Assembly (NCBI GenBank): GCA_031268975.1 | Contig: JAIRWM010000083.1 | Coordinates: 1-44,505, forward strand | Direction: 5' to 3' | From: Treponema sp. | GTDB lineage: Bacteria; Spirochaetota; Spirochaetia; Treponematales; Breznakiellaceae | Length of the DNA: 44,505 nt | The notes under the pieces: model-generated | What the model saw: the letters and a program-made list of their open reading frames with translations, nothing else | Database searches by the model: none | Told to the model about the DNA's origin: nothing | Shown here: positions 1 through 44,505 of the stretch, piece after piece | Position numbering within the stretch: the stretch's first letter is position 1 | Layout: each line of letters starts with the position of its first letter | Program-made: the position numbers and the translations under genes

Positions 1-332
1 ATACCGCTGTGATACCCGCCGGCGGAAAAAAACATAAACGGAAAAAGAACGATAAAAACCCCGGCAATGGTGATGTGGTAACAAAGCCGGTAACGCCCGC
101 CGCGTTTCGAGTACGCCAGAAGAGCCAGGGCAAGCAGGGCCGCGATGCCGCCGGCGATAACATTCCCCGCCCCGGCATCGTTTGCCAGGCCGATGAGCGC
201 CGTACTTACGCTGATAAGAAACCCCGCGACAGCCAGCACGGTAAAAATCTTCGCCCTGAATTCCAGCGTTTCGGGAAACAGGGCGTTTTTTACCCACCTA
301 AAAAGGCGTCCCGCCTGAACAACATTTCGCAT
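1..332 (-). CDS. Membrane protein, N-terminal part (runs off left edge)
   Basis: This is the first ~110 residues of a leftward gene that continues beyond base 1. The ATG is at 332-330 and the frame is open to the edge. After a short basic N-terminus (MRNVVQAGRLFRWVKNALF) come at least three hydrophobic stretches, roughly residues 30-48, 55-70 and 85-105, separated by short charged turns such as SKRGGRYR. This layout is common in the membrane sensor part of spirochaete histidine kinases and diguanylate cyclases, but no signalling domain falls inside the window, so function is not assigned. No good ribosome-binding site is visible before this ATG. Confidence 0.6.
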   Translation of the reverse strand, partial: MRNVVQAGRLFRWVKNALFPETLEFRAKIFTVLAVAGFLISVSTALIGLANDAGAGNVIAGGIAALLALALLAYSKRGGRYRLCYHITIAGVFIVLFPFMFFSAGGYHSG

Positions 333-473
333 GGGAATGAGTATAGCATATTGGTGACAGAGAATTTTCAAGCGGCTTTGCGGTAAAACCTCTTCCATGG
401 TCGAAACTCAGCGAATGACGAACCTCGCGGCAGAGCCACGAGGTATCGTCGTTCTGCAAGGTATGGATTTTAT

Positions 474-548
474 GTGGGTTTAATACCCTCACAAACAAAT
501 ATTTTAGCTAGCCAAAAACGCCCCGGAGGGGCGGGGTATTAAACCCAC
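474..548. repeat. 15-base perfect inverted repeat around a GC-rich hairpin
   Basis: GTGGGTTTAATACCC at 474-488 is the exact reverse complement of GGGTATTAAACCCAC at 534-548. The 45 bases between them contain a second hairpin, GCCCC GGA GGGGC. The right arm is part of a 19-base word that recurs at 13956-13974. This architecture fits a miniature transposon-like or REP-like element, or a strong structured RNA. No coding function is visible. Confidence 0.6.
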
Positions 549-556
549 TTGCGAAT
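538..556 (+). repeat. 19-base dispersed repeat, copy 1
   Basis: ATTAAACCCACTTGCGAAT. An identical word is found in the same orientation at 13956-13974, between the sugar-binding protein and the ABC ATPase. Both copies lie in non-coding DNA. The sequences on either side differ, so the boundaries of the shared unit are sharp. Confidence 0.7.
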
Positions 557-660
557 CAAGTTCAGCCGCCGGTTCCAGGCGCGGCGGAACCGCGTACTCC
601 CATAAAATTCATATCCTTTCATTGTTGATACTAGTATACTCATATCCTGGAATAAGAATA

Positions 661-674
661 CCCAATATATTGGG
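661..674. promoter_or_regulatory. Candidate operator of the XRE regulator
   Basis: CCCAATATATTGGG is a perfect 14-base palindrome 42 bases before the ATG of the XRE gene. Small XRE regulators commonly bind such dyads to control their own transcription. Binding by this protein is inference from position. Confidence 0.5.
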
Positions 675-716
675 AAAACAAAGCAACTACTACGAGTTTT
701 ATCGTATTTTTATTAT

Positions 717-1058
717 ATGGGGTTCAGGGAAAATTTAAAATCCCAATTACAGTTTTCAAATATGCTGGTAAAAGAGCTGGCTGCCCGGTCGGGCGTAAAA
801 AAAAAGACCATAGACAGCTATTTGGGGGCCCACGGCTATACCCCTTCGGTTGAAGCCGCCCTCAAAATCGCCCAGGCTCTCGGCGTGTCCGTTGAGTACC
901 TTGTTACCGGCAGGGAAATCGAAAAACAGCGTCCTCTGTCCTCCCTGCCCCAGGACGTGCAGGAAATAGTCCGGGCGGCCGAACGTCTGCCCGGTAAAGA
1001 TCGCCAGATAGTGTTCACCCTCGCCAATTCGCTGGGAAACCGCCAGAATCCCGTCTAG
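717..1058 (+). CDS. XRE-family helix-turn-helix regulator
   Basis: This 113-residue cytoplasmic DNA-binding protein has a Cro/C1-type HTH domain at about residues 8-62. The pattern LVKELAARSGVKKKTIDSYL gives the two HTH helices and ALKIAQALGVSVEYLVTG the closing helix, a classic HTH_3 layout. The C-terminal 45 residues are polar and helical (LPQDVQEIVRAAERLPGKDR) and may mediate dimerisation. The gene stands alone, converges on the cysE operon, and is preceded by a palindrome at 661-674. There is no Shine-Dalgarno; a TATTAT sequence abuts the ATG, so the mRNA leader may be very short or the true start slightly downstream. Target genes are unknown. Confidence 0.85.
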   Translation: MGFRENLKSQLQFSNMLVKELAARSGVKKKTIDSYLGAHGYTPSVEAALKIAQALGVSVEYLVTGREIEKQRPLSSLPQDVQEIVRAAERLPGKDRQIVFTLANSLGNRQNPV

Positions 1059-1084
1059 GACAACCGGGTTTACCGGGACGCGGC

Positions 1085-1978
1085 TTAGCGGGCGCCTTTT
1101 ACAATCTGGTCCCGGCCGTGAATGTAGACTCGGCTTCCGGCGGGGACGGACTCGGTTATCCACACATTGCCCCCAATAACCGAATCCCGGCCGATAACGG
1201 TGTCCCCGCCGAGAATGGTCGCCCCGGAATAAATCGTAACATTGTCTTCTATGGTTGGATGGCGTTTCTTGACCGCGTCTTCTTTCCTGACGGAAAGGGC
1301 GCCCAGAGTAACACCCTGGTAAAGCTTGACATTAAGCCCGATAACACAGGTCTCCCCCACGACGACCCCGGTACCGTGATCTATAAAAAACGATCCGCCG
1401 ATTTTCGCTCCGGGATGTATGTCAATGCCGGTTTTGCTGTGAACCAGTTCGCTCATCATTCTTGGAATAAGCGGCACTTCCCTTGTCCAAAAAAAGTGGG
1501 CAAGCCGGTGAACCATAATCGCCTCAAGTCCCGGATAGGCAAGAATAACTTCTTCGGTACTTTTCGAGGCGGGATCGCCCCTGAACGCCGCTTCCACGTC
1601 AAGTCTGAGGATGTTCCGTATGGCGGGAAGTTCGTCAAAAAAATCGTCCACTAAAAGGGCGGCGGCGGCGTGGCATCCCTTCCAGTTTTTCAAATCGCCG
1701 CCCCGTTCCTTGCGGATGGAAAAGGCGACGCTTTTTTCAACTTCCCGAACCAGATTCCGGGCGGCGTTGTTTACCCGTTCAGTGATAACCAGGGACAGAC
1801 TGTCGGTATCCAGTCCTTCCATTTCTCCAAAACCCGGAAAGACCAGCTCGCCAAGTTCGCGGACAATGCCTTCCACGCTTTTTTTGGAGGGAAGATTCGC
1901 TTCGCCCGCGGGATTTACAAGGCCGTATGTTTCGTACGATTCCAGCAGGATTTCGGTGTTTTTAGCCAGTCTCTGCAT
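1085..1978 (-). CDS. cysE: Serine O-acetyltransferase (EpsC/CysE type)
   Basis: This 297-residue cytosolic enzyme transfers acetyl from acetyl-CoA to L-serine, giving O-acetylserine, the acceptor for sulfide in cysteine synthesis. The C-terminal ~150 residues form the left-handed beta-helix of hexapeptide repeats ([44 protein letters not shown]). The DHGTG segment holds the catalytic histidine and [10 protein letters not shown]-like text precedes it. The long helical N-terminus is typical of the EpsC group. The start is the ATG at 1978, preceded by AGGAGG; the longer open frame upstream lies in patatin coding sequence. It overlaps the patatin 3' end by 17 bases, so the two are translationally coupled. 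No cysteine synthase gene is in the window. Confidence 0.92.
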
Positions 1979-2903
1979 ACTTTCCCTCCTGACGGATACC
2001 GCAGCTTTTGTATTTTTTCCGCAGAAGCCCCGCGGCGATCCCCGAACCGAAAAAAGCGTCAAGCTCTTTCCCGCTCTCCCTGACGGCGGCTTCTCCAAGG
2101 GCGACAAGCTGCTTTTTCCGGTCAAAATCAAACATACTGCTGAAATCAGCCGCCTGAATTACCATGTCGGCGGGGGGACGGTGCGATTCGGCCGTGTAAA
2201 TAAGCACCTCAAAACAACGCATCACAACGCTGATACCGGTTTTGTAGCCGGAAGCGGGCATTTCTCTCCATTTGCCCCGGGTGTCGACGGCCAAAATCCG
2301 GGAAACTCCCAGCGCTTTTCCTTCTTCCCTGGCCGCCCAGACAGGCAGGTTGTCCGTGACACCGCCGTCAACAAGACACATGCCGCCGTCAACAACCGGC
2401 TCGAAAAAAGCGGGAAACGACATGGACGTCCGCATGGCCTTGGCGAGGGATCCTGATCTAAGCAGTATCTCCCTGCCCGAAACCAGATCAACGGCGTTGC
2501 AGACAAACGGTATGGAACAATCCTCAATACGCTTGTCCCCGACAAAACTTTCAATCAGGCCGAGCGCTTTGTCGCCGGGATCCACCCCCGGCTTTGCCGC
2601 AAAATTACCGATAAACTGCCCGGTAACAAAAAGCTTTCCGATCGGCCCGCTCATTTTAAAACCGGGGCCTTCCATAAAATCGGAAATGTCCAGCCTCTCA
2701 AGTACAAAATCCTTAAGCTTTTTAATGTCCTCCCCGGCGGCGTAAAGACCGCCGATGATGGCACCCATGGAACAGCCGACGATAAGCGAAGGAGGCGGAT
2801 AGCCGGCCGCTTCAAGAGCGGAAAGCACGCCGATGTGGACAAGGCCCCGCGCGCCGCCGCCCGCGAGTACCAGAGCGTATTTCAGGCCGCGGTCTATCGT
2901 CAT
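1962..2903 (-). CDS. Patatin-like phospholipase (RssA-like)
   Basis: This 313-residue predicted serine lipid acyl hydrolase has the three patatin landmarks: the oxyanion loop GGGARG (15-20), the nucleophile elbow GCSMG with Ser45, and the DGG triplet carrying the catalytic Asp179 in DGGVTDNLP. The Ser-Asp dyad cleaves acyl chains from phospholipids or lysophospholipids. There is no signal peptide, so it is probably cytoplasmic or membrane-associated, as for bacterial RssA/YlbK proteins. It is the middle gene of the activase-patatin-cysE operon, 15 bases after the activase stop and overlapping cysE. The ribosome-binding site is weak, suggesting coupling to upstream translation. The physiological substrate cannot be told from sequence. 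Confidence 0.9.
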
Positions 2904-2918
2904 CGCTTTAGCCAGACG

Positions 2919-5900
2919 CTACTTTCCCGCGGCAAGGCGTTCTTCCCCGGACTTTTCCCCGCACGACGGGCAGCCTTCCTTTTCCGGGCAGGATGCGGTG
3001 CGGGGCCCGCCTTCTCCCTGAGCGTCGACAAGAACCGGAGCGAAGCGGCGGCTTCGTTTTCCGGCTTTGTCAACAAGCCCGGAAATGTCGCCTTTTCCCC
3101 GGAAACGGAGCACGTTCACCATAAAAATGTTGAGCTTGTTGACGATGTTGGGAGGCAGCAGGTTTCCGTCTACTTCCACGGACAATGTGGGGTAGTTCCG
3201 CTCTCTGGCCCAGGGGGTAAAGAGGCCCTCGATAACCCTGCCGATAAGACAGGCGAAGGGACTGATATTCACAATGCCGGAATAGCCGTTTTCCATCGCG
3301 GTGGCGGCGGCCCCGCTTGAAACGGCGATTTCCGAATTGAGTTCCAGGTTTACGAAATGCTCCTGGGTATTCTTCATAATTTCGTGCATGTCGTGGGGCG
3401 TTTCCGGAATAAGGCCTGTCGGTTTCAGTATGGACAGAACTTTCTTTTCGACTGAATGTTTCCACCACTCTTCTATGCCGAGCTTTTTCAAATCCCTCCA
3501 GGGTTTTGAAAAAAGCCGTCTGCCGGGTTTTCGTAACAGGATAAGTTTGTTCAGGGCGTATTCCCGCACAAAGTCCAGATAGTGAATCCACTCGGCAATG
3601 CCTGCCACTTTTACCACGATGCCCCGTTCGCTCATCAGATCGATAAGTTCGCCTACGGCAAAATCGTCCCGGCGTACATATATTTCGCCCACGACAAGAA
3701 CCTTGGGGCATTCGACGACGGTTTTTTTCAGCGGAATTTTTTTTACGTCTCTGGCGACTTTTTGAAGCCCGTTCCATATTTTTTTCGGCTCAAATTCCAC
3801 CGTGTGCATCAGGGTGCGCCAGGAACGCTCGTAATCGGCGAGGGCCGTATCCGGGTCTGCCGCAACGGCCTTGAGCGCCGTCTGTATGTCTTTAAGGTAA
3901 TCGGCAAGTACAAAGCCCCGCCACATTTCCTTGACAAAACCCGAACCAAGCTCCCCGTAGGAATTATCCGCCGAAAGAATGAACACCACGACATTTTCAA
4001 GCCTGAGATCGCGGAAAAGGTTTTCGTAGTACACAAAATACTGGCCGGTACGGCAGGGCCCTGTCGTTATCGGCACAAACAGCAGGTACAGTTCGTCTTT
4101 GCGGTATTTGTCGCCGAAGAAAAACTGAAGGGCGCTGCCGAGAACAAGGTGGCTTGGAACACATTCCTTTCCCGACGCATGGGCCCGCGCTATCTGTATG
4201 GTTTTGTTTGTCGCTACGGGCAGGGGCTCGGCGTTGATTCCGATAGACCGTATCGCGGCGCCTATGTATTCGGTGGAAATCGCCCCCATGTTGGAAAGCA
4301 GCACCTTGACCCGCCTGTTCCCGATAATGGGAACTTTTTCGCCTGTTTTTTCGTTGTCAATCCGCAGATCAAAATTCCGGGAACCGGCGTTCTTTTCCGC
4401 GACAAACTTCCAGCCGTTGCTGTAGCGCTCGGCTTCAATTTCGCCCTGCTTTGCCCGGTATCCGTCAATGATATCCAGAAAAGCTTCGACACGGGTATCC
4501 ACTCCGGCGTCGGCAGAATGGGAATCCAGTTCCAGAATAAGGAACGGTTTTTGTCCCATAATCCATTTAAGATAATGAAGGATGAACGAATCCGGCGCGC
4601 AGGAAAAGTTCGTGATGTAGGTAACATAGACGTTGTCCTGCTTTTTTAAAAGGACGGCAGACTTTACATCCTGCTGTCCGTAATACCAGTACATGTTGGG
4701 GAATATTTTTTCATTCTCAAAGGGAAGTATGTCAAACGGGATAACGGAATATCCCCTGGTGATAAATTTCCTTGGTATGCCCATATTGGCTTCCGGGGTA
4801 AAGGCATTGTACGGCCGCCCCAAAAGGGCGATAACCGGCCGCCCCGCTCCCCGGGCTTCTTCCAGAGCTTCCCGGCCAAGCTTTTGCGACGCTTCAAAGT
4901 ACGCCTGCTGCCGCTTCATCGCGGCGTTAAACGCCGCTTCCGTTTCCGCTTCGCTTATTCCCAGGCGGCTTGTCATTTGGACAAAAAGTTCCAGCGCCTT
5001 GCCGTTACCGAACTTGAAGCTTACCACCAGCGGCAGCCATTTTGCCTTGTCCACGCCGGGAAAGGCTTTTTCCACATAGTACGGAAGCGCCTGGGTAATC
5101 GGGCAAAAGTTCGCGTGAACATCCTGTTCGTAGCTGGGCATGTCCCTGAAATGGGGAAGCAGCACATAATCCGCCCCCTTGTCCAGACAATCCTGTACGG
5201 CTCCGTGGGCGATTTCCGCCGGGAAACAATACGTGGACTCCGCCCTTGCCACACCGGCGTGGGCGACTTCCGTTGAAAGGAATGTTTTTATCCCCAGTTC
5301 ATGGAAAAACCAGGAATAAAGCGGATACAGTGAATGGACGGAAAAGCAGCGCGGAATACCCACGGTAAAATCGCGCCTGAAAGCGGCATCCGCGGTGGCC
5401 GCCGGCGGGGCGAATTCTTCAAACAGCAGTTTCTGACGTTTTTCCACATAGTCGAACACCTGTACGTCTTTTACGGATTTCCGCATATTCGTGTACTTGT
5501 TGCAGCGGCCGCCGAACATGTACTTGTGTCCGTCGACATTCAGCACCTGTATTGGGCAGTAATTGTCGCAGCTTTGGCACTTGAATACCCGCTCATATAC
5601 AATTTCCCGGGAAAGCAGCTTGTCGATAACAACGGCCTTTTCTTCAAGAAGGCCGCCGGCATGTTTGCGTTTTGCCAGAAGGGCCACACCGAAGCAGCCC
5701 ATAAGTTCAGGGGAAGGCGGCACAAGGATTTCCTTGTCAAGGAGCATGGCGAACGCCAGGGGAACGGCGGTGTTTTTCGCCACCCCGCCCTGGAGGAACA
5801 CCCTGCCGCCGATGGTACGGTTCCCCACAACCCGGTTCAGGTAATTCGCCACAATGGAGCAGACAATACCGGCGGTAATGTTTTCTTTGCTGGCCCCCTG

Positions 5901-7361
5901 CTGCACCGCTTTGCGGATATCACTGTTGATAAAAGCGGAACAATGCTCGCCGAATTTAAGCGGCGCGCCGGCGTTAAACGCCAGCGGCCCTATCTCCGGC
6001 GCGCTGTGAATGGAAAGGTCGCCGGATGCACTTTCTTCAAGAAACGATCCGGTTCCGGCAGAACAGGCTTCGTTCATCGCGTAATCTATGGGAACCCCGT
6101 TTTTAAGAAGCACATACTTCGCGTCCTGTCCGCCTATTTCAAAAATCGTTTCGACTTCCGGATCAAAGTACGTGGTTCCAACAGCGTGGGCTATAATTTC
6201 ATTGTACACCCCCGGGGTCTCAAGGAAGACCCCGAGTATTTCCCTGCTGGAACCGGTTGTGGAAACAAGGCGTATATCAATATCCGCACCGCCTGTATCC
6301 CTGGTTATTTTTTCCTGAATTACCGAAAGGCATTCCTTGAGCGCCTTTACCGGATCCCCGTGGGTACGGCCGTAGTGGCTTGCCGCAACTTCGTCGGTTT
6401 CCATATCAACAAGGCAGGCTTTTGTCGTAGTTGATCCGCCGTCGACGCCCAGTATGTAGCGCCTTCCGGCCTGGACCCTGCCGTCGCTCTTTTCAAAAAA
6501 ACGGACCTTGCCCTCCCAGTCTTTGAGGGCGGATAACGCGCCGAAGCGGATTTCGTTCGCCTTGAGGAGCTTTTCTTCTTCGGGAAGGGGACTTCCCGAA
6601 GAAGGCGCCAGCGCCGCCGCTCCCAGCGCCTCAAACACCGGTGCCGATTCGGGAATAACGAACTCGATTTCCGGAGCCTTTTCCCTGATAAACCGGATAA
6701 TGTGACGGTTCAGGGTAATGCCGCCGGTAAGTACAACTTTGCCTGAATGTACCTTTGCCCGTTTGAGAAAATCGATAACCTTGACGGCCATTACATCGGA
6801 CAGTGAAAGAACAATGTCCTCTTTTGTGGCTTCCCGTTTATTTAAGCGGTGGGTACAATCGCTTTTCATAAATACCGAACAGCGTGTGGAAAGCGGATAC
6901 ACTTTTGCCGTATCGGGAACCCGGTCAATATCGGCCAGGGTCATGTCCATGCGGGCAAGCTGCTGTTTGAGAAATTCGCCGGTACCGCTGGCACATTTGT
7001 TGCCGGAAAAGTTGTTGACGATTTTCCCTTCTTCGTTCAGCCGGTACACGACAAGGTCTTCCCCGCCCATGCTTACCACGGCGTCCGCCTTGATGGAAAG
7101 CGCCCGGAGCGCCGCTTCCACGCAAAGGGGTTCCAGGGTTCCCGCGGCGTCAAACATAAAACGGCCCTCGTTTCCGGTAACAAGGGTGGGAAGTCCGGGA
7201 GTTATATTCCCTTCGGCAAGCAGTTTTTTTACCGCCGAGGCAAAATCCCCCTCGTGGGGAACGGCGGCGCTCCAGACGCACCGGAGGCCGCCGGAAGGAT
7301 CTTTTTCCGCCAGAGCCATTTTCAGGCTGGTGGAACCGATATTGATACCTAAAGAACGCAT
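2919..7361 (-). CDS. Giant 2-hydroxyacyl-CoA dehydratase activase-like fusion protein
   Basis: 1480 residues. Two BadF/BadG/BcrA/BcrD (ASKHA) ATPase domains lie in tandem: residues ~1-270 (GINIGSTSLK, CASGTGEF) and ~300-570 (GVDGGSTTTK, GGQDAK, CSAGTGSF). The cysteines in the C-A/S-GTG segments are where family activases bind a [4Fe-4S] cluster at a dimer interface. A Cys-rich motif CQSCDNYCPI follows near 640-650, then DUF2229 (~690-930) and an HgdB-like region (~1050-1400). The tail is Cys-rich (CPEKEGCPSCGE). In the first domain GGQD is GGED. Activases couple ATP hydrolysis to low-potential electron transfer to radical dehydratases; this fusion class is common in anaerobes but its substrate is not established. 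A GAGGAAG ribosome-binding site precedes the ATG. It leads the patatin-cysE operon; no separate dehydratase subunits are nearby. Confidence 0.88.
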   Translation of the reverse strand: MRSLGINIGSTSLKMALAEKDPSGGLRCVWSAAVPHEGDFASAVKKLLAEGNITPGLPTLVTGNEGRFMFDAAGTLEPLCVEAALRALSIKADAVVSMGGEDLVVYRLNEEGKIVNNFSGNKCASGTGEFLKQQLARMDMTLADIDRVPDTAKVYPLSTRCSVFMKSDCTHRLNKREATKEDIVLSLSDVMAVKVIDFLKRAKVHSGKVVLTGGITLNRHIIRFIREKAPEIEFVIPESAPVFEALGAAALAPSSGSPLPEEEKLLKANEIRFGALSALKDWEGKVRFFEKSDGRVQAGRRYILGVDGGSTTTKACLVDMETDEVAASHYGRTHGDPVKALKECLSVIQEKITRDTGGADIDIRLVSTTGSSREILGVFLETPGVYNEIIAHAVGTTYFDPEVETIFEIGGQDAKYVLLKNGVPIDYAMNEACSAGTGSFLEESASGDLSIHSAPEIGPLAFNAGAPLKFGEHCSAFINSDIRKAVQQGASKENITAGIVCSIVANYLNRVVGNRTIGGRVFLQGGVAKNTAVPLAFAMLLDKEILVPPSPELMGCFGVALLAKRKHAGGLLEEKAVVIDKLLSREIVYERVFKCQSCDNYCPIQVLNVDGHKYMFGGRCNKYTNMRKSVKDVQVFDYVEKRQKLLFEEFAPPAATADAAFRRDFTVGIPRCFSVHSLYPLYSWFFHELGIKTFLSTEVAHAGVARAESTYCFPAEIAHGAVQDCLDKGADYVLLPHFRDMPSYEQDVHANFCPITQALPYYVEKAFPGVDKAKWLPLVVSFKFGNGKALELFVQMTSRLGISEAETEAAFNAAMKRQQAYFEASQKLGREALEEARGAGRPVIALLGRPYNAFTPEANMGIPRKFITRGYSVIPFDILPFENEKIFPNMYWYYGQQDVKSAVLLKKQDNVYVTYITNFSCAPDSFILHYLKWIMGQKPFLILELDSHSADAGVDTRVEAFLDIIDGYRAKQGEIEAERYSNGWKFVAEKNAGSRNFDLRIDNEKTGEKVPIIGNRRVKVLLSNMGAISTEYIGAAIRSIGINAEPLPVATNKTIQIARAHASGKECVPSHLVLGSALQFFFGDKYRKDELYLLFVPITTGPCRTGQYFVYYENLFRDLRLENVVVFILSADNSYGELGSGFVKEMWRGFVLADYLKDIQTALKAVAADPDTALADYERSWRTLMHTVEFEPKKIWNGLQKVARDVKKIPLKKTVVECPKVLVVGEIYVRRDDFAVGELIDLMSERGIVVKVAGIAEWIHYLDFVREYALNKLILLRKPGRRLFSKPWRDLKKLGIEEWWKHSVEKKVLSILKPTGLIPETPHDMHEIMKNTQEHFVNLELNSEIAVSSGAAATAMENGYSGIVNISPFACLIGRVIEGLFTPWARERNYPTLSVEVDGNLLPPNIVNKLNIFMVNVLRFRGKGDISGLVDKAGKRSRRFAPVLVDAQGEGGPRTASCPEKEGCPSCGEKSGEERLAAGK

Positions 7362-7626
7362 ATTTTCTTCCTCAAAAACGGGGACACGTTGACCAAACCC
7401 GAACCGGGCGGAAATTTCCGGCTGATTCGGCGTTGAACGGCAATTCTGCCCGATTTAGTCAATGATAACAGAGTTGAGTAAAGGATTCAACACGGCGGGC
7501 GTAAATTCCGGCCCGGTCCCGTGCGTAACCGAGGATGAACGCCGGACGAGGGGGCCGCCCGGTACATGACCGAAACGCCCCGCGTTTTGGATCGACATGG
7601 ATGCCGGCATATTGCGGAATTTTAAA

Positions 7627-8667
7627 ATGAATGATACGGTATTGCTCATGATCAGGACAAAGTTTGCCCCCGTAGTTGCCGCGGCTCTTTTATGCGCTTT
7701 TACCGGTTCCGCCGCCGCCCAGAACAGCGCCATCCAGGCCGCCGGCGCGGAAAATACCGCCCTCGATTCCATTTCCCTCAAGGCCCTTCAAAACTATGCG
7801 TACAAAGCGAGCGACATCACCATTACCCGCTTTGTCTCCGATACAAACGGCTATTACGCCTTTGACGTGGTCTATAGCTCCATGAATCTTTCCGTAAGCG
7901 CCCGGTTCCGCGTACCCAAAACCGCGCCGCGGGGCCTTATCCTCATGTTTCGGGGCCATCAGTTCGAGCGGGGCTACTATACCGGCAAAGGCACGGAAAA
8001 TGTCGGCCGCCGTTACCTTGAAGCGGGTTATGCCACCGTCGCCCCGGATTTTCTCGGTTATGCCGCGTCCAGCGCCACCCCGGCCCCGGCGCAGGCTCAT
8101 CAACTGTACTCGATTATCAACGCCGTTGAACTGTACATGAGCATGCAGAATCCCGTGTTCCGCGTCGCGCCGGGCGTCGCCGTTCCCCCGGAAGCCCGCG
8201 CCGCCCTGCCCGCTTCGTTCAGCCGTTTCGGCGTATGGGGACACAGCAACGGGGGCCAGGTTGCGTTGCATTTCCTCGAAATGGTAAAAAAACCCATTCC
8301 CGCAATCCTGTGGGCCCCGGTTACCCTGGACTATCCGGACAATGTGGCCCACTACAGCCGGAACACCGTCTGGGCCGACGCCTTCAAGGCCAGCCACGCC
8401 GCCGCCGACTTTGCCCTGAGCCGCTTTCTGGGCAGCATCGCCCCGGGCACCCCGATTTTTCTGGAACAGGGGACCGCGGACAGATCCGTTCCCAAAAGCT
8501 GGAGCGACGGCTTCGCCGCCGCCGTCGCCTCGGAAAACGCCCGGCGATCCGACTCAAACAAAATCGCCCTTACATACCGTCTGTACGACAACGCGAACCA
8601 CGATTTGGAGCCCCACCTGCAGACGGTCTGGGCCCAGGACGTCGAGTTTTGGCGGCGGCATTTATAG
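7627..8667 (+). CDS. Exported alpha/beta-hydrolase (esterase/peptidase-like)
   Basis: This 346-residue predicted secreted serine hydrolase has a hydrophobic segment (FAPVVAAALLCAFTGSAAA) followed by AQ, a typical signal peptide with AxA cleavage. The alpha/beta-hydrolase core has the nucleophile elbow GHSNGG (Ser207), an acidic residue in GTADRSVP (Asp285) and His325 in NANHDL. The oxyanion region is probably RGHQFERG. The layout resembles acetyl-xylan esterase, prolyl oligopeptidase and secretory lipase families, so the substrate stays open. Start choice is uncertain: in-frame ATGs lie at 7597, 7627 and 7648. 7627 has a weak GCGGA upstream and gives a sensible signal-peptide length. It is followed after 8 bases by the C39-like peptidase, so the two are probably co-transcribed. 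Confidence 0.82.
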   Translation: MNDTVLLMIRTKFAPVVAAALLCAFTGSAAAQNSAIQAAGAENTALDSISLKALQNYAYKASDITITRFVSDTNGYYAFDVVYSSMNLSVSARFRVPKTAPRGLILMFRGHQFERGYYTGKGTENVGRRYLEAGYATVAPDFLGYAASSATPAPAQAHQLYSIINAVELYMSMQNPVFRVAPGVAVPPEARAALPASFSRFGVWGHSNGGQVALHFLEMVKKPIPAILWAPVTLDYPDNVAHYSRNTVWADAFKASHAAADFALSRFLGSIAPGTPIFLEQGTADRSVPKSWSDGFAAAVASENARRSDSNKIALTYRLYDNANHDLEPHLQTVWAQDVEFWRRHL

Positions 8668-8675
8668 GAAAAACC

Positions 8676-9458
8676 TTGACACAGACATCAACAGTAAAGC
8701 AAAAAGCGCCTGTCATGGCGCCGTCCACAGCGGCCCTTTTCGCGGCGGCCCTTTTCACGGCGGCCACAGCCGCCGTTTTCGCGGAGCCCCTGTCAACGGC
8801 GGCTTTCACGGAAACGCCCTCCGCCGGGGTGAACCTGGACGTGCCGTTTTTTTGCCAGGCGCCGAGGGCGAACTGGGCGGATCAACGGCAGCAGGACGGC
8901 TGCGAAGAAACATCGCTCCTTATGGCCCACCTGTGGCTTACAAAAACCACCCTGAGCGCCGTGGAAGCCGAGGCCGAAATCATCGCCCTTAGCAACTGGA
9001 TTCAAACGGAACATTACACCGGCAGGAAAGCATTCATTCCGGATCAGTCAATTGCCGACGCCGCGTTAATTTTTGCGCGATACTACGGCCACACGGACTG
9101 GGAAATCAAACGCAACATTACCGCAAGAGACATTAAGGCGGAACTCGCCGCCGGGAACCTTGTTATCGTCCCCGTAAACGGCCGCATTTTGGCCAACCCC
9201 CACTTCAATCCCCCCGGCCCCGTCGCCCACATGATTGTCATTACCGGCCATATCGGCGACACCTTCTTTGCCAACGACCCGGGCACAGTTCGGGGAAAAA
9301 ACTTCCCGTATCCCCAGGAACGCCTGATGAACGCCATTTACGATTATCCCACCGGCCGTCACATGCCCTACAGAAAAACCGCCACGGCAATGCTCGTCAT
9401 CCGTCCCCCGAGGCAAAGCATTTTTTACGGCACCAATGGCAACGCGGCATCCAGTTGA
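8676..9458 (+). CDS. Exported C39-like cysteine peptidase
   Basis: This 260-residue protein has a Peptidase_C39_2-type papain fold. The candidate catalytic residues are Cys76 in QQDGCEETSL, His185 in GPVAHMIVITG and the ND pair at 200-201 in FFANDPG. An Ala-rich hydrophobic N-terminus (AALFAAALFTAATAAVFAEP) is a signal peptide, placing it in the periplasm or outside. Family members cut peptides or act on cell-wall material; the target here is unknown. I chose the TTG at 8676 because TAGGAAAAACC gives a proper ribosome-binding site; the ATG at 8715 lacks one. The final codons (9398-9425) contain the left copy of the 28-base direct repeat that also occurs at 16308-16335. Confidence 0.82.
   Translation: MTQTSTVKQKAPVMAPSTAALFAAALFTAATAAVFAEPLSTAAFTETPSAGVNLDVPFFCQAPRANWADQRQQDGCEETSLLMAHLWLTKTTLSAVEAEAEIIALSNWIQTEHYTGRKAFIPDQSIADAALIFARYYGHTDWEIKRNITARDIKAELAAGNLVIVPVNGRILANPHFNPPGPVAHMIVITGHIGDTFFANDPGTVRGKNFPYPQERLMNAIYDYPTGRHMPYRKTATAMLVIRPPRQSIFYGTNGNAASS
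9398..9425 (+). repeat. 28-base direct repeat, left copy (inside peptidase 3' end)
   Basis: It begins CATCCGTCCCCCGAGGCAAA and ends GCATTTTT. The identical 28 bases occur in the same orientation at 16308-16335. Similarity drops to background immediately on both sides, so this is not a long paralogous alignment. Here it encodes the VIRPPRQSIF segment near the C-terminus of the peptidase. Together the copies bracket the AT-richer sugar transporter segment. Confidence 0.75.
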
Positions 9459-9582
9459 GCGCCGGCGGCGCCGATTACAGAAGGAACCGTTGCGTGACTC
9501 TCATCGCCGATATGCTTTATGCCGGGGAACATCAACGGAGTACATTACACGGGAAAGTGGTCGGCATTAAAACTGTTGTTGA

Positions 9583-10446
9583 TTACCTGCGGTTTTTATA
9601 GTCAACATGGATTTTTTCACCCGGATGCGGATTTAAGATCCTCTCTTTTCTTTCAATTCGATCACGAACTTTATCCGGATCTGTGGCATACCAGGGCTTT
9701 CCCGGAGCATAGTATGTTCCCCAATGAAACATGATGATATCTGCCTGTTTCAAATGATTGGCAAGACGCAGTGCGTTTTCTGTTCCGAAATGATGCAGGG
9801 GGGAATTATCTTCAAAGTCCATAAACAATAAATCAACATCTGTGTTGTTAAAATGCTCATTCAAAACCCTGGTGTCTCCCGGATCCCAAATTATCCCATT
9901 CCGTGTATAGAATTTAAAACCGCAGCAGTCTTCCGGCTTATAGATATATGGCTGAGTATCCGGATAATCCATCTGCCACGGATGATCGGCGGGGGTCATC
10001 TGAACTTCAACACAGCCAATTTTAAATCTGTCTTCTGTGTTATGGCTTATAATTTTTTCTTCCACAACACCAATTTCCAAAAGTCGTTCTTTTACTTTGT
10101 CTGTACCATGAAATACAGAATCTTTCTTAATCAGTTCCTTTACTGTTAACGCACCAAGATGGTCCGCATCCGCATGGGTATACAATACGGCATCTACCCT
10201 ATATATATCTTTTGCAAAAACAGGCGGCATGGTATACTGGGGAGTATCTTCCACTTCGCTAATGGGCGGATTATCCGAAGCCAGGCTCAAAATTGGGTCT
10301 ATCAATATTGTTGTACCGTAACTATTTAAGAAAATTCCCGCACCCGTAAGCCAATAAACAGCAGTGTCATTTGTCCGCCCGAATGCTTCCCGTGTCATGG
10401 GAACCGGATCGGGAGCCTTTGCCTGGTATGCCCCTTCGTTTACCAT
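9583..10446 (-). CDS. MBL-fold metallo-hydrolase, UlaG-like
   Basis: This 287-residue cytoplasmic metallo-beta-lactamase-fold protein carries the metal motif THADADHLG at ~92-100. That is HxDxDH rather than the classical HxHxDH, with Asp in the second His position. Further ligands are likely in TPADHPW, WDPGDTR and the C-terminal MFHWGT. UlaG-like enzymes open lactone rings such as L-ascorbate 6-phosphate. The start is the ATG at 10446 with AAAGGAGGGAAAGGC directly before it; an ATG ten codons upstream is less likely. It is the last gene of the leftward sugar ABC operon, 26 bases after the second permease. This suggests a lactone or sugar-acid substrate, but that is inference. Codon use is AT-richer than in the flanking genes. 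Confidence 0.82.
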   Translation of the reverse strand: MVNEGAYQAKAPDPVPMTREAFGRTNDTAVYWLTGAGIFLNSYGTTILIDPILSLASDNPPISEVEDTPQYTMPPVFAKDIYRVDAVLYTHADADHLGALTVKELIKKDSVFHGTDKVKERLLEIGVVEEKIISHNTEDRFKIGCVEVQMTPADHPWQMDYPDTQPYIYKPEDCCGFKFYTRNGIIWDPGDTRVLNEHFNNTDVDLLFMDFEDNSPLHHFGTENALRLANHLKQADIIMFHWGTYYAPGKPWYATDPDKVRDRIERKERILNPHPGEKIHVDYKNRR

Positions 10447-10472
10447 GCCTTTCCCTCCTTTTTTTGCCAAAA

Positions 10473-11450
10473 TCATGTCCGGAGTTTTGGCGCTCTGATA
10501 TTAAACATCATTATAACAAGAAGCAATCCGCCCTGAATAACGAGTCTCATTCCCTGCCCCATATTTAACGCCTGGAGTATGCTGTTAAGTTCAATAAGCA
10601 CTATTGATCCAAGTGCACCGCTTACATAACTGCCTTGACCTCCGGAAAGACTTGTACCTCCAATGGTAATCGCTGCCATAGAAAGCAGTGTGTAGCTTAC
10701 CGCCATATTTAATGTAGTACTGCCGGCATAACCAACAATCAGCAGCCCCATAAAACCTGCAATAGAACCGCTGATGACATACGATAAAAACAATACACCT
10801 TTTACATTGATGCCTGTAATTCTTGCTGCATTTTGATTATCACCGACAAGCTTCAGCATTCTTCCAGCCTTTGTCCTTGTCAAAATAATTTCCGTTATCA
10901 CGACTATAATTATCACTACAAACGTTAATTTTCGAATGGGAGGCACAATGCTGCCACTAATGGATTTGAGTAACATGCTGATATTTGCGGAAGGCTGACC
11001 CCTGGTTAACACCATAATGGTTCCACTAATAACACTCCCCATGATGATAGTCATAATCAATGCCGGAATTTTTACGATACTGACAAAAAAGCCGTTTACG
11101 CTTCCGAAAATCGCACCTATAACAAGGGCAGCCGAAATCGCGACAATAAATTGCAGAGGAGTATCCATCGGAAGCAACGGACAAATTAACGCCGTACATG
11201 ATGCTGTAGCGCCTATGGAAAGATCAATACCGTTGTTACCGGCAATAATCACGGTATTTTGCGAAATAGACATAAGCGCAAGAAGGCTTGATGTCATCAG
11301 AATGCTGCTGATGTTGTTCATTGAAATAAATCCACGCGCTATAAAATTACCCGCCAGCATCAGGACAATAATGGCAATTATTGAAGGGAGTAATAATTCA
11401 ACCTTTTTATGGGTACGTTTAAGCGTTATGCCTGATTCGTTCTCTAACAT
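10473..11450 (-). CDS. Sugar ABC transporter permease 2 (CUT2, RbsC-like)
   Basis: This ~325-residue inner-membrane permease of the BPD_transp_2 family has about nine hydrophobic segments. The family loop GNNGIDLSIGAT (~residues 72-84) and a C-terminal GGTSLSGGQGSYVSG block are typical of ribose/galactose-type importers. The start is the ATG at 11450 with AAGGAAGG nine bases upstream; a TTG at 11456 is also possible. Its 5' end overlaps the preceding permease by about 32 bases, implying coupled translation. Two different permeases in one CUT2 operon suggest a heterodimeric channel, as in Lsr, Rha and Ytf systems. The substrate is unknown. Confidence 0.9.
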   Translation of the reverse strand: MLENESGITLKRTHKKVELLLPSIIAIIVLMLAGNFIARGFISMNNISSILMTSSLLALMSISQNTVIIAGNNGIDLSIGATASCTALICPLLPMDTPLQFIVAISAALVIGAIFGSVNGFFVSIVKIPALIMTIIMGSVISGTIMVLTRGQPSANISMLLKSISGSIVPPIRKLTFVVIIIVVITEIILTRTKAGRMLKLVGDNQNAARITGINVKGVLFLSYVISGSIAGFMGLLIVGYAGSTTLNMAVSYTLLSMAAITIGGTSLSGGQGSYVSGALGSIVLIELNSILQALNMGQGMRLVIQGGLLLVIMMFNIRAPKLRT

Positions 11451-12429
11451 ATTCAAAAACCTTCCTTATCCTGTCCCTTTCGCTTGAAATGACAACAGAA
11501 ACAACTACACTTGTAAGCAAAATCAACGTTTTGAGCAGTTCCTGCCAAAATGTATTTATTCCCATGGAAATAATAATATTTGTAAGCATGAACAGGAAAA
11601 GGCATCCGAATATGCCGCCTCCCACATCACCCTTGCCTCCCGAAAGAGAAACGCCGCCAATGACAACGGCTGAAACTGCCGTCATTGACATTGATGCACC
11701 AAGAAGCGGATTCCCGCCCTGTATCATACATGTTATGGCAAGAGCACCAATACCCGTTGTAAAACCGGCGAAACAATATGCAAACATTTTTGTCATTACA
11801 ACATTTACACCTGAACAATAGGCACTGAGTTCATTTTCTCCGACAGCATATATTTTAATTCCTGCCGGTGTGCATTTATATATTTTCCACAAAAAATACG
11901 GCACAAGAATAAATACCACAGTTACAGGCACAACGCCAAAGATCCTTGTTCCATAAAAGTCCGAAAGCATGGTTGTCTTAAGGTATATTGGAGTACGTGT
12001 TACAACCAAAGCAAGTCCGCCGTAAATAATTGATGTTGCATACGTTGTAAGAAGTGGATTGATACGCATAACACCGACCATAAACCCATTAAGTGCACCA
12101 GACCCAACTGATACTAAAAGCATAACGATTATGGCCGCACAAACCGGCATCCCGCCCCCAATTAGCTTAACGACAAGTACATTGCATAGAGAAACCAGCG
12201 GTCCAATCGAAATATCTATGCCGCCCGTCAAGATTACAACAGCCTCACCGATACATATACACAGAACGGTAATATTTGAATTAAGAAAACTTCTTGCAAA
12301 ACCAAGATCAAAATTTGCATTTGTCCCAAATACAACAAAAAGTGCAGAAAGGATAAATAAAAAAACTGCCGGGGCGGAACTTGACTTAATCAAATTTACC
12401 AAAATTCTTCGGGATATATCTTTACTCAT
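11419..12429 (-). CDS. Sugar ABC transporter permease 1 (CUT2, RbsC-like)
   Basis: This 336-residue inner-membrane permease has a short basic N-terminus (MSKDISRRILVNLIKSS) followed by repeated hydrophobic helices. The BPD_transp_2 signatures are EAVVILTGGIDISIGPLVS (~62-80) and GGVSLSGGKGDVGGG (~260-275). It partners the next permease and the upstream double ATPase. The ATG overlaps the ATPase stop (ATGA), so both are made by translational coupling. The positive-inside C-terminus (SSERDRIRKVFEYVRERIRH) matches cytoplasmic termini of the family. Confidence 0.9.
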   Translation of the reverse strand: MSKDISRRILVNLIKSSSAPAVFLFILSALFVVFGTNANFDLGFARSFLNSNITVLCICIGEAVVILTGGIDISIGPLVSLCNVLVVKLIGGGMPVCAAIIVMLLVSVGSGALNGFMVGVMRINPLLTTYATSIIYGGLALVVTRTPIYLKTTMLSDFYGTRIFGVVPVTVVFILVPYFLWKIYKCTPAGIKIYAVGENELSAYCSGVNVVMTKMFAYCFAGFTTGIGALAITCMIQGGNPLLGASMSMTAVSAVVIGGVSLSGGKGDVGGGIFGCLFLFMLTNIIISMGINTFWQELLKTLILLTSVVVSVVISSERDRIRKVFEYVRERIRHNA

Positions 12430-13928
12430 GGTATTTTATCAATTCCCTTTGCAAGGGTCGCCGCAATAATATTATCCCGTGTAATTTCAAAACCCCGTAA
12501 AGTTACGACAATACCACCTTCATATAATACAATGACCCTTGCATTTTCTTTTTCCGAGCATAACGCCACCAGTTCATCTTCATCACTCGAAACAAAAATC
12601 ATTGCCATGCCTTTTTCCGAAAGGGCCCAAAGAATCTCCCTGAGTTCACCTCTTGCTTTAATGTCTATGCCTTTTGACGGATCATCGGCAAGAAGCAACA
12701 GCGGATTGGTGTGCGTCCAGCGTCCGAGTATAACTTTTTGCTGATTTCCGCCTGACAGTGACGCTATATCCTGCTGAGTAGTATCAAATTTTACGTTCAA
12801 TTGCTTAAGAACCGCCATTACATCACTTTTTTTGTTTAAGGCAAGTTCTTGTACAACCTTGGTGTTTTCTGAAAGGTCGTGGCGCTTGAATACGCCGTCC
12901 CTTTCCCGATCTCCCGAAACATAGGCAAAGCCATGTTTTACGGCACCTGCAGGGTTATCAATATGCAGACGCCTGCCCCTCAATTCTATCTCTACAGAAC
13001 CGGAAAGGCCGTGTAATGTCCTGACAATATCGGCTTGACCGTGTCCCTGGAGTCCCGCTATTCCGATAATTTCACCTTCCATTATGTCCAAATTGACTTT
13101 TGTATTATAACGTTTTACAGGAAGCCCTTTTACAGAAATTAAAAGTTCCTGCTGGTTTACTCCGGATTTTTTTCTTTTTTTCTGCTTTTCTTTTACTTCG
13201 GAATCCCTGTCTTTATTCCCTATCATATCAGTAAGCAAAGTATCGCTGCCGACCCATTCCAGATTATATGTTGAAATCACTTCTCCGTTCCGCATTACTG
13301 TAACCGTATCACAAATTGAAAAAATTTCGGACATTCGATGCGATACAAACAGGATAATTTTATTCTGTCTTTTGTATTCGTCCAGCAGTCTTTTTACAAT
13401 TTCAACATCTTCCCGGTACAATGCCGATGTAATCTCGTCTATCATCAGAATATCAAAATCCTGAAAAACCGCTTTCCCGAATTCAATCAGGTACTGCTTA
13501 TTTATGGGAAGCTCTTTTATCGGCGTATCTATCTCTTTTAGAATTCCAAGTTTATCAAGTATATTTTCAGTTTCGGCCCTCATCACCTTTCTGTCGGTAA
13601 AAATCCGTGACCACACAGGTACTTTGCACAGTGTAATGTTCTCTTCGACCGTTAAATTCGGCAATATGCTGAGTTCCTGGGAAGTAGCGGCCAATTTTAA
13701 CGCCTTTGAAGATTGTGGTGAATGGATTTCGGACTTTACACCGTTAAATAAAAGTTCACCTTTATCCTGCTTCACAAGACCAGCCCCAACTTTTATAAGT
13801 GTCGACTTCCCCGAACCGTTACCTCCCAGAAGCGCTCTTATTTCGCCGCTTTTCAACACAAGGCTCGCGTTTTTCAGGGCATGTATGCTACCATATGCTT
13901 TTGAAATGCCTTTAAACTCAAAAATCAT
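12426..13928 (-). CDS. Sugar ABC transporter ATPase with two ABC domains (RbsA/MglA-like)
   Basis: This 500-residue double ATPase energises the two permeases. Domain 1 (~1-240) has an intact Walker A, GGNGSGKST, and Walker B ILMIDEITSAL, but its signature region (LPINKQYLIEFGKAV) is degenerate. Domain 2 (~265-495) has a Walker A lacking the lysine (GLQGHGQAD) but a good signature, LSGGNQQKVILGRW, and DDPSKGID. This complementary asymmetry is the normal RbsA pattern and gives one competent composite site. The linker contains a basic stretch, KEKQKKRKK. It ends in an ATGA overlap with permease 1. The ribosome-binding site is weak (GTGAGAG). Confidence 0.93.
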   Translation of the reverse strand: MIFEFKGISKAYGSIHALKNASLVLKSGEIRALLGGNGSGKSTLIKVGAGLVKQDKGELLFNGVKSEIHSPQSSKALKLAATSQELSILPNLTVEENITLCKVPVWSRIFTDRKVMRAETENILDKLGILKEIDTPIKELPINKQYLIEFGKAVFQDFDILMIDEITSALYREDVEIVKRLLDEYKRQNKIILFVSHRMSEIFSICDTVTVMRNGEVISTYNLEWVGSDTLLTDMIGNKDRDSEVKEKQKKRKKSGVNQQELLISVKGLPVKRYNTKVNLDIMEGEIIGIAGLQGHGQADIVRTLHGLSGSVEIELRGRRLHIDNPAGAVKHGFAYVSGDRERDGVFKRHDLSENTKVVQELALNKKSDVMAVLKQLNVKFDTTQQDIASLSGGNQQKVILGRWTHTNPLLLLADDPSKGIDIKARGELREILWALSEKGMAMIFVSSDEDELVALCSEKENARVIVLYEGGIVVTLRGFEITRDNIIAATLAKGIDKIP

Positions 13929-13955
13929 ATTTACAAAACTCTCACTTTAAGTTTC

Positions 13956-13974
13956 ATTAAACCCACTTGCGAAT
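13956..13974 (+). repeat. 19-base dispersed repeat, copy 2
   Basis: ATTAAACCCACTTGCGAAT, identical to 538-556, lies between the binding-protein gene and the ATPase gene. The copy at 538 forms the right arm of an inverted repeat; this one has no matching left arm nearby, so it may be a truncated element. Confidence 0.65.
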
Positions 13975-13985
13975 AAAACACGAGA

Positions 13986-14018
13986 ACTTAAGCAAGATTA
14001 CCATCCCTTGCTTTAAGT
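13986..14018 (-). promoter_or_regulatory. Intercistronic stem-loop after the binding-protein gene
   Basis: ACTTAAGCAAG pairs with CTTGCTTTAAGT across a 10-base loop, with one bulged base. It sits between the binding-protein stop and the ATPase start. In periplasmic-binding-protein operons such hairpins often protect the first cistron or attenuate readthrough, giving excess binding protein. That role is inferred here. Confidence 0.5.
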
Positions 14019-14064
14019 CCCCGTATTCCTGGATAACAGATAATCTCCGCAAACCTAAATATTA

Positions 14065-15183
14065 CTATTTAAAGTATGCATCGATTTCATTCTGTGCGAG
14101 CCACCCGTCAAGACAATCTGTATTCTGCATACCTTTTACAAGATTTACCGCCTCGTTAAGAGTTATGGCTTTTGATCCATTTAGACCCTGCATCCATGGA
14201 GCGCCCGGATTGCCTTCCCGTGTTACCACATACGCAGGATCTCTGATGATACAATTAGCAAGCCCGGGATTAAGCGGATTGGGCTGTAATGCATCAGCTT
14301 TGAATTCCTTCCCCTGAAGAAGATTAATGGCTATTCCGAGAGCGTCTTTAATAATTCCGGGGCTCACGGTTACGGTTATCGAGTTAAGATCCGGAAGGGC
14401 AGCCCACATATCAATGTACTCCTTGGTATAATCCCCGGTAACAAGCCTGGGTTCAATACCAGCGTTTTTATACGCATTCAAGATACCGGCGCTCATTACA
14501 TCCTGGGTAAGAACACCGTCGACCTTACTATAGGTTGAAAGGTAGACAGTCATGGCGGCCTGTGCATCAGTTGTCGAGTACTTGCCTTCACCGATGGCCA
14601 GAGTCCGGATTGCGGGGTACCTTGCAAGAATTCTGTCTACCACTGCCTGGCGGGGCTCATTGGCCGGATGGCCAAAGACGCCGGCAATCTGAATTATATC
14701 ACCCCGGCCACCAAGCTGTTCGACAAACCAATTTGTAATAACTTCCTGGAAAGCGTCATTATTACCGAAGACGCCGTACGTACCTTCATAAGCAGCAGGA
14801 TCATTGCAGATAATGGCAAGGGTCCCTTTCTCAACAGCAAGATCGACAATAGGCTTTATTCCTTCTGCTGATACGGGCCAGATCAGCAAGGCATCAATAC
14901 CGGTATTTATCATCGCCGTACAGGCGTTGATTTGCTGGACAAGGTCGGAAGCGCTTGTCGCAACCTGATATTCCGAAATAATGCCCTGCTTTTTGTACGC
15001 CTCGGCAGCTTCTTCAAAGTCCTTCACATATGCCGCAGACCAGGTGTTCCCCCACACCGCTGTTGACAGACCAATTTTGAGACCTCCGCTGCTCGTATCA
15101 GCTTTCTTTGGGCCACATCCGGTGAAAACTCCTGCAGCAAGAAGCAGGCTTACGAAAACATGTATCATTTTTCTCTTTTGCAT
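14065..15183 (-). CDS. Sugar-binding lipoprotein of the CUT2 ABC transporter
   Basis: This 372-residue lipoprotein has a lipobox ending at Cys23 (AGVFTGC), so it should be lipid-anchored on the periplasmic side. The Peripla_BP_4 fold starts at GGLKIGLSTAVWGNTWS. The motif INTGIDALLIWPVSAEGI (~90-107) and the C-terminal KVDGVLTQDVMSAGILNAYK match type I sugar-binding proteins of the ribose/autoinducer-2 class. The terminal region (NEAVNLVKGMQNTDCLDGWL) is family-typical. It is the first gene of the leftward transporter operon, divergent from the AraC regulator, and has an excellent AGGAGG ribosome-binding site. The ligand cannot be named; the UlaG-like gene downstream hints at a sugar acid or lactone. 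Confidence 0.92.
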   Translation of the reverse strand: MQKRKMIHVFVSLLLAAGVFTGCGPKKADTSSGGLKIGLSTAVWGNTWSAAYVKDFEEAAEAYKKQGIISEYQVATSASDLVQQINACTAMINTGIDALLIWPVSAEGIKPIVDLAVEKGTLAIICNDPAAYEGTYGVFGNNDAFQEVITNWFVEQLGGRGDIIQIAGVFGHPANEPRQAVVDRILARYPAIRTLAIGEGKYSTTDAQAAMTVYLSTYSKVDGVLTQDVMSAGILNAYKNAGIEPRLVTGDYTKEYIDMWAALPDLNSITVTVSPGIIKDALGIAINLLQGKEFKADALQPNPLNPGLANCIIRDPAYVVTREGNPGAPWMQGLNGSKAITLNEAVNLVKGMQNTDCLDGWLAQNEIDAYFK

Positions 15184-15279
15184 TTTTATTGTTCCTCCTG
15201 TTTAAAAACGTAAAGATTATTGGTTTTTTTGTACATAACCACTATTGACAATTCATATCCGATATTGATATTTTCAAAT

Positions 15280-16140
15280 ATGCGGATCAAAAAAGCGGTT
15301 TATGTGTTCAGGTTAATGGGAGGAAGCAACTTGGTTTGGCACGGGCGTTACCATAGCCACGATATAACAGACTACGAAATTCATGTCTTTTTTGAAGGAG
15401 AAGGACAAATACTGCTAAATCGTTCGAAATTCCCAATTGAGGCGAATCGGCTTTTCTTGGCAAAACCCAAGGAATTTCATTCAATACTTCCCGATGCTGT
15501 TCGAAAGCCTGTTACCTATTATGCAATCCGTTTTGAATCGTCCGAAAACGAGACTGATAAAGAAGTACTGTCCCTTCTGAACAATTCTTTTGGCCCGCTT
15601 TCAATCGACGCAAGAGAACGTTTTTTTATTGAAGATCTATACAGGCTTACCGGGGAAAATGATCCGGCAAAGCAACGGGCTACCGAATATCTGTTATTAA
15701 GCCTTCTCTTTCGCTGGTATGGGGGAGTAAAGCCTGCGGATCAAGATCATGGATCCAGGGATTCACAAAGGCATTACATAGATAAGACGCTTTCCATTAT
15801 GGAAAAGTCAATCAGGAAAAAACTCAATGTCGGAGTATTGGCGGATAAAATCGGACTTTCAGAAGAATACCTTATCAGAATTTTTCATGACCGGCTGGGC
15901 ATGACCCCGTTTCAGTACTTTACCAGACTTAAAACCGAAGCTTCGTCTTCTCTCCTTTCCAGAACCAATTTACCCATACAGCATATAGCGGAACATTTTG
16001 GGTTTGAAAACCCGTTTCATTTTTCACGAGTCTTTAAAAAGTGCATCGGCCTTTCTCCATCAGCGTACCGGAAGACCTTTGCTTTGCAAGGAGAAAACGA
16101 GGAAAGCTATCCGTTGAACAGTAAAACGGAGATACCGTGA
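15280..16140 (+). CDS. AraC-family transcriptional regulator
   Basis: This ~286-residue regulator has an N-terminal cupin-like sensor domain (~1-150; HGRYHSHDITDYEIHVFFEG and FLAKPKEFHSI are typical) and a C-terminal AraC double HTH (~190-282; LADKIGLSEEYLIRIFHDRL and IAEHFGFENPFHFSRVFKK). It is divergent from the sugar transporter operon with under 100 bases between starts, so it most likely controls that operon in response to the transported sugar. The ATG at 15280 was chosen; an upstream TTG at 15220 would add a poor, hydrophobic 20-residue extension. Neither has a clear Shine-Dalgarno. It lies at the right end of the AT-richer island. Confidence 0.9.
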   Translation: MRIKKAVYVFRLMGGSNLVWHGRYHSHDITDYEIHVFFEGEGQILLNRSKFPIEANRLFLAKPKEFHSILPDAVRKPVTYYAIRFESSENETDKEVLSLLNNSFGPLSIDARERFFIEDLYRLTGENDPAKQRATEYLLLSLLFRWYGGVKPADQDHGSRDSQRHYIDKTLSIMEKSIRKKLNVGVLADKIGLSEEYLIRIFHDRLGMTPFQYFTRLKTEASSSLLSRTNLPIQHIAEHFGFENPFHFSRVFKKCIGLSPSAYRKTFALQGENEESYPLNSKTEIP

Positions 16141-16307
16141 ACATCGGCAGTCCTGCGTTCAGGGGTGGAATACTGTGGACAAATGGATTTTCAAAACCGA
16201 AAATTTTTTGTCTGAACGTGCAACATGCTGGCTATACCCTTCATTTTAACCAGGAACAACGTAACCGGAAGAATGAGAAAGGGGACGGCACAGGTGCCGT
16301 AGTTCTC

Positions 16308-16335
16308 CATCCGTCCCCCGAGGCAAAGCATTTTT
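16308..16335 (+). repeat. 28-base direct repeat, right copy
   Basis: Exact copy of 9398-9425, here outside any gene. The two copies are about 6.9 kb apart and flank the AT-richer block with the metallo-hydrolase, the sugar ABC transporter and AraC. Possible explanations are a recombination or attachment scar, or movement of a short piece of the peptidase gene. Confidence 0.75.
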
Positions 16336-16401
16336 ACCGTGCCGCTTTCGGAGAATGGTTTAATGTCTGCCCGCGTTACAGACAGACATTAAATATATTT
16401 G

Positions 16402-16430
16402 GCTGTGTTCCCGCGGACTCCATCCGACAG
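16402..16430 (-). pseudogene. Fossil fragment of an AlkD-like gene
   Basis: By hand alignment, 26 of 29 bases match 18055-18083 inside the intact AlkD-like gene, with no gaps, and all three differences are transitions. Read leftward the fragment gives VGWSPREHSQ against IGWSLREYSK in the intact protein. The reading frame ends soon after. It lies 20 bases beyond the HAAS gene stop, where a second AlkD-like copy would be if the gene set had once been duplicated in tandem. Confidence 0.6.
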
Positions 16431-16449
16431 GGCGCATTCCGTTTTTCTT

Positions 16450-17223
16450 TCAGCGCCGGTTTTTCCGCATGATCTCAAGCCGCGTTTCCAGCGCCCAGGG
16501 TTTTAGCCTGCATTTTTCCGTTAAAATCAGAAACGCGAGAATGCCAGCGCCGGACAGCACAAAAGGAAATGCGGAAGCCAGACCCCCCGCGCGGCCTTCC
16601 CAGCCTCCGGCGGAGAAAAGCACAAGGGGATAAATCGAAACGCCAAAAGCGATTAACCCTGCGGCGGTTGAATACCAGAGAGCGCGTTTGCGTTTCATGG
16701 GATACAGTGAAGATGTTTCCTGGGTAAACCCAAGAAATGTAAAACCCGCGGCAGCCGCGGTAAAAAAAGGAAAAAAGACACCGAAAACCCCTTCCAGCTC
16801 GAGGCGGCTGTTTCCATAGCCGGACAGACTGGGGCCGTTTGGCGCGTTTTGCAAAACGCCCGTTTCCGTCGATCCGGTGAGCGCAAAATAGGTTATGAAT
16901 GAAAAAACAAATCCGAAAACCAGCAGGGCGCCAAAAACAATATAACTGATAATACGGCCGGTTTTCATGTAGTGCCTGATGTCAAGATACCGCTCCTCAA
17001 AAACTTCTTTCCGCCTGTTCCGGCTTATTTCGTCGGCTAACGCGGAAACGTCTCCAAGCTCCGAAGCCGCTTTTTCAAAGGCCGCTTTTTCCGGCAAACC
17101 TTTTTTGACCATGCTCGCGATACGATCGTCAAGATTAACCTGTAGTTCCTCCATAAAATCCAGCAGCGCTTCCGTTTCTTCATAATCCGTAAACAGGGTT
17201 TTGACATATTCTTTAGTGTTCAT
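16450..17223 (-). CDS. HAAS/DUF1700-type membrane protein
   Basis: This 257-residue membrane protein has an N-terminal helical prefix domain (~1-80) with the permease-prefix pattern NLDDRIASMVKKGLPEKAAF followed by ASELGDVSALADEI. Four transmembrane stretches follow at about 88-115, 143-166, 181-207 and 216-236, then a basic tail. Such proteins are regularly encoded right after a PadR-family repressor and are thought to act with it in membrane stress or transporter control; the mechanism is not established. Its start overlaps the PadR stop by 11 bases. A fossil of a second copy, covering the GFTFLGFTQET region, is present at 18699-18753. Confidence 0.82.
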   Translation of the reverse strand: MNTKEYVKTLFTDYEETEALLDFMEELQVNLDDRIASMVKKGLPEKAAFEKAASELGDVSALADEISRNRRKEVFEERYLDIRHYMKTGRIISYIVFGALLVFGFVFSFITYFALTGSTETGVLQNAPNGPSLSGYGNSRLELEGVFGVFFPFFTAAAAGFTFLGFTQETSSLYPMKRKRALWYSTAAGLIAFGVSIYPLVLFSAGGWEGRAGGLASAFPFVLSGAGILAFLILTEKCRLKPWALETRLEIMRKNRR

Positions 17224-17557
17224 TTTTTTCCTCCAGTAAATTTTTCAGAATGGCTTGAGTAAAACGCCAGTCAAGTAAATTTTGTTCCAAAACTTCTTTG
17301 CCTTTTTTTGTAATTTTGTAATATTTGCGCCTTGCCCCCTGAGTCTCGTCACCCCAATACGATGCGATACACCCCGCCTGTTCCAGCCGCTTGTAACTGG
17401 AATAAAGCGTTGTCTCCTTAAGTTCATATTGCTGCCCGGTCTTTTCCAGTATCGTATTGTAAATTTCAAAACCGTAGGCATCGCCGGATTTCAAAATGCT
17501 TAATACGATAGTGTCCGTATGACCACGCAGCACATCTGATGAAAGTTTTGCGTCCAT
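17213..17557 (-). CDS. PadR-family transcriptional regulator
   Basis: This 114-residue winged-helix repressor shows the PadR pattern: LRGHTDTIVLSILKSGDAYGFEIYN, then LKETTLYSSYKRLEQAGCIASYWG for recognition helix and wing, then a C-terminal helix (TKKGKEVLEQNLLDWRFTQAIL) for dimerisation. It probably represses its own operon with the HAAS gene through the dyad at 17604-17625. The ribosome-binding site GGAGGAGG is strong and lies directly before the ATG. Confidence 0.92.
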   Translation of the reverse strand: MDAKLSSDVLRGHTDTIVLSILKSGDAYGFEIYNTILEKTGQQYELKETTLYSSYKRLEQAGCIASYWGDETQGARRKYYKITKKGKEVLEQNLLDWRFTQAILKNLLEEKNEH

Positions 17558-17961
17558 AAACCTCCTCCGGCGGATATTACAACGCTAAATGGTATTATCT
17601 GCCTGATATATTATAGTATATATCATATTACTACGGTTGTCAAGTATATTTTTGCTTTTTTCATCTTTATCCCGAATATTGTTTATTTTTGGCCGATATG
17701 GATACAATTTACCCGGTTGGTTTTATGGGTACGATTATGACCGAAAACAGGGCTATTTCTTGTTTGTACAATACGATTGCTGACTTCGGCAATTTTTTGA
17801 AATCAGAGTTTTCCACAAAACTTCAGCTTTTGTGGAAACTACCTTGGTTTTCATTATTTATATTGACCGATTTGATTACTCCGTTTCCCGCCATACGAAA
17901 AGGACTGGACTGAATGGCCTGATTATGACAATACGGTAAATACTAATGTTTGCGGCAGCCG
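17558..17961. other. Gap with PadR operator and possible decayed reading frame
   Basis: The left end holds the PadR promoter and operator. From about 17660 a rightward frame gives protein-like text rich in Tyr, Gly and Asp (for example YGYNLPGWFYGYDYDRKQGY) that stops near 17783. In another frame near 17890-17960 comes FPPYEKDWTEWPDYDNTV. This looks like a frameshifted remnant of one gene, but no family is recognised and the reading is weak. Confidence 0.35.
17604..17625. promoter_or_regulatory. Candidate PadR operator
   Basis: Arms TGATATAT and ATATATCA form a perfect 8-base dyad around a 6-base centre, about 47 bases before the PadR ATG. PadR-family repressors typically bind AT-rich dyads of this size over their own promoters. 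Confidence 0.55.
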
Positions 17962-18618
17962 CTAAACATATTTGACCGCCTCACGAATCGACAATGGATT
18001 CATCTCTCCCCGGTGTTTCCCGACAAATTTCCGCACCCACGCCGGATTTGTTTTGCTGTATTCCCGCAGACTCCATCCGATAGCCTTGTTTATAAAAAAT
18101 TCTTTTTGACCAAAGTTGTTTTTAATGATCTGCCCAAGCAGCACGGTATTGGTTTTGTCTTTGCGGGTTAGTTGATGATCGATGGCGATGCGGCGCAGCC
18201 AGATGTTTTTGTCCAGGCTCCACGCAAGCAGCGTCTGATTAACTTCCGGGAAACGCAGGGCGATCCCGCCCGCAATCCTGTCCAGCCCGTCAATGGTGTC
18301 CCACCAGGATTTTGTAACAGCCAGACGACGAAGGCGCCTGAGATCGGCGGGCAGGAGAAGATGCCGCAATTTTGTTACATATTCCACCGCCAAATATTGA
18401 AATTCGCGCTCCCTTTTCCAGAGGTCGTTTACAAAAGCCCAGTTAACCGCCGCAGCGTCACGAAGCGCCGGCGGCGTGAAAAATTCCCTGAAAATTTCCC
18501 CGCGTTTCGGACGGGGAATTCCCAAAAAGGGAAATTGATTGCGCATATAGGCGCTCATGGACTTTGCCAGATCCGCGTCCGCGGCATCTTTGTAGGCCTG
18601 AATGATTTTCGCGTACAT
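17962..18618 (-). CDS. DNA alkylation repair protein (AlkD-like HEAT repeat)
   Basis: This 218-residue all-helical protein belongs to the AlkC/AlkD family, whose DNA glycosylases remove bulky or positively charged alkylated bases. Landmarks are the N-terminal FPFLGIPRPKRGEIFREFF, the central VTKSWWDTIDGLDRIAGGI (the WWDxxD element that family members use near the lesion) and the C-terminal FINKAIGWSLREYSKTNPAW. Length and motif order match the family. An AAGGAAATCG ribosome-binding site precedes the ATG. It is transcribed leftward as a single gene. A fossil of a second copy is at 16402-16430. Repair activity is inferred from family. Confidence 0.9.
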   Translation of the reverse strand: MYAKIIQAYKDAADADLAKSMSAYMRNQFPFLGIPRPKRGEIFREFFTPPALRDAAAVNWAFVNDLWKREREFQYLAVEYVTKLRHLLLPADLRRLRRLAVTKSWWDTIDGLDRIAGGIALRFPEVNQTLLAWSLDKNIWLRRIAIDHQLTRKDKTNTVLLGQIIKNNFGQKEFFINKAIGWSLREYSKTNPAWVRKFVGKHRGEMNPLSIREAVKYV

Positions 18619-18634
18619 GCGATTTCCTTTTCCG

Positions 18635-18663
18635 TTTAGTATCGCACTTCAGGCGATACTAAA
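18635..18663. promoter_or_regulatory. 11-base perfect dyad in the alkD leader
   Basis: TTTAGTATCGC and GCGATACTAAA flank a 7-base loop, 17 bases upstream of the AlkD-like start. Read leftward a T-run precedes rather than follows the stem, so this is not an ordinary terminator for alkD. It could be an operator or a leader hairpin. Confidence 0.5.
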
Positions 18664-18698
18664 AAAACCCGCTCTCAGGGCAGGACACTCCATCTGCA

Positions 18699-18753
18699 CA
18701 AAATACACTGAAGCGGTCTCCTGTGTAAACCCAAGAAAGGCAAAACCCGGGGA
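18699..18753 (-). pseudogene. Fossil fragment of a HAAS/DUF1700-type gene
   Basis: Read leftward, this gives PGFAFLGFTQETASVYFV, against AGFTFLGFTQETSSLYPM in the intact HAAS gene. The hand alignment of about 45 bases (18705-18750 with 16701-16746) is ungapped, with roughly four fifths identical. Amino-acid changes are mostly conservative, so this was once a real protein-coding copy. It is cut on both sides; the antitoxin fragment starts right next to it. Confidence 0.65.
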
Positions 18754-18768
18754 ACCTCCGCCCATACA

Positions 18769-18948
18769 GCCGATGTTTTAAAGCAGCGTGGCGAAGAGAA
18801 TAACCCGGTAGTTATTACCCAAAACGGGGAGGCTCAGGCTGTTCTGATGAATGTAAATTACTATCAGAATATTATGGATGCGATAAATTTGCTTAAAATC
18901 TCATCATTCGGGGAAAATGATATAAAGAGCGGAGGAAGAATGAAATGA
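18769..18948 (+). pseudogene. 5'-truncated Phd/YefM-type antitoxin
   Basis: The frame reads ADVLKQRGEENNPVVITQNG, then EAQAVLMNVNYYQNIMDAIN, then LLKISSFGENDIK, and ends at TGA 18946-18948. The VVITQNGEAQAVLM strand-turn-strand and the following YxxxxD...LLK helix are characteristic of Phd/YefM antitoxins, which bind operator DNA and neutralise a RelE/Doc-type toxin. The normal first ~20 residues with a start codon are missing: the upstream sequence switches into the HAAS fossil with no in-frame start. No toxin gene follows. It is most likely inactive. Confidence 0.7.
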
Positions 18949-19019
18949 TACCCTGTTCCCGCCCGAGGACCGTGTTCCCGGCAGCGGGCCTGACAATGAT
19001 CCTCCACCAGGGTATCATT
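18944..19019 (+). terminator. Long stem with trailing T-run after the antitoxin remnant
   Basis: AATGATACCCTG (18944-18955) and CAGGGTATCATT (19008-19019) pair perfectly over 12 bases, followed by ATTTTTC. The 52-base loop has its own GC-rich pairing (GCCCG/CGGGC). It would insulate the Fur promoter just downstream from upstream transcription. The loop is longer than in standard intrinsic terminators, so efficiency is doubtful. Confidence 0.4.
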
Positions 19020-19037
19020 ATTTTTCGAGATTTTCGC

Positions 19038-19066
19038 TTGACAAAAACAATAATAGTTATTATTAT
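19038..19066 (+). promoter_or_regulatory. Fur-gene promoter with internal AT dyad
   Basis: TTGACA (19038-19043), a 17-base spacer and TATTAT (19061-19066) form a near-consensus sigma-70 promoter. AATAAT AGTT ATTATT (19049-19064) is a dyad across the spacer and -10, similar in style to Fur/PerR boxes and well placed for autorepression. The ATG at 19076 is only nine bases after the -10, so the transcript should be leaderless or almost so. Confidence 0.65.
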
Positions 19067-19075
19067 TAACATATC

Positions 19076-19504
19076 ATGGCGGGGAAAGAAAGAAAGCACA
19101 GCGCGAAGCGGGACGCTATCCTTAAGGTACTGCGGGGAACCACGGTTCATCCGGGGGCCCAATGGGTATACAGCCAGCTAAAGGGGGCTATTCCCGACCT
19201 TTCGCTGGGAACGGTATACCGCAACCTGAAGCTTTTCCGGGAAGAAGGGCTCGCGGCCTTTCTGGGGACGGTAAACGGGGAAGAACGTTTTGACGGCGTT
19301 ACCGAGTCCCATCCGCATTTGATCTGCCGCCGCTGCGGGGCCATCGAAGACATCACCCTTGCCAATCCCGAAGCTTTTGAAAAGGAACTGGCCGGGGTTC
19401 TGGCCGCCTCTGTCGTGAAAAACGAAAACCGGAATGTCAAGGAGGGGGGATTTGACTTTCGGCGTACCCTCTTTTACGGTTTATGCAGGGACTGCGGAAC
19501 GTAA
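19076..19504 (+). CDS. Fur-family regulator (PerR-like)
   Basis: This 142-residue metal-dependent repressor has an N-terminal winged helix (~5-80; HPGAQWVYSQLKGAIPDLSLGTVYRNLKLF, shown here as its two key helices). The C-terminal domain has SHPHLICRRCG, carrying metal ligands and the first CxxC of the structural zinc site, and CRDCG as the second CxxC at the very end. The context, directly before rubrerythrin, is that of PerR peroxide sensors in anaerobes, although Fur iron sensing cannot be excluded. There is no Shine-Dalgarno, and the promoter lies so close that translation is probably leaderless. The next gene starts 65 bases on. Confidence 0.88.
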   Translation: MAGKERKHSAKRDAILKVLRGTTVHPGAQWVYSQLKGAIPDLSLGTVYRNLKLFREEGLAAFLGTVNGEERFDGVTESHPHLICRRCGAIEDITLANPEAFEKELAGVLAASVVKNENRNVKEGGFDFRRTLFYGLCRDCGT

Positions 19505-19569
19505 AAGCGGCCTCATCTGTGAAACTTCGGCATAGGCCGATGTTATATCATTTTTCCAAGGAGACAACT

Positions 19570-20112
19570 ATGAAATGGGTTTGTCAGGTGTGTGGTTATG
19601 TATATGAAGGTGATAAGCCGCCCGAGGCGTGTCCTCAGTGTAAGGCCCCCTCTTCCAAATTCGCCAAGTCGGGCGGGGGCCAGGCCTTTGCCGCCGAACA
19701 TACGGTGGGAATCGCGGCGAATGTCGAGCAGGATATAAAAGATGATCTTCGGGCTCACTTTAACGGCGAATGCTGCGAGGTCGGCATGTACCTTGCCATG
19801 AGCCGGGTCGCCGAGCGGGAAGGCTATCCGGAAATCGCCGCCGCGTACAAGCGTTATGCCTACGAGGAAGCCGATCACGCCTCCCGTTTCGGCGAAATGC
19901 TCGGCGAGGTTGTTACCGCCAGCACGAAAAAGAATCTGGAACTCCGTATTGAAGCCGAATACGGCGCCTGTTCCGGCAAGACCGATATTGCCAAACGCGC
20001 CAAGGAACGGAACTACGACGCCATCCACGACGCTGTTCACGAAATGGCCAGGGATGAAGCCCGCCACTGCGCCGGTTTCAGGGGCCTGCTTAAAAGGTAC
20101 TTCGGCGGCTAA
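19570..20112 (+). CDS. rbr: Rubrerythrin with N-terminal rubredoxin domain
   Basis: This 180-residue cytosolic non-haem iron protein reduces hydrogen peroxide using electrons from rubredoxin or flavoprotein partners. Residues 5-24 hold the rubredoxin-type iron centre (CQVCGY and CPQCKAP). Then comes a four-helix ferritin-like di-iron domain with Glu/His ligands in FNGECCEVGMYL, AYEEADHASRF, IEAEYGA and RDEARHCAGF. The rubredoxin domain is N-terminal, as in reverse rubrerythrins. AAGGAGACAACT gives a strong ribosome-binding site. It follows the Fur/PerR-like gene and is probably co-transcribed and derepressed by peroxide. Confidence 0.93.
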   Translation: MKWVCQVCGYVYEGDKPPEACPQCKAPSSKFAKSGGGQAFAAEHTVGIAANVEQDIKDDLRAHFNGECCEVGMYLAMSRVAEREGYPEIAAAYKRYAYEEADHASRFGEMLGEVVTASTKKNLELRIEAEYGACSGKTDIAKRAKERNYDAIHDAVHEMARDEARHCAGFRGLLKRYFGG

Positions 20113-20195
20113 GGAAACACTGATTTATTCAATGGAGAATAAATTGATGCTACCTTGAAGGAAAACCGCCTGCCGGGACCGGCCTCCGGCGGAAA

Positions 20196-20252
20196 GGGGC
20201 TGTCCGAACAAGGTTTTCAACAGACCGAAGATCTGACTTTTCGGACAGCCCC
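20196..20252. repeat. GGGCTGTCCG hairpin repeat, copy 1
   Basis: GGGGCTGTCCGAA (20196-20208) pairs perfectly with TTCGGACAGCCCC (20240-20252) over 13 bases. It lies between convergent genes, rubrerythrin (+) and DUF3793 (-). A related hairpin with the same core lies at 31166-31236, also between convergent genes. A role as bidirectional terminator is possible although no T-run follows. The nested CCGCC/GGCGG hairpin at 20167-20193 is adjacent. Confidence 0.6.
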
Positions 20253-20261
20253 GGCCGGGAC

Positions 20262-20780
20262 TCAGGCGCTGTGGATAAGGGCGGTTTTAAGGCGCTCCCG
20301 GCATTCGTCATATTGACGGAAACGGCGCAGGGCCTGCCGGACATTTCCGTACACTTTCCAGTAGCCGCATAACTTGTAGTCGCGGCCTCCGTGTTCCACA
20401 AAACCGAGCACGTCGGCGGCCGGATAGCCCAGAAAAAGCCCTATCTCGTGAGGGAACACATCACCGGAAAACCGCTTTTTCAGGCGGGAAAGGACGGCGG
20501 CAACCGGGCCGCCGGAGGGGTATCCCCGGGCGGCGAGGATGTTTCCGGCGGCCCTGCCGGCCATTGTTTTTTCAAGCAGGGCTTTTTCAAAAACGAAAAC
20601 CAGCAATCCGTTTTCGCTTTTCCTGAGCACCATAAGGTCAAGACCCCGCGGCAGCGTATCAGCCAGGGAACAGCAGACATCCGTGGTTTGCAGCGTGAAC
20701 AGGGCCGCCGGTTTACAGCCCATAATAACCGGGCTCAGATGGTTTACGATAACCCGCCTGATTTCATCAGGCTGTTCCAC
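20262..20780 (-). CDS. DUF3793 family protein
   Basis: About 172 residues, function unknown. It shows the DUF3793 pattern: an N-terminal HLSPVIMGCKPAALFTL segment, a central VFVFEKALLEKTM, then FPHEIGLFLGYPAADVLGFV and GYWKVYGNVRQALRRFRQY. Members are frequently encoded beside flavodoxins in anaerobes, as here, and may support iron or redox functions; this is association only. The open frame runs to a TTG at 20837 that overlaps the flavodoxin stop; I prefer the GTG at 20780 because homologues begin about a dozen residues before the HxxPV motif. It is co-transcribed with the flavodoxin. Confidence 0.8.
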   Translation of the reverse strand: MEQPDEIRRVIVNHLSPVIMGCKPAALFTLQTTDVCCSLADTLPRGLDLMVLRKSENGLLVFVFEKALLEKTMAGRAAGNILAARGYPSGGPVAAVLSRLKKRFSGDVFPHEIGLFLGYPAADVLGFVEHGGRDYKLCGYWKVYGNVRQALRRFRQYDECRERLKTALIHSA

Positions 20781-20826
20781 GGCCCGGTGGAAACGGCTGG
20801 CTCCGCCGAAATGAACGCCGGCGCCG

Positions 20827-21255
20827 TTACCCCGCAAGCCGTTTCCCCAGTTCGCCGCATTTTTTCAGCGCCTCTTCGTCAGGAACAAGCTGGGTGATAA
20901 CGCCCTCCCCTTCAACCTTCGCGCCGGTTCCTTTCATCCGCTCAACCCAGTCCCGCATCCACTGTCCGTCGCCCCAGTCGTACGATCCGAAAAGGCCGAC
21001 CGCTTTGCCTTCCAGTTCCTTCCGGGAAAGTCCGGCGATAAATGGTTCCACTTCGCTTTCTTCCAGAACCTCCGACCCCATCGCCGGGCAGCCAAACGCC
21101 ACGGCGGCGGCCGTTTTGACCATTTCCCCGGTTACATCGGCAACCGGTTTAAGGGTAACTTCCGCTCCGGCGGCTTTTGCCCCTTCGGCGACTTCCCTCG
21201 CCATTGTTTCGGTATTTCCCGTACTGCTCCAGTACGCGACAAGCACATTTTTCAT
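20827..21255 (-). CDS. Flavodoxin
   Basis: This 142-residue cytosolic FMN electron carrier has the phosphate-binding loop WSSTGNTET at residues 9-17, a first isoalloxazine loop around [14 protein letters not shown] and a second around [12 protein letters not shown] with aromatic residues to stack on the flavin. Flavodoxins replace ferredoxin when iron is scarce and can feed reductants to peroxide-reducing proteins such as rubrerythrin. The ribosome-binding site GGAAGGAGAAACCG is strong. It is divergent from the FTR1 iron operon; each has its own promoter within the shared 194-base gap. Confidence 0.93.
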
Positions 21256-21278
21256 CGGTTTCTCCTTCCAGATTTATT

Positions 21279-21307
21279 GTTATATAGAGCTAACACAAAA
21301 ATGTCAA
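21279..21307 (-). promoter_or_regulatory. Flavodoxin promoter
   Basis: Read leftward, TTGACA (21307-21302), a 17-base spacer and TATAAC (21284-21279), about 24 bases before the flavodoxin ATG. The spacer contains GTTAGCTC, echoing the GTTAGATTTAAC dyad in the opposite promoter. Confidence 0.6.
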
Positions 21308-21346
21308 GAGAATTCTTCAAATTCTCCCGTTTTCTTTGTCCGCTAC

Positions 21347-21375
21347 TTGACACAATAGTTAGATTTAACTAATAG
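21347..21375 (+). promoter_or_regulatory. Iron operon promoter with dyad operator
   Basis: TTGACA (21347-21352), a 17-base spacer and TAATAG (21370-21375). TAGTTA GATT TAACTA (21356-21371) is a perfect 6-base dyad filling the spacer, placed as an iron- or manganese-responsive repressor site would be. Whether Fur/PerR or a DtxR-type protein binds cannot be told. Confidence 0.55.
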
Positions 21376-21449
21376 TATTAGCTGAGAATAACTGTGATGT
21401 CCGGTCAAGCGGTGAAAGGGCCCCCGCCGGACAAAATTTATAGGAGATT

Positions 21450-22985
21450 ATGATGCGCAAAATTCCCGCACTGCTGGGACTTATATTTCTGCCGCTTTTC
21501 CTTTTTGCCGGTGAGGCGATTCATTTTGACACACATCTTGACGCGGAAGCGGAAATGCGGCTTTTACTGAACGAAGCCTTCTATTCCTACGTCTCTTCCG
21601 ATGTTGAGGGCGCCTGCGATCAGCTTGACGCGGTTTTCACCGATTATTACCGGAATACGGGTTTTGAACAGGGGGTACTGGAAAAGATATCGGCGGAACG
21701 CGCGCAGAATATTACCGACTGGTTTGAGTATATAAAAATTTCCATGCGTCAGGGCGTCTCCCAAAAAGATCTCCGGGGAAGCTACAACCAGCTGACGTAC
21801 CTGCTCAGGGTAACGGCGGGGCGGCTTGACGGAAGGGAAGAACCCGTGTCCGAAGCGCGGAACTGGACAAAGACCGCGGAAGAAATGGCCGGTATTTTGA
21901 CCGGCGCGTATAACAAATATACGGCAGGGGACCCCAAAGGCGCGCGGGACGATGTTGACGTGGTGTATTTCCAGTACTACGAAAAGCTGGGGTTTGAAAG
22001 AATCGTCATGGCAAAAATATCCGGAGAACGGGCCAGCACCGTGGAATATCAGTTCAGCGCGGCGAAAAAGGCCATCACAAAAGGAGACGACGGGGAAGTA
22101 AAAAACAGCCTTGACACCCTTTCGCGGTACATTGTCGAAGACGCGGCCCAGCTTGACAGCAAAGTAGAAAGCGCCCTGGGGGTTTTTATCGAATCGCTGC
22201 TGATCATACTGCGGGAGGGTTTTGAAGCCATCCTCATAGTCGGCGCCATTGTCGCGTATCTGATTAAAAGCGGAAACAAAAAAAACACAAAGCCCGTGTA
22301 TTGGGGTTCCCTTGCCGCGCTGGGTTTCAGCGTGGTAATGGCGCTCATACTTAACGCCCTTACCAGTACCGCAAGCGGCAGGAATCAGGAAATTATTGAA
22401 GGCGCCACGATGCTTCTTGCGGTTGTCGTTTTATTTTATGTCAGCAACTGGATGGTGTCCAAGGCAGAGGCGGAAGCCTGGGCGCACTATATTGAAGGAA
22501 AGGTACAAAGTTCCATTACAAAGGGTTCGGTGTTTTCGCTTGCCTTTGCCGCGTTCCTTGCCGTATTCCGCGAAGGGGCGGAAACAATTTTGTTCTATAA
22601 GGCCCTGCTTGCAGGCAACCAGAATTATACCAACATGATATGGCTTGGGTTCGTCATCGGCGCGGCTGCGCTCGTTGTCATATATATTTTGATCAGGGTT
22701 TTGAGCCTTTCGCTTCCGCTTAAACCGTTCTTCCTGGGAACCAGCATTCTCCTTTTTATCATGTCCGTTTCCTTTACCGGAGCCGGCATCAAGGAGCTGC
22801 AGGAAGGGAACCTTGTCCCGGTTACCATGCTGCCGTTTAATTTTACGGTCGATATTCTGGGAATTTACCCTACCCTTCAAACGCTTATTCCCCAGGCCCT
22901 GCTGCTTGCCGTTACCGTCGTACTGTTTGTTTTCCAGCTTAAAAAAAACAAACAGGGCGCGCTTTTAAAAACGGGATCCGCTTAA
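21450..22985 (+). CDS. FTR1-family iron permease with periplasmic domain
   Basis: This 511-residue high-affinity iron permease has a signal peptide (~1-20). Residues ~30-235 form a periplasmic domain of two similar helical units; each has the pattern of acidic residues, YYxxxGFE and KISxERA, so it is an internal duplication. The membrane part (~240-505) carries the two REXXE iron-ligand motifs, REGFE (255-259) and REGAE (374-378), in the first and a central helix. FTR1 proteins pass Fe(III), usually supplied after oxidation or by a P19-type partner. It leads a seven-gene operon. Two adjacent ATGs lie at 21450 and 21453 behind AGGAG. Confidence 0.93.
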   Translation: MMRKIPALLGLIFLPLFLFAGEAIHFDTHLDAEAEMRLLLNEAFYSYVSSDVEGACDQLDAVFTDYYRNTGFEQGVLEKISAERAQNITDWFEYIKISMRQGVSQKDLRGSYNQLTYLLRVTAGRLDGREEPVSEARNWTKTAEEMAGILTGAYNKYTAGDPKGARDDVDVVYFQYYEKLGFERIVMAKISGERASTVEYQFSAAKKAITKGDDGEVKNSLDTLSRYIVEDAAQLDSKVESALGVFIESLLIILREGFEAILIVGAIVAYLIKSGNKKNTKPVYWGSLAALGFSVVMALILNALTSTASGRNQEIIEGATMLLAVVVLFYVSNWMVSKAEAEAWAHYIEGKVQSSITKGSVFSLAFAAFLAVFREGAETILFYKALLAGNQNYTNMIWLGFVIGAAALVVIYILIRVLSLSLPLKPFFLGTSILLFIMSVSFTGAGIKELQEGNLVPVTMLPFNFTVDILGIYPTLQTLIPQALLLAVTVVLFVFQLKKNKQGALLKTGSA

Positions 22986-23043
22986 CGTGTCTTACAACTC
23001 ACGGTCGTTGACCACTGAGAGAAAATCAATGAGGAGAAGGTAC

Positions 23044-23646
23044 ATGAAAAAAGTTTTAGTGCTTCTTTTGGCTGTGTTATGCGTCAGCCTGTTTGTTACA
23101 GGATGCTCGCAAAACCAGAGTGAACAGGCGGCTTCCACGCCGGTGCAGGCGCCCGCCGGCATAGCAGAAGATGAAGCGGGATTCGAAGAATTCCCCATAG
23201 GGGATGATATTGAGCTTTTTCCGCTGAACGTGGCGGGAGTTTATTTCCAGCCGGTAGACATGATGCCCGCAGGCAACAGCCTTTCCGCGGCCGAGTCGGA
23301 TATGCACATAGAAGCCGATATTTCCGCCATGGAAAATAACGGCCTTGGCTACGGAGCCGGGGACTTTGTTCCCAACCTGACAGTCCGCTATGAGATTCTC
23401 AAAAGCGGTTCAAGCCGGAAAATCGAAGGAAGCTTTATGCCCATGAGCGCGAGCGACGGGCCGCATTACGGCGCAAACATCAAGCTTGACGGCGCAGGTA
23501 CCTACAATGTAAAGTTCTTTATCCTGAATCCCGAATCGCAGGGATACCTTCTGCATGTGGATCAGACAACCGGCGTTACCGGCAGGTTCTGGAATCAGCC
23601 GCTGGTAGCCGAATGGGACTTCGATTGGGTCCCCAGAGAGTGGTAG
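23044..23646 (+). CDS. P19/Tp34-type iron-binding lipoprotein
   Basis: This 200-residue lipoprotein has a lipobox VTGC at residues 18-21, so it is anchored at the membrane on the periplasmic side. The Tp34/P19 immunoglobulin-like fold is indicated by GVYFQPVDMMPAG, the metal-binding SDMHIEADI, FVPNLTVRYEI, a His in SDGPHYGANIKL and a late LLHVDQTTG. P19 of Campylobacter and Tp34 of Treponema pallidum are copper- or iron-binding partners of FTR1 permeases. GAGGAGAAGG precedes the ATG at 23044; an upstream in-frame start at 22987 would destroy the signal peptide. It is the second gene of the iron operon. Confidence 0.92.
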   Translation: MKKVLVLLLAVLCVSLFVTGCSQNQSEQAASTPVQAPAGIAEDEAGFEEFPIGDDIELFPLNVAGVYFQPVDMMPAGNSLSAAESDMHIEADISAMENNGLGYGAGDFVPNLTVRYEILKSGSSRKIEGSFMPMSASDGPHYGANIKLDGAGTYNVKFFILNPESQGYLLHVDQTTGVTGRFWNQPLVAEWDFDWVPREW

Positions 23647-23665
23647 TTTTGACGCAAAAGGCGCT

Positions 23666-24973
23666 ATGTTAAAATATTTCATACAGGTGGTGCAGTACGC
23701 GCTGCCTGGGGCAATTCCGGTTTCCCTGCTCTGGGCCTTTTTTTACGGCCGGGCCGGGAAAACCCGGAAAAGCCAATCCGAAGAAGATCCTTCCCGGTCC
23801 GGGGGGATTTTTGGCGTTGACGCTTTCACCCTGGGCGCCGCGGCCGGAACGGCGGCGGCGCTTGTTCTCTCTATTCTGCGAAGCTTTACCCGGCTTGTTA
23901 ACCGGGAATACGTAAACATCGCCGTTTTGTCTCTGGCGATTCCGGCGGCCGTCGTTTTTATGCTGCTTTTACCGGACGCTCTGAAAGAATCAAAGAAAAA
24001 TCCGCTTCGGGAAAAAATTATCGAATGGACCGGCGCGGCTGCCGTCGCCCTTCTTCTGTTTTACACCCTGCCTACGATTTTTCTGTATGTCAGGGAATTT
24101 GTTCCCCCGGGAGAAAGCGCCTTTAGTACCGGAGTGCTCTTCAAGCTTGCCGGTTTCCTCGCGGGGATTTTTTTGGTATTCCTTTCCTGTCTGGCGCTTT
24201 TCCACGCGGCAATGAACCTGCGCCCCGGGACGCGTCTTGTGGGAATCATCCTTTCGGCCGTTCTTGCGACCGGCATAGTGAATCATCTTTTTGTAATTGT
24301 CCAGGTTCTTTTGGCCAGGCGGATCATCAGGGCGCCCCGCTGGCTGTTCAGGATTATTATTGAAGTTATCAACCACAACGTGGTTTTTCTCTATATCATC
24401 ATGGGACTGTCCCTTGTTATCCCCGTTGTTCTTTTTCTGCAAAACCGCGCGATTTCCGAATCCTGGCGGAACCCGGCGGAACACCGGAAGCTCAAGGCGT
24501 CAAAGCGTTCGCTGAGGCGCTGGAGCGCCGCCGCCGTTTTGTCGTACACGGCCGCCGTTCTTACGCTGACCTCGGTAAAAGCGTATTCCGAGCGGCCCGT
24601 AACGCTGAGCCCCGCGGAACCCATCACCATTGCGGGAGATGAGATTATCATTCCACTTGAAAAAATAAACGATCGGCGGCTGCACCGGTACAATTACACC
24701 GCCGCCGAAAATATTGAAATGCGGTTCATTGTCATACTAAAAAGCGAAACGGCCTACGGAGTCGGTCTTGACGCCTGCGACATCTGCGGGCCCACCGGCT
24801 ACTATGAACGAAAAGACGGCGTCGTCTGCCGCCTGTGCGACGTGGTCATGAACACTTCGACCATCGGTTTTAAGGGCGGCTGTAATCCCGTGCCTCTGGC
24901 CTATGCCATGCGGCAGGGCAGCATGGTAATCCGGACGGCGGACCTTGAAGCCGAACGGCTCAGATTCAAATAG
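23666..24973 (+). CDS. DUF2318 membrane protein with Cys-rich C-terminus
   Basis: 435 residues. About eight transmembrane helices span residues ~4-310. A C-terminal extracytoplasmic DUF2318 domain (~315-435) contains CDICGPTGYY, CRLCDVVMN and GGCNPVP, i.e. two CxxC pairs and a further Cys that could hold a metal or Fe-S centre or a redox disulfide. Homologues sit next to FTR1-P19 genes in Campylobacter (Cj1660) and other bacteria and are thought to supply redox chemistry for iron transfer; the reaction is not proven. AAAGGCG precedes the ATG. It is the third gene of the operon, 19 bases after the lipoprotein. Confidence 0.87.
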   Translation: MLKYFIQVVQYALPGAIPVSLLWAFFYGRAGKTRKSQSEEDPSRSGGIFGVDAFTLGAAAGTAAALVLSILRSFTRLVNREYVNIAVLSLAIPAAVVFMLLLPDALKESKKNPLREKIIEWTGAAAVALLLFYTLPTIFLYVREFVPPGESAFSTGVLFKLAGFLAGIFLVFLSCLALFHAAMNLRPGTRLVGIILSAVLATGIVNHLFVIVQVLLARRIIRAPRWLFRIIIEVINHNVVFLYIIMGLSLVIPVVLFLQNRAISESWRNPAEHRKLKASKRSLRRWSAAAVLSYTAAVLTLTSVKAYSERPVTLSPAEPITIAGDEIIIPLEKINDRRLHRYNYTAAENIEMRFIVILKSETAYGVGLDACDICGPTGYYERKDGVVCRLCDVVMNTSTIGFKGGCNPVPLAYAMRQGSMVIRTADLEAERLRFK

Positions 24974-24981
24974 GAGAAGCG

Positions 24982-26295
24982 ATGTTTTGGAGAATGGTAC
25001 GGGGCGCCCTTTTCAGGCAGCGCGGAAAAATGCTGATGGTGGCTTTTACCATCGCCCTTGGATCTTCCCTTGCCACGGCGATGCTGAACGTCATGTTCGA
25101 CGTGGGCGATAAAGTAAACCAGGAACTGAAAACCTACGGGGCCAACATCAACGTCATGCCCCGGGGCGCGTCCCTTTTGGACGACCTCTACGGGGTAAAC
25201 GAAGGCGCCGGGGTTCAGGACAAGTATCTTTACGAAGCGGAACTGGGAAATATAAAAACCATTTTCTGGGCCTTTAACATTGTCGACTTTACGCCCTATC
25301 TTTCCACCAGGGTCGCCCTGGACACAGAACGGGCCGCCGGAACCTCGGAAACCGGACCGGTCCGCCTTGTGGGAACATGGTTTAATCACCGGCTGGATCT
25401 TCCCACCGGGGAAACCGTCAATACCGGCATAAAACCCCTTAAAAACTGGTGGGATGTAGAAGGCGTCTGGATTTCCGACAACGACGACGGAATTATGGTC
25501 GGGCGGGAACTTGCCGGACGTTACGGTATTTCCTCCGGCGATACCGTTACCCTGAAAATTGTTGACGGAACCACGGATAAAAAACTCACCCTCGGTGTAA
25601 AAGGAATTTTCCACGCCGGAGGAGACGAGGATCAGTATATTTATGCGCCGCTGGCCCTTGTACAGGAACTCAGCTCAATGCAGGGACTGGTAAGCCGCGT
25701 GGAAGTCAGCGCCCTTGCCACTCCGGACAACGAGCTTTCCCGCCGCGCCGCCCAGGATCCCGCAAGCCTTTCCCCAAAAGACAGGGAAACCTGGTACTGC
25801 ACCGCCTATGTCAGCGCGATCTGTTATCAGATTGATGAAGTGCTCACCGATTCCGTTTCCAAGCCCATACGGCAGGTAGCCGAATCGGAAGGGGCGATTC
25901 TGGAAAAGACCCAGCTGCTTATGCTGCTTATCACCGTACTGAGCCTCGCCGGTTCGGCCCTGGGTATTTCCAACCTGGTTACCGCCGACGTAATGGAACG
26001 TTCCGCGGAGATCGGGCTTCTCAAGGCCGTCGGCGCGTGGGACGGGCCCGTGTCCCGGCTTGTGCTTACCGAGGTCCTTATCACCGGCATTGTGGGCGGG
26101 GTCGCGGGGTATTTCACGGGCCTCGGCTTTGCCCGGATTATCGGGGAAACGGTATTTTCCTCAGCCATTACCGTAAAACCGGTGGTAATACCGCTGGTGG
26201 CGGTTCTGGTATTTTTGGTAACGATGGCGGGCAGTATCCCTTCCATACGGCTTCTTCTCTCCCTCCGCCCGGCGGAAGTGCTGCACGGACGATAA
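24982..26295 (+). CDS. ABC transporter permease, MacB/FtsX type (first)
   Basis: This 437-residue protein has one N-terminal helix (~13-35), a large extracytoplasmic MacB_PCD domain (~40-300) with NVMPRGASLLDD and GRELAGRYGISSGDTV, and three C-terminal helices (~310-430) with the FtsX core (ERSAEIGLLKAVGAW, a coupling segment). It pairs with the next permease. Such pairs lie in FTR1-P19 iron operons of Campylobacter type and may move or energise a periplasmic component rather than import iron directly. AGGAGAAGCG before the ATG; 8 bases after the DUF2318 gene. Confidence 0.88.
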   Translation: MFWRMVRGALFRQRGKMLMVAFTIALGSSLATAMLNVMFDVGDKVNQELKTYGANINVMPRGASLLDDLYGVNEGAGVQDKYLYEAELGNIKTIFWAFNIVDFTPYLSTRVALDTERAAGTSETGPVRLVGTWFNHRLDLPTGETVNTGIKPLKNWWDVEGVWISDNDDGIMVGRELAGRYGISSGDTVTLKIVDGTTDKKLTLGVKGIFHAGGDEDQYIYAPLALVQELSSMQGLVSRVEVSALATPDNELSRRAAQDPASLSPKDRETWYCTAYVSAICYQIDEVLTDSVSKPIRQVAESEGAILEKTQLLMLLITVLSLAGSALGISNLVTADVMERSAEIGLLKAVGAWDGPVSRLVLTEVLITGIVGGVAGYFTGLGFARIIGETVFSSAITVKPVVIPLVAVLVFLVTMAGSIPSIRLLLSLRPAEVLHGR

Positions 26296-26309
26296 CGAAA
26301 AGGCGCATA

Positions 26310-27443
26310 ATGAACAGACAGCGGTTTTATCTGAAGATGACGGCGAGTTCCCTGCTCAGGCGGAAGTCCAGGATGCTGGTCGCCCTTTTGGCGGTAACCA
26401 TCGGCGCGACAATACTGTCGGGGCTCATCACCATTTACTACGACATCCCCAGGCAGATGGGTCAGGAATTCCGCTCTTACGGGGCGAACTTTGTCATCCT
26501 GCCGTCGGGAAACACGGCGTCCATGAGCATGGAACTGGCGGAAAAAGCCCTCTCCCTTCTGCCACCTGAAAGCGTAACCGGCATCGCTCCGTACCGCTAT
26601 CACCTTGTAAAGATCAACGAACAGCCTTTTATGTCGGCGGGAACAGACCTTGCCGGCGCAAGGAAAACAAGCCCGTACTGGCTTGTACAGGGCCGCTGGC
26701 CGGGCGCCGCGGGGGAAGCCCTTATCGGGCAGGAAACGGCCAACACGATACGGCTTCTTCCCGGAAGCGCATTTACCGTCAAGGGAAACGGCGCCGAAGG
26801 GCCTTTCAGCGTCGACTTTACCGTATCGGGGATACTCCAGACAGGCGGCGCCGAAGAAGCGTTTATCTTTATGGCCCTTCCCGATTTTGAGGCGATGGTC
26901 GGGGAAAAAGATAAAATCGACGTGATTGAGTGCAGCGTTTCCGCGGGCTTGAGCGTTCTGGAAAACCTCGCGCGGGAAATTGGCGAAACCATGCCGGAAC
27001 TCAGTCCCCGGCTTGTAAAACGCCTTACCGATTCCGAAGGCGCCGTGTTGACAAAACTCCAGGCCCTTGTCGCCCTGGTAACAAGTATTGTGCTGCTGCT
27101 TATCATGATATGCGTGGCAACCACCATGATGGCGGTGGTGGCGGAACGGAGACGGGAAATCGGGCTGCGAAAAGCACTGGGCGCTTCCAACAAAGGCCTT
27201 GTGATGGAATTTATGGGAGAGGGGATTTTCCTCGGCGGATTCGGCGGCATTCTCGGCGCGGCGGCGGGCTACGGTTTCGCCCAGGCTGTGGGGCTTAACG
27301 TGTTCAACCGCTCGGTCGCCTTTAACCCCCTGTTTGTCCTGCTCACGCTGGCCGCGTCGATTATTATTACCGTTCTGGCCTGTGTCATCCCGGTGCGAAA
27401 CGCCGCAGATGTGGACCCGGCCATTGTACTGCGCGGAGAGTAA
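26310..27443 (+). CDS. ABC transporter permease, MacB/FtsX type (second)
   Basis: This 377-residue paralogue of the preceding permease has the same plan: an N-terminal helix (LVALLAVTIGATILSGLITI), an extracytoplasmic domain (RQMGQEFRSYGANFVILPSG) and three C-terminal helices with ERRREIGLRKALGAS as the coupling motif. The shared motif SYGANFVILP/TYGANINVMP shows that the two arose by duplication. The start is the ATG at 26310 after AAAAGG; upstream codons in frame belong to the other frame of the first permease. Confidence 0.88.
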   Translation: MNRQRFYLKMTASSLLRRKSRMLVALLAVTIGATILSGLITIYYDIPRQMGQEFRSYGANFVILPSGNTASMSMELAEKALSLLPPESVTGIAPYRYHLVKINEQPFMSAGTDLAGARKTSPYWLVQGRWPGAAGEALIGQETANTIRLLPGSAFTVKGNGAEGPFSVDFTVSGILQTGGAEEAFIFMALPDFEAMVGEKDKIDVIECSVSAGLSVLENLAREIGETMPELSPRLVKRLTDSEGAVLTKLQALVALVTSIVLLLIMICVATTMMAVVAERRREIGLRKALGASNKGLVMEFMGEGIFLGGFGGILGAAAGYGFAQAVGLNVFNRSVAFNPLFVLLTLAASIIITVLACVIPVRNAADVDPAIVLRGE

Positions 27444-27454
27444 AGGAGATACCT

Positions 27455-28117
27455 GTGGATTTACTGGAATTGAAGAACATTAGCAAAACGTATGGAAACC
27501 TTGACGCGCTGAAGCACATTGACCTTACCGTGCGGCAGGGAGAGTGGCTTGCCATTATGGGACCGTCGGGATCGGGAAAAACAACAATGATGAACATTAT
27601 CGGCTGCATGGACAAGCCTTCATCGGGTTCCGTTTTTTTGGACGGCGTCAACATTTCCAAAGAAAGCGCGAAAAATCTAACCACCACAAGACGGGATAAA
27701 ATCGGCCTTATTTTCCAGCAGTTCCATTTGGTGAACTACCTTACCGCCCTGGAAAACGTAATGGTCGCCCAGTATTATCACAGCCTTCCCGACGAAAAAG
27801 AAGCGCTGGAAGCCCTTGACCGGGTAGGCCTTTCCGGCAGGGCAAAACATCTGCCCAGCCAGCTTTCCGGGGGCGAACAACAGCGGGTGTGCATTGCCCG
27901 CGCCCTTATCAATTACCCCAAGCTCATTCTGGCGGACGAACCCACGGGAAACCTCGATGAAGCAAACGAAAGCATTGTCATCGACATTTTCAAAAAACTC
28001 CACGCGGAAGGCAGCACCATTATTGTGGTAACCCATGACCCGGAAGTCGCCGAAGACGCTGAACGTACCGTGGTACTGGAACATGGAAAAATCGCGCGGA
28101 TAGCGAACAAGGGATAA
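27455..28117 (+). CDS. ABC transporter ATPase of the iron operon (MacB/LolD type)
   Basis: This 220-residue ATPase has Walker [10 protein letters not shown] (~37-45), a Q-loop QQFHL, signature [15 protein letters not shown] and Walker [14 protein letters not shown], then a switch histidine in VTHD. It is of the LolD/MacB class that works with FtsX-like permeases, so it should serve the two preceding genes. The start is GTG at 27455 behind AAAGGAG. The gene order permease-permease-ATPase following FTR1, P19 and DUF2318 matches Cj1658-Cj1663. Confidence 0.93.
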
Positions 28118-28139
28118 CTTTACCACTTTGGAGGAAAAT

Positions 28140-28568
28140 ATGCGTAAGAAAACAAAGCGCGTTTTATTGCCGGCGGCCCTGCTCCTGGCGGCCCTGTTCC
28201 TGGCGGCCTGCGGAAACGCCGAGCTGCGCGACGGGGTGTACGCGGGGCGGAGCGGAGAAGACGATACCGGCGCCTGGGCGGAAGTAAGCGTTACCATTTC
28301 CCAGGGAAAGGTACAGGCCTGTAAATTTATCTCAAGACAAAAAGACGGAACCGTCAAAGGCGAAGATTACGGAAAAATCAACGGGGAAATTTCCAACCGC
28401 GACTTTTACGAAGAGGCCCAACTGGCGGTAGCGGCAATGAAAAAATACAACGCCGAATACCTGAAAGCGGGAAACCTTGACGACGTACAAGCGGTCTCCG
28501 GCGCAACCAATTCATACAATCAGTTTCTTGAAGCGGTAGACGATGCGCTGAAAACGGCGAAAAAGTGA
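28140..28568 (+). CDS. FMN-binding lipoprotein of the iron operon
   Basis: This 142-residue lipoprotein has a signal with lipobox LAAC ending at Cys24. The rest is a single FMN_bind domain: DGVYAGRSGEDDTGAWAEVS, KDGTVKGEDYG and the flavinylation-type motif SGATNS at 120-125, where Thr123 would carry covalently linked FMN. In most members an Asp sits three residues before SGAT; here that position is Gln117, though Asp lies slightly earlier, so modification is not certain. In Campylobacter-type operons this slot holds thioredoxin-like genes; a flavin carrier here could deliver electrons to DUF2318 or to ferric iron. No ApbE flavin transferase is in the window. Strong ribosome-binding site, GGAGG. 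Confidence 0.85.
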   Translation: MRKKTKRVLLPAALLLAALFLAACGNAELRDGVYAGRSGEDDTGAWAEVSVTISQGKVQACKFISRQKDGTVKGEDYGKINGEISNRDFYEEAQLAVAAMKKYNAEYLKAGNLDDVQAVSGATNSYNQFLEAVDDALKTAKK

Positions 28569-28681
28569 CCCTCCCCGTCCGCGAATTATTTGGATACATA
28601 CGGCGGTTTCGGGCAAGTTGCCGGGAATGACGGAACTTTTTCGGAAATGTAAAGAAAATACGGGTGTGCCGCGGGATTCTC

Positions 28682-28710
28682 TTGACATTTAAGAGTTATA
28701 TGCTTATAAC
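28682..28710 (+). promoter_or_regulatory. Promoter of the DUF2325 gene with dyad
   Basis: TTGACA (28682-28687), a 17-base spacer and TATAAC (28705-28710). GTTATA TGCT TATAAC (28695-28710) is a dyad overlapping the -10. Same promoter layout as the flavodoxin, FTR1 and Fur units. Confidence 0.6.
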
Positions 28711-28750
28711 ATATATGTAAGATTAGACTAACAAAAAAGGAAGGCATGTT

Positions 28751-29029
28751 ATGAGCATAGTAATTATCGGCGGGCACGACAGAATGGTCTGTCAATACAG
28801 GGATATTTGTAAAAAATACGGCTGCAAGGCGAAAATTTACACCCAGGCGGCAAACAATCTGGAGTGTCTTATCGGAAACCCTGATTTAATCGTCCTCTTT
28901 ACCAATCCGGTGTCCCATGAAATGGTCAAAATAGCGAAAAAAACGGCGGCCCACAGGGCTATCGCCATTGTGCAGTCCCACAACGGCAGCGCCAGCTCCT
29001 TGCGCAGTATTTTGGACAACCGGGTATAA
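28751..29029 (+). CDS. DUF2325 family small protein
   Basis: This 92-residue cytosolic protein of unknown function is built as a single Rossmann-like alpha/beta unit: MSIVIIGGHDRM at the start (the conserved GGH), CKKYGCKAKIY, LIVLFTNPVSHEMVKIAKK and a C-terminal IAIVQSHNGSASSLRSIL. Members often neighbour iron, rubrerythrin or flavodoxin genes in anaerobes, consistent with its place after the iron operon. It has its own promoter 40 bases upstream. AAAAAAGGAAGG serves as ribosome-binding site. Confidence 0.85.
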   Translation: MSIVIIGGHDRMVCQYRDICKKYGCKAKIYTQAANNLECLIGNPDLIVLFTNPVSHEMVKIAKKTAAHRAIAIVQSHNGSASSLRSILDNRV

Positions 29030-29052
29030 TACCGGCCGGTGCGCCTGCAGGC

Positions 29053-29081
29053 TTGACAAAGCGCCTTTCACCCCGTAGCGT
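29053..29081 (+). promoter_or_regulatory. Possible recQ promoter
   Basis: TTGACA (29053-29058), 17 bases, TAGCGT (29076-29081), 18 bases before the recQ ATG. The -10 is poor, and no Shine-Dalgarno lies in the short leader. Confidence 0.4.
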
Positions 29082-29098
29082 ATCTTCACAAGCCGCGC

Positions 29099-30961
29099 AT
29101 GAACAAAAAAGACGTACTCAGGAAGTATTTTGGATACCGGCAGTTCCGTCCCGGACAGGAAGATGCCATAAACGCGATCCTCTCGGGCAGGGATGTCCTT
29201 GCGGTGATGCCCACCGGGGCGGGAAAGTCTCTGTGCTACCAGATCCCCGCCCTGATGCTCGACGGCCTCACACTGGTTATTTCGCCGCTCATCTCCCTCA
29301 TGAAAGATCAGGTGAAGGCCATGGAAGCGGCCGGAGTTCCCGCGGCCTTTCTCAACAGTTCTCTCAGCCCCGGCGAATACACGGAAACGGTATCCCGGGC
29401 GGTGGAAGGGCGTTACCGGATACTCTACATCGCCCCGGAACGGCTGCGAAAAGGACTGCCGCCCCAGCTTGCCCGGTCCCCGGAAACACCGGTCAGCCTT
29501 GTAGTTGTTGACGAAGCCCACTGCGTTTCCCAGTGGGGACTCGATTTCCGCCCCAGCTATCTGGAGATAACCGCCTTTATCGGCCAGTTGAAAAAGCGTC
29601 CGGTCACCGCGGCGTTTACCGCCACCGCCACGGCAAAGGTGAAAGACGACATAGAGCGGATTTTGGCGCTCCGGAATCCCTGCTCGGTGACCACGGGCTT
29701 TGACCGGAGCAACCTCTATTTTGAAGTGAAAAAACCGAAGGACAAACTCAGCGTCCTTTTGGAATGTCTTGAAGAACGGCATGACAAAAGCGGGATCATT
29801 TATTGTGCGACCCGTAAGACCGTGGAGAAGGTCTGCCGCACGCTGGAGGGCAGGGGACTTGGGGTAACGCGGTACCACGCCGGCCTTGACGACCGGGAAC
29901 GGCGGAATAATCAGGATGATTTTATTTACGATCGCAAACCGCTGATTGTGGCGACAACCGCGTTCGGCATGGGAATTGATAAATCAAACGTGTCTTTTGT
30001 GATCCATTACAACATGCCGAAAAACATCGAAAGCTACTATCAGGAAGCCGGGCGCGCCGGACGGGACGGGGAAAAAGCGGACTGCATTCTCCTTTACAGT
30101 CCCCAGGACGTACAGATCAACAAGTTCATTATCAGCGGCAGCCGGGACGAAGACGGAGTAAAAGACAAAGCCCAGGTGGAACACAATCTTGACCTCCTCA
30201 GGGAAATGACATTCTACGCCACCACCGGCGACTGCCTCCGCTCCCGGCTGCTTTCGTACTTTGGTGAAAACAGCCCCGCTTACTGCGGCAACTGCTCCAA
30301 CTGCGACACCGTTTTTGACGAAACCGACATTACCCTCCCCGCCCGGAAAATCGTCTCCTGCGTATACCGTCTTAAAGAGCGGGGCCTTTCCTTTGGCAAG
30401 GTTATGGCGATTAACATTCTCCGGGGCAACAAAAACGAAAAAATCCGCGCCTTCCGCCTCGAGTCCCTGAGCGTCTACGGCATTATGGCCGATACCGATC
30501 CTCACCGGACGCGGCTTGTCATGGATCATCTGATTGAAAAAAACTATCTTTGTCTTGACGGTGATAAATATCCCGTTTTGACTTTAGGCCCGCGGTGGCA
30601 GGAAGTTACCGGGCAAAAATCCATTACGATGATGCTGCCGAAAGAAACCGTCAAAAAACCGGATACAGAGCGCCTGGTGGACAGCGGAAAAGCCGCCGGG
30701 GGCGGTGAAAAAAACGCGGAAAAAAATGACGCGCCGCCAAATGAAAAACTATTTTTCCGGCTTAAGGAACTGCGGACGCGGTTGGCGCAGGAAGCCGGAG
30801 TACCGGCTTACATTGTGTTTTCCGACGCCGCCTTACGGGATATGTGCCGGAAACAGCCGCGCACCCGGGAACAGTTTCTGGATGTCGCCGGAGTGGGGGC
30901 GGTGAAGCTGGAAAAATACGGGGAAGCGTTTATGCGGGCGATCCGGGAATACAGACAGTAA
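29099..30961 (+). CDS. recQ: ATP-dependent DNA helicase RecQ
   Basis: This 620-residue superfamily 2 3'-5' DNA helicase acts in recombination and repair of stalled forks. The N-terminus has the RecQ motif 0 FGYRQFRPGQEDAI, Walker A TGAGKS (39-44), DEAH (138-141) and the aromatic-rich loop. The second helicase lobe has AFGMGIDKSNV and QEAGRAGRDG. The RQC zinc site is CLRSRL..YCGNCSNC, and a C-terminal HRDC domain (~550-618) ends in FLDVAGVGAVKLEKYGEAF. A charged linker around 525-545 (GGGEKNAEKND) joins RQC to HRDC. Full-length family architecture. Single gene. Confidence 0.96.
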   Translation: MNKKDVLRKYFGYRQFRPGQEDAINAILSGRDVLAVMPTGAGKSLCYQIPALMLDGLTLVISPLISLMKDQVKAMEAAGVPAAFLNSSLSPGEYTETVSRAVEGRYRILYIAPERLRKGLPPQLARSPETPVSLVVVDEAHCVSQWGLDFRPSYLEITAFIGQLKKRPVTAAFTATATAKVKDDIERILALRNPCSVTTGFDRSNLYFEVKKPKDKLSVLLECLEERHDKSGIIYCATRKTVEKVCRTLEGRGLGVTRYHAGLDDRERRNNQDDFIYDRKPLIVATTAFGMGIDKSNVSFVIHYNMPKNIESYYQEAGRAGRDGEKADCILLYSPQDVQINKFIISGSRDEDGVKDKAQVEHNLDLLREMTFYATTGDCLRSRLLSYFGENSPAYCGNCSNCDTVFDETDITLPARKIVSCVYRLKERGLSFGKVMAINILRGNKNEKIRAFRLESLSVYGIMADTDPHRTRLVMDHLIEKNYLCLDGDKYPVLTLGPRWQEVTGQKSITMMLPKETVKKPDTERLVDSGKAAGGGEKNAEKNDAPPNEKLFFRLKELRTRLAQEAGVPAYIVFSDAALRDMCRKQPRTREQFLDVAGVGAVKLEKYGEAFMRAIREYRQ

Positions 30962-31281
30962 CCTTCCCCTCCCCCACTGACGGCCTTTCGTCTTTATATT
31001 AGCTTATCACAGCTTCACTGTGTTAAGGCTGCCGGTGAGCCCTGCTCCGCGGATGTTCATTTGAAAATGTAAAGCGGGCGGTAACAAATCAGCTTGGATA
31101 TGAAAAACATGACCGGTTGTGTTCCGGTTTTAGCCGCATCCGGCCAGGCGCGTCCTCCCGCCCCCGCAAATAGGGCTGTCCGGGGGTTTGGTACGCAAAC
31201 TGTGTTTGCGGCTTCCCGGACAGTCCCTGCATTTGCTCCTGTTTCGTTGAAGCGGTGCGCAAATGCCGCCCTGAACCCCGC
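30962..31281. other. Convergent intergenic gap with hairpin repeat
   Basis: This 320-base gap between recQ and the convergent trpB2-like gene holds the GGGCTGTCCG hairpin at 31166-31236 and a weak CACAG/CTGTG dyad near 31008. A 93-residue rightward frame starts at 31094 but runs through the hairpin and into trpB2 antisense, so I reject it as a gene. Confidence 0.5.
31166..31236. repeat. GGGCTGTCCG hairpin repeat, copy 2
   Basis: AGGGCTGTCCGGG (31172-31184) pairs with CCCGGACAGTCCC (31215-31227) with two mismatches that can pair as G-U. The stem extends outward (GCAAAT/ATTTGC) and the loop has its own CAAAC/GTTTG stem. Same core as 20196-20252 and the same setting between convergent genes. 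Confidence 0.6.
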
Positions 31282-32661
31282 TCAGATGTTCTGCGGAATG
31301 GCCGGAATGGTCGAGAAACCTTTTTCCAGTTCCGCGTCGGTGGGTACCCGGTCCGTGAGGGTTTTGTCGTTATAGGCCATGTAGGCGCTGAGATCGAAGT
31401 AACCTGTCCCGGTAAGACCGAAGAGTATCACTTTTTTCTCGCCGTTTTTTTTGCAGGCAAGGGCTTCGTCAATGGCCGCCTTGATCGCGTGGCTCGATTC
31501 CGGCGCCGGAAGTATGCCTTCCACTTTCATAAACTGCACCGCGGCGTCAAAAACGTCTGTCTGAATTTCCGCCCTGGCTTCAAGCAGGCCATCTTTGTAA
31601 AGCCGGCTCAATACCGGATTCATGCCGTGATACCTGAGGCCGCCGGCGTGGTTGGAAGAGGGGATAAAGCCGTTGCCCAGGGTCTGCATGCGGATAAGCG
31701 GCGTCGTTTTGGCGGTATCGCCGAAGTCGTAGGCGTAGCGTCCCCGGGTAAACGACGGGCAGGACGCCGGTTCCACGGCGATAAAGCGGGCGTCAAGCGC
31801 GCCGGAGAGCTTGTCGCCCATAAAGGGAGCGATAAGCCCGCCCAGATTTGAACCGCCGCCGGCGCATCCGATGATAATATCCGGCGTAATTCCGTACTTG
31901 TCCAGGGCAGCTTTGGCTTCCAGCCCGATAACGGACTGATGCAGCAGTACATGATTGAGGACGCTTCCCAGCACATAGCGGCACTTGTCCGTTTTTACCG
32001 CCGTTTCTACCGCTTCCGAAATGGCACAGCCCAGTGATCCGCCGGTTTGCGGATCGGTTTCCAGTATCTTCCTGCCCGATTCGGTTGTGTCCGAAGGCGA
32101 AGGGATAACGCCCGCCCCGTAGGTTTCCATCACCGCTTTACGATACGGCTTTTGCTGGGAGCTGACCTTTACCATGTACACCGTAAGGTCAAGACCGTAA
32201 AACGCGCAGGCCATGGCCATCGCCGTTCCCCACTGCCCCGCGCCGGTTTCAGTTGTAAGGCTTGTAAGCCCTTCTTCCCTGGCATAGTAGGCCTGCGGAC
32301 CGGCGGAATTGAGTTTATGGCTTCCCGAAGTGTTTGTCCCTTCAAATTTGTAGTAAATTTCAGCCGGTGTTCCCAGGGCCTTTTCAAGATAATAGGCACG
32401 TATCAGGGCGGAAGGCCGGTACGCCCGGTAAAAATCCTGAATACCTTCGGGAATGGGGATAAGAGGCGTGCCGTCGTCCAGTTCCTGACGGACCGCTTCT
32501 TTACAAAAAATATGCTCCATATCCGCCTGGGTAACCGGATTAAGGGTTCCGGGATGCAGAATCGGATCGGGCTTGTTTTTCATAACCGCCCGGATGTTGT
32601 ACCAGTATTTTGGCATCTCGTCTTCACTTAGATAGATCCGCGTGGGAATTTTTTGAGCCAT
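31282..32661 (-). CDS. trpB: Tryptophan synthase beta chain, TrpB2 type
   Basis: This 459-residue PLP enzyme condenses indole with serine (or phosphoserine) to tryptophan. PLP lysine is Lys116 in GTNTSGSHKLNSA, and the phosphate cup is GCAGGGSNLGG. ETGAGQWGTA and PAPESSHAIKAA are conserved blocks. The extended N-terminus (YNIRAVMKNKPDPILHPGT) and length define the TrpB2 class, which often works without TrpA as an indole salvage enzyme; no trp genes are adjacent, which supports that. The start is the ATG at 32661 with AAGGAG; an earlier ATG at 32694 is unlikely. Its promoter is at 32719-32747. Confidence 0.93.
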   Translation of the reverse strand: MAQKIPTRIYLSEDEMPKYWYNIRAVMKNKPDPILHPGTLNPVTQADMEHIFCKEAVRQELDDGTPLIPIPEGIQDFYRAYRPSALIRAYYLEKALGTPAEIYYKFEGTNTSGSHKLNSAGPQAYYAREEGLTSLTTETGAGQWGTAMAMACAFYGLDLTVYMVKVSSQQKPYRKAVMETYGAGVIPSPSDTTESGRKILETDPQTGGSLGCAISEAVETAVKTDKCRYVLGSVLNHVLLHQSVIGLEAKAALDKYGITPDIIIGCAGGGSNLGGLIAPFMGDKLSGALDARFIAVEPASCPSFTRGRYAYDFGDTAKTTPLIRMQTLGNGFIPSSNHAGGLRYHGMNPVLSRLYKDGLLEARAEIQTDVFDAAVQFMKVEGILPAPESSHAIKAAIDEALACKKNGEKKVILFGLTGTGYFDLSAYMAYNDKTLTDRVPTDAELEKGFSTIPAIPQNI

Positions 32662-32718
32662 TGTTTTCTCCTTCAAGGTGGTTATTTCGCTCATATACAG
32701 AGCGATTCTCTACATAGA

Positions 32719-32747
32719 AACATATCATCGGGGACTGTTTCTGTCAA
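32719..32747 (-). promoter_or_regulatory. trpB2 promoter
   Basis: Read leftward: TTGACA (32747-32742), a 17-base spacer and TATGTT (32724-32719), about 57 bases before the trpB2 ATG. Read leftward, the leader has a small dyad, TCGCTC and GAGCGA. Confidence 0.6.
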
Positions 32748-32824
32748 GTGATGCGGCATTAAAATGTCAGATTTTGGAACCCGATCAACTCATTTTGCCG
32801 GTTTGCCGGTTCTTTTTTGTAAAA

Positions 32825-32854
32825 TTGACTTTTCCGCCGGAACTCACATAGAAT
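32825..32854 (+). promoter_or_regulatory. Phosphofructokinase promoter, very close to start codon
   Basis: TTGACT (32825-32830), an 18-base spacer and TAGAAT (32849-32854), only five bases before the first ATG (32860). If real, the mRNA would start at or inside the first codons, so translation is leaderless or begins at the second ATG, 32866. Confidence 0.45.
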
Positions 32855-32859
32855 AGGCC

Positions 32860-33933
32860 ATGATTATGTCCACACGAACATTCGGTATCCTTACCTCGGG
32901 GGGCGACTGTCCCGGACTGAACGCCGCCATCCGGGGGGTTTGCAGGGCGGCCTATGACCGCTATCACATGAACATTCTGGGTATAGCCAACGGTTACCGG
33001 GGTCTTATTGACGGAAATGTGCGGCCGCTTGACCCGGAAGATTTTTCCGGCATACTTACCCAGGGCGGGACCATTCTGGGAACCAGCCGGGAAAAACCGT
33101 TTAAAGCTTCCGAAATCGGGGAAGACAAGGTAAAAGCGATAAAGGAAAACTACAAAAAATATAAACTTGACTGCCTTGTGGTTCTGGGCGGAAACGGCAC
33201 CCACACAACAGGCTATCTTCTTTCAAAAGAAGGGCTCAATATACTTGGGCTGCCGAAAACCATTGACAACGACATTGTAGGCACCGACAGAAGTTTCGGG
33301 TTTCACTCGGCAATGAACATTTGCACAGACGCCATTGACCGGCTTCATTCCATCGCGGCAAGCCACAACAGGGTTATGGTGATGGAAACGATGGGGCACA
33401 AGGCCGGCTGGCTCGCCCTGTACTCCGGCATTGCCGGCGGCGGCGACGTTATCATTGTTCCGGAAATTCCCTACGACATAAAAGCGGTTGCGAACCACCT
33501 TAACGAACGGGCAAAAACCGGCAAAAGTTTTTCCATCGTTGTCGTCGCCGAGGGCGCCATGTCCGTCGAAGAAGCGAAAATGGAAAAAAAAGACCGTAAA
33601 AAGCGCTGGGCCGAAGAGGGGCTCCCGTCGGTGGCATACCGGGTTGCCCGGGAAATTGAAAAAGAAACCGGCATGGAAACGCGGGCCACCGTTCTGGGAC
33701 ATGTACAGCGGGGCGGCATACCCAGCGCGTCGGACCGGGTACTGGCGACAAGCCTGGGCACCGCCGCCGCCGCGCTGCTTGCCTCCGGCGAATACGGCAA
33801 AATGATCTCCCAAACCGCCGGCGGCTTCGGAAAAGTGGACCTTTCCGTTCCCGCCGGGAAAACCAAATTTATCCCCCTGGACGATCCCTTGCTGGACACG
33901 GCCGCCGCCGTGGGAACCTGTCTGGGCGTGTAG
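32860..33933 (+). CDS. pfkA: 6-phosphofructokinase, group III (ATP-type signature)
   Basis: This 357-residue glycolytic enzyme phosphorylates fructose 6-phosphate. Substrate motifs are TSGGDCPGLNA (~12-21), LPKTIDNDI (131-139, with the catalytic Asp in TIDND) and METMGHKAGW. The phosphodonor loop is GGNGTHTTG: Gly113 corresponds to the Gly that marks ATP use, where PPi enzymes have Asp, while Lys133 is the Lys seen in group III enzymes. The Gly/Lys pair is the Streptomyces-like ATP-dependent type; this is inference from two positions and needs an assay. LGHVQRGGIPSASDR is conserved. Two ATGs (32860, 32866) are possible starts. Single gene. Confidence 0.92.
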   Translation: MIMSTRTFGILTSGGDCPGLNAAIRGVCRAAYDRYHMNILGIANGYRGLIDGNVRPLDPEDFSGILTQGGTILGTSREKPFKASEIGEDKVKAIKENYKKYKLDCLVVLGGNGTHTTGYLLSKEGLNILGLPKTIDNDIVGTDRSFGFHSAMNICTDAIDRLHSIAASHNRVMVMETMGHKAGWLALYSGIAGGGDVIIVPEIPYDIKAVANHLNERAKTGKSFSIVVVAEGAMSVEEAKMEKKDRKKRWAEEGLPSVAYRVAREIEKETGMETRATVLGHVQRGGIPSASDRVLATSLGTAAAALLASGEYGKMISQTAGGFGKVDLSVPAGKTKFIPLDDPLLDTAAAVGTCLGV

Positions 33934-33973
33934 CGGCCCAGGCCGGGCGGCGGCAGAGCCCGGTTTTTGCCTT

Positions 33974-34822
33974 TCACAAAAACGGATTGTAAAACCGCTC
34001 GCCGTCCCTGAATGTAAACCATATCCCGAACACAAAAAGCAGGACGCTTGCCGCCAGCGACACGATATCCGCGAAGCTGAACGGACGTGACGAATACCAT
34101 GTCCGTCTTTTATGTTTGCCGAACCCCCGCAGTTCCATGGCGTGGCTCACCGTGTCGATGCGTTCAAGCGACAAAAAGATCAGGGGGAGCAGGAGCCGGG
34201 CGGAATTTTTGAGCCGCTTAAGCGAAGAAACCCGTTTGCCGCCGGAACGCCGTTTTGCGAGCTCTATGCCGCGGGCCTGCTGGGCCTGTGAAATGGTTTG
34301 GTAATCGCGCTGTACGTCGGGAATGTACCGCAGGGTAAGGCTCACCGCGTAAGCGACAGTGTACGGCACACCGATCCGGTTAAGCGACGCGGCAAATTCG
34401 CTGGGGTGTGTTGTTACCACAAGAAGTATCGCCGGTGGAATTATCGTCAAATATTTCAGGAGAATGTTGAATTCGTAAAACAACTGTTCCGAAGTCAGGG
34501 TAAAGCGGCCTACCCCTTCCAGAATAACATGCCGCGAATGATACACGGCCGTACCCTGTTCGGGAGCGAACAGATAGACCACTACAAGATTAAGGGCGAG
34601 GAAGAGGCTCATCACCTTGAAAATAAACGAAACCTCCCCCGGCGCGGTACGGGAGATCGCAAAAACGGCGATTCCCAAAACCGCCATGACAACGATGACC
34701 CTGGTGTCGTAGCTCACCATGGTAAGAATTGACCAGAGCAGAAAGATGATCATTTTTGCCGCGCCCGAAAGATTGTGAACCGGAGACTTACGCTCAATAT
34801 AGGCCAGCATAAATTGACTCAT
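33974..34822 (-). CDS. ecfT: ECF transporter transmembrane (T) component
   Basis: This 282-residue membrane protein couples the two ATPase domains to the vitamin-binding S component. About five to six helices. It has the two Ala-Arg-Gly-type coupling motifs characteristic of EcfT/CbiQ: AQQARGIELAKR (~175-186) and SHAMELRGFGKHKRR (~228-242). The start ATG overlaps the ATPase stop (ATGA). It is the last gene of the leftward S-A-T operon. Confidence 0.92.
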   Translation of the reverse strand: MSQFMLAYIERKSPVHNLSGAAKMIIFLLWSILTMVSYDTRVIVVMAVLGIAVFAISRTAPGEVSFIFKVMSLFLALNLVVVYLFAPEQGTAVYHSRHVILEGVGRFTLTSEQLFYEFNILLKYLTIIPPAILLVVTTHPSEFAASLNRIGVPYTVAYAVSLTLRYIPDVQRDYQTISQAQQARGIELAKRRSGGKRVSSLKRLKNSARLLLPLIFLSLERIDTVSHAMELRGFGKHKRRTWYSSRPFSFADIVSLAASVLLFVFGIWFTFRDGERFYNPFL

Positions 34823-36639
34823 AAGGCGGCGCTTCCTGTCCGGCTGTATTGCACGGCCCGCCTGTCCCCGCTTCCCGTCCGGTTTTTTTCCTCATGGGCG
34901 ATAAACTGTCTGATAAAAAGGCGCGGATCCGGCAGTTTCGCCGCCAGCGCCAAATCGTAGAGACTTGTCCGTTTCAGGTGAGCTTTTTCAATTACAAAGT
35001 CGTCGCTGAGTATATCCGCGCTGCCGCCGACGGTTATGCACCTTCCTTCCGAAAGTACCGCCGTCCGGCGGGTATATTCCAGCATAAGATGCATGTCGTG
35101 GGTGATAAGGAGCATGGAAAGCCCCGCCTCGCCATTGAGGTTTTTAAGGAATTCCATAAACTCCACATAATGGCGGTAATCCTGGCCGGCGCTTGGTTCG
35201 TCCATAATGATAAACCGGGGATTAAGCACAAGGATGGACGCGATGGTAAGCCGCTTTTTTTGCCCGTACGACAGGGCGTTTACCGGCCAGTTCCTGAACG
35301 GATACAGGCCGCATATCCGCAGGGCTTCGTACACTCTCTCCTGAACCTCGGCGCCGCCAACGCCCCGGGTGCGCAGACCCAGGGCGGCCTCGTCAAAGAT
35401 CATCGGACAGGAGATCATCTGGTTGGGATTCTGCATCACATAGCCGATACTCTCCGCCCGCTCCATGATTGAAGATCCCGCAAGGTCTTTTCCGTCAAAA
35501 AACACCGAACCCGAAGAAGGCGTAAGAAATCCGCAGATGATTTTCGCAAGCGTGGATTTTCCCGCCCCGTTCTCTCCCACAAGGCTCATGCGCTCCCCCG
35601 CCCCGACAAAAAAAGAAACGTTATGCAGCCCGGCCGCGCCTTTGGGATAACTGAAAGAAAGATCCCGGATTTCCAGCAGAGGCTTTGCCGTTTCACGGCC
35701 GGGATCCCCGGCCGCGCCGCTCCAGTCCCGAAGCGGCGCCGGATCAAAGATCAGGGTTTCAAGGCTTTGCGGTTTGCAGGAAGCTTTTATGTCCGAGCCG
35801 GCGTAGCGGAGGGCGCTCAAGTACAGAGGTTCCCGTATACCGGCGTTTCGCAGCAAAGACGAGGCAAGCAGTTCAGCCGGGGGAAGATCCGCGATGATAC
35901 GGCCTTTGTCAAACAGAACAATGCGATCCACGGGCCGGTGGATGGCGTCCTCAAGCCGGTGCTCCACGATCAGGATGGTCTTGCCTTTTTCCCTATGGAT
36001 CATGTCTATAAGCTCTATGGCGTCTTTCCCCGCCGAAGGATCCAGGTTTGCCAGCGGCTCGTCAAAAAGCAGTATTTCCACTTCGTCCATCAGCACTCCC
36101 GCTATGGAGATACGCTGTTTCTGGCCGCCGGAAAGATCCTGGGGCGGTTTGGAAAGATGGCTTTCCATGCCCACAAGGGCAGCCGCCTCCCGGACCCGCC
36201 GGTGAAGTTCGGCCGGGGACACACAGTCGTTTTCCGCGGCAAAGGCGATATCCTCCGCGGCGCTGAGGCCCACAAACTGGCTGTCGGTATCCTGTAGCAC
36301 CGTACCCGCGAGTCTGGATATTTCAAAAATATTCAGACTCGCGCCGCCGCGCCCGAAAAGGGTAAATTCGCCGGAAACGCGGCCCCCGTAAGCGTTCAGG
36401 GCAAGCCCGTTTACGCAATGGATCAGCGTCGACTTGCCGGAGCCGGACGGTCCCAGAATCAGAATTTTTTCCCCGCGCTTTACCGAAAGGTTAATGTCGT
36501 ACAGGGTCGGCTCTGTCTGAGAAGCGTATTGAAAACTGAAATTTTTAAACTCAAGGACAATATCTTCGGACCGGCCGGCCGCCGGAACTGTCCGGACCGG
36601 CCGGGGCGCCTGGGTCTCGCGGCCCGAAGAAAAACCCAC
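34819..36639 (-). CDS. ECF transporter ATPase, fused double ABC domains
   Basis: This 606-residue protein has two ABC domains in one chain, as in YkoD-like energising ATPases. Domain 1 (~25-270) has Walker A GPSGSGKST, signature DLSGGQKQRIS and Walker B ILLFDEPLANLDP. Domain 2 (~325-560) has GENGAGKST, a variant signature LSYGQKKRLT and FIIMDEPSAGQD. It drives uptake with the S protein (upstream) and T protein (downstream). The start is GTG at 36639, sharing one base with the S-protein stop. The first 25 residues (GFSSGRETQAPRPVRTV) are not conserved-looking, so an internal start is possible. Confidence 0.92.
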   Translation of the reverse strand: MGFSSGRETQAPRPVRTVPAAGRSEDIVLEFKNFSFQYASQTEPTLYDINLSVKRGEKILILGPSGSGKSTLIHCVNGLALNAYGGRVSGEFTLFGRGGASLNIFEISRLAGTVLQDTDSQFVGLSAAEDIAFAAENDCVSPAELHRRVREAAALVGMESHLSKPPQDLSGGQKQRISIAGVLMDEVEILLFDEPLANLDPSAGKDAIELIDMIHREKGKTILIVEHRLEDAIHRPVDRIVLFDKGRIIADLPPAELLASSLLRNAGIREPLYLSALRYAGSDIKASCKPQSLETLIFDPAPLRDWSGAAGDPGRETAKPLLEIRDLSFSYPKGAAGLHNVSFFVGAGERMSLVGENGAGKSTLAKIICGFLTPSSGSVFFDGKDLAGSSIMERAESIGYVMQNPNQMISCPMIFDEAALGLRTRGVGGAEVQERVYEALRICGLYPFRNWPVNALSYGQKKRLTIASILVLNPRFIIMDEPSAGQDYRHYVEFMEFLKNLNGEAGLSMLLITHDMHLMLEYTRRTAVLSEGRCITVGGSADILSDDFVIEKAHLKRTSLYDLALAAKLPDPRLFIRQFIAHEEKNRTGSGDRRAVQYSRTGSAAL

Positions 36640-37193
36640 TATTCCGCCTTGAGACTTCCCGCTTTTGTTCTGGTACGGGAAAATCCGGCAAGCAGGATGG
36701 TTCCCAGGATGAGCACCACCAGAGCGTTAAGCGCCCCCGACACCAGCCCCTGAAGATACACCTTGTCCGCAGGTTCCTGGTAAATCAAAACATCCAGGGT
36801 AGAAGCGATAACGGCCCAGGCAGCGGCGTTGGTGACTATTTGTATGACATTGAAGAGCACCGCCTCTTTGACGCCGAATCCACCTGACTCAACCCGGTAC
36901 AATTTCCAGAAGATTCCAATTACAAGCCCGTAAATTGCGTCGGCGATAACCCAGGTCCACCAAATTCCAAAACCAAAGGTCAGGTCGGTGAGGGTATGGG
37001 CGATAAAGCCGATTAAAAGCCCCGCGACAGGGCCGAAAATCGCCGCGAATACCGAAAGGACGGCAATCCCCAAATTCAAATTGGTATTGGGAACTCCTGT
37101 AGGTACCGCCACAAAGCGCATCAAAACGAACACAAGAGCCGAGCCGATACCGACAGCGACAACGGTTCTGACAGAAATTGTTTTTTGAGCCAT
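36639..37193 (-). CDS. ECF transporter S component (UPF0397, riboflavin-type)
   Basis: This 184-residue inner-membrane protein with about five or six helices binds the transported vitamin. UPF0397-type features are the start MAQKTISVRTVVAVGIGSAL, PNTNLNLGIAVLSVFAAIFG, LIGFIAHTLTDLTFGFGIWW and GLVSGALNALVVLILG. The family is annotated as riboflavin transporter substrate-binding, but the ligand of most members is untested. The ATG at 37193 has GGAGG; the longer frame to 37280 lacks support. No FMN riboswitch is visible in the leader (only a small GGGCG-AAAG-CGTCC hairpin), so riboflavin is not independently supported. Confidence 0.88.
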   Translation of the reverse strand: MAQKTISVRTVVAVGIGSALVFVLMRFVAVPTGVPNTNLNLGIAVLSVFAAIFGPVAGLLIGFIAHTLTDLTFGFGIWWTWVIADAIYGLVIGIFWKLYRVESGGFGVKEAVLFNVIQIVTNAAAWAVIASTLDVLIYQEPADKVYLQGLVSGALNALVVLILGTILLAGFSRTRTKAGSLKAE

Positions 37194-37409
37194 CTTAAAC
37201 CTCCATTGCGTGAATATATCCGGACGCTTTCGCCCGTTCAATACCATATCCTGAGGCGCGAAAAAATACAAGGTACTCATATTAAACCGAGCGATTTTAT
37301 ATGAAATAACGCACGGGACGGTTTCAGGGGATTTTAAAACCGGCTTATACGGCTATCCAAACTCTGATTTTTTTTGTAATATATGCGGATACAAACCTTG
37401 GAGTAATAC

Positions 37410-38675
37410 ATGAAAAAGAAAATCGTCCTCGCCTATTCGGGAGGGTTGGATACGACGGTGATCATCCCCTGGCTTAAAGAGAACCAGGACTGCGATATTA
37501 TCGCGGTCTGCGTGGATCTTGGCCAGGAGGCGGACTGGAAAACAATCAAAAAGCGCGCTCTGGACACGGGAGCGGCTTCCTGCGTGGTTGTCGACGCGCA
37601 AAAAGAATATGTGGAACAGTACATTTGGCCGGCGCTCAAAGCGAATGCCCTGTACGAAGACAAGTATCTGCTGGGAACCTCGACAGCGCGGCCGCTTATC
37701 GCGAAAGTTTTGGTCGAGCAGGCCCGCAAGGAAAAAGCGTCCGCGATAGCGCACGGCGCCACGGGCAAGGGAAACGATCAGGTTCGTTTTGATCTGGGGA
37801 TAACGGCCCTTGCCCCGGATATTGAAATTATCGCCCCGTGGCGTACCTGGCGGATCAAAAGCCGTGAAGAAGAGATTCGCTATCTTAAGCGGCGCAAAAT
37901 CGCCGTCCCGGTGACAAAAAAAGATTCCTACAGCAGGGACGATAACCTCTGGCATATCTCCCACGAGGGCCTCGAACTGGAAGATCCGTCAAACGAGCCT
38001 TCTTTGGGGAAAATGCTGAAAATGACGGTTCCGCCGGAAAAGGCTCCGGCAAAGCCTGCGTATGTGGAAATCGGTTTTGAAAAGGGAATACCGGTATCGG
38101 TAAACGGCAAAAAAACAGACGGCATCGGCGTTATCACGACGCTGAACAAGATCGGCGGGGCCAACGGCTGCGGCATCGTCGACCTGGTTGAAAACCGGGT
38201 TGTCGGCATGAAAAGCCGGGGCGTTTACGAAACTCCGGGGGGCAGCATTTTGTACTACGCGCATCAGGAACTGGAACACATCTGCCTTGACCGGCAGACA
38301 TACGCCTTCAAACAAACGGTAGCCCAAAAACTTGGAGAAGTGATTTACGGCGGCCTGTGGTTTACTCCGCTGCGGGAATCGCTTTCCGCCTTTGTGGATT
38401 CAACCCAGGAAACGGTTTCCGGTACGGTGCGGCTTAAACTGTACAAGGGTTCGATTTCAGCGGCGGGGGTTTCTTCTCCCTATTCGCTGTACAACGCGTC
38501 CATCGCGAGCTTTACCACCGGGGAACTGTACAACCATTCCGACGCAAAGGGATTTATCAGGCTGTACGGCCTTTCCGTTCTTGTGCGGGCGCTGATGCGG
38601 CAGGAGGGAAAAAACTCTCCGGCCAAAAGTGGAGCGAAGAGCGCGGCAAAGTCCAAAACAAGAGGCAAAAGGTAA
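37410..38675 (+). CDS. argG: Argininosuccinate synthase
   Basis: This 421-residue cytosolic enzyme joins citrulline and aspartate using ATP, the penultimate step of arginine synthesis. The N-terminal PP-loop is [10 protein letters not shown] (8-17); [15 protein letters not shown] and the DPSNEP segment bind citrulline and aspartate. Length is slightly above the usual ~400 because of a C-terminal tail rich in Lys, Ala and Ser ([19 protein letters not shown]) that is not part of the enzyme fold. TTGGAG serves as ribosome-binding site. argH starts three bases after the stop, so they form one operon. Confidence 0.97.
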
Positions 38676-38678
38676 ACG

Positions 38679-40067
38679 GTGCCGAAACAGGTGCTCTGGG
38701 CCGGCAGGCTCAAGGAAAAACCGGAAGCGGAGGCGTTCGCGTTTCAGGCGTCCATCGGCGTTGACCGCCGCCTTGCCCTGGACGACATTGCCGGTTCGCG
38801 GGCGCACGCGGCCATGCTTGCCAAACAGGGGATTATTCCCGCGGCGGCCGCGGCCAAAATCGACAGGGAGCTTGGCCGTATCGCCTCGGAACTTGAGTCG
38901 GGCAAGCTTGTCATTGAAGATGGTTCGCATATCGAGGACATCCACTCTTACATCGAAGGGCTTCTTACCGAAAGACTCGGCGACGCCGGCCGCATGGTCC
39001 ATGCGGGCCGCAGCCGGAACGATCAGGTTGCCCTGGATTTTCGCCTGTACTTAAAGCGGGTTATTCCGGAGCTGCGGAACGAACTCGCCCTGACGGCGGG
39101 GACTCTGCTGGACAGGGCGGAAGAACACTCAGGCGCCGTAATGCCCGGCTATACCCACCTCCAGCGGGCGCAGCCGGTTACCCTGGGCTTCCATCTCTGC
39201 GCCTGGGCCGCCGCCCTGATCCGGGATCGGGGGCGGCTTGCGGACGCGCTGGAACGGCTTGACGAATGCCCGCTCGGGTCGGGCGCGCTGGCCGGGTCGG
39301 GCCTTCCCCTGGAAAGGCGCTCTGTCGCGGACGCGCTGGGCTTCGCCCGGATAAGCCTTAACGCCATGGACGCGGTGGCGGACAGGGACTTTGCCCTGGA
39401 AACCGCGTCGGCGATCTCCATCGCCATGGTACACCTTTCCCGGTTCTGCGAAGACACGGCGATCTGGGCAAGCGAGGAATTCGGCTTTATCAGCCTCTCC
39501 GAATCCTGGAGCACCGGATCATCGATTATGCCCCAGAAAAAAAATCCCGACTTTGCCGAGCTTATCCGGGGCAAGGCCGGCAGAACAACGGGAAATCTTG
39601 TCACCCTTATCACGGTGTTAAAAGGGCTTCCGTACGCCTACAACAAAGATCTTCAGGAAGACAAAGAAGCCCTGTTTGACAGCATCGACGCGCTCAGATC
39701 GTGCCTGCGGATGTTCCGGGGGATGGTGTCCCAAGCGGCGTTCAACACAGGCCGGATGAAAGCGGCCTGTACCGGCGGCTTTCTGGAAGCGACCGACGCG
39801 GCCGAATACCTTGTCCGCAAGGGGATGCCGTTCCGTACGGCCCACGAGACCGCCGCCCTTGTTGTACGGGACTGCATCGAGGCCGGTGAGCGTTCTGTCG
39901 CCCAAAGAAGCCTTGAAAAACTGCAAAGTAGATCCAAGCTGTTCGCCCCCGACGTTTTCGAGGCCCTCAAACCGCTTGCCTGTGTCAAAGCCCGAAGCCT
40001 TCCCGGAGGAACGGCTCCCAAAGAAGTCAGGCGGCAGATACGGGAGATGAGAAAACTGATAAAATGA
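38679..40067 (+). CDS. argH: Argininosuccinate lyase
   Basis: This 462-residue homotetrameric enzyme splits argininosuccinate into arginine and fumarate. The superfamily signature GSSIMPQKKNPD starts at Gly280; the catalytic Ser lies in this loop. HAGRSRNDQVALD (~107-119) and PGYTHLQRAQPVT (~155-167, with the catalytic His) are conserved. A GTG start at 38679 with AAAGGTAAAC upstream. Near-continuous with argG. The gene order argG-argH is standard. Confidence 0.97.
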   Translation: MPKQVLWAGRLKEKPEAEAFAFQASIGVDRRLALDDIAGSRAHAAMLAKQGIIPAAAAAKIDRELGRIASELESGKLVIEDGSHIEDIHSYIEGLLTERLGDAGRMVHAGRSRNDQVALDFRLYLKRVIPELRNELALTAGTLLDRAEEHSGAVMPGYTHLQRAQPVTLGFHLCAWAAALIRDRGRLADALERLDECPLGSGALAGSGLPLERRSVADALGFARISLNAMDAVADRDFALETASAISIAMVHLSRFCEDTAIWASEEFGFISLSESWSTGSSIMPQKKNPDFAELIRGKAGRTTGNLVTLITVLKGLPYAYNKDLQEDKEALFDSIDALRSCLRMFRGMVSQAAFNTGRMKAACTGGFLEATDAAEYLVRKGMPFRTAHETAALVVRDCIEAGERSVAQRSLEKLQSRSKLFAPDVFEALKPLACVKARSLPGGTAPKEVRRQIREMRKLIK

Positions 40068-40114
40068 TCCTCACCTTATGGCAATAATCGCCCGTTTGTG
40101 TTATTTTTTTTTCA

Positions 40115-40891
40115 ATGCGGATTACTGCTGTTTCTGATCTGTTCTACGCTCTGGGGTTTTTTACGCGGCTCCTTGGGGGAGTCCGCCATTTTATGCTGCG
40201 GGGCAGACCGTTTTATAAAACCCTGATTTTGCAGGTACTGTTTACCTTTGTCGACGCCCTGGGAATTACCGCCTTTCTGGCAATAGGCATCGGGGCGGCG
40301 GTCAATGTAATCGGCATCCCGTTTTTGAGCAATATCGGACAAAGCCGGATGATCTATCCCCTGATTATTACGATTATCACGCGGGAACTGGGGCCATTGC
40401 TGGCGGCCTTTATCGTTATCGCCCGGTCGGCCACGGCCATCGCTACGGAAATGGCGGGCATGGTGGTTTCCCACGAAATAGAAGCCTATATTTCCATCGG
40501 GGTTGATCCGATAGAACAGCTGGGGGTTCCCCGGTTTTTGGGCGTAACGGCGGCCATGTTTCTGCTCAATATTTTTTTCTCACTCTTCGGCCTGGCCGGT
40601 TCTTTCGCGGTCGCCCAGCTTTTTAACGCGATGCCCGCGGCGGTGTATTTCAACAATTTGCTGCAATCCCTGACCATCCACGACCTGGCCTTCTCCGTTG
40701 TTAAAAGCCTGTGCTTTGGAATGATTATTTCCATTACGGCGATAATACGGGGGCTTTCGGTAGACCGGGCAAGTACCGAAATTCCCGTAGCGGGTCTCCA
40801 GGCGGTAAGTAAATCCTTTATGTGGTGTATACTTTCGGATATCGTACTTTCCGCGTTGTATTACGCGCTGTTCAGCTTTGAGCTGGGGTAA
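40115..40891 (+). CDS. mlaE: Mla-type lipid ABC transporter permease (MlaE)
   Basis: This 258-residue inner-membrane permease of the MlaE/YrbE family has about five or six helices. The family block ITRELGPLLAAFIVIARSAT (~88-107) and IATEMAGMVVSHEIEAYISI follow, then GVDPIEQLGVPRFLGV. It works with the ATPase and MCE protein downstream to move phospholipids between membranes. No Shine-Dalgarno: a T-run TTATTTTTTTTTC precedes the ATG, which is unusual. The gap from argH is 47 bases, so read-through from the arg genes is possible. Confidence 0.92.
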   Translation: MRITAVSDLFYALGFFTRLLGGVRHFMLRGRPFYKTLILQVLFTFVDALGITAFLAIGIGAAVNVIGIPFLSNIGQSRMIYPLIITIITRELGPLLAAFIVIARSATAIATEMAGMVVSHEIEAYISIGVDPIEQLGVPRFLGVTAAMFLLNIFFSLFGLAGSFAVAQLFNAMPAAVYFNNLLQSLTIHDLAFSVVKSLCFGMIISITAIIRGLSVDRASTEIPVAGLQAVSKSFMWCILSDIVLSALYYALFSFELG

Positions 40892-40893
40892 CC

Positions 40894-41625
40894 ATGGAAA
40901 ATACCATCAGCCTGAAAAATGTTTCCTTTACCGGACAGAATGTGCGTATCATCCACAATGTTACCATTGACATTGAACAGGGAAAAACAACCGCCCTTGT
41001 CGGGGCTTCCGGCTGCGGCAAAAGTACCTTGCTCAAGCTCTGCGCGGGCCTCTTGCTTCCCACAAGCGGCGAGGTATACTACCGGGGAAAAAACATCTCA
41101 ACCATGAACCGCCAGCAAACCCTGGAATTCCGCAGGGAAAGCGCTTTTGTATTTCAGGATTCGGCCCTTTGGGCAAACCAGACCCTGTATCAATGCCTGG
41201 AACTTCCGCTCAGGATACATCATCCGGAACTTTCTCCGGGGGAACGGCGCGGGCGGATTGCCGAAATAAGCGCGGAAGTTGGATACCGGCGGGATCTCCA
41301 GATACGGCCATCGGCGCTTTCCATGGGGGAACAAAAGCTTATCGGTTTCGCGCGGGCGCTGATGTGCGCTCCCACAACGCTTTTTCTTGACGAATGGACG
41401 GAGTCCCTGGACGACAGCGCGGCAAACAGGCTCGGCACTCTTGTAAAACGGCGTCAGCTTGATAATAATACCATTGTGTTCGTCAGCCATAATCCGGGGA
41501 TAATAAAAAGTCTCGCCCAGCACATTATCTTGCTGGTCGGGGGTTACGCGTACTTAAAGTTGACCGTGGAACAAATCCGGGAGGACAAGGATCTTGCGGA
41601 GCTGCTTGAAAACGGCATTGTTTAA
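40894..41625 (+). CDS. mlaF: Mla-type lipid ABC transporter ATPase (MlaF)
   Basis: This 243-residue ATPase has Walker A GASGCGKST (~36-44), Q-loop FVFQDSALW, signature LSMGEQKLIGFARAL and Walker B TTLFLDEWTESLDD. Two points are unusual: the signature is LSMGE rather than LSGGM/Q, and Walker B is followed by Trp in place of the common Pro (DEWT). It starts two bases after the permease stop, so they are coupled. It ends before a structured gap. Confidence 0.92.
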   Translation: MENTISLKNVSFTGQNVRIIHNVTIDIEQGKTTALVGASGCGKSTLLKLCAGLLLPTSGEVYYRGKNISTMNRQQTLEFRRESAFVFQDSALWANQTLYQCLELPLRIHHPELSPGERRGRIAEISAEVGYRRDLQIRPSALSMGEQKLIGFARALMCAPTTLFLDEWTESLDDSAANRLGTLVKRRQLDNNTIVFVSHNPGIIKSLAQHIILLVGGYAYLKLTVEQIREDKDLAELLENGIV

Positions 41626-41672
41626 GGCAGCGATGATTAGCCACAAGTTAGTCAGCGCTGCCCCTTAAGGGG
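41626..41672 (+). promoter_or_regulatory. Hairpin and palindrome between mlaF and mlaD
   Basis: GGCAGCG (41626-41632) pairs with CGCTGCC (41656-41662) around a 23-base loop, and CCCCTTAAGGGG (41661-41672) is a perfect 12-base palindrome overlapping the right arm. The two structures are mutually exclusive in RNA, so this could be a small switch or a processing site that changes the ratio of MCE protein to ATPase. Confidence 0.45.
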
Positions 41673-41684
41673 ATCAAAAAAAGC

Positions 41685-42662
41685 ATGAAGTTTAAAATCC
41701 GCTTCGCGGATCAAATAGTCGGTTTCTTCATTGTCGTGGCGCTTTTATCCCTGGTAAGCGTGATCTTTTTACTGGGTTCCCGGCAGCGCTGGTTTTCCCG
41801 GGATTATGTGTACAAAACGTACGCTTCTTCCGCGTCGGGGCTGAACCAGAACATGCCGGTTCTTTTACGGGGCATGCGTGTCGGCAGCGTAAAAAGTTTT
41901 CTGCTTACCGAAGACGACCGGGTGGAAGTAGTTTTTACCGTTTACGATCAGTACAACAACCGGGTCAAAGAAGGCTCCCTGATCCAGATACTTATCAGCC
42001 CCATAGGACTGGGAAACCAGTTTGTTTTTCATCCGGGGCTGGGAACCCGACAGCTTAGCGAAAACGACGTGGTGCCGGTGTATAACTCCGAGGCGGGCCG
42101 GGAGCTTATCGGCCGGGGGCTGGGCTTTATGCCTTCCCAGAGCGACACGATAGCGATAATGATGGCCAAGGCCAACACGATACTGGACGGCCTTAACAAA
42201 ACCCTGGACGAGGTAAACCTCGCCATGACCGGAGACGACGACAGCGTTCTTGGCAGAACCCTGACCAATGTTGAAAGCATAAGCGCCACGGTGGATGCCG
42301 TTCTTCCTTCTGAACTTGCGCAGATTGAAAGCATAACGCGGGACATTTCCGTTATCAGCGCGCAGCTTTCCGGGCCGGAAGGGGTCCAGGCGCTGCTCGG
42401 CGGGGCAGGAACAATCATCACCGACCTGGAAGTATCGGTAAAATCCCTTTCAGGGATCCTTTCCGACATAAAGCAGAGTACCGCCTACCTGCCCCGGGAA
42501 ATGCCGCAGCTTATCAACCTGCTTACCGAGGTCAGGACGACGCTGATGACCGCCGAAGAAGTGCTTGTCGCCCTGCGCAACAACCCGCTGCTGAAAAACG
42601 GAATCCCCGAGCACATGGAAACGGATACCAGCGGAACTAACCCAAGGGACGTGCGGTTTTGA
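41685..42662 (+). CDS. mlaD: MCE-domain protein (MlaD-like)
   Basis: This 325-residue protein is anchored by one N-terminal helix (~10-30, IVGFFIVVALLSLVSVIFLL). The MCE domain (~45-130) has GLNQNMPVLLRGMRVGSVKS and VKEGSLIQILISPIGLGNQF. The long C-terminal part (~150-325) is a helical, coiled-coil-prone extension with repeated Asp/Ser/Ile spacing, as in longer MCE proteins that form tubes. It should carry lipids across the periplasm with the MlaE/F pair. No MlaC or MlaA gene is adjacent. Its stop overlaps the TTG upstream of the next gene. Confidence 0.88.
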   Translation: MKFKIRFADQIVGFFIVVALLSLVSVIFLLGSRQRWFSRDYVYKTYASSASGLNQNMPVLLRGMRVGSVKSFLLTEDDRVEVVFTVYDQYNNRVKEGSLIQILISPIGLGNQFVFHPGLGTRQLSENDVVPVYNSEAGRELIGRGLGFMPSQSDTIAIMMAKANTILDGLNKTLDEVNLAMTGDDDSVLGRTLTNVESISATVDAVLPSELAQIESITRDISVISAQLSGPEGVQALLGGAGTIITDLEVSVKSLSGILSDIKQSTAYLPREMPQLINLLTEVRTTLMTAEEVLVALRNNPLLKNGIPEHMETDTSGTNPRDVRF

Positions 42663-42682
42663 CCGTCAAGGAGCGGCAGAGA

Positions 42683-43549
42683 ATGCGGCAAAAAGCAATG
42701 CGGACATTTTTGTTCCCTATTTTATGGGCGTTTGTGATGGTTTCCTGTTCCACGTCGCCGAAGCGGCCCGCCGAGGTTTTTGTTCTTCAGGCCATGACGG
42801 AAACCCAGATCCAGATGGCCAATACGGAAGCCGACCGGGGCAACTATGCCGAGGCGCTTTCGCTGCTTAACGAAGCCTGGCGGATGGCCGTTTCAACAGA
42901 CAGACCGGCCCTGCGGGTGCGGGTAAGCATTGCCCGGGGCAATGTACTTTTTTACCAGGGGCGGCGGCGGGAAGCGGTCGAAGTCTGGCAAACGGCCGAG
43001 GCTGAAGCGGAAGCTTCAGGCGACAGGGCGCTGGCCGCCGCCTGCCGGATATACCGGGGCAGGAGCGCCCTCGCCGAAAACGGTTCCACCGCGCAGGAAG
43101 TGCTTTCGGCGGTACAGGCCGATCTTGGTAATGTAAAATCCGACAAGCTTTTTACGGCTCTGGCATGGACGGTTATCGGCCTTGCCGAAAAAGAACTCGG
43201 CCAGTTCACAAACGCCGAAAAATCCCTTAAAAACGCCCTTTCCATTCACGAAGGCGGCCGCTACCTTGAACAGGCCGGTTACGACTGGTACCTTATCGCC
43301 TCGGTGCGCTCGGTGGCGGAAAACTACCAGGGCGCGCAGGACGCGCTTGACGCCGCCATCGGCTTTGATCGCCGTGCGGAAAATACTTTTGCCCTGGGTA
43401 TGGACTGGGCCGCCAAAGGGGACGTTTTCCGCAAAATGGAAAACGAAACCCTGGCCGAAACCGCGTGGCATCGCGCCGCCGAAATTTTCCGTTCACTGAT
43501 GCTTGAAGAACAGGCCCTTGCCGCAGAACGCCGCGTCACGGAGAAGTAA
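42683..43549 (+). CDS. TPR-type lipoprotein in the Mla operon
   Basis: This 288-residue lipoprotein has a signal with lipobox ending at Cys22 (FVMVSC). The rest is all helical with tetratricopeptide-like repeats: ADRGNYAEALSLLNEAWR, GNVLFYQGRRREAVEVWQTA, GLAEKELGQFTNAEKSLKNA and AENYQGAQDALDAA are typical TPR hairpins. TPRs bind other proteins, so it may dock the MCE protein or an outer-membrane partner; that is inference from operon position. The ATG at 42683 has AAGGAG nine bases upstream; an in-frame TTG at 42659 is less likely. Its 3' end overlaps the convergent argD by 14 bases. Confidence 0.85.
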   Translation: MRQKAMRTFLFPILWAFVMVSCSTSPKRPAEVFVLQAMTETQIQMANTEADRGNYAEALSLLNEAWRMAVSTDRPALRVRVSIARGNVLFYQGRRREAVEVWQTAEAEAEASGDRALAAACRIYRGRSALAENGSTAQEVLSAVQADLGNVKSDKLFTALAWTVIGLAEKELGQFTNAEKSLKNALSIHEGGRYLEQAGYDWYLIASVRSVAENYQGAQDALDAAIGFDRRAENTFALGMDWAAKGDVFRKMENETLAETAWHRAAEIFRSLMLEEQALAAERRVTEK

Positions 43550-44505
43550 CGCCCTCCAGCGCCGCCCTGAGCAGACCGAGTCCCTGTTCAAGTTCGCCAT
43601 CGCTTATAATGTACGGAGGAAGCAGCCGCAGGGTTTCCGGCCCGGCGCTGAGCACGAGAAGTCCGGCGGAAAGGCACGCTTCCAGCACGGGCATGGCTTC
43701 GCCTGCAATGTCCATACCGGTCATAAGACCCCTGCCCCGGACTTCCTTCACTTTGGGGCATTTCCATTCCCCGACAATGGCCTTTATTTTTTCGCCTTTA
43801 CGGACAATCTCTTTTAAAAAACCGGGCGCCGTTACCGTGTCCAACACGGCGATTCCCGCGGCGGCGGCCAGGGGACCGCCTCCGAATGTTGAACCATGAT
43901 CCCCCGGCTTGAAAACGCCGGCGGCCCTGCTCCCGGCAAGAACCGCGCCGACGGGGATACCGCCGGAAAGCCCCTTTGCCAGCGTGACAACGTCGGCCGT
44001 CACCCCGTATGCTTCACAGGCGAGAAAGGTCCCCGTCCGACCCAGGCCGCACTGGATCTCGTCGAACATAAGCAGGATATCCCTTTCGGAGCAGAGCTTC
44101 GCGGCGGCGCGGATAAATTCCCCGCTTTGGGGAACAATGCCGCTTTCCCCCTGAACGGCTTCGATTAAGAGACCGGCGGTGGTTTTTCCATCCAGCGCCC
44201 TGTCCAGTGCGGCTGTATCGCCGCCGGGAATGTGGATAAAGCCGTCGGTAAAGGGGCCGAAATCCTTGTGAAATTTTTCCTGCCCGGTGGCGGCCAGGGT
44301 GGTAATGGTTCTCCCGTGAAAACTCCCGGCAAGGGTGACAATGCGGTGTCTGCCGGGCCCGTATTTTTCAAGCGAATACTTTCTGGCGATTTTGCAGGCG
44401 CCTTCGTTCGCTTCCGCACCGGAATTACCCAGAAACACCTTTTCCATTCCCGCCCCGGAACAGGCCTTTACCAGCTTTTCCGCGAAAACAAGGCTTATGT
44501 CGCTC
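43536..44505 (-). CDS. argD: Acetylornithine aminotransferase (N-terminus off right edge)
   Basis: Partial: about 323 residues of a class III PLP aminotransferase; the first ~80 lie beyond the window. It converts N-acetylglutamate semialdehyde to N-acetylornithine in arginine synthesis. Visible motifs are FLGNSGAEANEGACKIAR, GSFHGRTITTLAATGQ, LLMFDEIQCGLGRTG (the Asp contacts the PLP nitrogen) and TLAKGLSGGIPVGAVLAG with the PLP lysine. GSTFGGGPLAAAAG is conserved. Related ornithine and succinylornithine aminotransferases cannot be excluded by sequence alone, but argG and argH nearby favour ArgD. It is convergent with the Mla lipoprotein and overlaps it by 14 bases. Confidence 0.9.
   Translation of the reverse strand, partial: SDISLVFAEKLVKACSGAGMEKVFLGNSGAEANEGACKIARKYSLEKYGPGRHRIVTLAGSFHGRTITTLAATGQEKFHKDFGPFTDGFIHIPGGDTAALDRALDGKTTAGLLIEAVQGESGIVPQSGEFIRAAAKLCSERDILLMFDEIQCGLGRTGTFLACEAYGVTADVVTLAKGLSGGIPVGAVLAGSRAAGVFKPGDHGSTFGGGPLAAAAGIAVLDTVTAPGFLKEIVRKGEKIKAIVGEWKCPKVKEVRGRGLMTGMDIAGEAMPVLEACLSAGLLVLSAGPETLRLLPPYIISDGELEQGLGLLRAALEGVTSP

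Follow-up and report, generated by a model that had tools for sequence, protein, structure and literature searches.

Background

The ssrA islands of Dehalococcoides carry a direct repeat of 20 bp, and for the 15 that lack an integration module a cis-mobilizable nature has been proposed (PMC3146451). Many sugar ABC transporters are known from termite-gut relatives of the Breznakiellaceae (PMC13067680). Here we describe a locus from a Treponema species of this family in which an AT-rich operon predicted to encode a sugar importer is bracketed by two exact copies of a 28-bp direct repeat (Table 1). The locus lies on a 44,505-nucleotide stretch of DNA, hereafter called the window.

An operon for a CUT2-type importer

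The genes of the operon are transcribed from the minus strand in the order binding lipoprotein, double ATPase, two permeases, and MBL-fold hydrolase. The binding protein, double ATPase and BPD_transp_2 permeases that define a CUT2 importer are thus all present. NCBIfam models place the transporter near the importers for ribose, arabinose, xylose, and galactofuranose, with every score under the curated cut-off, and the best PDB sequence matches of the binding lipoprotein are solved CUT2 binding proteins.

The hydrolase had been described as UlaG-like in a first-pass annotation made from the sequence alone. This likeness is only distant, and the assignment as UlaG (L-ascorbate-6-phosphate lactonase) is ruled out by the corresponding model, against which the protein scores 31.8 bits where the cut-off is 306 bits. 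Judging from the protein families, the operon likely serves to import and begin processing a monosaccharide, polyol, or sugar-acid derivative under the control of the AraC regulator.

Table 1. Features of the bracketed operon and its borders (window positions).
Feature	Position	Strand	Evidence or remark
C39-like peptidase gene with signal peptide; last codons carry the left repeat	8715..9458	+	PF13529 7.2e-06 (on longer ORF 8235-9458)
Left copy of 28-bp direct repeat	9398..9425	+	Exact match
Left arm of 9-bp inverted repeat, TACGGCACC, just inside the bracket	9426..9434	+	
MBL-fold metal-dependent hydrolase (Lactamase_B_2), last operon gene	9583..10476	-	PF12706 1.1e-18
CUT2-type sugar ABC permease 2	10473..11456	-	PF02653 7e-24; closest model is ribose permease
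CUT2-type sugar ABC permease 1	11419..12429	-	PF02653 9.1e-24
CUT2-type double ATPase	12426..13928	-	PF00005; nearest AraG/XylG/YtfR, all under curated cut-offs
24-nt tail of ~147-bp dispersed host repeat, inside the operon	13956..13979	+	
Periplasmic sugar-binding lipoprotein	14065..15183	-	PF13407 7e-34; matches CUT2 binding proteins 4pe6, 4rs3, 5hko
AraC-family regulator, divergent from the operon	15220..16140	+	PF12833 3.3e-22; true start may be internal
Right arm of 9-bp inverted repeat, GGTGCCGTA, 6 bp from right repeat copy	16293..16301	+	
Right copy of 28-bp direct repeat	16308..16335	+	Exact match, apparently non-coding DNA

Composition and codon use

The block from 9583 to 16140 has a GC content of 42.5%, and the flanks at 1-9397 and 19076-44505 have GC contents of 54.7% and 54.9%. 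The codon-bias comparison that the first-pass annotation had called for was run, and it gives GC3 values of 0.34-0.47 for the six island genes versus a mean of 0.59 among 250 sampled ORFs of the genome, whose 1st-5th percentiles are 0.37-0.44. The AT-rich block is a real composition outlier, though others like it exist in the same genome.

The proposal that the island is AT-richer than both flanks holds for 9583-16140, but the GC content of the right flank is uneven, with only 38.9% at 17224-17960 outside the right repeat. Likewise, exact repeats do lie on either side of the island, but the left composition edge falls inside the bracket rather than at its end: positions 9426-9500, just inside the left repeat, are 63% GC (P 2.5e-4 under 42% GC).

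Other low-GC3 CUT2 sugar-transport modules are found in the host genome on contigs C1 (L060:11118-15911), C72 (L065:10910-18030), and C170 (L075:3552-11084). They have a GC3 of 0.29-0.48 and also contain catabolic genes. Direct repeats of 14 bp or more are absent from their flanks, the longest being a chance 13-mer. The regulator of the C170 module is 69% identical to a GC-rich (GC3 0.68) regulator of a sister species, and therefore AT-richness alone is no proof of a distant donor. Counting the operon described here, the host has at least four AT-rich CUT2 blocks.

Distribution and origin of the operon

Among 393 Spirochaetota genomes sampled across the phylum, the host's own included, the 392 others gave no ortholog of permease 1 at E<=1e-45. 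The comparison with relatives that had been suggested gave a similar picture, with no permease ortholog in 58 close relatives, where the best matches are at paralog level (~32-35% identity). In the sister species (genome G001), the C39 gene of the left flank is present and the operon is absent after it. The nearest hydrolase found is a 67% identical protein encoded by a goat-caecum MAG of the Oscillospiraceae. A foreign origin, as had been suspected from the look of the island, is supported by the outlying GC3, by the lack of the operon in both the sister species and the phylum sample, and by the placement of this nearest hydrolase in the Oscillospiraceae. On these sequence comparisons, horizontal acquisition of the operon is well supported.

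The hydrolase locus of the Oscillospiraceae MAG is not supported as the donor of the operon because the CUT2 genes are absent there; the neighbors belong to a different importer. A search for the permease in 394 genomes of the same order, which had no positive control, returned none at E<=1e-45. Work on Sphaerochaeta reportedly showed that spirochaetes and Clostridia have exchanged carbohydrate genes extensively. The present case documents that a single spirochaete lineage gained an operon for sugar import.

The operon also carries a mark of its present host. A dispersed non-coding repeat of ~147 bp occurs at window positions 415-561 and in about a dozen places in the host genome (G000), and a GC hairpin followed by ATTAAACCCACTTGCGAATAAA forms its end. 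The island contains no more than the last 22-24 nt of this repeat, and another locus, L041, has a shorter piece. Related tails occur in the sister genome as well. Because the segment within the operon is the tail of a host dispersed repeat, the operon belongs to the host lineage and not to a contaminating contig.

This finding weighs against an assembly artefact, in which the contig would have been misjoined through the 28-mer. Such an error is conceivable in a draft assembly of 213 contigs that is 93% complete with 4.5% contamination. However, a false join would still need a 28-mer to the left and to the right of the operon, which implies a real circle or a real bracket, and we regard this explanation as very unlikely.

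The 28-bp direct repeat

The repeat sequence, CATCCGTCCCCCGAGGCAAAGCATTTTT, is exact at both locations. The first-pass annotation had placed the left copy in the last codons of the C39-like peptidase gene and the right copy in non-coding DNA, with identity stopping abruptly at both edges. These points were confirmed, the right copy lying in apparently non-coding DNA and the 30 bp beyond each edge showing an identity of only ~0.3, which is the chance level. A search allowing up to 3 mismatches recovered just these two copies from the whole 2.78-Mb host assembly, and so the 28-mer is not scattered over many unrelated places; such a scatter would have spoken against an insertion. None was found in the 58 relatives at the same tolerance, and there was no exact match among viral contigs. 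Matches were likewise absent from 100 shuffles of the window, and a hand calculation gives a chance expectation of ~1e-8 exact 28-mer pairs per 44.5 kb.

The repeat belongs to a class whose members are exact direct repeats measuring 20 bp or more, with copies that are separated by more than ~3 kb on the same stretch and have unrelated sequence to either side. Within 395 kb of the host genome, comprising the window and 20 further stretches, the 28-mer pair is the only isolated member of this class, barring one pair on L075; the background stretches (~351 kb in total) are a non-random sample, contigs C1, C72, and C170 having been chosen partly because of permease matches. The L075 pair (215/16176) is 22 bp long and is part of a repeat family in the host genome.

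Three other accounts of the 28-mer were rejected. A dispersed repeat is excluded by the two copies genome-wide, a longer and decayed duplication by homology between outer and inner flanks that is no higher than in shuffles, and a hairpin by folding that is no better than that of shuffles.

The sampled 395 kb are also rich in short tandem arrays and dispersed palindromes. Arrays with a 21- or 42-bp period are located at L061:6612-6760, L064:142-230, L065:212-380, L068:17350-17530, L069:271-380, and L070:11891-11935, and perhaps code for 7-residue repeats. Examples of the palindromes are TTGTTCGATACCTGAAGTTATCGAACAA and GTTCCAAAATCTGACATTTTGGAAC.

Flanking genes and sister genomes

An ortholog of the C39 gene was found in only 1 of the 199 other genomes of the family. 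The ortholog in the sister species is 64% identical and ends at IRPGQP, which is inside the position of the repeat. DNA homology between the two genomes stops at window position 9407. Since this homology runs 10 bp into the repeat, the left copy lies at the native end of the gene. In the sister genome, an esterase-like gene precedes the C39 gene, which is followed first by intergenic DNA and then by a phosphoenolpyruvate-carboxykinase-like gene (the last identified by eye).

No empty site was seen in these genomes, which represent each species once, and the sister has another neighbor after its C39 gene. The two flanks of the island sit on different contigs of the sister genome. On the right, the PadR/membrane gene pair is found on other contigs in both G001 and G002, and its neighbors differ in all three genus members. 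Because the flanks lie apart in the sister and these neighbors vary, an ancestral joining of both flanks is not demonstrable.

The right flank contains several gene remnants. An alkD fragment at 16393-16430 is repeated at 18046-18083 and a membrane-gene fragment at 16702-16751 is repeated at 18703-18752, with 84-88% identity, a pattern suggesting that a PadR-membrane-alkD unit was once duplicated in tandem and has since decayed. Just past the second membrane-gene fragment, positions 18770-18948 hold an N-terminally truncated frame whose translation, read by eye, resembles a Phd/YefM-type antitoxin. A strong hairpin, TTTAATGTCTG...CAGACATTAAA, is located just outside the right repeat at 16359-16393, and 1 of 200 shuffles folds equally well.

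In an intergenic region so filled with scraps, the right copy might itself be a fragment of the peptidase gene end that was left by a local rearrangement, and the operon would then have entered independently. The alkD, membrane-gene, and antitoxin-like (~18770-18948) fragments, the host-like GC directly inside the left repeat, and the shifting neighbors of the PadR/membrane pair are all consistent with such separate events. However, the divergence of the other fragments marks them as older, whereas the 28-mer is exact, and one copy on each side of the window's only foreign block is improbable by chance. This explanation is therefore considered unlikely.

Proposed insertion at the end of the C39 gene

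The non-coding DNA between the repeats and the terminal genes amounts to only 157 and 167 bp, which leaves no room there for a concealed recombinase gene. The first-pass annotation had noted that no integrase is present, and we likewise found no integrase, transposase, tRNA, or tmRNA in the searched parts of the bracket and the window, and no recombinase gene or remnant of one; none of the six cargo genes encodes a recombinase. An attachment site in a tRNA or tmRNA gene was rejected, as none was found in the window.

The two arms of the inner 9-bp inverted repeat provide suggestive support for an insertion, although they were noticed after the fact. For two sites picked at random, the chance that an inverted repeat of at least 9 bp lies within 20 bp of them is 8.5e-4 (~1/1200 trials). 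A transposon with target-site duplication does not fit this arrangement, since the right arm is offset from the repeat and there is no transposase. To our knowledge, the target duplications of known IS families are all shorter than 28 bp.

The simplest reading is that the 28-bp repeat is an insertion scar, because the exact repeat flanks the only foreign block in the window and one copy lies at the end of the target gene. The repeat and the insertion most likely reflect one event. The operon would have been acquired horizontally, probably after the species split from the examined relatives, and would have entered at the 3' end of the C39 gene, such that the gene's last codons were duplicated and one copy came to lie at each end of the island. 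We tentatively propose that this occurred by recombination at a short att-like site, with a recombinase that acted in trans or has since been lost, as in cis-mobilizable elements.

Site-specific insertion, as raised in the first-pass annotation, is made plausible by the gene-end copy and the inner inverted repeat. Against it stand the missing recombinase, the lack of a second copy of the site in the genome, the lack of an empty site, the separation of the flanks in the sister, the host-like GC of the 75 bp that follow the left repeat within the bracket, and the three AT-rich CUT2 blocks of the same genome that have no flanking repeats.

Several of these observations suit a different origin of the scar. 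A broken or replicating end might have captured foreign DNA carrying the operon, and a return to the chromosome 28 bp upstream, through staggered-end fill-in or template switching, would have duplicated the gene end. Such repair needs no special machinery and makes fewer assumptions about enzymes, and it fits the unique repeat, the absence of a recombinase, the composition edge that is off the left repeat, and the sibling cassettes without repeats. Overall, it explains the locus nearly as well as a recombinase does. However, 28 bp is long for end joining, and the inner inverted repeat is not predicted and would be left to chance. Repair is thus a possible but somewhat doubtful source of the repeat, and it is with low conviction that we lean toward a recombinase as its maker.

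The event is an ordinary horizontal transfer with a clean footprint of a known kind. By itself the case reveals no new mechanism, but its junctions are precisely defined and can be tested by PCR. A more far-reaching idea is that the bracket, with its 28-bp direct repeats, its inner 9-bp inverted repeats, and no recombinase, represents the integrated state of integrase-free cassettes belonging to a family that is still mobile. Such cassettes would carry sugar-uptake operons between gut bacteria by means of a yet-to-be-recognized trans-acting recombinase with an unusually long staggered cut. We consider this highly improbable.

Comparison with known systems

As in the RbsABC and AraFGH importers of the CUT2 type, the operon combines a binding protein, a double ATPase, and two BPD_transp_2 permeases. 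Unlike these systems, its proteins score far under the curated equivalog cut-offs, and it comes with an MBL-fold hydrolase and an AraC regulator. The modules on C1, C72, and C170 share the transporter type and a similarly low GC3, but differ in having other enzymes attached and no direct repeat of 14 bp or longer around them.

With regard to mobility, the locus departs from the Dehalococcoides ssrA islands in that its target encodes a protein and is not among the genes known to serve as att sites, and in that the repeat has no further copies and no autonomous partner element was seen in the genome. The integrase-bearing element with the same att site that is expected for a cis-mobilizable element is not represented by any other 28-mer in the genome or the 58 relatives (up to 3 mismatches), nor by an exact one in the viral contigs. 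Another hallmark of cis-mobilizable elements, an interior that is free of integration and transfer genes, is present, and the cargo is flanked by two exact direct repeats that may be att sites. Thus, the locus resembles cis-mobilizable elements, and the Dehalococcoides ssrA islands among them, in its cargo of foreign composition, its bracketing by a short direct repeat that derives from the 3' end of a gene, and its interior without a recombinase, and the bracketed operon might work like such an element, with the 28-bp repeats as its putative att sites.
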